From a virus: DNA of 28,455 bases. The notes beneath the pieces are model-generated. The model did no database searches. It saw nothing but the letters and a program-made list of their open reading frames with translations, and was not told the DNA's origin. The DNA is taken from the IMG/VR virus record IMGVR_UViG_3300008051_000013, positions 1 through 28,455 of that record, one strand, 5' to 3'. The number at the start of each line of letters is the position of its first letter. Position 1 is the stretch's first letter. This document shows, piece by piece, positions 1-28,455 of the stretch. A program made the translations under genes and the position numbers.

Positions 1-123
1 AACTTCTTCAAAATCAAAATCCTGGTGTTCTCCATCTACTATTTCTTCTTCTACCAATTCCCAATCTTCAGGAATATCCTCCCCAAATTCTTCAATAAAA
101 GATTCTAATTCTGTCTTTTCTAC
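1..123. repeat. Terminal direct repeat, left copy
   Basis: Bases 1-123 are identical to 28333-28455. The repeat lies inside the portal reading frame, which continues without interruption when the ends are joined, so this is most simply the overlap of a circular assembly rather than a biological terminal repeat. The unit length would be about 28,332 bp. Confidence 0.95.
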
Positions 124-1347
124 TTTACTAAAATCTTCTCTTACTTCAACGTCTAAAGGTTTCAACCCCATTTCTGACCTTAGCTCATCCTCTGTCATGA
201 TTCCTTTTAAGTCCTCTGATGTGAACTCTAAAGTAATTGGTTTTAACTGTACAAATTCAACAGGTAAATCCATGTCGTTTACTGAGAATATGGTTTGTAA
301 AGTATTTTTGATATTTAACTGGAACGGCATAATTACCGTATTAAGATAAAAATTAAAAGCCGAATTAAGTTCATCAACATTTGATCCTAATCCTGTATCG
401 TTTTTAATACCCATAAGCATAGGGCTTGTTACACGATGTCCTGTGAGGATATTTTGAACTAGTAGCTCTTGGAGTGCTAAATATTGTTTATCTGCGTCAG
501 AAACGCTTATAGGCGTAATTTCAGGCGTTCTAGTACGGTCATCTGAGAAACTTAAAATAAATTTCCCACTATTAGACGCTCCTGTGAATTTTTCAGTAAG
601 ACTTTGCTCAATCTGAAAACGCTCCTCCTGTGTCGGTATGCCATTCGCAAAACTCACAAAGTATGAGCCGCTAAATCCGTTCTCTATATTGTTGAGATGA
701 AACTCTGCAACTTTTTGATCTACTAAAGCCCAGTTGTTTGCAGCAACATAATCTGGTGTGTGGTATATATCCATATTAGGACTATAAGATCCTGTGTATA
801 ATAATTGACTTGTTGCTGTTCTGTCATTTCTATTAAAAGCTGAAATAGGATAAGGTTTATGCGTTCTTGTGTTTGACCAGTCTGCCGAAATAAAATACGT
901 ATCTACTTGCCCTATTTCATTAGGTCTCCCTGCTCTTACTCTCTCAACAGGCACGTGATAGACTTCAGCGATTTGCGTTCTTTCACGATTCCAAATAATG
1001 TGTAAAGCATACGCCCCTTGTAACTTAAAGTCAAAAGCAACTTTCTTAATAACCTGATGTAAAGATTCTTTAGAATTTGCACTTCTTAGAAATTTCTTCA
1101 ATCTCACATAAGCATCTAAATTAGTATCTTCATCAGAAGCTATTAAGTCATCACCACCGATCATTTCCGCAGTAGCGTTTATAATTGCAGCATGAGTTGA
1201 AGAATTGTAATAAAGGTCTATAAGAAACTGAGGGTATAAGTTCCTCCAATTTTCAGTTCCATATTCTACATAGTCTTTCCCTCTTACTTCTTGTACTACT
1301 GGAGCTGTTGCTGTTTCTAGATTGATTGAGATAATATTGTCTTTCAT
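1..1347 (-). CDS. Phage portal protein, N-terminal part (gene crosses the window ends)
   Basis: The gene starts at ATG 1347 and runs off the left edge still open after 449 codons; it resumes in the same frame from circular position 28332 and stops at 27835, giving 614 residues. The portal is the dodecameric ring at the capsid vertex through which DNA is packaged and the tail attaches. The N-terminal 400 residues look like an HK97/PBSX-type portal: an early helical segment (YVEYGTENWRNLYP), a VIKKVAFDFKLQGAYALHI segment near residue 100, and a later LALQELLVQNILTGHRVTSP segment followed by an SAFNFYLNTVIMPFQ helix. The start is preceded by an A/T-rich leader (AAAATAAC), as for neighbouring genes. 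The following gene in transcription is the DUF6712 connector at 27832. An entirely different function is unlikely. Confidence 0.85.
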   Translation of the reverse strand, partial: MKDNIISINLETATAPVVQEVRGKDYVEYGTENWRNLYPQFLIDLYYNSSTHAAIINATAEMIGGDDLIASDEDTNLDAYVRLKKFLRSANSKESLHQVIKKVAFDFKLQGAYALHIIWNRERTQIAEVYHVPVERVRAGRPNEIGQVDTYFISADWSNTRTHKPYPISAFNRNDRTATSQLLYTGSYSPNMDIYHTPDYVAANNWALVDQKVAEFHLNNIENGFSGSYFVSFANGIPTQEERFQIEQSLTEKFTGASNSGKFILSFSDDRTRTPEITPISVSDADKQYLALQELLVQNILTGHRVTSPMLMGIKNDTGLGSNVDELNSAFNFYLNTVIMPFQLNIKNTLQTIFSVNDMDLPVEFVQLKPITLEFTSEDLKGIMTEDELRSEMGLKPLDVEVREDFSKVEKTELESFIEEFGEDIPEDWELVEEEIVDGEHQDFDFEEV

Positions 1348-1361
1348 GTTATTTTATTTTA

Positions 1362-2042
1362 TTATGGCATCAAACTTGCTAGTCTAGCATTTATATTAGC
1401 TGTTAAGGCTGTGCTAGTGGAGCTGTATACTTGTATCTCTGACATTTCACCATCAAAAGGATTACTACTTGGTTTTCTCGCTCCAATACCATCAACATCC
1501 GCAGTTCCTGATACTGAAGGAGTAGTTGATTGAGCAACCCCTTTCCAGTATAGGGTTAGCGTTCCACTTGATCTCGTTAAAACCATATAGGCTTCTTCAG
1601 TATAAGTACCACTATCTTTAGGAATGTCAGTATTTGCGCCACCATCAATTTTTACTCTTAAATTACTAGTAGTATTAAATCGAACAAACTCACCACTAGA
1701 AGTTAAATCTGCTACCACAACTCCTAAGCCTGCTGGCTTTATCTTTGCACCAATAGTAAAATCACCGCTTAAAGTTATTTGACCTGATGTTTGAAGATAG
1801 TTAGTAGCCGCAGGATCAAAAGTCAATACTCCACCTGAATAGGCAGGCTGATTACCAGCAGTTGCTTGAGCCATATCTATATTATTAGAAGAACTATCTG
1901 CCCAAGCACTTACATCAGAACCATTTAAAGTAATACCCACACCTTTTTGCCACCAAGCTTCAAGGCTTGATTCATCAGTAGGTTTCCAAGCACCCCCCTT
2001 ATTAGAGGAAACTAAACTCATTCCTAGTTTAAGAGATAACAT
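1362..2042 (-). CDS. LamG/concanavalin A-like jelly-roll protein (decoration or glycan binding)
   Basis: 226 residues. After a short N-terminal stretch, residues 20-215 have the layout of a laminin-G/ConA-like domain: SLEAWWQKGVGITLNGSDVSAW at the start, a WADSSSNNIDM turn, a YLQTSGQITLSGDFTIGAKI strand pair, and a closing FDGEMSEIQVY strand. Domains of this kind in Bacteroidetes phages are usually virion surface proteins that bind polysaccharide; this is inference from fold and position. It lies between the 91-residue protein (stop 4 bases upstream) and the portal gene, within the structural block. No signal peptide or membrane segment is visible. Whether it sits on the capsid or the tail cannot be told from sequence. 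Confidence 0.75.
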   Translation of the reverse strand: MLSLKLGMSLVSSNKGGAWKPTDESSLEAWWQKGVGITLNGSDVSAWADSSSNNIDMAQATAGNQPAYSGGVLTFDPAATNYLQTSGQITLSGDFTIGAKIKPAGLGVVVADLTSSGEFVRFNTTSNLRVKIDGGANTDIPKDSGTYTEEAYMVLTRSSGTLTLYWKGVAQSTTPSVSGTADVDGIGARKPSSNPFDGEMSEIQVYSSTSTALTANINARLASLMP

Positions 2043-2045
2043 ATC

Positions 2046-2321
2046 TTATGTAGTCGGTCCTTCGTGATAACCTACTCCAATTCCACTCGTGAGAGTTATC
2101 GCTGTCACGTTCATAAATAGTGTTGTAGACGCAGGTAAAGTCGTCTGCAAAGCACTTTCTCCTGTTGCATCTGCTACTGTAATTGAAGCTACCACACTTT
2201 CAACAGGAAAGAAAACACAATACCAGTCTTTACTTGTTTGTGCTGCTGTTGTGAAGATTTCTGTGCTACCATTTTTACCTAGCTGCTCAGTTAATAATTG
2301 TTGTACATTTTCTATTGCCAT
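2046..2321 (-). CDS. Small virion protein, possible capsid decoration or fibre subunit
   Basis: 91 residues, beta-rich, no cysteine cluster and no membrane segment. The C-terminal half reads ATGESALQTTLPASTTLFMN followed by VTAITLTSGIGVGYHEG, a pattern seen in small structural proteins of tailed phages in which a loop and a closing TLTSG strand form a compact beta-sandwich. The ATG is preceded by an A-run leader (AAAATAAAAAAAA). It sits tightly between the 234-residue structural protein and the LamG-like protein, so it is probably virion-associated. No specific family is recognised with confidence. Confidence 0.7.
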   Translation of the reverse strand: MAIENVQQLLTEQLGKNGSTEIFTTAAQTSKDWYCVFFPVESVVASITVADATGESALQTTLPASTTLFMNVTAITLTSGIGVGYHEGPTT

Positions 2322-2335
2322 TTTTTTTTATTTTA

Positions 2336-3040
2336 TTATCCGTAATATATATAATTCGTTTGTTCTATGTTTGCTATGATGTTTGCATTCACATCTGCTC
2401 CACCACCTGTAACTGTAACTGTTGGGTTCTCTGTGTAACCACTACCTGCATTAGTTAGAGTTACTGCTGTAATCTCTCCTCCTGATATATCAGCCGTTGC
2501 TGTTGCTTGTGTTATACAATCTCCTGTTATTGTTATAGTTGGATCGGAGGTATATCCTTCTCCACCATAGACAATTGTTAATGTTTGAACACTTTTTGCA
2601 TTTTGAGTATAAGTCACTTCTTCTGATCCTGTTGCTTCTTCTAAATATAATTTCCCTTTAGTTACTAATCCTTGCAATACACCTCTACCATTTGCTGCTG
2701 GTGTCAATACATCTAGCTCTGTTGCTGGCGCACTTCCTCTTTCAATGGTAACCTCTCCAATCCAACTTACTTCATAAGCTTCATATTTCCAATAACCTGC
2801 TGGTAATAAATTTATCTGACCTGCATATTTGCTAGGCGTTTCTGCATACTCAAACAAAAAATAAGTATATCTATCATAAATTGTTTCAGTTTTAGCATAA
2901 GCATACTCCACACTCCCATCCATATCATTAGTAAACTTAAACAAGTGCTTAATATTAGAAGAAGCTACAGAAGTATTAATCCTATTGTCTTCAGTTTGTA
3001 AGTACGTAGTTAAGTTAGTAGCTGTAATTGCTTGTATCAT
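2336..3040 (-). CDS. Virion-associated protein with two C-terminal GYT/PT-type repeats
   Basis: 234 residues in two parts. Residues 1-150 look like a structural domain (HLFKFTNDMDGSVEYAYAKT, then a Tyr/Trp-rich segment around YAGQINLLPAGYWKYEAYEV). Residues 155-225 contain two related beta repeats, one around IVYGGEGYTSDPTITITG and one around LTNAGSGYTENPTVTVTGGG. Such G-x-GYT-x-x-PT-x-T repeats recur in phage surface proteins and are often appended accessory domains. The gene begins a new transcriptional segment: a probable minus-strand terminator at 3084-3115 lies upstream and the leader carries the shared TCTATTATATA motif. Its place next to tail tube and decoration genes suggests a virion role; exact location unknown. 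Confidence 0.75.
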   Translation of the reverse strand: MIQAITATNLTTYLQTEDNRINTSVASSNIKHLFKFTNDMDGSVEYAYAKTETIYDRYTYFLFEYAETPSKYAGQINLLPAGYWKYEAYEVSWIGEVTIERGSAPATELDVLTPAANGRGVLQGLVTKGKLYLEEATGSEEVTYTQNAKSVQTLTIVYGGEGYTSDPTITITGDCITQATATADISGGEITAVTLTNAGSGYTENPTVTVTGGGADVNANIIANIEQTNYIYYG

Positions 3041-3042
3041 AT

Positions 3043-3057
3043 ATTATATAATAGAAA
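3043..3057 (-). promoter_or_regulatory. TCTATTATATA leader element, copy 1
   Basis: On the minus strand, TTTCTATTATATAAT lies directly before the ATG at 3040. The 11-base core TCTATTATATA is identical before the starts at 6726, 16016 and 19032. It may be a translation-enhancing A/T leader or a promoter box producing an almost leaderless transcript. Confidence 0.5.
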
Positions 3058-3083
3058 AAACCCTTTTTTATTTGCCTTATAAA

Positions 3084-3115
3084 AGAAAAGAGTGACAATT
3101 AAGCCACCCTTCTCT
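3084..3115 (-). terminator. Probable intrinsic terminator downstream of the tail tube gene
   Basis: On the minus strand AGAGAAGGGTG pairs with CACTCTTTTCT across a 10-base central segment, giving 11 pairs including two G-U wobbles, followed by a T-rich stretch (TTTATAA). The same pairs would be A-C mismatches on the plus strand, so the structure belongs to minus-strand RNA. It lies in the 105-base gap between the tail tube gene (stop 3146) and the gene starting at 3040. Confidence 0.7.
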
Positions 3116-3145
3116 AAGAAATATATGAAAACTACTAATTAATTT

Positions 3146-3712
3146 CTAATTAGAATCAACCCCTCCTAACGTAAACCCTGCATTGTCAAATGGGTTTGTA
3201 GTATAATCAGGTACGAATTGGAACGGTTTTTGCTCTAAACCATCGAAGGTTAAAGTATAACCTGAACGGTCTCCCCATGCAGCACCACTATCCATAGTCC
3301 CTGCGTTTAATTCCATACCATTTACACTTCCTAAACAAACTATCACGTCATGTCCTGTAGCTGTTACTGTTTGATTTAACTGTGCAAATATTATTACTTT
3401 AGTTGCTCCTAATAATTTAACTTCATTCTGATCTTCTTTCGTCAGACGATTAAGTATAATGTTCACCGTTGGTGTGTAAAATATCGTTCCATTTTCACGT
3501 GAGCCTGTAATAGTGTCTGTAAGACTAGCAACGCCCAATGGCATTGTGTATCTATAAAGCATATTACTACCCATCTCTAAATCAGTAATTTCACCATTTG
3601 CTGTTGGTATTGAAGTCACTTGATCATAAACCGCAAAATAGATATATTTTATTCCTCCTGATATACGATTACAATCTAATCCTCTACCTTTTGTTAAAGT
3701 TCCGCATGCCAT
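3146..3712 (-). CDS. Major tail tube protein (probable)
   Basis: 188 residues. The N-terminus (MACGTLTKGRGLDCNRISGG followed by IKYIYFAVYDQV) matches the pattern of Bacteroidetes phage tail tube proteins: a Cys-containing start, then a GIKYIYFA strand. The middle has SLTDTITGSRENGTIFYTPT and a later LGSVNGMELNAGT segment, typical of the alternating strands and loops of the tube fold. The protein would polymerise around the tape measure to form the non-contractile tail; no sheath gene is visible. The gene follows the capsid gene with a stem-loop in between and is followed by a probable terminator, consistent with a highly expressed cistron. A minor capsid role cannot be excluded. Confidence 0.7.
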   Translation of the reverse strand: MACGTLTKGRGLDCNRISGGIKYIYFAVYDQVTSIPTANGEITDLEMGSNMLYRYTMPLGVASLTDTITGSRENGTIFYTPTVNIILNRLTKEDQNEVKLLGATKVIIFAQLNQTVTATGHDVIVCLGSVNGMELNAGTMDSGAAWGDRSGYTLTFDGLEQKPFQFVPDYTTNPFDNAGFTLGGVDSN

Positions 3713-3737
3713 ATTTTTTTATGTTTTAAAGGTTAAA

Positions 3738-3763
3738 GGAGTGAGAGCCGAAGCCCTCACTTC
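3738..3763 (-). terminator. cUUCGg-capped stem-loop after the capsid gene (attenuator or RNA processing/stability element)
   Basis: On the minus strand AGTGAGGGC pairs with GCTCTCACT around a TTCG loop closed by C-G, the extra-stable UUCG tetraloop arrangement; one pair is a G-U wobble that becomes a mismatch on the plus strand. The following tail CCTTTAACCTTT is only moderately T-rich, so it may attenuate or protect the capsid mRNA 3' end rather than fully terminate. Confidence 0.6.
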
Positions 3764-3778
3764 TATTAATTAGATTTA

Positions 3779-4690
3779 TTAATCTTGATGAACTATATCA
3801 GCACCAACTCCTAACTGAACACCTCCTGAGTAACGAGCAACTAATCTCATGTTGTCACTTCCGTCAAGAGCAGCCATGTCCATTAAAGATATACGAGTAG
3901 CGTCCGAAAGTAGGTCCGTCCCGTAAAATAAGTTTGACTTCTCTGCTGCTACTAACTGATTATCAGGCATTCCAGGACAAACTGCAATTTTATAGCCTTC
4001 AAATACAGGCTCATAATCACCATTCATATTGTAAGCATTAACATATCCTAAAGTAGATACTGCTGAAATATACATAGAATAAGTTTTATTATTCATATAG
4101 ATATGTAAGTCGTCTTTTCCTAAAACAGCAGGAATATTACCTGCCATATCAGTAGTTAAAGTTTGTAAGTTTGCTATAATGTTAGCTGCTGTATAAGCAC
4201 CTGAAGCTGTAGATCCTACTACTGTTCCGTCTACTGCAAAAATACCTGTTGTTGCAGTTAAGAATCCTTCAAATTCTCCATTTGTTGCTCCTGTTCCACT
4301 CCATACAGAATTTTCAGTTGCTTGTGCTATAATTTCTCCCATATAAGAGATTACATAGTCATCAAAAGATGCTGGAGGTGGTGATCCTGCTCCTGCTCTC
4401 ATTTGTAACGCCTCCCACGAATCCAAAAGATTTGCTTTACATAAATCAATGTTGATTTGTAGATTAGTTGGTTCTAAAACCTTTTCGGTAAGTGCAAGTG
4501 TTCCATAATCAGTAAAGTCACAAGTAGCATCTCTTACTACTGAACTTCCTGCTTGTCTTTGTATGTTAGACTTATACTTGATATTTTCTATCATAGTTAA
4601 AAAATCTAAACTTTTCGCTTCTTTTAGAGCTGCGGATACGTAGAATCCTGCTGCTTTTCCTGCGAAATTTGATGTTACATTAAATGCCAT
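3779..4690 (-). CDS. Major capsid protein (HK97-fold, probable)
   Basis: 303 residues, the usual length for a small HK97-type coat protein without a large pro-domain. The N-terminus (MAFNVTSNFAGKAAGFYVSA) is followed by a segment around YKSNIQRQAGSSVV; then come a long central domain and a C-terminal region (SNLFYGTDLLSDATRISLMD, then LVARYSGGVQLGVGADIV) resembling the P-domain end of coat proteins in Bacteroidetes phages. The gene follows an XkdF-like protease and an acidic scaffold-like gene, the standard head assembly order, and is followed by a stable stem-loop, consistent with strong expression. I assign the fold from pattern and context rather than from diagnostic catalytic residues. 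Confidence 0.8.
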   Translation of the reverse strand: MAFNVTSNFAGKAAGFYVSAALKEAKSLDFLTMIENIKYKSNIQRQAGSSVVRDATCDFTDYGTLALTEKVLEPTNLQINIDLCKANLLDSWEALQMRAGAGSPPPASFDDYVISYMGEIIAQATENSVWSGTGATNGEFEGFLTATTGIFAVDGTVVGSTASGAYTAANIIANLQTLTTDMAGNIPAVLGKDDLHIYMNNKTYSMYISAVSTLGYVNAYNMNGDYEPVFEGYKIAVCPGMPDNQLVAAEKSNLFYGTDLLSDATRISLMDMAALDGSDNMRLVARYSGGVQLGVGADIVHQD

Positions 4691-4717
4691 AATTTTTTAT
4701 TTTTTTAGTTATTAATA

Positions 4718-5425
4718 TTATTTATTTAAGTTATATAAGAACTTCTCTTGCTTAGACAACTTATTGTATTCTTTTCTGCTTAGTGTAGGTCTATCTGCAC
4801 TAAATTTGTTTGTGTTAATTGGTGCATCAGCAGGTGATTCTGCTAATTCCGTTTTAAGTTTTTTATTCTCAGCTTTTATTGCTTCAATTTCTTCTGCTGA
4901 AAATTCAATTGTTTCTGTTGTTTTAGTTGTTTTGGTTCTTGGGTTTGTAGAAGGCTCTACTACTTCTTCAGCCATTTCTTCTACTTCATCATCACCACCT
5001 ACTTTTTCTCTTTTAAGATCAGCTACTGCATCTTCTAAGTTTTGGATACGCTTTTCCATCCCAGCCCAATCCTCAACGTCAGCTTCTTCTTTTCTATCAT
5101 CATCTTCGGGAGCTAATTCAACCGCTTCTTCAGATAATTCTTCAGCAGTTTCTTCTTCCTCAGTTTCTGATTCCATAACTTCAGCAACCACGCCTTCAGT
5201 CTCCACTCTAAAAGACACCCCTTCTTCAGTCTTGTAAGTTCCGATTGGTAAAAGTATCGTTGTTCCGTCTTCTGTTAATACTGAGATATCTACCCCAGTT
5301 TCTAATTCCTCAGCAGTAGAAACAAAGATTGTACCATCTTCGCTCTTAGCCTGCCAAGCTAATGTAATTTCTTTCTCAGCTTTGTTTAAGCCAAGCGCTA
5401 CTAGTATTTGTTCTTTTAAATCCAT
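4718..5425 (-). CDS. Scaffold-like acidic coiled-coil head protein
   Basis: 235 residues. Residues 1-80 form a small beta-rich domain (ITLAWQAKSEDGTIFVSTAE); residues 84-155 are extremely acidic with long Glu/Asp runs; then come a Thr/Lys-rich linker (NPRTKTTKTTETIEFS), a helical segment (EEIEAIKAENKKLKTELAES) and a basic end (SRKEYNKLSKQEKFLYNLNK). Charge-segregated, helical, low-complexity proteins encoded between a head protease and the capsid gene are usually scaffolds that guide procapsid assembly and are then degraded. The basic tail would be the coat-binding end by analogy with other scaffolds; that is inference. The leader holds a near copy of the TCTATTATATA motif 13 bases before the ATG. 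Confidence 0.65.
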   Translation of the reverse strand: MDLKEQILVALGLNKAEKEITLAWQAKSEDGTIFVSTAEELETGVDISVLTEDGTTILLPIGTYKTEEGVSFRVETEGVVAEVMESETEEEETAEELSEEAVELAPEDDDRKEEADVEDWAGMEKRIQNLEDAVADLKREKVGGDDEVEEMAEEVVEPSTNPRTKTTKTTETIEFSAEEIEAIKAENKKLKTELAESPADAPINTNKFSADRPTLSRKEYNKLSKQEKFLYNLNK

Positions 5426-5456
5426 AAGTTCTTTTTTAATATAATAGAATAGTTAG

Positions 5457-6065
5457 TTACTTTGTTTGATTTTCGTTTATTATTTCATTTAAAGCTGATA
5501 GTATTTCTTCGTCAGTTGGAGTTTCTTTTTGCATAGATTCAAATTTATTAGTAAAGTAACCTTCTATTGAAAGCCCTTTAAGTTCTCCTGCTTTTATCTT
5601 TTGCCAAAGTTCTTCGTTTTCTATCTTCATTTTAACAAACCAAGTTCCATTAGGCAAATCAAACCCATACATTTTTGACTTATCACTATCACCTTCTTTA
5701 ATCCAACTCTCAACGGTTAAAACTCCTGAAACTCTCTCATTGTGTTCGTGAGTAGCTTTGTGATGGTTGTTATGTCTTAAATATAACTCAGACGCCTTAC
5801 GTACAGTCTCAGGGCTAAAATAAACATAGTAATCTGAATCTGTATTAGGGTCATATCTAAATATCTGCTTGTTAGGTATAAGTGCAGGACTAACTAGCAT
5901 ACGCTTTTCTTCATCTACCTTAGCAAATGTCAAGTTGTTTTTTTCTTTACCGAAAAATACAAAGTCTTGCTCTATTGCAGGTGAGTTTACTAAAGAGATA
6001 GCATCAATAGCTAGTTCTTGACTATCATCTGCTATTACTAATTCTACTATTTTAGTCTCCTTCAT
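5457..6065 (-). CDS. XkdF-like prohead serine protease
   Basis: 202 residues with the layout of the XkdF-like putative serine protease domain: DAISLVNSPAIEQDFVFFGK at residues 21-40, LVSPALIPNKQIFR at 57-70, a histidine-containing segment THEHNERVSGVLTVESW at 105-121, a GTWFVKMKI strand at 140-148 and LKGLSIEGYF at 162-171. H106/H108 and the serines near 113-120 or S166 are candidates for catalysis, but I cannot assign the triad. The protein would process scaffold and coat during prohead maturation. It lies immediately before the scaffold-like and capsid genes and directly follows the 219-residue gene. Confidence 0.8.
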   Translation of the reverse strand: MKETKIVELVIADDSQELAIDAISLVNSPAIEQDFVFFGKEKNNLTFAKVDEEKRMLVSPALIPNKQIFRYDPNTDSDYYVYFSPETVRKASELYLRHNNHHKATHEHNERVSGVLTVESWIKEGDSDKSKMYGFDLPNGTWFVKMKIENEELWQKIKAGELKGLSIEGYFTNKFESMQKETPTDEEILSALNEIINENQTK

Positions 6066-6066
6066 A

Positions 6067-6726
6067 TTATTTATATCTTAATTGTAATGCGTCCAACTTG
6101 TTTATTTGACTTCTAAATTTATCAACAGGCACATCAACGCCTAAGGCTTTTCCTGCGCTTTCTACTTCACTGACAGCAGCTCTAAAATCTAATAGAAAAC
6201 TTTGTATAGCCCCTTTTTCTGATAATAAAGTTTGTTGTTCTTTTTGTAGTTTCTCTTTTAATTTTTCTTCTTTTTTAGCTGAATCACTATAAACTTTATA
6301 TGTTTTTTCAGACTTTTTAGCAGCGTCTTCTAATCTTTTTTCGTTTTGTTTCTTTACATCTGTAATATTGTCTAAAGAAGCGTCATATCCTTTTTTCCCT
6401 TCTTTTGTAAGCTCTTGTTGGTCTTCATAAGCAAATGTAGCATCTGTTTCTTTGTCTAATAATTTTCTAAATTTAGAATCTAACTTGTCAGCTTCTTTTG
6501 CTAATTTAGCTAAAGTCTTCATATCTTTAAAATCGAACCTTTGTGAATTTAAATTAAATTCTTTTAATTCTTTTTCGTATTCTTCATACGTCTTTTTTCC
6601 TAGTGGTGTTGGTTTCATCTTACTGTATTTATGATTAGCTGATTCACAGGCTTCTTTGGTAGCGTATTCACACTCACCTGTCTTACCCCATTTGTATTTT
6701 CCTTCTTTGCATTTAGTACACGGCAT
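6067..6726 (-). CDS. Cys-containing coiled-coil protein, probable head morphogenesis factor
   Basis: 219 residues. The first 40 hold a small Cys/His-rich patch (MPCTKCKEGKYKWGKTGECE, then CESANHKY) with Cys at about 3, 6, 19 and 28, followed by PTPLGKKTYEEYEKELKEF and a long Lys/Glu/Ala-rich coiled coil over residues 70-195. The C-xx-C start followed by a PTPLG-K-Y-EYEK segment looks like a Bacteroidetes phage accessory domain, but I recognise no named family. The gene precedes the XkdF-like protease with a one-base gap and follows the tape measure, so it could act at the head or as a tail-associated protein. The leader carries the TCTATTATATA element. Confidence 0.7.
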   Translation of the reverse strand: MPCTKCKEGKYKWGKTGECEYATKEACESANHKYSKMKPTPLGKKTYEEYEKELKEFNLNSQRFDFKDMKTLAKLAKEADKLDSKFRKLLDKETDATFAYEDQQELTKEGKKGYDASLDNITDVKKQNEKRLEDAAKKSEKTYKVYSDSAKKEEKLKEKLQKEQQTLLSEKGAIQSFLLDFRAAVSEVESAGKALGVDVPVDKFRSQINKLDALQLRYK

Positions 6727-6739
6727 ATTATATAATAGA
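6727..6739 (-). promoter_or_regulatory. TCTATTATATA leader element, copy 2
   Basis: TCTATTATATAAT abuts the ATG at 6726 on the minus strand, with only 2 bases between the core TCTATTATATA and the start codon. Confidence 0.5.
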
Positions 6740-6762
6740 TTTTTAGTTAATATATTTGATTT

Positions 6763-8331
6763 TTAAATTGTTGATCTACGTCTTATATTGGCTAATTGAT
6801 TTTGACTGTTAGTCATTTCGTCTGTTATCACGTAAGCTCGTAACGGTTCAGGAGCTTCACCACCTGTTAATTCAAAAGCACCTGACATCATTTGTGGTGC
6901 TGGTGCTGATGGATTCGGCCCTGCTCCTACTCCTCCTCCTCCACCTCCTGGAATAGAAGTTGATGTAATAGATGCTACATTAGCTAAACCTGTTGCTATT
7001 GCTGCGGCTGCCGCTACCCATCTTGTCGGGCCTATATATGTAGGATCTTTTAATACTGCGTTTGCTGCTGCATAAGTATCCATAACAGCAGTTGCGATAG
7101 CTAATTCTTTATTGTCTCCTGCTAATTTACCTAAAGCTCCTGTAAGCCCTGCATAAGCTGCTAGTTGACTGTTTACACCTGAAGCTACTAAAGCAGCTTT
7201 TTGTTTCTCATTTTGTTTAGTAATAGCAGTAGTTTTTTTACCAGCCGATTCTGCTATTCTAATTTTTTCATCATGAGCAAATTGTAACTCTGCTAACTCT
7301 CTTTCTATTCCTGACAACCCTTCTAAAACTGTTTGTTGTTGTGCTTCTCTTAATTCTCTTTCTAAAGATTTTTGATTTGTTTTTTGCTCAGACAATTGAG
7401 AGTTAATAGTTTCTTCAAGTTCTAGCATAGCAACTTTTTGCTCCTGTAATGCTATGTAATTTTCTTCACTCTCATTCATATTAAATTGAGCTTGTGCAGC
7501 ATCTACTTGTAATTGTATCTGTGCTTTTTGTGCTTTCTGTTGTTCTGCTAAAATTTTATCTAACTTTTCATTAGCTGCTATCCTTTCTTGAAAAGTCTTA
7601 GTTTCATCATCTCTAATTTGCCTTTGAACCTCAGCATCTTTTAAGTATTGAGCATTTAACTTAGCAAACTCTACTGCTGCCCTTTGTGCCGCTTTATTTG
7701 TTTCAGTAATAGCTGTTGCTGTATTGATTGTTTCTTTAGCGTAATCTGAAACTACTATGGCAGCTTCAGCAACTACCTCTACAACTTTATCAAAAGAATC
7801 ATCTACTCCTGTTGCAACATCAACCATCTCTTTACCTGCCATCTTAGCAAATTCTGCTGCCTCTTTAAAATTCCCTTTAAATAAAGAAGATAGTGCATTT
7901 CCCACAAACCCAAAGGTATCTAACAAACTATTAAATCTTTCAATAAGGTTATTTTGAATCATCTCTGCAAAATCTACCAGAGCTTGTTTAGGGTCTTCAA
8001 ATATAGATTTAAAAAACCCTGTGAACTTACCTACATTTTCAGCTAAGAAATTAAATAAGTCATTAAAGGCGATATTTAAAGCTGTCATGGCAGTATTAAA
8101 ACCATCCATTACTTTTTGGTTTTTACTAAATACCTCCATAAGTTTAGCTATCAATGCTACTATAATACCAATACCTGCTGCCTTTAAAGCCGCTCCAAGA
8201 CCTTTAATAACACCTCCTAACCGCTTAAATCCTCCTCCTGCGTTGTCTGTTGCCTTATCTAGGGCTTTAACATCTTTAGTTACTGCACCTACATTGGACT
8301 TTACTTCTAATTCTAAAATTTCGTTTGCCAT
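6763..8331 (-). CDS. Tape measure protein
   Basis: 522 residues, short for a tape measure. Residues 1-35 (ILELEVKSNVGAVTKDVKAL, then a Gly-rich segment) match the usual TMP opening; residues 39-68 are hydrophobic (LGAALKAAGIGIIVALIAKL) and probably insert in a membrane during DNA entry. Residues 210-375 are a heptad-rich coiled coil, and a second Ala-rich hydrophobic segment lies near 430-455, followed by a Gly/Pro-rich linker. The end (PLRAYVITDEMTNSQNQLAN) resembles C-termini of Bacteroidetes phage tape measures. By the usual ~0.15 nm per residue this implies a tail of roughly 80 nm, an estimate only. No peptidase or lysozyme domain is seen. It follows the fibre-like gene rather than the tail tube, an unusual order. 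Confidence 0.85.
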   Translation of the reverse strand: MANEILELEVKSNVGAVTKDVKALDKATDNAGGGFKRLGGVIKGLGAALKAAGIGIIVALIAKLMEVFSKNQKVMDGFNTAMTALNIAFNDLFNFLAENVGKFTGFFKSIFEDPKQALVDFAEMIQNNLIERFNSLLDTFGFVGNALSSLFKGNFKEAAEFAKMAGKEMVDVATGVDDSFDKVVEVVAEAAIVVSDYAKETINTATAITETNKAAQRAAVEFAKLNAQYLKDAEVQRQIRDDETKTFQERIAANEKLDKILAEQQKAQKAQIQLQVDAAQAQFNMNESEENYIALQEQKVAMLELEETINSQLSEQKTNQKSLERELREAQQQTVLEGLSGIERELAELQFAHDEKIRIAESAGKKTTAITKQNEKQKAALVASGVNSQLAAYAGLTGALGKLAGDNKELAIATAVMDTYAAANAVLKDPTYIGPTRWVAAAAAIATGLANVASITSTSIPGGGGGGVGAGPNPSAPAPQMMSGAFELTGGEAPEPLRAYVITDEMTNSQNQLANIRRRSTI

Positions 8332-8342
8332 ATCTTTTTATT

Positions 8343-9182
8343 TTATAATTTCATTTCATAAAGATTAAGAGTGCAGCTCCAAGATATTTCCATGTTTGCT
8401 GCTCCTGTTACTTGAAACAGCATATCATTAGTTCCACTAAATGCTACTGCTGCTGTCCACCCTGTTACTGTTCCATAACTACCTAATGTTGATACTGCTT
8501 GACTAGGTGCTTTTTCATACACCAATCCTGTTGCTCTTAATAGTATTCTATCATTTACATTCCCTGCTGCTGATCCTCCTGTTCTTACTCCAATTACATT
8601 TGCTTCAAATCCTGTAAATGAAGTTGCAACTGCATCAGCATCTCTTGCTATAATAGTAACTGAACTATCTCCATTAACATACAAGCTAGTAGCTGCTGCT
8701 GATCCTGCATCTTCTGTTCTTCCTGATAAATGTATTGTAGAACTTTGACTTTTACCTACAGTAGACCCTCCTCCTCCAATTACAGCTTCTCCTGGTCTTT
8801 GTGCTAGTCCATAATTACCTAAAATTGAAGCATTATTTACCCCATAGTTTATTTGATTATTACTCCCTACTATAACATTATTTCTTGAAACTCCTCTTAC
8901 AATATTTTCTTCACCCATGATATAGGTGTTGTTAGTTCCTGTTTCTGTTTGGTTTCTTGATCCTTGAATATTGTTATTCTCATTAATTACATTTCTTCCT
9001 AGATTTTCATTAAAAGCATAAGCCCTACAAGTTCCTGTTGCTTTATCATAAGTATAACCATACGCCTCACAGGTCTTTTGGTTGGGATGAATACTAACAT
9101 ATCCATTAGTAAATAAAACATCTCCTGAAGTGGTGATAAGTTCTGGTTTAACTGCATATCCTGGTAAATATTCTATTGCCAT
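8343..9182 (-). CDS. Tail fibre-like protein with YadA-type NxI/GxxN repeats
   Basis: 279 residues. After an N-terminal domain with two Cys (QKTCEAYGYTYDKATGTCRA) comes a run of short beta-coil repeats over about residues 78-150: NVINENNNIQGSRNQTETGT, NTYIMGEENIVRGVSRNNVI, VGSNNQINYGVNNASILGNY. These resemble the left-handed parallel beta-roll repeats of YadA-like adhesin heads and some phage fibres and would favour a trimer. The C-terminus is beta-rich. A receptor-binding or side-fibre role is inferred. The start ATG shares one base with the TAA of the 974-residue gene (TAATG), so the two are translationally coupled. No chaperone gene is evident. Confidence 0.7.
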   Translation of the reverse strand: MAIEYLPGYAVKPELITTSGDVLFTNGYVSIHPNQKTCEAYGYTYDKATGTCRAYAFNENLGRNVINENNNIQGSRNQTETGTNNTYIMGEENIVRGVSRNNVIVGSNNQINYGVNNASILGNYGLAQRPGEAVIGGGGSTVGKSQSSTIHLSGRTEDAGSAAATSLYVNGDSSVTIIARDADAVATSFTGFEANVIGVRTGGSAAGNVNDRILLRATGLVYEKAPSQAVSTLGSYGTVTGWTAAVAFSGTNDMLFQVTGAANMEISWSCTLNLYEMKL

Positions 9183-12106
9183 TATGGTATAAGTATAAAT
9201 TCAACGGTTGATAAATCTCCTGGCTTGTAGTCTATTCTATTAACTCTAAATTGTCTATTTTTAACAAACACAGTATCATACATATTAAATGTTGTAATAT
9301 CAGATGCTTTTAAATCTACTTTAATAGTCATAGTTCTAGTGTCAGAGTGATAGAGTTCTCCAAAATAAGGAAGCCAATATGTATTAAATAAATTATCAGT
9401 AGGAGATGATCCAACTCCTGGAAATAATTGACATTCCCCAAAATGAAAATCTCTTGGTGTAGGAGCAGGCGCAACAACCTTTAAATGACTAAATAATAAA
9501 TACTCATACTTAGTAGTTGCAGCTACTCCGTTTTGTGCGCTAACCCTATAAGTGTCATATACAGTTCCATTATTATACATGATTCGAGGACTGTTGTCAA
9601 AAGAGGATGAAGTGCCATCACTAGGGTCATAAGAATAAATTGAAGGAGTTATTAAACTTGGAAATTGTGTCATTAGAGCTTTACATACAGTTGCTGCAAA
9701 AGGCTCTGCTACTATTTCTTCTTCTCCTTCTAATATAGTAAATCCTGAAGCATCATAAACTTTACTCCCATATAAATGCCCTTCTACTGAATCTTTATAT
9801 ACATTAAAAGCGTAATCATCATCATCTTCTACAAACTTAAAAATAGTCTTTTGATTTAAGTTACTTAAAGGGCTTAACTTCATTTCTTCAACACTTATTT
9901 TCTCAGTCCAATCATGTGCTATACTTCTAGCAGATAATGTTAACCCACTTGTATTTTTTACAAAGACATCTGCATAAGGTTCTATTAAAAGATTGCTTGG
10001 GTTTGATTTATCAGGAATCATAATTAAATTAAACATAGTTACAAGTCCTTTTAAGAAATCCCATTGGTTTACTTCCCCTCTTAATGTTTGTAACAAACTT
10101 GCTGATGTTCCTGATGTAGCGTTTGAAGATACAGTTACTGCATTTCCATAGTAATAAGTAGAACCTATTGCTCCTGGATATTGACCTGCTGTATTTGGCG
10201 TCCAAACCATTAACGTTCCTGATTCTTCCTTAACTTTTAATTCAAGAGTTTCCCCTGTTTGTAAGACTACTGAAAAACTACCCGTATAAGTGTAATGAAA
10301 AGTCGCTGAAGAAAGAGCGTTGACAAAATCAATAGGAGTTTCAGTCCCTGACGCATCAGTATGTACCCATTTAGCAGTAAACTCCCCTCCCCCAACACTA
10401 TAAATAGTCGCTATTTTCATAGTATAGCTAATATTATAGGTTTGGTTATCTGCTACGGCAGTAAAAATCCCAGTTGAATCATCATATCCAATATAAGAAT
10501 TTAAAGTAGTTCCAGGAGTATTAAATGCCCAATCAGGATCTGAAAGTTCATTAAAAGGTATTGTTTGAAAAGATCCTGTTAAATTAAAAGCACTTATCAA
10601 ACCAAGTCCTCCACTATTATCAAAAGTTAAAGGAACTAATCCATCTCCCCAATTAAAATCCATGTACAAGTTTTTAAAATCATCAGTATCAAAGAAATCA
10701 CTTGTATATTCAAAAGGGAAAGCAGGTTGGTTGAATATTTGTTTTATTAAATAGCTAAGTTGAATAAAAGGCCTAAATGTACTTTGCAAAGTGTTTACTC
10801 TAGGATAGTCTACTCCACCAGTAGTATAAATTGTATAATTATGTTCCCAATCTACAAAAGGATATTTTAGTGTATCCGCATCTCTATATCCTGATGTAGC
10901 TGCATTGGTATAAGTTATACCTGAAACTCCCCAACTCGCTTCAATGTCTGTTATAGTGTATTCATGTTCTAGCTCATTAAAATCTAAATCTGCAAACGTT
11001 CTTTCTTTTAATATATCAGCTAACGCAATAGCCTCTGAATAAAGATTTACATTATAACTAATTTCACCATTTTTATCTTGTACATCTATAAGTCTTAAAT
11101 ATCCTTCAAATAAAACGAACCCATCTTCTTTTAACCTACATTGTGTTTTAATATAAGGATTAAAAGATATATTGTTATGTGCTGATCTTGTTACTTCAAA
11201 AATATTATCAAATATCTGACTGTTCCTTTTTGTAGATGGTAGATTAAATGCTTTAGAATAAGATTGTACCTTTTCAGCTACATTTTTAAAATCATCTATA
11301 CTTAATGTTAAAGGTATATCTTCATCTTCATAAAGGTCACAAATAACTGCACCACTAAATACTGATTCAATTTCTCCCCCATAAGAATAAATAACGGATA
11401 CTTGATCTATTCCTATTGAAATAGCCGCATCAAGCTGTGCAGCAACCACAACAATATCATTCTCACTTTGAGCTGTAAATTGTGTTGTATATGTTTGATT
11501 AGCTACCAATGGTGAAATAGGATTTTGCAGCCAAGTAATAGGAGTAGTAGAAAGCGGTCCTCCCGACATCCCTAAAGGGTTGTTGTAAGTCTGTGCATTC
11601 CCTGCCATCATTCCAAACCATATTTTATTATTTGCGGGTACACTCCCTACACTAGCTACATCTCCTACTTTAAGAGTAATTGTATAATCAAGTCCTATTG
11701 TTAGTCCATCTAATCTTTGCATCACGCAAGTCATATTTGGATCATTATTTCCTGAATCAGGTCCTTTAAGATAAAGCTGCTGCCCACCCCCTACTGGAAA
11801 ATCACCACTTCCTGGAGTAACTCCTGTTGAAGCTGTATTAATAGCTGTCATCCACTCTCCAGCTCCTATAAATGTAGTTATGGGAGCAGCATTATTTATA
11901 ACAAGATTTTGTAATCCAGTTTGAATAGTAGAAAGCGGTCCTGAAGCTATTGATGAAGCAAAGACATTAGTATTATTATCCCCATTGCCATTAAAGGTTG
12001 AACTAAGAAAAGTCTCTCCATCTGCCACGATTTCAGTACCAAAAGGGTAATACGTAGCTGCAAACCCTGAATAATTTTGTGGTAATATTTCTAACTGTAC
12101 ACTCAT
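9182..12106 (-). CDS. Large tail protein (distal tail/baseplate region)
   Basis: 974 residues, the largest protein in the genome. Residues 1-235 hold a jelly-roll-like beta domain; at about 245-360 a segment (ICDLYEDEDIPLTLSIDDFK, then YSKAFNLPSTKRNSQIFDNI and FEGYLRLIDVQDKNGEISYN) resembles the tail protein core seen in many Bacteroidetes siphophages. The middle contains beta-rich insertions, and the C-terminus (FNMYDTVFVKNRQFRVNRID) looks like a structural cap. Size, position and beta content point to a tail-tip or tail-associated protein, possibly with a carbohydrate-binding N-terminus. It overlaps the 487-residue gene upstream and the fibre gene downstream by one base each. No enzyme motif is apparent. 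Confidence 0.75.
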   Translation of the reverse strand: MSVQLEILPQNYSGFAATYYPFGTEIVADGETFLSSTFNGNGDNNTNVFASSIASGPLSTIQTGLQNLVINNAAPITTFIGAGEWMTAINTASTGVTPGSGDFPVGGGQQLYLKGPDSGNNDPNMTCVMQRLDGLTIGLDYTITLKVGDVASVGSVPANNKIWFGMMAGNAQTYNNPLGMSGGPLSTTPITWLQNPISPLVANQTYTTQFTAQSENDIVVVAAQLDAAISIGIDQVSVIYSYGGEIESVFSGAVICDLYEDEDIPLTLSIDDFKNVAEKVQSYSKAFNLPSTKRNSQIFDNIFEVTRSAHNNISFNPYIKTQCRLKEDGFVLFEGYLRLIDVQDKNGEISYNVNLYSEAIALADILKERTFADLDFNELEHEYTITDIEASWGVSGITYTNAATSGYRDADTLKYPFVDWEHNYTIYTTGGVDYPRVNTLQSTFRPFIQLSYLIKQIFNQPAFPFEYTSDFFDTDDFKNLYMDFNWGDGLVPLTFDNSGGLGLISAFNLTGSFQTIPFNELSDPDWAFNTPGTTLNSYIGYDDSTGIFTAVADNQTYNISYTMKIATIYSVGGGEFTAKWVHTDASGTETPIDFVNALSSATFHYTYTGSFSVVLQTGETLELKVKEESGTLMVWTPNTAGQYPGAIGSTYYYGNAVTVSSNATSGTSASLLQTLRGEVNQWDFLKGLVTMFNLIMIPDKSNPSNLLIEPYADVFVKNTSGLTLSARSIAHDWTEKISVEEMKLSPLSNLNQKTIFKFVEDDDDYAFNVYKDSVEGHLYGSKVYDASGFTILEGEEEIVAEPFAATVCKALMTQFPSLITPSIYSYDPSDGTSSSFDNSPRIMYNNGTVYDTYRVSAQNGVAATTKYEYLLFSHLKVVAPAPTPRDFHFGECQLFPGVGSSPTDNLFNTYWLPYFGELYHSDTRTMTIKVDLKASDITTFNMYDTVFVKNRQFRVNRIDYKPGDLSTVEFILIP

Positions 12107-13569
12107 TAGATAGATTGAGTTCTTAGTATTTTACTTTTCTCTATTTCAAAGGTATATTGTATCAATTTGTCATTTGCAACTGTCTTTTTAGTAAAGCTAG
12201 AAGTTCTCAATGTTGTAGGAGTAACATAACGATTTAAAGTATCAGTATTAGCAGAAGTAGTTTCATATCCTTTTAAGATATAAACTTCAGGACTATTTGT
12301 TAGTTCTTCAAACATTACATTATCATCTTCACTTACAAAATCTGTATTTATAGTAATTGATTCAGTAGCGTTCTTTCTAAAAGCTTTCTTTCCCCCTTTA
12401 TATCCATGTGGAGAATAAATAGATTGATTCCAAGTTCCTCCTAGTTGTTGATATGTAGTTGTTTTTGTAGATATTTTCCTTGTTGATTTTTTTGTAAATG
12501 TATAGTAGTCCCATCCTCCCCATTGATTTAACCAACAAAGTCTTATTCGTTCATATCCCCTTCCTGGTGCAGTTTCACTTCCAGCACCTGTAGTAGGACA
12601 ATTTAGATGTATAGAGTATGTTTTCCCTCCTTGAACACCTGAAGTGTTTGCAAGATAAACATCAATCCTCCCTCCATATAAATCTCCAGCATCATAGTTG
12701 GTTTTAAATGTACTACTCCAATTTCTAAGGTTTGCTGGAAAACACCCTATATATTGTATTTGTTGAGTTGCAGTTTGATTCCACTGATTCCAATTAAAAC
12801 TTCCTGTGGTAGTGTATCTTGTAATATTCTCTTGGTCTATTAAAACTCCACCCGAACTATAATATTTTAGATAAACTCTAGCAGAATAAGAACTTTGAGT
12901 GCTTGAACTTGTAAAGAATGCAAAAGTTCCATAATCATCAGCATCAGCATATTGTACTGTTGGCGCGTTAGTTAAAAATGCTGCTCCACCCCCACTTGAA
13001 GGGTAAAATGGATGCGGTTTAAATCCAAACCAATTTATTGGAGAAGTACCTATTGTTTCTCTAACTAATTCATCTGTATCTTTTAAATAGCCATTCCATA
13101 AAAGATAAAGCTCACTATTTACTGCCGTTCCTGAAATTGGCTGTATTGTATTACTTGTAGCACTAAGAGCTTCCACACTAAATGTAATTGCCATATATCT
13201 AGCAATATTTTGGCTTTGAGAAAATTTATCAACTAAATGTAATGGGTGAGGTCTATTAGTAAGTGTTTCAGAATCTTTATATTCAGTCCCTGTAGAAGCT
13301 AAATTATCTGCACTAACATAATTCTCCACTATATTACTTAGGTCAATCATTCCTACACCTGAAGCATTTGGAGTAACTTTAAAAGTTCCTCTTAAATTAT
13401 CGGCTGTCATTAAAAGAGAAGTTGAACCTGATGTTATATAAACTTCAACTATAAATTTCACCTTTGTTTGATTTATAACCGCAGGATCGTTTGAAACCCC
13501 AAAGATTACTTCTTGCCCTACTGGAAGTGTTTGATATAAAGGTGCTTGTACTATTTGTGTTACTGCCAT
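12106..13569 (-). CDS. Tail structural protein (possible baseplate component)
   Basis: 487 residues, beta-rich, no signal peptide, no coiled coil. The opening (APLYQTLPVGQEVIFGVSND) and a central Trp-rich element (RIRLCWLNQWGGWDYYTFTK) are the main landmarks; the latter is a pattern I associate with tail proteins of uncultured Bacteroidetes phages. The C-terminal 100 residues (EELTNSPEVYILKGYETT) look like another compact beta domain. The gene lies between the gp10-like protein and the 974-residue tail protein and shares the A of its stop with the start of the latter (TAATG). A tail-tip or receptor-binding partner role is likely but not shown. Confidence 0.7.
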   Translation of the reverse strand: MAVTQIVQAPLYQTLPVGQEVIFGVSNDPAVINQTKVKFIVEVYITSGSTSLLMTADNLRGTFKVTPNASGVGMIDLSNIVENYVSADNLASTGTEYKDSETLTNRPHPLHLVDKFSQSQNIARYMAITFSVEALSATSNTIQPISGTAVNSELYLLWNGYLKDTDELVRETIGTSPINWFGFKPHPFYPSSGGGAAFLTNAPTVQYADADDYGTFAFFTSSSTQSSYSARVYLKYYSSGGVLIDQENITRYTTTGSFNWNQWNQTATQQIQYIGCFPANLRNWSSTFKTNYDAGDLYGGRIDVYLANTSGVQGGKTYSIHLNCPTTGAGSETAPGRGYERIRLCWLNQWGGWDYYTFTKKSTRKISTKTTTYQQLGGTWNQSIYSPHGYKGGKKAFRKNATESITINTDFVSEDDNVMFEELTNSPEVYILKGYETTSANTDTLNRYVTPTTLRTSSFTKKTVANDKLIQYTFEIEKSKILRTQSI

Positions 13570-13575
13570 TTTATT

Positions 13576-14157
13576 TTATTTTACTGTTGTTAATCCTTTT
13601 ATTATATCTTCCTTTAATGCTCCCATTAAATCCTTACCAAAATTCTTCATTCCTAACATTAAGGAGTTTTGGAAGAAACTTATACCATGAATACCTTTAA
13701 TCCATAATACTCTCATTATTGCTGCTCTTAATCCTGCTGTTGTCATATATTGCCCTCCTGCACTTCTTGGTTGTAATCCTTTCTTTCTAATAAAAGAACT
13801 AATACCTTTTTTCATCCCTCCTTTTTGACCTGTTCCTGTTCCATACTTATATGGACTATCTTGTCTCTTTCCTTTCCAATTTATATAATGCCTTCTTCCT
13901 CCCCAACTTCCTTTATGATCCCCTGTCTTTATAGTACCACCTGCACCCTTAACTCCTTTGTCTACAAAAGTTCCATAATCTGCCATAAAGAACTTAACTG
14001 AATATCCATCCCCATCCTCAACTACTTCAAACTTTATTGACTTCTCTAAATTACCACCACCTTTACCAGCCGCACTAAGGTTCTTTTTAGCCCTTCTCAC
14101 TACTTCTTTTCCAAAGCTGTCTAATTGGTTTTTTAAATTAGTAAAGTCAACAGCCAT
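13576..14157 (-). CDS. HK97 gp10-like tail completion protein (probable)
   Basis: 193 residues, basic. Residues 1-65 (LKNQLDSFGKEVVRRAKKNL, then GNLEKSIKFEVVEDGDGYSV) match the start of gp10-like head-tail joining or tail completion proteins: an N-terminal helix, a GNL-xx-SI motif and a beta strand before YGTFVDKGVKG. A long Gly/Lys/Arg-rich loop in the middle (residues 70-130) is an insertion relative to the compact family. The last helix is amphipathic. It starts immediately at the end of the 151-residue gene (shared base at 14157). Role inferred: finishing the tail end before joining. Confidence 0.7.
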   Translation of the reverse strand: MAVDFTNLKNQLDSFGKEVVRRAKKNLSAAGKGGGNLEKSIKFEVVEDGDGYSVKFFMADYGTFVDKGVKGAGGTIKTGDHKGSWGGRRHYINWKGKRQDSPYKYGTGTGQKGGMKKGISSFIRKKGLQPRSAGGQYMTTAGLRAAIMRVLWIKGIHGISFFQNSLMLGMKNFGKDLMGALKEDIIKGLTTVK

Positions 14158-14612
14158 TACTCAACAGAAGCTGTGAATATTTCTACTCTAGGATCATAAC
14201 TTGATCCCACAGGTTGTACTTCAATAGCTGTAAGGTTTTGCATTGTGCCAAAACTTGGGTCTGTATCTGCTTCTGCTAAAGCTACTGCCTCTGCCTGACA
14301 TAATACATGTGACTGTCCTGGAGTTAATAATACTTGATAATTAGTCGCTGTTGTTATTATTCCTACTTCTATCCAACCAGCCGCATCTAAATTAGTAACT
14401 CTGATATATTTACAACGGTCCACATCTATTGCTCCTGCTGAACTGTAAGGTTGCGCTCCAAAAGTTGCTATTGTTGTAACATTTCCATTAATACAAGTTA
14501 CTACTCTTTCAAATGTATCTACAACATCTGATATTGTTACACTATTTGATGACCCTCTCAATGCTCCATTTATGGTTACACTTTCGGATATTGTTGTTAC
14601 TAAATCTGCCAT
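14157..14612 (-). CDS. Small beta-rich virion protein
   Basis: 151 residues, acidic, Val/Thr-rich, no membrane segment. The body (ERVVTCINGNVTTIATFGAQ, then YIRVTNLDAAGWIEVGIITT and QVLLTPGQSHVLCQAEAVAL) looks like a beta-sandwich of a small structural protein. It is embedded in the tail completion cluster and abuts the gp10-like gene. I recognise no named family. Confidence 0.65.
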   Translation of the reverse strand: MADLVTTISESVTINGALRGSSNSVTISDVVDTFERVVTCINGNVTTIATFGAQPYSSAGAIDVDRCKYIRVTNLDAAGWIEVGIITTATNYQVLLTPGQSHVLCQAEAVALAEADTDPSFGTMQNLTAIEVQPVGSSYDPRVEIFTASVE

Positions 14613-14616
14613 TTTT

Positions 14617-14706
14617 TTATATTTTAATTGTTATTTTTGGTGGTATTATTTGTATTTCTATTTTACCTAATTTTATTGTATTTATTTTTTTTAAGAACTC
14701 TAACAT
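14617..14706 (-). CDS. 29-residue basic micro-ORF between tail genes
   Basis: ATG at 14706 shares its A with the TAA stop of the upstream 182-residue gene (TAATG), and the ORF ends with TAA at 14617-14619, just before the next gene at 14612. The peptide begins MLEFLKKINTIKLGKIEI and is Ile/Lys-rich with alternating hydrophobic residues, without a continuous membrane helix. It fills an otherwise unexplained gap and may be coupled to its neighbours, but its amino acid content is partly what AT-rich DNA gives by chance. Confidence 0.4.
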   Translation of the reverse strand: MLEFLKKINTIKLGKIEIQIIPPKITIKI

Positions 14707-15254
14707 TAGTATCCTGCTCCTGCGTTTGTTACAGGTATGGTACAAGTGTCAAAGTCATTCATTACTTTAATGCCTATTGTAAACGTCCATCCACATAAGA
14801 GATTATCAAACCTTTCTTGAAACGGCTCTATAGTAAATTGATCTTGCGTGAAATAAAGAGGAACATTAATATCATCAACCCCTGCTTTTGATTGTCTTGA
14901 GCTGTGTCTTAGCATTCCTATAAGGTCAGTACATATTTCTAAGGTTTGATTCCACACCTCTTGTTCATTGTTCTTCATATCTAACAACTTAGTAAGCTGC
15001 TCATTTTGATATAATTGCCAATTGTCTTTTTCACTTACTAAATCGCAAATAAAGATTTGGAAATTATATATTAATTCTGCATCTCCTGTTGTTACTGATG
15101 TCGGGTTTACATGGAGTAATGGCATTTTTTCCATCTTCTCCAAGTTGATGTCGAATATGTCTCCAACTGAAACAGTAGAGATTTGTTCATGATATTCCCC
15201 TAATCTACACAAGGTATTTATTACGTTATTGTATGTCTTATTGCTTACTGGCAT
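14706..15254 (-). CDS. Tail completion/terminator-like protein (probable)
   Basis: 182 residues. Landmarks are an N-terminal helix (NVINTLCRLGEYHEQISTVS), MPLLHVNPTSVTTGDAELIY leading into a NFQIFICDLV strand, a central EVWNQTLEICTDLIGMLRHS helix and a closing YFTQDQFTIEPFQERFDNLL element with GWTFTIGIKV. This succession matches a family I associate with tail terminator/completion proteins in Bacteroidetes siphophages. It overlaps the end of the frameshifted tail chaperone reading frame by 17 bases, which argues that the overlap region is coding in both frames. A neck role is the main alternative. Confidence 0.7.
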   Translation of the reverse strand: MPVSNKTYNNVINTLCRLGEYHEQISTVSVGDIFDINLEKMEKMPLLHVNPTSVTTGDAELIYNFQIFICDLVSEKDNWQLYQNEQLTKLLDMKNNEQEVWNQTLEICTDLIGMLRHSSRQSKAGVDDINVPLYFTQDQFTIEPFQERFDNLLCGWTFTIGIKVMNDFDTCTIPVTNAGAGY

Positions 15255-16016
15255 GTTTTACTCTATTTTGTGATTCTAAATCTGTTTCATAACTTAACCA
15301 AGTTAGTGCTTCTAAAAGATTGAGTTTTGTTATTGCTTCTAGTTTTGAAACATCAGCATTTGTCAATCTATACATTACTCCGAACCAACTCCATTTTTCT
15401 GCGAAGGATTCTGAGGCAATTGCTTCTTCATTTCCTTCAGACGTTCCATTAAATATGATGGCAAAGTCCTCAACAATTCTTTGCCTAAATTGTAAAAAAA
15501 AACCAGCGCACTTTGCACTTGCTCTGCTGGCATCTTTTTCATTTCTTCCGCCCTTATATTTATATTACCATCATAGGCTTCAATAATATATATTCCATTC
15601 TTTTCTTCTACTATTGGTCTATATAGAATCGCCATCAGTTCAGGTAAGTTTCTCTCTACATCATCTTTTATAAATGTTTCTACATCTGCATACTCTCCAA
15701 GCGTAATATCATCTAGATTCGGATGAAAGCCATAACGCTTACCTTCTACTTCAATTATCTTTTTTAAAGAACTATTTTGCCCTTCTTGAAGCTCTGAAAT
15801 CTTACTCATCAAAACAACAACATCTCTTAATTCCAATTGATCAATTAACTTTTTCGGAATAGTAGATAAAGCTGATATCGTTTCCCTTGCTTCTTTACTC
15901 TTTGTACCTGTTTGAAAATCAATTAGTTTTAACCACTTCTCTAGTGTAACCTCTCCCCAACTACTAATCAATTTAAACTCCTTCTTCTTGCCCTCCTTTT
16001 TAATCTTAACCTTCAT
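15238..16016 (-). CDS. Tail assembly chaperone, frameshifted long form (gpGT-like)
   Basis: The reading frame starting at 16016 meets a run of nine T on the minus strand (15502-15494, codons GTT TTT TTT TAC). A -1 slip there enters a second frame that stays open for 85 codons to TAA at 15238-15240, giving a protein of about 259 residues. The downstream part contains SESFAEKWSWFGVMYRLTNA and LEALTWLSYETDLESQ, resembling the T-like extension of tail chaperones in Bacteroidetes phages (EKW-W-xx-Y and the later LTWLSYE). The conserved-looking EKWSWF segment lies upstream of the only ATG in that frame (15375), so it is reached by frameshifting, not by simple reinitiation. As in lambda G/GT, the long form would recruit the tape measure for tail tube assembly. 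A homopolymer sequencing error is the main alternative. Confidence 0.65.
15375..16016 (-). CDS. Tail assembly chaperone, short form (gpG-like)
   Basis: 213 residues ending at 15375. The start (KVKIKKEGKKKEFKLISSWG) and the body (EVTLEKWLKLIDFQTGTKSK, then LGEYADVETFIKDDVERNLP and MAILYRPIVEEKNG) resemble the short tail chaperone of Bacteroidetes siphophages, whose core carries an ILYRPI element. It follows the terminase with a 111-base gap that holds a candidate plus-strand RNA, and it precedes the tail completion gene. After the slip at T9, a fraction of ribosomes would make the longer form, while others finish here with a basic tail. The leader has the TCTATTATATA motif. Confidence 0.75.
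   Translation of the reverse strand: MKVKIKKEGKKKEFKLISSWGEVTLEKWLKLIDFQTGTKSKEARETISALSTIPKKLIDQLELRDVVVLMSKISELQEGQNSSLKKIIEVEGKRYGFHPNLDDITLGEYADVETFIKDDVERNLPELMAILYRPIVEEKNGIYIIEAYDGNINIRAEEMKKMPAEQVQSALVFFYNLGKELLRTLPSYLMERLKEMKKQLPQNPSQKNGVGSE
15494..15503 (-). other. Candidate -1 ribosomal frameshift site (GTTTTTTTTT)
   Basis: Minus-strand reading codons are GTT TTT TTT TAC in the first frame; slipping back one base gives TTT TTT TTA and continues open for 85 codons. T TTT TTT fits the X XXY YYZ slippery rule. I did not identify a convincing downstream pseudoknot or SD-like stimulator. Confidence 0.6.
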
Positions 16017-16018
16017 AC

Positions 16019-16033
16019 ATTATATAATAGAAA
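16019..16033 (-). promoter_or_regulatory. TCTATTATATA leader element, copy 3
   Basis: TTTCTATTATATAAT lies 2 bases before the tail chaperone ATG at 16016 on the minus strand and matches the elements before 3040 and 6726. Confidence 0.5.
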
Positions 16034-16065
16034 TTGTTATTATTTAGTTTAATAGTGTATATTTG
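16034..16065 (+). promoter_or_regulatory. Candidate plus-strand Bacteroidetes promoter for small RNA 2
   Basis: TTG at 16034-16036 and TATATTTG at 16058-16065, separated by 21 bases, fit the Bacteroidetes pattern of a -33 TTTG/TTG box and a -7 TAnnTTTG box. A strong plus-strand terminator follows about 30 bases later, with no plus-strand gene between. Confidence 0.45.
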
Positions 16066-16130
16066 CGGAGGTTTGTATTCATTTTACTTGTAAGGGGTGG
16101 TAGGCTAGAGCAACCTGCTGCCCCTTTTTA
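16066..16130 (+). ncRNA. Candidate small plus-strand RNA 2 (between terminase and tail chaperone)
   Basis: A predicted transcript of roughly 60 nt from just after the TATATTTG box to the T-run at 16125-16129. It consists of an unstructured A/T-rich 5' part and a large terminator hairpin. It is antisense to the space between the large terminase stop (16128) and the tail chaperone start (16016). The GGAGG at 16067-16071 is not followed by a usable start at a proper distance, so I do not treat it as coding. A promoter box of this kind can occur by chance in AT-rich DNA; the terminator is stronger evidence than the promoter. Confidence 0.45.
16092..16129 (+). terminator. Plus-strand intrinsic terminator
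   Basis: AAGGGGTGGTAGG (16092-16104) pairs with CCTGCTGCCCCTT (16114-16126) around a nine-base loop, followed by the end of a T5 run. Thirteen pairs form on the plus strand, three of them G-U wobbles; on the minus strand those three positions are A-C mismatches and the tail would be A-rich. The directionality is therefore clearly plus, against all coding genes. Confidence 0.75.
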
Positions 16131-17438
16131 TTGCACATAATATCTTCCAAAATTACTATCAATCTCATAATACATTCTCATAGCCAAAGCATCTGAATAA
16201 TCAGGAGACCTCCCTAATATTGCCTTGACATTATCCTTTGGAATTATCTGTAACTTATTATCCTTATCAGCATCTTTAGTTCTAACTTGCTCACACTCTT
16301 CAATCATTTGATTCTTTACATTAATATCAGAACAACTTATACCTATTTGAGCTTTATTAATTAAGTCAGCTAACTTATAATAGCATTGTGTTTTTAAGTT
16401 TTGATAGTTTTCATTTTTTAAAGCCCTTGCATTATTAACAAACCCTTGACATCTTAAATAGTCTTTAACACCACCACCAACACCATCTTCATCAACTATT
16501 ATATTCCTCAAATTAACTTGATACTCTTGTTGTAATACCTTAACAGCCTCTACAACCTCATTTACAGATGATTTAAGCAATGTTTGTATCTTTCTAAGGT
16601 GTAACCCTTCCCAGACCATTATAACCGTTCTATCAGCTCCAAACCTTGCTACATCACAACTTATGTATTTATCACCTTCAATTCCTTTTTGACTGAACAT
16701 ATTTAATATTGCATCATATTGTATTAGACTGTCATTGGTTGCGTCATATTCCCAGTTACCAAATAAGAGTCTTTGCTTGCTTAGTTCATCAAGTTCAAAT
16801 AACTGTTTCTCATAATGCTTAGATATATATGTATTATCACCAACCAGACTTTGTATAAATTTTCTGTAAGGTTTTATTGTCTTATCTTTAGCAGGTCTGT
16901 AATATTCAGTATAAACCCAGTTCTTAGCAGGGTTGCAAGTCATTAGCATTTTAGGGATTAAGTTGTTTTCATCTAGCTTATATCTTAATCTTGAAGATAC
17001 TACATTTTTAGCCTTTTCAGTTATTTGGTTTGCCTCATCAATAAAAGCTGCTGTTATTTCTAAAGAACCTAAGCTATCAAAGTTCCTGTCTGATGGATAT
17101 AAGAATAAGTCTTTAAGTATTATCTCTGAGCCATTGTAAAAGGTTATCACATTGCTTGAGCCATTAAAGGTATAATCCTCAATGGCTTTTAAATTCCAAG
17201 CTGTGCACACTTCAAAGAAAGTATTTAATGTAGTCTTTTTTAAAGCGTCTAGTTTTGATCTCCCCATTAAGTATCTAGTCTTAGGATATTCAAGACACAT
17301 TAAGATTAAATAGCTTACACCAACCCAAGACTTCCCACCACCTGCTGCACCTCCAAATAATACTTCTGTTGTCTTATCATCAAGTAAGTATTTTAAACAC
17401 TCTTTTTGAGTCTTAGTAAATTCAGGGTTAATCTCCAA
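16128..17438 (-). CDS. terL: Terminase large subunit
   Basis: 436 residues, the packaging ATPase-nuclease that cuts phage DNA and pumps it through the portal. The ATPase part shows Walker A GGAAGGGKS at residues 29-37, Walker B with catalytic Glu in AAFIDEA at 130-136, and a coupling motif TCNPAKNW at 167-174. The nuclease part shows acidic residues in CDVARFG (261-267), VDEDGVGGG (315-323) and SPDYSDA (411-417), the expected three-Asp RNase H-like site. The gene overlaps the small terminase gene by 11 bases. Length and motif order suit a phage terminase of the Terminase_6 type. Packaging strategy cannot be told; no cohesive ends are visible. Confidence 0.95.
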   Translation of the reverse strand: MEINPEFTKTQKECLKYLLDDKTTEVLFGGAAGGGKSWVGVSYLILMCLEYPKTRYLMGRSKLDALKKTTLNTFFEVCTAWNLKAIEDYTFNGSSNVITFYNGSEIILKDLFLYPSDRNFDSLGSLEITAAFIDEANQITEKAKNVVSSRLRYKLDENNLIPKMLMTCNPAKNWVYTEYYRPAKDKTIKPYRKFIQSLVGDNTYISKHYEKQLFELDELSKQRLLFGNWEYDATNDSLIQYDAILNMFSQKGIEGDKYISCDVARFGADRTVIMVWEGLHLRKIQTLLKSSVNEVVEAVKVLQQEYQVNLRNIIVDEDGVGGGVKDYLRCQGFVNNARALKNENYQNLKTQCYYKLADLINKAQIGISCSDINVKNQMIEECEQVRTKDADKDNKLQIIPKDNVKAILGRSPDYSDALAMRMYYEIDSNFGRYYVQ

Positions 17439-17766
17439 GATTTATATTGATTTTAATCTTATCATCTTTTGATGTTAAATCTACTTTGTTTGTTTCATTC
17501 CAACCAAGCTGTGTCTTTGCTCCATGTATTACAACTGAAGGCACTTTGTCTTTTATACATTCATAATACTTAGACTTAATAAAATCTTTTGCAATATTTT
17601 CAACCTCTTTCACCTTAGCTGCAAATTCTTCATCTTCTTTTAGCCATTTATAATAATTAGTTCTTGATAAGTCACATGCCTTTAATGCTGTAGTTATTAC
17701 CCCTAGACTTGACTCTAATGCTTTTAGCATTCTCTCTTTGTTAATCTTTGTTCTATTTTGTTCCAT
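17428..17766 (-). CDS. terS: Terminase small subunit (HTH, probable)
   Basis: 112 residues from the ATG at 17766; a TTG six bases further upstream is possible but less likely. The N-terminal half is a helix-turn-helix (MLKALESSLGVITTALKACD, then LSRTNYYKWLKEDEEFAAKV) like those in small terminases and insertion-element-type HTH proteins, followed by a long helix (VENIAKDFIKSKYYECI) and a C-terminal LGWNETNKVDL segment often seen in such proteins. It would bind the packaging start site and load the large subunit, with which it overlaps by 11 bases. The candidate promoter of small RNA 1 lies across its start on the opposite strand. Confidence 0.8.
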   Translation of the reverse strand: MEQNRTKINKERMLKALESSLGVITTALKACDLSRTNYYKWLKEDEEFAAKVKEVENIAKDFIKSKYYECIKDKVPSVVIHGAKTQLGWNETNKVDLTSKDDKIKININLGD

Positions 17767-17790
17767 ATTCAAATAAATTTATTATATTTG
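17757..17790 (+). promoter_or_regulatory. Candidate plus-strand Bacteroidetes promoter for small RNA 1
   Basis: TTTG at 17757-17760 and TATATTTG at 17783-17790, with a 22-base spacer, match the -33/-7 Bacteroidetes pattern. The upstream box lies inside the first codons of the small terminase gene on the opposite strand. A strong plus-strand terminator follows at 17845-17876. Confidence 0.5.
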
Positions 17791-17876
17791 CTTAATCGTT
17801 CTTTATAAAATGGTGCGATATTAAGCCCATCTTTTTATCGTATGAAGGCGCCTCCAAGAGGGGGTGTCTTTTTTTT
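17791..17876 (+). ncRNA. Candidate small plus-strand RNA 1 with structured 5' domain
   Basis: Predicted RNA of about 75-86 nt ending in T8. GCTTAAT (17790-17796) can pair with ATTAAGC (17820-17826). AAAATGG (17807-17813), inside that loop, can pair with CCAT-C-TTTT (17827-17835, one bulged C), directly 3' of the first stem. The two helices are either mutually exclusive or form a non-classical pseudoknot. The RNA is antisense to the leader between the methyltransferase stop and the small terminase start, so it could control late-block entry in cis or act in trans. No plus-strand ORF of note lies in it. Confidence 0.5.
17845..17876 (+). terminator. Plus-strand intrinsic terminator with T8 tail
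   Basis: AAGGCGCCTCC (17845-17855), loop AAGA, GGGGGTGTCTT (17860-17870), then further T to 17876. All 11 pairs form on the plus strand with three G-U wobbles; on the minus strand these become mismatches. This is a textbook rho-independent terminator pointing away from the coding direction. Confidence 0.8.
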
Positions 17877-19032
17877 ATATCTTCTTTGCTTTTTGTCCTG
17901 TAAATTGTTCCCATCTTTCTATTATTACATCACAATACTTTTCATCTAATTCCATTCCGTAACATTTTCTATTAAGTTTTTCTGCTGCTATTAATGTTGA
18001 CCCGCTTCCTAAAAACAAATCCATTACTATATTATTTTTATTACTTGAGTGAATTAAAGCATTTTCACATAATTCTAAGGGCTTCATTGTAGGGTGTAGG
18101 TCAGATTTTTTAGGTCTTTTAAAATCCCATACATTTGTTAAAGTTCTATCATTAGTAAATGTTTTACCACTATCAACCCAACCAAACCAACACGGCTCAT
18201 ATTTATTTTGATATTTACCTCTTCCTAATGTAAACTGGTCTTTATTCCAGATTATAGTTGTTGAATTATGTAGTTTTTCATCTAAAACAGTAAACATTAT
18301 TCTTCCATCTTTCCCCTGACCACTCCAACAATAAACAATTCCATCACAAAACAGCTTTATATTTTTAACAAAACCTTCTACAAATGTTTTAAAATCATCA
18401 CTACTCATATTGTCATTTTTTATATCTCTTACTTTAAATTTTGGATGCTTTATATTTCCATAATCTATATTGTAAGGAGGGTCAGTAAATACCATATCAG
18501 CTTTTTCCCCATTCATTAGTTTAGCAACATCATCTGAACTTGTACTATCTCCGCACATAACTCGGTGTTCTCCTAGCTGCCAAATATCACCTCTCTTTAC
18601 TTTGCTTTCTTTTACTTCAGGTATTTCATCATCTTCTATTAGTCCTGCTTCAGGTTCTTTATCATCTTCATTTTCCCATACATCTAAACCCCACTCAGCA
18701 AGTTGAACGCTATCCCATTCATTAGCTAACATATCCCATTCCCATTCTCCAAACCCTACATTATCTTTAACTATAAATTCTTTCTTTTGTTCTTCAGTAA
18801 GTCCTTCAGCTACTTCTATCCATACTTCTTTAAGCCCTGCATCTTTACTTGCCTTTAATCTCATATTGCCGCCTAAGACAATCATATCTTCATCAACTAC
18901 TATTGGTCTTAGCTTCAACATCTCAGGAAATTCTTGTATTGACTTTACTAGCTTTTTAAATTTATCATTTTTTATTATTCTTGGATTGCTAGGGTTTCCC
19001 TTTACTTTGCTAATCTTAACTTGTTGTTTCAT
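17875..19032 (-). CDS. ParB-like domain fused to DNA methyltransferase (N4/N6, orphan)
   Basis: 385 residues. Residues 1-80 are a ParB/sulfiredoxin-type domain (KGNPSNPRIIKNDKFKKLVK, then LRPIVVDEDMIVLGGNMRLK). A linker of about 55 acidic residues leads to a methyltransferase of the DNA N4/N6 class: WQLGEHRVMCGDS at 151-163, catalytic DPPY at 184-187, HPTMKP at 313-318 and the SAM-binding FLGSGST at 340-346. It would methylate adenine or cytosine amino groups in phage DNA, most likely protecting it from host restriction; no cognate nuclease is visible. Motif order (DPPY before the SAM motif) indicates the beta class. The gene precedes the terminase pair, separated by candidate RNA 1. Confidence 0.9.
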   Translation of the reverse strand: MKQQVKISKVKGNPSNPRIIKNDKFKKLVKSIQEFPEMLKLRPIVVDEDMIVLGGNMRLKASKDAGLKEVWIEVAEGLTEEQKKEFIVKDNVGFGEWEWDMLANEWDSVQLAEWGLDVWENEDDKEPEAGLIEDDEIPEVKESKVKRGDIWQLGEHRVMCGDSTSSDDVAKLMNGEKADMVFTDPPYNIDYGNIKHPKFKVRDIKNDNMSSDDFKTFVEGFVKNIKLFCDGIVYCWSGQGKDGRIMFTVLDEKLHNSTTIIWNKDQFTLGRGKYQNKYEPCWFGWVDSGKTFTNDRTLTNVWDFKRPKKSDLHPTMKPLELCENALIHSSNKNNIVMDLFLGSGSTLIAAEKLNRKCYGMELDEKYCDVIIERWEQFTGQKAKKI

Positions 19033-19047
19033 AATATATAATAGAAA
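19033..19047 (-). promoter_or_regulatory. TCTATTATATA leader element, copy 4
   Basis: TTTCTATTATATATT immediately precedes the methyltransferase ATG at 19032 on the minus strand; it differs from the copies at 3043 and 16019 by one base and shares the 11-base core. Confidence 0.5.
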
Positions 19048-19057
19048 TTAATTGATT

Positions 19058-19315
19058 TTATTTAAATGGCTCATTAATACCTCTTTCGCCTAATAGTTTT
19101 TCTTTTGCTCCATCCCAAAGTTTATCATGCCTTCTTTTTTTACTTAATGATTCTTCAGTTCTAATTAGGTTAGGCATTCCTTCTTCTGGTTCAGCTTCCA
19201 TCCATAAACCACAATCACATAAAGCATGAATAGACCGCCATCTACCATCTCTTAGGGCTAAGGTAGTTTTCCCTATGTTTTCTTCATTACCACATTCGCA
19301 TTTATATAGTGTCAT
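19058..19315 (-). CDS. Small probable zinc-ribbon protein
   Basis: 85 residues with two C-x-C pairs (C6/C8 and C33/C35) separated by a strand-rich stretch (KTTLALRDGRWRSIHALCDC), as in a small zinc ribbon; the second half (MEAEPEEGMPNLIRTEESLS) is charged. Such proteins are frequent near DUF3310 genes in Bacteroidetes phages and their function is not known to me. The start overlaps the end of the DUF3310 gene by four bases (ATGA), indicating coupled translation. Confidence 0.7.
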   Translation of the reverse strand: MTLYKCECGNEENIGKTTLALRDGRWRSIHALCDCGLWMEAEPEEGMPNLIRTEESLSKKRRHDKLWDGAKEKLLGERGINEPFK

Positions 19316-19575
19316 GTTGCTAATCCTCCTATTTTAATATCACTCTCTTGATAGAGCTTATCCAATTCAAAGTGTAAATGATTAATAGCTTTCTGTATGT
19401 CTTGCTGTGCTGGATTGCCATCTTTTCTTCCCGCTCTTAATAAGTAAGAACAAGCCGTACCAACATTATAGCTTAAATCAAAATCTTCTACAACCTTTCT
19501 AGCTGAGTAGCCATATTTTTTGCCTGTGTAGTAATGAGGTTCAGGAGTTTTTTTGTAATCTTCTTTCTTTGTCAT
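19312..19575 (-). CDS. DUF3310 family protein
   Basis: 87 residues with a clear DUF3310 (nucleotide kinase-associated) pattern: HYYTGKKYGYSARKVVEDFD, then LSYNVGTACSYLLRAGRKDG and NPAQQDIQKAINHLHFELDK. In other phages this domain is found alone or attached to nucleotide-metabolism enzymes; here it is alone and of typical length. Its biochemical role is not established. It overlaps the preceding 71-residue gene by 35 bases and the zinc-ribbon gene downstream by four. Confidence 0.85.
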   Translation of the reverse strand: MTKKEDYKKTPEPHYYTGKKYGYSARKVVEDFDLSYNVGTACSYLLRAGRKDGNPAQQDIQKAINHLHFELDKLYQESDIKIGGLAT

Positions 19576-19756
19576 TTTCTAGTATTTTAATTAATCCTTC
19601 TTTTGTATTTAATCTTCTTGCATTTGGGAATTGACGATATTCTTCAGGGCTGTATATTAGCTTGACTTCCCTTACTAAATTGTCATCATCATATTTAACA
19701 ATCCACCTACTTGAATGATGATGGTCGCTCCTCTTTAAGTGTGTTAGATAACTCAT
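19541..19756 (-). CDS. Small basic protein of unknown function
   Basis: 71 residues, no membrane segment. Contains a His-rich patch (SDHHHSSRWIVKYDDDNLVR) and a helical end (NTKEGLIKILENDKERRLQK). It overlaps the zinc-binding 133-residue gene by four bases (ATGA) and the DUF3310 gene by 35, so it is packed into the early operon. I recognise no family. Confidence 0.65.
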   Translation of the reverse strand: MSYLTHLKRSDHHHSSRWIVKYDDDNLVREVKLIYSPEEYRQFPNARRLNTKEGLIKILENDKERRLQKNS

Positions 19757-20154
19757 TCTGAATATTTTTTATATAGTTTTTTAATTCCATCAAAGCATGT
19801 TGATATACAAGAACCACAATTAGTCCCTGTTCCATAGTTGGTCATGTGTATAGTGTTGTACGTTTCTATCATTCGCTTTTTAGCTACAACATCTTTTGCT
19901 CTGCCTGTTTTTAAATCTTTCCACATATCTAATATTTCATCTATTATTTCTTGTGGCAAGTCTTCAGGTGTTTCTATTTCAGTTGTTTTTTGCCATTTTT
20001 TCTGACCACATTCCATTGGTGCTAATCGTGCCTTAATTTTCATGAAACAGCCGCAGTCTTTACAAGTTCCTGTTGGTTTAAAATAATAAACACAATCTTT
20101 GCATATTGCTATTCTATCTTTATAGACTTCATTAGGAACAAAAAACTTGTTCAT
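19753..20154 (-). CDS. Cys-rich, probably zinc-binding protein
   Basis: 133 residues with eight or more cysteines. An N-terminal cluster has C18, C21, C31, C34, C36 and C49 (RIAICKDCVYYFKPTGTCKD, then CGCFMKIKARL and MECGQKKW), resembling a phage rubredoxin-like zinc knuckle. A C-terminal trio C113, C116, C120 (NCGSCISTC) may bind a second ion. Between them lies a helical, acidic linker. The GCFM-xx-KARL segment is recurrent in phage early proteins, possibly in host takeover or transcription; that is inference. The start overlaps the stop of the upstream 24-residue micro-ORF (ATGA). Confidence 0.75.
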   Translation of the reverse strand: MNKFFVPNEVYKDRIAICKDCVYYFKPTGTCKDCGCFMKIKARLAPMECGQKKWQKTTEIETPEDLPQEIIDEILDMWKDLKTGRAKDVVAKKRMIETYNTIHMTNYGTGTNCGSCISTCFDGIKKLYKKYSE

Positions 20155-20225
20155 TTATTTCTCCACTCAGGGTGTTTAAATCCAAACTGCATAATAAAGC
20201 TGTCATGAGTTTTTGGGTTATACAT
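20151..20225 (-). CDS. 24-residue micro-ORF bridging two early genes
   Basis: The ATG at 20225 overlaps the last codons of the sigma-like gene (stop 20218), and its TGA at 20151-20153 overlaps the ATG of the next gene at 20154 (ATGA). The peptide starts MYNPKTHDSFIMQFGF and ends HPEWRNK; no membrane helix. Exact bridging of the 63-base gap at both ends suggests a real coupled cistron. Its composition is less A/T-driven than expected for random ORFs (Trp, His, Pro present). Confidence 0.5.
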   Translation of the reverse strand: MYNPKTHDSFIMQFGFKHPEWRNK

Positions 20226-20799
20226 CTTCATTTAATTCTTTTTTTAATATTGTTCGTACTTTATCTATTGTTGTAAATAAACTGTTGCGACTTATCCTAG
20301 TCTTAGCCGCAAGTGAATCGAGGGTATTGCCCTCATAATAATATAACTTAAATAATTCTCTATCATACCAATTTAACTTATCAAGCTGCACGTCAATTAA
20401 TTCTAACTTCTTCAAGCTCTCATTATCTACTTCTTTGTTCGGAAGATTATATATATTTTTATTATTAGCAATATTATGTGCCACATCATCATTACTAAAA
20501 GTTGTACTACAACTATAACTAGAGCTATCAATATGTGTATAATACTTTTCATACTTATAATAAAAATTACTTCTTGTACTTGTTAATGCCCTCCTTAATG
20601 CAACAGCTCCATATCTTGTAATTCCTTCAATACCATCATTCTCATATATTTTTCTGATTACTTGTGGATTTGCTTGAAGTAGATATAACATAAGTTCTTG
20701 TACAGCTTCATTAATCTTATTTTCATCAGTTGTAAGCCCATAAGCCATAGTCCTGAATTTGTCTGTTAATTTTGATATTTCTATATATATATCAGTCAT
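20218..20799 (-). CDS. Sigma factor-like HTH regulator
   Basis: 193 residues. The N-terminal half (NEAVQELMLYLLQANPQVIR) resembles sigma region 2-like helices in small phage sigma-like proteins, the middle is Asn/Ser-rich and loosely conserved, and the C-terminus (residues 135-190: LDKLNWYDRELFKLYYYEGN, then LDSLAAKTRISRNSLFTTID and KVRTILKKEL) is a region-4-type helix-turn-helix. It could redirect host RNA polymerase to phage promoters or act as a DNA-binding regulator; the protein lacks a full sigma-70 core-binding signature. It overlaps the preceding 118-residue gene by eight bases. Confidence 0.7.
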   Translation of the reverse strand: MTDIYIEISKLTDKFRTMAYGLTTDENKINEAVQELMLYLLQANPQVIRKIYENDGIEGITRYGAVALRRALTSTRSNFYYKYEKYYTHIDSSSYSCSTTFSNDDVAHNIANNKNIYNLPNKEVDNESLKKLELIDVQLDKLNWYDRELFKLYYYEGNTLDSLAAKTRISRNSLFTTIDKVRTILKKELNEDV

Positions 20800-21148
20800 T
20801 TTTTGGTTCTAAAGCATCTAACCTGCTAACAGTTTCTTGGAGTAGTTGATCTAATACCACCTTATATGCCCTTACAACTGCTGAATTAGTTTTTGTTTCT
20901 ACTCCTGCAAAGAACCCACTTGTTGCAACTGATATGTTTATAGGTAAAATTACAAGCCAATCATAAAAGTTATTTTCTCTAACTCCCTCTCCATATCCGT
21001 TTGAATATTCTGTAATTAATTCAATTACTTCTAAATAATTTCTATACCTTACTTGTGATGAAACTTCTTCTGCAAACTGTTTACACATGCTAACATAAAC
21101 TTCAACTATTAATTTATGTTCTTCACTTGAATAAATCGCTGTCTGCAT
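20792..21148 (-). CDS. Conserved-looking early protein, unknown function
   Basis: 118 residues. Mostly helical, with an aromatic-hydrophobic centre (NNFYDWLVILPINISVATSG) that is too short and polar for a confident membrane segment, and amphipathic helices on both sides. It lies between NinG and the sigma-like gene in the early block. I recognise no family. Confidence 0.6.
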   Translation of the reverse strand: MQTAIYSSEEHKLIVEVYVSMCKQFAEEVSSQVRYRNYLEVIELITEYSNGYGEGVRENNFYDWLVILPINISVATSGFFAGVETKTNSAVVRAYKVVLDQLLQETVSRLDALEPKND

Positions 21149-21170
21149 ACGGCTAAATTATGATAAATGT

Positions 21171-21587
21171 TTACTCAATTCCCTTTTCTTTTTTTAAGTT
21201 TTTAACAGCCTCTTTGTAATAACTAATCTTATCTTCATAATCTATCCTAGAAAACTTCTTGATTTGTCTTGCTTTTATTTCTAATTCTTCTGCTTTACCT
21301 TCACCATATTTAGCATCTAAATTCATAGCGAAACGGAACTGTTCTCCTCCACGAAAAATATTACACCCGCTACACTGTATTTGACAATTCCCATCCTCAC
21401 AATAACGAGTTGCCATAAAACGTCTAGACTGGAAATGACCATTCTGCATACTTCCTGTTCTATAGTGTGCTACCTTACCACAAGTAAAACACTGTACCAT
21501 TCCTTCATAGTTTGTTGCTTCTCTAAGTCTTATGAAAAGACTAAACCATTTATCTAGTTCTTTTTTTAATTTGCTTATTGACTTCAA
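21171..21587 (-). CDS. ninG: NinG-like recombination nuclease
   Basis: 138 residues matching lambda NinG (Rap) family features: an N-terminal helix (LDKWFSLFIRLREATNYEGM), CFTCGK with C33/C36, a NGHFQSRRFMATRY segment at 49-62 and a second pair C72/C75 in QIQCSGCNIFRGG. These make a zinc-stabilised HNH-type core; NinG-family proteins resolve branched DNA in phage recombination. Length is near the compact end of the family. It starts four bases inside the HTH gene end (overlap 21584-21587). Confidence 0.9.
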   Translation of the reverse strand: MKSISKLKKELDKWFSLFIRLREATNYEGMVQCFTCGKVAHYRTGSMQNGHFQSRRFMATRYCEDGNCQIQCSGCNIFRGGEQFRFAMNLDAKYGEGKAEELEIKARQIKKFSRIDYEDKISYYKEAVKNLKKEKGIE

Positions 21588-21859
21588 AATAATATATCTT
21601 GAATAAATTGTTGAGGTGGATCTACATAAGTGTATTGAGCAATTGTTGTGTTTCTTCCAAATCTTGTTTTCTTAGTTAAGGGTATGCTATCAATATCATA
21701 TCCATTTTTTTTGTGCTTAAAGATTATATCAGCAAGTCTAGTTGCTCCATATTCTTTTATAGCTTCATAACTTGTAATAGTTCCATAAGTCTTTAAATGC
21801 CAAAGGACAGCATCTGCTTGGCTTTTTACTTCTTCTGATGTGATTGTGATTGTTTTCAT
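21584..21859 (-). CDS. Helix-turn-helix protein (HTH_39-like)
   Basis: 91 residues from the ATG at 21859. An in-frame ATG at 21958 would add 33 residues, but that extra stretch is poly-Lys/Asn low-complexity and is better explained by a micro-ORF in another frame, so I prefer the downstream start, which is coupled by ATGA to that micro-ORF. The core (ADAVLWHLKTYGTITSYEAI, then KEYGATRLADIIFKHKKNGY) is a winged helix-turn-helix often found next to replication or recombination genes of phages, and the end (TTIAQYTYVDPPQ) gives the wing strand. Role inferred: DNA-binding regulator or replication accessory. Confidence 0.8.
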   Translation of the reverse strand: MKTITITSEEVKSQADAVLWHLKTYGTITSYEAIKEYGATRLADIIFKHKKNGYDIDSIPLTKKTRFGRNTTIAQYTYVDPPQQFIQDILF

Positions 21860-21927
21860 TTTAGTTTTCTTATTAGCCACATTACAATGGCTGTTATTAT
21901 TACCCAACCTATCATTTGATTTCCCAT
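21856..21927 (-). CDS. 23-residue single-pass membrane micropeptide
   Basis: Reads ATG at 21927 (or 21915, giving 19 residues) to TGA at 21856-21858. The internal ATG overlaps the TGA of the preceding 71-residue gene (ATGA), and the stop overlaps the ATG of the HTH gene (ATGA). The peptide contains GWVIITAIVMWLI followed by RKLK, a single hydrophobic helix with a basic C-terminus. Overlap coupling at both ends and a clean membrane profile support it as real. Function unknown. Confidence 0.55.
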   Translation of the reverse strand: MGNQMIGWVIITAIVMWLIRKLK

Positions 21928-22127
21928 TTTTCCTTTTCTTCTTTTGTAAAATATCCATCAGCTTCTAAATCATCTGCAAATTTTCTAGCTTCTTTATATA
22001 ATTTTATATTATTTTTTTCTATATAATTTATAAATTCTTCTTGCCAACATATCTTTTCAAAATTATTTCTATTTACTTTAAGTGCGTTTAATAGTAATTG
22101 TAATGGAGCTGTTTCTTCTTTTTTCAT
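21912..22127 (-). CDS. Small helical protein, unknown function
   Basis: 71 residues, Glu/Lys-rich, all helical by composition (PLQLLLNALKVNRNNFEKIC, then YIEKNNIKLYKEARKFADDL). No membrane segment or metal site. It precedes the membrane micropeptide with ATGA overlap and follows the 122-residue gene. I recognise no family. Confidence 0.6.
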   Translation of the reverse strand: MKKEETAPLQLLLNALKVNRNNFEKICWQEEFINYIEKNNIKLYKEARKFADDLEADGYFTKEEKEKWEIK

Positions 22128-22138
22128 TTTAATAGTTT

Positions 22139-22507
22139 TTATTTTAATAGTTTTGGTTCTGGTCTGTAATTTGGTACTTGTTTAGGGTTTTCCCCTTTAT
22201 CAACTCTTGATCTTGCATCCCATATTAAATCTTGATGTTGCCTTAACCATTTCATATAAACAGGAACAGTTAAATGAATAAAATCACTTTTCATTGGACT
22301 CCTAACTCCTAAACTAAAAGCATTTTCAGCATCTTCAAAGTAAAAATTCTTGTACATTCTAAATAAATCACTTGCTAAACTTTTAGACATTTGCTCAATA
22401 GTTTCTTCTTCAATATTATTTTGCCCTATTTCTATGTATGTTTTACTTAATAAATCTACTGAAGATAATATTAAATCTTGTTTTGACATTGTTTTAATTG
22501 GTCTCAT
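22139..22507 (-). CDS. Early protein, possibly replication-associated
   Basis: 122 residues, helical. The central part (SLASDLFRMYKNFYFEDAEN, then AFSLGVRSPMKSDFIHLTVP and VYMKWLRQHQDLIWDARSRV) has a pattern I associate with small proteins encoded next to replisome organisers in Bacteroidetes phages: a helical start, a GVR motif and a W-x-xx-HQ helix. The gene begins exactly where the replisome organiser ends (shared base 22507). A helicase-loading partner is one possibility; I cannot show it. Confidence 0.65.
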   Translation of the reverse strand: MRPIKTMSKQDLILSSVDLLSKTYIEIGQNNIEEETIEQMSKSLASDLFRMYKNFYFEDAENAFSLGVRSPMKSDFIHLTVPVYMKWLRQHQDLIWDARSRVDKGENPKQVPNYRPEPKLLK

Positions 22508-23118
22508 TATTCAAATTGTTTTTTTATTTTATCTTTTACATTTAAGTTTTTTTGTAAGTGTTGATGTATCTTACTCATTGTTTGTTTTTTTGTTTCCCAA
22601 TTTTTTTGATTTTTTTCCCAGCGCAATAATCTTAATTTTATTTCAAACGTGCTTTGTTTTTGGTATCTCATTTTCTTTTTACCTTCAGTCCAATAATTTA
22701 TAAAGTCCTCTAACATATCTTTAGAGTAATCAAAAGTCATAACCTCAGAAACAAATTTTTCTTTAGTTATATTTATATTACTTGTATTATTAATACTTGT
22801 ATTATTACCTTTCATCTTTTTAAGTATAGGGGTATCAATCTTTTTCGTGATACCTATACATCTTTTTATTATCTGTTTTTTAGAGTTTCTTTCTACAACT
22901 ACTTTTATAAATTCTAATTTTTTTAAATCACTAATCCAACTGCTTATAGTATTTTTACTAACTCCATATAATTCAGCAAAATAATTATTAGTTGCATAGC
23001 AGTATCCCAGTTTTCCGCTTAGTGCTGTTATTTCTCCATATAAAAGTTTGGCATTAGGTTTTAAATTAGAATACCTTACTTCAGAAGGAATAATAGCATA
23101 GTAACTGGGTTTGCTCAT
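22507..23118 (-). CDS. Replisome organiser-like winged-helix protein
   Basis: 203 residues. The N-terminus is a winged helix (SNLKPNAKLLYGEITALSGK, then NNYFAELYGVSKNTISSWIS and DLKKLEFIKVVVERNSKKQI) as in phage replication initiators of the DnaD/replisome organiser type. A low-complexity Asn/Thr/Ile linker over 105-117 leads to a C-terminal helical part (LEDFINYWTEGKKKMRYQKQ, then FEIKLRLLRWEKNQKNW), a common helicase-loader-like tail in Bacteroidetes phages. It likely binds the origin and loads host DnaB, since the phage has no own helicase. It overlaps the DnaA-like gene by one base. Confidence 0.8.
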   Translation of the reverse strand: MSKPSYYAIIPSEVRYSNLKPNAKLLYGEITALSGKLGYCYATNNYFAELYGVSKNTISSWISDLKKLEFIKVVVERNSKKQIIKRCIGITKKIDTPILKKMKGNNTSINNTSNINITKEKFVSEVMTFDYSKDMLEDFINYWTEGKKKMRYQKQSTFEIKLRLLRWEKNQKNWETKKQTMSKIHQHLQKNLNVKDKIKKQFE

Positions 23119-23627
23119 TAAATAATTTTTATTGTATAGTGATAATTTTCGAGTGCTAACTTAACATTTTCTAATTGATTTGAGAAGTCAAAATAAGAAG
23201 TTTTAATAACACACTTAACTTCACCACTTTTTACTTCTAGCAAAACATCAGATTCTAACTTTTCAACAACTCCATTTTGCAACAAATGGCTTTTCATAAA
23301 TTCTGAATCTGCAAATATATTCTTTGAATCATCAACATGCTTATAAGCTTTATAAATTTTATCAAATGCCTTTCTGTAAATAACACAATGTTTGAAATTC
23401 TTTTTATGATTACTTTCATAGTGATATGTAATACACCTATCTCGATTAAGGACTTTGGCTATTACAGTTCTATGAATACCCTCCTCTGTTAAACCAATAT
23501 ATCCTGCAATTGATCTAGCTGACTGTAAGTGCCTCTTTCTGCTCTTTAAGGCAAGAGAGCCTTCAGGCAACCCCATTACTCTTGTAGTGAGGTTGCAAAT
23601 GGCTTTAAAGTTTAATTCTTCAGTCAT
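23118..23627 (-). CDS. DnaA domain IV-like DNA-binding protein without AAA+ domain
   Basis: 169 residues from the ATG at 23627, which follows the SSB stop by one base (TAATATG); an in-frame ATG at 23648 would overlap the SSB gene by 20 bases. Residues 10-75 resemble the C-terminal DNA-binding domain of DnaA: KSRKRHLQSARSIAGYIGLT, then GIHRTVIAKVLNRDR and CITYHYESNHKKN, the LNRDRCITYHY stretch standing where DnaA has GGRDHTTV. There is no ATPase part. The C-terminal 90 residues are unrecognised. It may bind DnaA-like boxes at the phage origin, such as the 24956-24980 repeat, or sequester host sites; that is inference. Confidence 0.75.
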   Translation of the reverse strand: MTEELNFKAICNLTTRVMGLPEGSLALKSRKRHLQSARSIAGYIGLTEEGIHRTVIAKVLNRDRCITYHYESNHKKNFKHCVIYRKAFDKIYKAYKHVDDSKNIFADSEFMKSHLLQNGVVEKLESDVLLEVKSGEVKCVIKTSYFDFSNQLENVKLALENYHYTIKII

Positions 23628-23628
23628 A

Positions 23629-23958
23629 TTAGAATGGCATTTCATCATCAGTAGTTACAAACTCTGAATTAACTTCGGGATTGTTACTTTGATTAGAGAA
23701 ATGATAACCGTCAATATTGTGGTAGTATTTCCCTTTATATTCTCTTGAATAAACATTACAAAGAATAGTTACTGTCATTCCTTCTTTTAACTTATCTAAA
23801 TGCTTAATCTTATCCTCACCAAAAGCACTTACTGCAATTATGTTATTAAATTCACCACCTGTATCAACTACAACTGTTTGTTTTTCCCAAGCCTTACCCG
23901 CCTTACTTGTACCTGCTTCTTTTTGAAGCTTCTTAATTAGTTTTCCTGTTACTTCCAT
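23629..23958 (-). CDS. ssb: Single-stranded DNA-binding protein (DUF3127-like)
   Basis: 109 residues. The N-terminus (MEVTGKLIKKLQKEAGTSKA) and the strand-rich middle (VVVDTGGEFNNIIAVSAFGE, then VTILCNVYSREYKGKYYHNI) fit the OB-fold DUF3127 family found in Bacteroidetes. The C-terminal tip is acidic and ends DDEMPF (residues 104-109), the classical SSB tail that recruits partners. It would coat ssDNA during replication and recombination. It follows the possible annealing protein and precedes the DnaA-like gene by one base. Confidence 0.9.
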   Translation of the reverse strand: MEVTGKLIKKLQKEAGTSKAGKAWEKQTVVVDTGGEFNNIIAVSAFGEDKIKHLDKLKEGMTVTILCNVYSREYKGKYYHNIDGYHFSNQSNNPEVNSEFVTTDDEMPF

Positions 23959-23979
23959 TTTTTAATTATTTATTGATTA

Positions 23980-24366
23980 TTATTTTTGTTTAAATTCCTC
24001 GCTCTCATCTTCACCGAAACATCCTAGTTCATACATACCAGTTAATTGGAGTACCGCTCTGCTAAAACTTCGCTTTTGAGCCATTTCTAAACAATACCAA
24101 CTATTAGTATTTCCGTCTTTAAATGTACTTCCCTTTAACGCTGATCCAAATGTCTCTATAGTGTTCCCCTCTTTTGTTGCTGTAGCCTTAACAGCTGCAA
24201 AATTAGGCTCACACTTGATACATTCATACGAAATAGATATTGATTCATAAGAGGCGATGCGCTCAATCCCAGACCTAGTGATGATAAGATAATGAGCATG
24301 CTTGAAAATATCATCTTTTTCTAATCCGTATTTAATATACTTTTCTTTAATTTTTTCTGTTTTCAT
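23980..24366 (-). CDS. Possible single-strand annealing (Rad52-like) recombination protein
   Basis: 128 residues. Key segments are HYLIITRSGIERIASYESIS, then VKATATKEGNTIETFGSALK and a C-terminal helix AQKRSFSRAVLQLTG (96-110) ending in an acidic GEDESEEF. The K-R-xx-SRAVL-x-LTG helix resembles the conserved helix of Rad52/Sak-type and other phage annealing proteins, and the protein is encoded next to an SSB, the usual partner. The family assignment is tentative, since the protein is short and no diagnostic active site exists. Alternative: a SSB-partner of unknown type. Confidence 0.6.
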   Translation of the reverse strand: MKTEKIKEKYIKYGLEKDDIFKHAHYLIITRSGIERIASYESISISYECIKCEPNFAAVKATATKEGNTIETFGSALKGSTFKDGNTNSWYCLEMAQKRSFSRAVLQLTGMYELGCFGEDESEEFKQK

Positions 24367-24367
24367 A

Positions 24368-24649
24368 TTATCTTAAATTTATTATTAGTGCCTTATTTTT
24401 ATAGTGTTCTGCATATTCTTTTAATTTATCTTTATCTTCAAAGTCATAAGCCTCATCAAGATTAAGTCCTGACATATCACAGTAAGAATCTAGAGCATCA
24501 TCAATTTGTTTTCTAGTTCCAAATATACGAATTGCTGTGCTAACCTCTTGAATATCATTAATATAACAATCAAGTCTATTATCCCATTGTGCAAAGCTGT
24601 GGTATTCACCATTAGGATAAAAATAAAATGTATCGCATTCTAGTTTCAT
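24368..24649 (-). CDS. Small acidic protein, unknown function
   Basis: 93 residues, acidic. The middle (YINDIQEVSTAIRIFGTRKQ, then IDDALDSYCDMSGLNLDEAY) is helical; no metal or membrane signature. It lies second in the early operon, two bases after the 76-residue gene and one base before the possible annealing protein. I recognise no family. Confidence 0.6.
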   Translation of the reverse strand: MKLECDTFYFYPNGEYHSFAQWDNRLDCYINDIQEVSTAIRIFGTRKQIDDALDSYCDMSGLNLDEAYDFEDKDKLKEYAEHYKNKALIINLR

Positions 24650-24651
24650 AA

Positions 24652-24882
24652 TTAGTAGTTAAATTGTAAGAATAAATAAAAAGACCCATATCCTAAAGCT
24701 AACATTGCTAAACAAGCACAACAGAATTTGATATTGCTTATCTCTGTATTAGGGTCTTGAATAAGATAGTCTTCAGAAGTATTAATAAAATTTCCTTTAG
24801 CATTTTTAGCATAGAAGAAGTCTGCTGCCTCTTTAGGACTTGCATTAAAAGTGTGACCTGTTTTTCTGTTTGTAATTTTCAT
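24652..24882 (-). CDS. First early gene: small protein with C-terminal membrane anchor
   Basis: 76 residues. The N-terminal half is soluble (KITNRKTGHTFNASPKEAAD, FFYAKNAKGNF); residues 52-73 (IKFCCACLAMLALGYGSFYL, then FLQF) form one hydrophobic segment, so the protein is probably C-terminally anchored with its N-terminus in the cytoplasm. As the first gene after the control region it is likely an immediate-early product, perhaps in takeover of the cell envelope or superinfection exclusion; that is inference from position only. Confidence 0.65.
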   Translation of the reverse strand: MKITNRKTGHTFNASPKEAADFFYAKNAKGNFINTSEDYLIQDPNTEISNIKFCCACLAMLALGYGSFYLFLQFNY

Positions 24883-24909
24883 TTTCTTTTTTTATTGATT
24901 AATATGGTA

Positions 24910-24917
24910 CAAAAGTA
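24910..24917 (-). promoter_or_regulatory. Candidate early promoter -7 box (TACTTTTG)
   Basis: Minus-strand TACTTTTG matches TAnnTTTG exactly and ends 28 bases before the first early ATG at 24882. No convincing TTTG at -33 is visible at the standard spacing, so the assignment rests on the -7 box and position. Confidence 0.45.
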
Positions 24918-24950
24918 AAAAGAAATATTGATTACTAACACATTTACTTA

Positions 24951-24958
24951 CAAAGTTA
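24951..24958 (-). promoter_or_regulatory. Candidate early promoter -7 box overlapping an operator (TAACTTTG)
   Basis: Minus-strand TAACTTTG matches TAnnTTTG and overlaps by three bases the inverted repeat at 24956-24980, a layout that would let a protein bound to the repeat block initiation. A standard -33 TTTG is not clear. Confidence 0.45.
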
Positions 24959-24980
24959 TTAACAATTTAAGTGTTAATAA
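24956..24980. repeat. Perfect 9-bp inverted repeat, DnaA-box-like arms
   Basis: TTATTAACA and TGTTAATAA (perfect reverse complements) around seven bases. Each arm matches the DnaA box consensus TTATNCACA at all but one position (A for C at position 6). The site overlaps the candidate promoter box at 24951-24958 and may be an operator, an origin element, or both. Confidence 0.7.
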
Positions 24981-24987
24981 TGTTTTG

Positions 24988-25018
24988 ACTAGATAAGCAA
25001 CTTTAGGTGCTGTCTAGT
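24988..25018. repeat. Second inverted repeat of the control region
   Basis: ACTAGA (24988-24993) with TCTAGT (25013-25018), and inside it AGCA (24996-24999) with TGCT (25008-25011), giving a stem of ten pairs with a small asymmetric internal loop. It lies eight bases from the 24956-24980 repeat. Possible protein site or origin structure. Confidence 0.55.
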
Positions 25019-25052
25019 ATATAGGGGTTAAAAGATTGTGAAAGTGCCTAAA

Positions 25053-25083
25053 ATGGCTAAAGGGGGGTTATAAATTTAGCCAT
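25053..25083 (-). terminator. Inverted repeat at the end of the lysis cassette; weak terminator or control element
   Basis: ATGGCTAAA (25053-25061) and TTTAGCCAT (25075-25083) are perfect reverse complements around 13 bases. The stop codon of the 25-residue micro-ORF lies in the loop region. On the minus strand the stem is followed by TTTTAGG, a short T-run, so it can act as the end of the late transcript, though the tail is weak. Confidence 0.4.
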
Positions 25084-25145
25084 ATTACGACTATTATAAT
25101 AAGGAGGTATACTACAAAGACTTTCCAGGTCAGCTTATCTTTCAT
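25068..25145 (-). CDS. 25-residue single-pass membrane micropeptide
   Basis: The ATG at 25145 overlaps the TGA of the metallophosphoesterase gene (ATGA) and the ORF ends with TAA at 25068-25070. The peptide starts MKDKLTWKVFVVYLLIII and continues as an uninterrupted hydrophobic helix with Trp near the end; a charged Lys-rich N-terminus favours N-in orientation. Stop-start overlap, membrane profile and position at the end of a lysis/envelope cassette suggest a small holin-, spanin- or regulator-like peptide, function unproven. Confidence 0.6.
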   Translation of the reverse strand: MKDKLTWKVFVVYLLIIIVVIWLNL

Positions 25146-25885
25146 AATTCCATAGGCTCTAATATCGGCAGCCTACCATTATCCATGATTACTCCTACTG
25201 ATATAATGGGCTTTTTGGTAAAATTCTTAGCATAATTAGCAGCGTAAGAGTTAACATTAAATGCCGAACCTAACTGCATAGACCAAAGTAAGTTGTCTTG
25301 GTTCGCATGATAGATAATGCTTGTTTCCGTGTGTATATGACCCTGACAAATTTTAGTATTCCAATTTATCGCTCTATTTATAGCACCGTTTCTTCCTGAG
25401 CTTCCAGTGCCATGCAAATACATTACGCCATCTTCTAAGAACTTATCTTTCCAAATCCAACCTGGAGTACCAAGAACGTCATTAAAGTCCTTTAACCATG
25501 CTTGAGACAGTCCTGATGCTACTAATTTTCGGCTAATAATAGCGTCATGGTTGCCAATACAAACAGTTGCTTCATTCCATTCTTCCCAAAAAGGCTTGAT
25601 TTGCTCTATTGCTAAAGCAAGTTCATCCCCTGCACTTTTTCCGTCAGGAGCAATCTCATGAAAACTGGAAAATGAGTTGTCCAAAAGATCCCCCGTGAAG
25701 TGTACGGAATTGCAGTTCCATTTATGATAAATGTCTCGGCAATGCTCAAAAAAACCAGGCTCAACGAAGGGAGCATGCAAATCTGGTATGATAAGCTTTC
25801 TCCTTTCGTTTCCCCTTAGTTTTTCTAATGCCACAATTTCGTGTGGTTTTAATCTAAAACGATTATTTTTTGTTAATGTCTGCAA
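25142..25885 (-). CDS. Calcineurin-like metallophosphoesterase
   Basis: 247 residues with all metallophosphoesterase signatures in order: PDLHAP (34-39, D-x-H), GDLLD (65-69), GNHD (111-114), HGTG (158-161) and GHIHTE (182-187). These residues bind two metal ions and hydrolyse phosphoesters; the substrate in phages of this type is unknown (nucleic acid ends, nucleotides or protein phosphates are possible). The gene lies in the lysis/envelope cassette and overlaps the 64-residue membrane protein by 23 bases, so translation is coupled. No signal peptide is visible, so it should act in the cytoplasm. Confidence 0.9.
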   Translation of the reverse strand: MQTLTKNNRFRLKPHEIVALEKLRGNERRKLIIPDLHAPFVEPGFFEHCRDIYHKWNCNSVHFTGDLLDNSFSSFHEIAPDGKSAGDELALAIEQIKPFWEEWNEATVCIGNHDAIISRKLVASGLSQAWLKDFNDVLGTPGWIWKDKFLEDGVMYLHGTGSSGRNGAINRAINWNTKICQGHIHTETSIIYHANQDNLLWSMQLGSAFNVNSYAANYAKNFTKKPIISVGVIMDNGRLPILEPMEL

Positions 25886-26057
25886 CTCCTTGACCTAAAA
25901 TTAATACTAGGAATGTTTGCCATACACTTTCAGCCGTTTCAGGCGACCATCCAAAATGTGTCATTAACCAAGGCGTAACCAGCCCTGTAATTGCGTAAAC
26001 GAACTTACGACTGTTAAAAATTTTACCCAAAACTACATTTGTTAACCACGATTTCAT
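25863..26057 (-). CDS. Holin-like small membrane protein
   Basis: 64 residues. Two hydrophobic stretches are visible: KFVYAITGLVTPWLMTHFGW (about 18-37) and VWQTFLVLILGQGVADI (about 45-61), joined by a short polar turn (SPETAES), with a basic N-terminus and a Lys-Lys end. The small size, two membrane segments and place between an outer-membrane-like protein and other lysis genes suggest a holin or an envelope accessory protein. A GQG-x-AD ending recurs in marine phage membrane proteins by my recollection. The 52-residue protein at 27019-27177 is another holin candidate. Confidence 0.6.
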   Translation of the reverse strand: MKSWLTNVVLGKIFNSRKFVYAITGLVTPWLMTHFGWSPETAESVWQTFLVLILGQGVADINKK

Positions 26058-26080
26058 AATTATTTATTTTAAAATTAATA

Positions 26081-26473
26081 TTAAAGTTTGTAAGATAGTC
26101 CTACATTAAAAGAACCTTCTTCATCTTTTCTTGTATAGTTTGGCTCTATATAAAGCTCATCCCAAACTCTGATTGATATACCTAGACCTAAAGTCAAATT
26201 TTCCATCACATCTTTAGTAGGAGCTTGTGCAGATACATACATATTCCCACTTAAGCTGTACCTACCTATAACATCATAATTCTCACCATTCTTTTGAACG
26301 CCTACCATTATTTTGTCATTAACTTGATAGCCTAAAGCTATGTTGTTAGTAATACTATCTAGATTCCATCCCTCAGATTCTAAAGGTGTACTAACACTAC
26401 TCATTACGCTGAATTGTGCTGATGCACTTAAACAGAATAAGGCTATAACTGTTGTTAAAATTGTTTTTTTCAT
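26081..26473 (-). CDS. Secreted small outer-membrane beta-barrel-like protein
   Basis: 130 residues with a typical signal peptide (MKKTILTTVIALFCLSASAQ, cleavage expected between A19 and Q20). The mature part has alternating strands with aromatic girdles (NNIALGYQVNDKIMVGVQKN, then YDVIGRYSLSGNMYVSAQAP, LTLGLGISIRVWDELYIEPN and EEGSFNVGLSYKL), consistent with a six- to eight-stranded barrel ending in a terminal strand. It would be exported to the host outer membrane. In a lysis-proximal cassette this suggests envelope modification, receptor masking (superinfection exclusion) or help in outer membrane disruption. Host acquisition is possible but cannot be shown. Confidence 0.75.
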   Translation of the reverse strand: MKKTILTTVIALFCLSASAQFSVMSSVSTPLESEGWNLDSITNNIALGYQVNDKIMVGVQKNGENYDVIGRYSLSGNMYVSAQAPTKDVMENLTLGLGISIRVWDELYIEPNYTRKDEEGSFNVGLSYKL

Positions 26474-26475
26474 TG

Positions 26476-26961
26476 TTATCTATTTTTAATTATTAAATTA
26501 ATGTTTGTACCTCCCAAATTTATAATTTCTTTCATAAGTAAATCCATTGCTAAAGTTGAATTGTGAACAACGTCTTGTTGACTACCTTGTCCTACCAGGA
26601 TACACCCCCTTGTGTCTTTAGCGGTATTGCCTCGATGAAATAATATATATGAGCGGTCTTTTACTTCTTGTACTAATAAGTGCAAATAATCTCTTGTTGC
26701 ACTTTCTCGCGGATATCTTAATCTAACCTTGTACTCTCCCGCAGGAATACAAGATACACTTCTTTTGTTATTTTTGTATGGCAACTCTAAGGTATCACAA
26801 AATCTTTCTCCATTGATAAATAATTCACCCATAGTAGAAATTTTACTAAAGGTGTCTCTGATAATTAAAAGATTTATGTGAGTAGGTTTAGAGATAATAG
26901 GTTTTGTAGATTTTACACCCTTTAACCTCCTGAACAAGTTCTTGACGCATTTTAACATCAT
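26476..26961 (-). CDS. DUF5675 family protein, probable cell-wall-related lysis enzyme
   Basis: 161 residues. The domain (residues 28-159) shows the DUF5675 landmarks: TMGELFINGERFCDTLELPY, SCIPAGEYKVRLRY and, near the end, FHRGNTAKDTRGCILVG, in which H109 and C120 stand like the His/Cys pair of L,D-transpeptidase-like folds. Proteins of this family often occupy the endolysin position in Bacteroidetes phages, so a peptidoglycan-directed role is likely but not proven. The start at 26961 makes the first 25 residues overlap a 43-residue ORF in another frame; these residues are Lys/Arg-rich and outside the domain. Confidence 0.75.
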   Translation of the reverse strand: MMLKCVKNLFRRLKGVKSTKPIISKPTHINLLIIRDTFSKISTMGELFINGERFCDTLELPYKNNKRSVSCIPAGEYKVRLRYPRESATRDYLHLLVQEVKDRSYILFHRGNTAKDTRGCILVGQGSQQDVVHNSTLAMDLLMKEIINLGGTNINLIIKNR

Positions 26962-27019
26962 TCTCTTTGCTTTTGTTATACTTTGGGTTAGTGCTATTTA
27001 GTTTTCTTTTTTTAGCCAT
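26888..27019 (-). CDS. 43-residue basic ORF overlapping the DUF5675 gene start
   Basis: The ATG at 27019 shares its A with the TAA of the holin-like gene (TAATG), and the ORF ends at 26888, 74 bases inside the DUF5675 gene in another frame. The peptide begins MAKKRKLNSTNPKYNKSKEN and continues with VKMRQELVQEV, strongly basic with a helical second half. Coupled start and no gap argue for it; the overlap with the DUF5675 N-terminus is its main weakness, though that region lies outside the conserved domain. Confidence 0.5.
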   Translation of the reverse strand: MAKKRKLNSTNPKYNKSKENDVKMRQELVQEVKGCKIYKTYYL

Positions 27020-27177
27020 TACTTCTTAATATTAAATTTTATAAATTTATAAACCGTATATACTATGGCGAGGCATAGTGATATAAAGGTCAGAAGTTCA
27101 TTAGCTTCAACTAAAGAAACTCCTATGGCAGAGCCGTTAGCTATTCCTACTTGTATTGTGTCTTTTATGTCGTTCAT
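27019..27177 (-). CDS. Holin-like membrane protein
   Basis: 52 residues. The N-terminus (MNDIKDTIQVGIANGSAIGV) is followed by one membrane segment (LLTFISLCLAIVYTVYKFI, about 28-46) and a Lys-rich end. This IANGSAIG-v plus C-terminal membrane helix pattern is one I associate with small holin-like proteins of Bacteroidetes phages. It overlaps the upstream 40-residue ORF by 41 bases and shares a base with the following ORF, forming a tight cassette ahead of DUF5675. Confidence 0.65.
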   Translation of the reverse strand: MNDIKDTIQVGIANGSAIGVSLVEANELLTFISLCLAIVYTVYKFIKFNIKK

Positions 27178-27259
27178 TATTTTTTGTATTTGGCTTTTTA
27201 TCCAAGTAGGATTTCAGCTTAGTTATATTTATTGATTTTGGTTTGTAATGTTTTTTCAT
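27137..27259 (-). CDS. 40-residue basic micro-ORF
   Basis: The ATG at 27259 directly follows the TAG of the DUF6712 gene (27260-27262) and the ORF ends at 27137-27139, overlapping the holin-like gene by 41 bases. The peptide (MKKHYKPKSINITKLKSYLD, ending HNTSRNS) is very basic with several His and no membrane helix. Position without gap supports translation; function unknown. Confidence 0.45.
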   Translation of the reverse strand: MKKHYKPKSINITKLKSYLDKKPNTKNNERHKRHNTSRNS

Positions 27260-27832
27260 CTACTCTCCAGCAGTTAAAAAGTTTCTTAATGTAAGTTTTG
27301 TTCCTTGACTGCTCGGTCTTTCAAGGTTCATGCCATTATAATATGCATTTCGGTCTGGCGAAACATCTGACCCTGTGTTGGTCGAATATTCAGTAAAGTC
27401 AGACAAGTTATTTGTTACATATTCTATCATTCTTTCTGTATAATATTCAGATGTATTTCTTATTTCTTCACGAAGATGTTGTGCTTCTTCCGTACTTAAA
27501 GCTGTTCCGCTTTCAGAGTTTTTAGAATATATGTTTCCATTCTCAATTTTAAAACGTAAAAACGGTACGGCATGATAAAATGCCCAATTTGGAAGCATAT
27601 CCGCAATATAATCATCTAGCAAAGTTTTATAAGCAGCATTTGCTCCAGCACCTATTGTTCCTGCTGTAATTAAATCTTTAAGTTTTTGCGTTAAATCTGT
27701 ACCAAGCTTAGGTTCTACATAAAGCTTCTGCGCCTGTCTTACATACGGCAAGAGCAAGTCGGAATCTACATTCAAATTGATTGCAGTTGATTCTTTTAAT
27801 TTCTGTTCTGATATAAATAGTACGTATGCCAT
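27260..27832 (-). CDS. DUF6712 head-tail connector-like protein
   Basis: 190 residues. The N-terminus (LFISEQKLKESTAINLNVDS, then DLLLPYVRQAQKLYVEPKLG and TDLTQKLKDLI) and the middle (AAYKTLLDDYIADMLPNWAF, YHAVPFLRFKI) are a clear match to the pattern of DUF6712 proteins encoded after portal genes in Bacteroidetes phages. The helical layout resembles head-completion/adaptor proteins such as gp6 of HK97, so it probably forms the ring beneath the portal. It starts two bases after the portal stop. Confidence 0.85.
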   Translation of the reverse strand: MAYVLFISEQKLKESTAINLNVDSDLLLPYVRQAQKLYVEPKLGTDLTQKLKDLITAGTIGAGANAAYKTLLDDYIADMLPNWAFYHAVPFLRFKIENGNIYSKNSESGTALSTEEAQHLREEIRNTSEYYTERMIEYVTNNLSDFTEYSTNTGSDVSPDRNAYYNGMNLERPSSQGTKLTLRNFLTAGE

Positions 27833-27834
27833 AA

Positions 27835-28455
27835 TTAATTGTAATATCCGTGATTTTTCATTTTTCTTGGTGGTATTGCTACCAATCTATCATTCTTCTT
27901 AGCTGTGAACCCTTCTGATCTAGCTTTAGTGTACCCAATCAAATCAGCATCTTCTATTTTAGTAGTCCTAGATTCTCCTATTACTGTCTTAAAGATTCGT
28001 CTAGTCCAAAAATGGAAACATTGTGGTCCTCCTTTGTAGAGCCAGATTGAATAGGTATTAGCACCATCAATACCAAAACCTGGATTAACAGCTTTTTTGC
28101 TCATAGCTAAAATATCCTCCTTACGATACATCTTCTTTGCACCCATCATTTGTCTGCAAAATTTTCTTTTAGTTCCTGACTTGTTAGTTAGAAAATTGTC
28201 ATTCTCATACACATATCTTACTCTAAAGTAATCACCTGATTTTTTAGACAACCCATCTTGCTCAGATTTCCTTCCTGGCTTTGGGCTTCCTGTTGAAGCT
28301 AATTCTATCTTTTCGTTAGCTACTTCATTTAAAACTTCTTCAAAATCAAAATCCTGGTGTTCTCCATCTACTATTTCTTCTTCTACCAATTCCCAATCTT
28401 CAGGAATATCCTCCCCAAATTCTTCAATAAAAGATTCTAATTCTGTCTTTTCTAC
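27835..28455 (-). CDS. Phage portal protein, C-terminal part with extension domain
   Basis: Continuation of the portal gene from the left edge: the first codon in the window (GTA at 28455) corresponds to residue 409 of the 614-residue protein. A TTG at 28389 is internal to the frame, not the gene start. An acidic linker (ELESFIEEFGEDIPEDWELV) leads to an extension of about 150 residues: FRVRYVYENDNFLTNKSGTK, FCRQMMGAKKMYRKEDILAM, NPGFGIDGANTYSIWLYKGG and QCFHFWTRRIF. Conserved-looking Cys, His and Trp in GGPQCFHFWTRR resemble the C-terminal motif of phage minor head (gp7/MuF-like) proteins, hinting at a fused minor head domain; this is tentative. The bases after 28332 duplicate the window start. 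Confidence 0.85.
   Translation of the reverse strand, partial: VEKTELESFIEEFGEDIPEDWELVEEEIVDGEHQDFDFEEVLNEVANEKIELASTGSPKPGRKSEQDGLSKKSGDYFRVRYVYENDNFLTNKSGTKRKFCRQMMGAKKMYRKEDILAMSKKAVNPGFGIDGANTYSIWLYKGGPQCFHFWTRRIFKTVIGESRTTKIEDADLIGYTKARSEGFTAKKNDRLVAIPPRKMKNHGYYN
28333..28455. repeat. Terminal direct repeat, right copy
   Basis: Identical to bases 1-123; see the left copy. It indicates a closed circular assembly or circular permutation. Confidence 0.95.

Follow-up and report, generated by a model that had tools for sequence, protein, structure and literature searches.

The stretch of DNA analysed as a whole, hereafter the window, is a virus record of 28,455 bases in which almost all protein genes lie on the minus strand, among them a gene for a ParB-N6/N4 DNA methyltransferase and the small terminase subunit gene terS, which is followed by terL (Terminase_3, 3e-16). 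Since terL is closest to that of Flavobacterium phage 11b (54%) and then to that of Cellulophaga phage phi10:1 (52%), we infer a flavobacterium as the most likely host. Inside the gap between the methyltransferase gene and terS, on the opposite strand, lies a compact element (17783-17876, +) whose parts are collected in Table 1. A preliminary description of this DNA had drawn attention to a plus-strand cassette made of TTTG, 22 bases, TATATTTG, an 11-pair stem with an AAGA loop and a run of eight T residues, and each of these is present as it stated. The predicted RNA would carry AUCGUUCUUUAUAA as its conserved unpaired 5' segment and end at about 17869-17876, giving a length of about 75-82 nt with a probable start at 17795; the small size proposed earlier holds, and its range of 75-86 nt is corrected accordingly. 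The predicted 5' end lies about 28 nt upstream of the terS start codon and the RNA does not overlap the terS coding sequence. Of the earlier view that the RNA is antisense to the terS leader, the position opposite the methyltransferase-terS gap stands and an overlap with terS does not, only the -33 box falling within its codons.

Table 1. Features of the methyltransferase-terS junction and of other sites named in the text; positions refer to the window unless another record is given.
Feature	Position	Strand	Remarks
TTTG, candidate -33 promoter box	17757..17760	+	within terS codons 3-4
TATATTTG, -7 box (TAnnTTTG; expected position -12 to -5)	17783..17790	+	8/8 columns without change among the 12 homologues
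Predicted start of the RNA, with unpaired 5' segment AUCGUUCUUUAUAAAAUG	17795..17812	+	first 14 nt nearly invariant
Hairpin 1, GUGCGAUA/UAUCGUAU, inner AAG/CUU, loop CCCAU	17813..17843	+	132/132 cells paired, 12 sequences
Intrinsic terminator stem, 11 pairs	17845..17870	+	131/132 cells paired; arms AAGGCGCCTCC (17845-17855) and GGGGGTGTCTT (17860-17870), loop AAGA (17856-17859)
T8 termination tract	17869..17876	+	T tract 3' of the stem in all homologues
terS, small terminase subunit	17428..17766	-	phrog_4044, E 2e-5
ParB-N6/N4 DNA methyltransferase	17875..19032	-	Pfam N6_N4_Mtase 9e-28; phrog_498 1e-120
Conserved gene downstream of terL, with ETFIKNG codons	15375-16016		
Sigma-factor-like protein	20218-20799	-	phrog_1740, E 3e-5
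Promoter-identical 21 nt	L411:1501-1521		corresponds to Polaribacter phage Freya_1 6876-6896
tRNA-like gene	L030:3916-3987	+	Rfam tRNA 35.6 bits

The ParB-methyltransferase adjoins every copy of the element that was found. Those beside the element in the window and in two further contigs (L084 and L099) have their N- and C-terminal parts in common and differ in the middle, as if this were a recognition part exchanged between phages. The window further encodes a sigma-factor-like protein; the late genes might be served by a sigma factor of the phage itself, whereas the plus-strand RNA has a host-type promoter.

Taken alone, the pairing of TTTG with TAnnTTTG is not above chance, two instances being found where 1.9 are expected. 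The promoter gains its weight from its conservation in 12 homologues together with its absence at the same place in relatives lacking the element, where none of 187 start sites has the box pair. The flavobacterial sigma-A consensus for the -7 element, TAnnTTTG at -12 to -5 (PMC9723704), places the RNA start at A17795, and the alignment shows three of the four columns between the -7 box and this start varying and 13 of the 14 columns from 17795 onwards invariant. All 11 phages that carry the element and have this terS start possess the -33 TTTG; where the same methyltransferase occurs and the element does not, TTTG is found in 13 cases and TCTG in 11 (Fisher p 0.007, phylogeny not corrected), and when the comparison is made with all element-less loci p is 0.12. 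Independent support for the promoter identity of the sequence comes from the Polaribacter phages Freya and Danklef, which have only the promoter in common with the element and carry an identical AATTTATTATATTTGCTTAAT of 21 nt about 38 nt before their portal gene. A minus-strand promoter for terS inside the gap was also considered and rejected, as it is not conserved in the alignment.

An independent sRNA gene is expected to have its own host-type promoter, an intrinsic terminator on the same strand and a conserved RNA fold in place of a conserved reading frame. At the element these are TTTG-22-TATATTTG, the conserved 11-pair stem with T8, and a fold that is kept as the short reading frame varies in the alignment. 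The folding energy of the plus-strand RNA is -27.7 kcal/mol (z -4.06 relative to 200 shuffles; z -1.0 for the minus strand), and its terminator is the strongest terminator-like site within positions 10000-28455, the part that was scanned. No tRNA or tmRNA was called. The consensus fold of the homologues is the window's own fold, with a consensus energy of -26.5, a z of -7.8 against 300 column shuffles on the plus strand, and a structure conservation index of 1.04 there versus 0.38 on the minus strand. Where the preliminary description saw two competing helices, a single conserved 8-pair helix with the inner AAG/CUU is found, which makes the idea of competition unneeded.

Standard pairs occupy 263 of the 264 pair cells in the 12 sequences. 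Twelve paired columns vary, and pairing is kept in 11 of them when read as plus-strand RNA and in one when read as minus-strand RNA, which bears out the earlier statement that the stem is intact on the plus strand only; the one remaining column breaks its pair as plus-strand RNA in a single sequence. In hairpin 1 four pairs vary, and every change is of the A-U/G-U type. Both the stems and the promoter boxes are kept in related phages, as had been anticipated. The compensation that had been anticipated with them is nearly all one-sided (A-U/G-U or G-C/G-U): one pair alone, in the terminator stem, changes on both sides, and a control in which the 3' letters were shuffled is not significant (49 of 500). 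The evidence is hence one of consistent one-sided variation plus stability, and not of rich covariation. Overall, the proposal of a plus-strand phage RNA gene with a housekeeping-type promoter and an intrinsic terminator is backed by 12 homologues, and on sequence grounds it is very probable that the element encodes a real RNA gene on this strand.

Two pattern scans gave 12 distinct versions of the element, the window included, in 14 related viral contigs, with one copy per record and always in the methyltransferase-terS gap. An HMM search of the neighbourhoods of 160 terS relatives yielded no further copies, a second anchor scan with TAATCGTTCTTTATAA gave chance matches only and no new copies, and the long loop pattern had no exact match in genome_contigs. 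Neither 50,697 records of isolated phages, nor plasmids, nor 397 Flavobacteriaceae genomes contained the element. In the latter, covariance-model hits were host terminators only, scoring about 31-35 bits where true copies reach about 115; one of them, which contains a CCGTTCTTT segment, is a terminator together with the 3' terminus of a coding gene. A DNA search of the same genomes gave short chance matches only. No family of Rfam release 15 reached its gathering score; the weak matches to STnc370 (22 bits, 54 needed) and nse_sRNA (18.7, 75 needed) stem from the terminator.

The methyltransferase lies directly upstream of terS at 46 loci, 12 with the element and 34 without, and every relative with another gene next to terS also lacks it. 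The gap, as scored, measures 104-128 nt with the element and 2 nt without (one scored as 11), and the element forms a self-contained insertion of about 110 bp. On the terS tree its presence needs 10 changes versus 10.2 for shuffled labels; the tree is poorly resolved, and its well-supported branches alone force 6 changes. Two loci, L057 with the element and L059 without, even encode the same terS protein. This scatter, and the identity of terS across presence and absence, indicate that the element is exchanged among phages, the probable route being recombination between the conserved end of the methyltransferase gene and the start of terS. That homology may by itself account for the invariable presence of the methyltransferase beside the element. 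Pairwise differences amount to 6.9% at unpaired RNA positions and 0% in the -7 box, against 19.7% (methyltransferase end) and 27.5% (terS end) at third codon positions that leave the amino acid unchanged; by this comparison of sequences the element is under purifying selection. The preliminary description had suggested that the RNA controls entry into the late gene block. Such a role is unlikely, given that the element is dispensable, exchanged and missing from most relatives, and its dispensability and exchange agree better with an accessory role directed at the host or at rival phages. Scattered presence at a single junction is as found for accessory (moron) functions.

The interpretation we favour is that of a phage accessory sRNA gene of about 75-82 nt, driven by the host primary sigma factor and most likely acting through base pairing in trans, a reading that deserves belief and doubt in equal measure. 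Transcription by the host primary sigma factor from TTTG/TAnnTTTG would be independent of the protein genes and opposite to them, and would end at the element's own terminator, before the methyltransferase gene. The resulting RNA would carry an unpaired 5' segment, a hairpin displaying AAG-CCCAU-CUU and a terminator hairpin, and could pair in trans through the 5' segment, the C-rich loop or both, in the manner of GibS, its partners being transcripts of the host or of rival phages. That the RNA pairs in trans with its targets at all is a step to which, on the present analysis, we give an even chance. Its transcription, its 5' and 3' ends, its pairing and a host-side target are all things that we infer.

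Searches for partners of such pairing were made in phages and presumed hosts. The complement of a 16-nt seed, with up to 3 mismatches, occurs on the coding strand only in the element itself, and six element-bearing phages have no conserved initiation-region target in common. In duplex predictions on phage translation starts the 5' segment performs no better than shuffles (23 of 30 as good); the loop beats most shuffles, but at unrelated genes, none of them common between phages. The loop complement is not enriched in 199 Flavobacteriaceae genomes, among which the true host may not be, and its candidacy as a start-codon target (AAAAGATGGGCTT) was rejected, the roughly 50 matches being about as many as in a reversed control and scattered over genes. 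A further complementarity, of about 14 nt, links the RNA 5' end with the FIKNG codons of the conserved gene that lies just downstream of terL (in L184, L052 and others). It varies with third-position changes and is the same in phages with and without the element, and was judged a coincidence of codon use, though one of interest should the RNA turn out to act on phage transcripts.

It is conceivable, if rather improbable, that the RNA instead binds a protein or serves as a decoy, its fold and unpaired segments titrating a host or phage protein such as a defence protein, or NusB-S10 by way of a boxA-like 5' segment. The conservation of the fold and of both unpaired segments would suit this, as would an accessory distribution, which fits counter-defence, and CGUUCUUUAUAA resembles the general boxA type, as in E. 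coli (UGCUCUUUAACA). However, the Flavobacteriaceae rrn leader element is AGTTCATTGACATATTG or near it in most genomes, which is a partial match only, and no similar RNA was found in the 397 host-family genomes. A boxA/nut antitermination site as such was rejected on the same comparison, the element having CGTTCTTTATAAAATGG against the host family's AGTTCATTGACATATTG.

Somewhat less probable still is a cis-antisense RNA, which would pair with a polycistronic minus-strand transcript over the methyltransferase-terS gap and cut it or uncouple the two genes. Complementarity would be full by position if such a transcript runs through, and the insertion parts two genes that otherwise nearly touch, the methyltransferase reaching up to or into terS. 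A perfect antisense, however, needs neither a conserved sequence nor a fold, yet the plus-strand fold is kept and the minus-strand one broken, and most relatives do without the element. There is also a slim chance of a conserved transcription unit with a functionless product, that is, a stray promoter with a terminator that keeps antisense transcription in check, or of a short peptide leader. The promoter and terminator are indeed the best-defined parts, and the RNA has an AUG after an A-rich stretch; however, the loop and the 5' segment are conserved at least as well as the terminator, and the short frame flips between 4 and 11 codons by a stop/Gln change. A role as DNA, whether as a packaging (cos/pac) site or as an insulator, to which the neighbouring terS and the inverted repeat could point, is very improbable, as the element is missing from most of 163 loci with a related terS and its variation is strand-asymmetric, with G-U pairs on one strand only.

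For the favoured reading of pairing in trans, the nearest known counterpart is GibS of Bacteroides thetaiotaomicron, which uses its conserved unpaired 5' region to pair with translation starts (PMC7366714). The element's arrangement of unpaired 5' segment, C-rich hairpin loop, terminator and housekeeping promoter is the one seen in base-pairing sRNAs. Like the element it has its own promoter, a conserved unpaired 5' segment, hairpins, an intrinsic terminator and no ORF, and it belongs to the phylum of the element's presumed host, whose mRNAs are largely not Shine-Dalgarno-led. GibS differs in being chromosomal, about 145 nt long and in having tested targets, whereas the element is phage-borne and shorter, with no sequence relation found between the two. 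Small RNA genes of enterobacterial and other phages, including ipeX, DicF, AgvB, IsrK and STnc6030, act on host or rival-phage RNA (reviewed in PMC12197685), as proposed here, in other hosts and with other sequences; the main text of that review contains neither 'Bacteroid' nor 'Flavobacter'. Rfp18 and other sRNAs of Flavobacterium psychrophilum (PMC9723704) are likewise independent structured sRNAs of Flavobacteriaceae, and differ from the element in being chromosomal. In the literature searched, no sRNA encoded by a phage of Bacteroidota was described. Phage-encoded sRNAs are a known kind, and the element is, as far as its sequence goes, a new RNA family within it.

Bacteroidota are abundant bacteria of the ocean and the gut with promoter and translation-start signals of their own. 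Here a small RNA whose single-stranded segments are invariant occurs in some phages and is missing from otherwise close ones, which provides a ready-made comparison, and a gene simple to knock out, for finding out what the phages of these bacteria do with RNA. More speculatively, it could represent a new RNA family of marine flavophages, a mobile regulatory RNA that enters and leaves a single junction of the packaging genes and, in a protein-free manner, reprogrammes the RNA of the host or stops a host defence or a competing phage.

The junction itself appears to be variable. Among 163 loci the gene 5' of terS varies widely between close relatives (the methyltransferase, a tRNA-like gene or other, unidentified genes), and the 5' side of terS would seem to be a hot spot of exchange. 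The tRNA-like gene lies in the same junction upstream of terS in L030 and in about 13 other loci (for example L008, L010, L036, L048, L051, L061 and L065). It is not called by ARAGORN, and its anticodon arm has either 6 pairs and a 6-nt loop or 5 pairs and an 8-nt loop; in L048 the sequence of the stem differs and its pairing is kept.

Follow-up and report, generated by a model that had tools for sequence, protein, structure and literature searches.

A 12-bp-phased array of DnaA-box-like 9-mers at the early promoter of uncultured marine phages encoding a DnaA domain IV protein

Results

The window, i.e. the whole stretch of DNA analyzed here, comprises the 28,455 nt of IMG/VR record IMGVR_UViG_3300008051_000013, with all main genes located on the minus strand. 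Given a direct repeat of some 125 bases at its two ends (1-125 = 28331-28455), the genome is probably complete and circular, with a size of about 28.3 kb. Close cultured relatives of the window phage were not found, and the nearest terminase is that of Flavobacterium phage 11b (54%). The early operon is opened by a gene without a database family (24652-24882, minus strand), followed on the same strand by a single-strand DNA-binding protein-like gene (DUF3127; 23629-23958), the gene of a DnaA domain IV protein (23118-23627; PF08299 and structure match) and, directly downstream of the latter, the replication initiator gene rep (22507-23118; HTH_36, O/DnaD-like). The gene behind the DnaA-like gene is of one of two rep types, which alternate and look unrelated (window 22507-23118; L019, L023, L164, L177, L183, L193). 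Further genes of the window encode a protein with a weak match to sigma-70 region 4 (20218-20799), possibly a sigma factor with which the phage serves its later genes, and a DNA methylase carrying an N-terminal ParB-like domain (17875-19032).

The earlier note on this DNA had described the product of 23627-23118 as resembling the DNA-binding domain of DnaA without the ATPase, and this description was borne out. The DnaA C-terminal profile PF08299 scored 15 bits against the window protein alone, below its cutoff of 31.5, and matched 29/33 diverse family members at E <=0.01 (best 6e-8). A sequence search of solved structures with the DnaA-like protein returned no DnaA and only weak, unrelated matches. 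In the predicted structure (pLDDT 85), domain IV (residues 6-99) superposes on the DnaA-DNA complexes 3pvp and 1j1v with Z scores of 14.4 and 14.1, the next unrelated fold reaching 5.6. The AAA+ ATPase domain III with its Walker motifs is absent from the 169-residue protein, because only an alpha/beta domain of 74 residues, too short for AAA+, lies beyond domain IV; this C-terminal part (residues 100-169) had no confident fold match in the structure search. An identity with the T5 D5 regulator, suggested by a weak PHROG match, was discarded for want of a PF08299 match. Residues were aligned by eye to E. coli DnaA, with the conserved RD-H motif and the distance between R399 and R407 as anchors, and read against the published list of base contacts (R399, P423, D433, H434, T435 and H439; PMC7561715). 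In this alignment, the equivalents of R399 (94/94), D433 (68/94) and H439 (86/94) are kept, as is that of R407, while H434 is always replaced by R and P423 mostly by R or H. As modelled, the protein is a true DnaA domain IV joined to a new C-terminal domain, with no ATPase.

Upstream of the early operon, the earlier note had pointed to two inverted 9-mers, TTATTAACA-N7-TGTTAATAA, at 24956-24980. Both arms are exact (0 mismatches), and each differs from TTATNCACA by one base (position C6 -> A). The motif is the sole match in the window allowing up to 3 mismatches, although matches of this kind also turn up in 14/100 shuffled windows. Perfect 9-bp inverted repeats with spacers of 0-20 number 3 in the window vs 2-10 in Markov-1 copies; two of the three fall in one 259-bp intergenic region, where 0.065 were expected. 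The second of these (25053-25083; ATGGCTAAA/TTTAGCCAT) precedes a TTTT on the minus strand and is probably the terminator of the upstream operon. The palindrome as the entire signal was rejected, being at chance level by itself and missing from half of the relatives. By itself it is unremarkable, and its significance derives from conservation and from its membership in a direct array with a period of 12 bp. The inverted pair is real, but the functional unit is a direct array of three to four boxes, to which the palindrome adds an optional extra box in half of the relatives.

In the window, this array extends over 24931-24966 on the minus (early) strand and consists of three direct TGTTAATAA-like boxes, with a score of 37.3 vs a maximum of 13.9 over 100 shuffled windows. 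Box 1 (24956-24964; TGTTAATAA, which is TTATTAACA on the plus strand) is the former left arm and the first unit of the array. It is followed 12 bp downstream by box 2 (24944-24952; TGTAAGTAA) and then by box 3 (24932-24940; TGTTAGTAA), which overlaps the -33 element of the early promoter. The former right arm (24972-24980; TGTTAATAA on the plus strand) is an inverted box 7 bp upstream of box 1. The -7 box of the promoter, TACTTTTG (24910-24917, minus strand), is of the flavobacterial sigma-A type, for which the consensus has been described (PMC9723704), and its TAnnTTTG form is conserved in the relatives. The promoter conforms to the arrangement of TAnnTTTG at -7 with TTG at -33, 19-21 nt upstream: TACTTTTG is accompanied by GTG at 21 nt in the window and by TTG at about 19-21 nt in most relatives. 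The site had been placed at the early control region, which agrees with a conserved box covering -33. A TAnnTTTG-like sequence, TAACTTTG (24951-24958, minus strand), does overlap the left arm as noted before, but the promoter conserved in the relatives uses TACTTTTG.

For the comparison with relatives, viral contigs were fetched by similarity to the DnaA-like protein, and the region between a metallophosphatase-like gene and the early operon was compared. To avoid circularity, 55 non-redundant control regions were chosen by protein similarity only. These regions carry direct TGTTAATAA-like 9-mers every 12 bp that end in a TTG-N19-21-TAnnTTTG flavobacterial promoter, and their self-similarity peaks at lag 12 (16.9 vs 13.3 shuffled) and lag 24. 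The array is present in 54/55 regions, with three direct boxes in 35 and four in 19; the single miss (L160) is a mis-picked region, and the element of this contig was recognized at another of its loci (L039). An inverted upstream box occurs in 27/54 regions, with a spacer of exactly 7 in 26, compared with 0.25% expected at a fixed spacer. The arrangement of array and promoter is found in hundreds of uncultured marine phages, and no description of a phased promoter array was found in the literature searched.

The last box begins 21-24 nt ahead of TAnnTTTG in 46/49 measurable relatives and therefore covers -33. This geometry bears on the direction of a possible regulation. Class I/II activators have their sites upstream of the promoter, and the boxes of the array likewise reach upstream. 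Activation of the early promoter by the bound protein, or binding of another phage or host regulator, is nevertheless very unlikely in our judgment, as the last box covers -33 itself in almost all relatives and an early promoter has to be active before any phage protein has been made.

A second full array with promoter is located beside terL on the opposite strand, before a small reverse gene, in two relatives (L093:1475 and L129:1140). Such a position fits the binding site of a regulator better than an origin.

To assess the linkage of array and gene without selecting for the protein, sites were taken from scans for the DNA pattern and counted where 3 kb or more of sequence followed downstream (n=73). 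A DnaA-like gene was found on the same strand, 1.1-2.8 kb from the array, at 67/73 of these DNA-selected sites. Of the sites without the gene, L075, L117, L122, L243 and L247 are matches lacking a proper array and promoter, and L093, which bears the second array, is a truncated contig from a phage of the same type. Among cellular genome contigs, the sole match (L030) is a chance match within another enzyme. A repeat conserved in phages without the DnaA-like gene would have spoken against the earlier proposal, and no phage with array and promoter was shown to lack it (54/55 and 67/73 in the two selections). Since the whole module is passed on as one unit, this co-occurrence is weak as proof of a functional relation.

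Box and recognition helix were not seen to covary: array and DnaA-like protein distances gave partial Mantel values of 0.06-0.09 (rho ~0.1, not significant), and recognition helices were diverse among the phages with variant arrays. Mapped on trees, the box class undergoes 5 changes for the DnaA-like protein and 7 for each of two neighbours. Array and rep distances gave partial Mantel values of 0.27-0.31 (p 0.002), and the box variant TGTTAAAAA was accompanied by rep type 2 in 9/10 cases, vs 13/84 for the standard box (Fisher 4e-6, kinship uncorrected). Because the classes were defined post hoc on loci that share ancestry, this association is a lead and not a proof. It makes us less confident that the box sequence is determined by the DnaA-like protein alone. 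As the box variant tracks the rep type, Rep and host DnaA come into question as ligands.

Binding of the downstream Rep, with the array serving as iterons or as a Rep-controlled operator, would accommodate both of these associations. We consider it quite unlikely in view of the exceptions (thirteen rep2 phages with the standard box and one rep1 phage with the variant), of the tree-independent pairs of box and rep, which number 3 and are too few for a test, and of the conserved internal inverted repeat of rep1-type genes, including that of the window, which is a better origin candidate.

Host DnaA as the ligand, sensed or titrated by the array while the phage domain IV protein competes or modulates, is unlikely as well, even though a variation of the boxes independent of the phage protein would fit host tracking. 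The boxes lie one base from TTATNCACA; the window has TTATTAACA instead of this exact consensus, and exact boxes (TGTGAATAA) occur in some relatives. DnaA is moreover a known transcription factor whose binding activates transcription at the lambda origin (PMC8203912). Against host DnaA, most boxes deviate from the consensus at position 6, and the array, where readable, always accompanies the phage's own domain IV gene. The literature searched held nothing usable on DnaA boxes of Bacteroidetes.

The start of replication at this site, which the earlier note had considered besides repression, was not supported, as a GC-skew inflection was not seen and the cumulative skew falls monotonically through the site; the test is weak because all main genes lie on one strand. 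Phased DnaA-like boxes in AT-rich DNA, together with SSB and Rep in the operon, would suit an origin opened by the DnaA-like protein. We regard this as highly improbable, given that the protein has no AAA+ domain, the part that opens DNA in DnaA, that the boxes are fixed to the promoter geometry, and that two relatives (L093, L129) carry the second array near terL, in addition to the skew.

The rep gene contains an inverted repeat (TATAGGTATC...GATACCCCTATA, 22764-22860) that relatives keep at the DNA level, and 22767-22812 shows 91% DNA identity over 46 bp to replication genes of Staphylococcus phages. Judged by its sequence, this rep-internal repeat is likely an intragenic origin.

Discussion

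We propose that the array is an operator bound by the DnaA-like protein, which would damp the early operon by covering -33; from the sequence evidence at hand, we rate this reading at about even chances. Expression of the early operon would yield copies of the phage DnaA domain IV protein, which may bind the 12-bp-spaced TTATTNACA boxes, presumably in a cooperative manner. The last bound copy would cover the -33 element and keep sigma off, and with accumulating protein early transcription would be damped, so that the early/replication operon would regulate itself negatively. One further copy might bind at the inverted upstream box. Of the earlier proposal that the protein represses early transcription and/or starts replication, the first part is in keeping with the promoter location, the overlap with -33 and the co-occurrence with the gene, whereas the origin part lacks a skew inflection.

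Points in favor of an operator are the array in nearly all protein-selected regions (54/55), the agreement of the 9-mer with 7/8 fixed positions of the DnaA box and the exact boxes of some relatives, the superposition of domain IV on DnaA-box complexes, the kept equivalents of R399, R407, H439 and mostly D433, the position of the last box on -33, the second array near terL and the TTATTAACA before rep in Gundel_1. Against it stand the divergence of the boxes, which follows rep rather than the DnaA-like protein, the replaced H434 and P423 contacts, and the flavobacterial phage snusmum9-1, which encodes a stand-alone DnaA-C protein without such an array. Most likely, the DnaA-like protein is the ligand and represses rather than activates.

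Repressors of the lambda cI/Cro type bind several operator copies overlapping the early promoter. The array shares the several copies on the early promoter but differs by the DnaA fold of its predicted ligand and by its direct 12-bp repeats, and no divergent lysogeny gene was seen in the window.

A parallel in terms of the protein is E. coli DnaA, which recognizes TTAT-type 9-mers in the dnaA promoter through its domain IV and represses that gene (PMC8203912). The window protein would do the same according to its predicted binding, but the phage has neither AAA+ nor a nucleotide switch, and its boxes are phased by 12 bp on -33 and changed at box position 6. At the lambda origin, DnaA binding likewise regulates transcription of a phage replication region (PMC8203912), with the difference that the host protein acts there while the window phage encodes the domain itself. 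With DnaA acting on transcription in both of these cases, as a repressor of dnaA and at the lambda origin (PMC8203912), the proposed mode has a precedent. For an ATPase-free form at a phased array, none was found in the literature searched.

Annotations of stand-alone DnaA-C proteins already exist for other phages, and a structure search in viral proteins returned many of them, including those of cultured Flavobacterium and Tenacibaculum phages. Domain IV alone, without the ATPase, is also present in snusmum9-1 and tooticki6-1 (Flavobacterium), in Gundel_1 (Tenacibaculum) and in uncultured Caudovirales. In snusmum9-1 and Gundel_1, the recognition helix keeps the DHAT form, unlike in the window family, and the 12-bp array was found neither in snusmum9-1 nor in the 50 kb of Gundel_1 examined. 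As in the window phage, the DnaA-like gene of Gundel_1 lies directly before rep. The 169-bp gap between them (L254:16735-16903) holds TTATTAACA and a second 9-mer, TTTTTAACA, just upstream of a TATATTTG promoter box, which is suggestive only because about five such 9-mers (TTATNAACA, both strands) occur in 50 kb. Phage phi39:1 gave a Rep match but carries neither an array nor an annotated DnaA-like gene.

Many phages have annotated stand-alone DnaA-C proteins, frequently labelled replication initiators, without a known site or role. A concrete predicted operator for one large uncultured group makes such a role testable on a promoter fragment of roughly 90 bp. As the early promoter drives a stand-alone box-reading domain, the phage has probably converted a domain of a replication initiator into a switch for its own genes. 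It is conceivable, though doubtful at present, that throughout this group of marine Bacteroidetes phages an ATPase-free DnaA domain acts as the master switch of early genes through a 12-bp-phased array whose shifted specificity leaves it unused by host DnaA. If true, the DNA-reading domain of an initiator would have been reused here as a pure transcription regulator.
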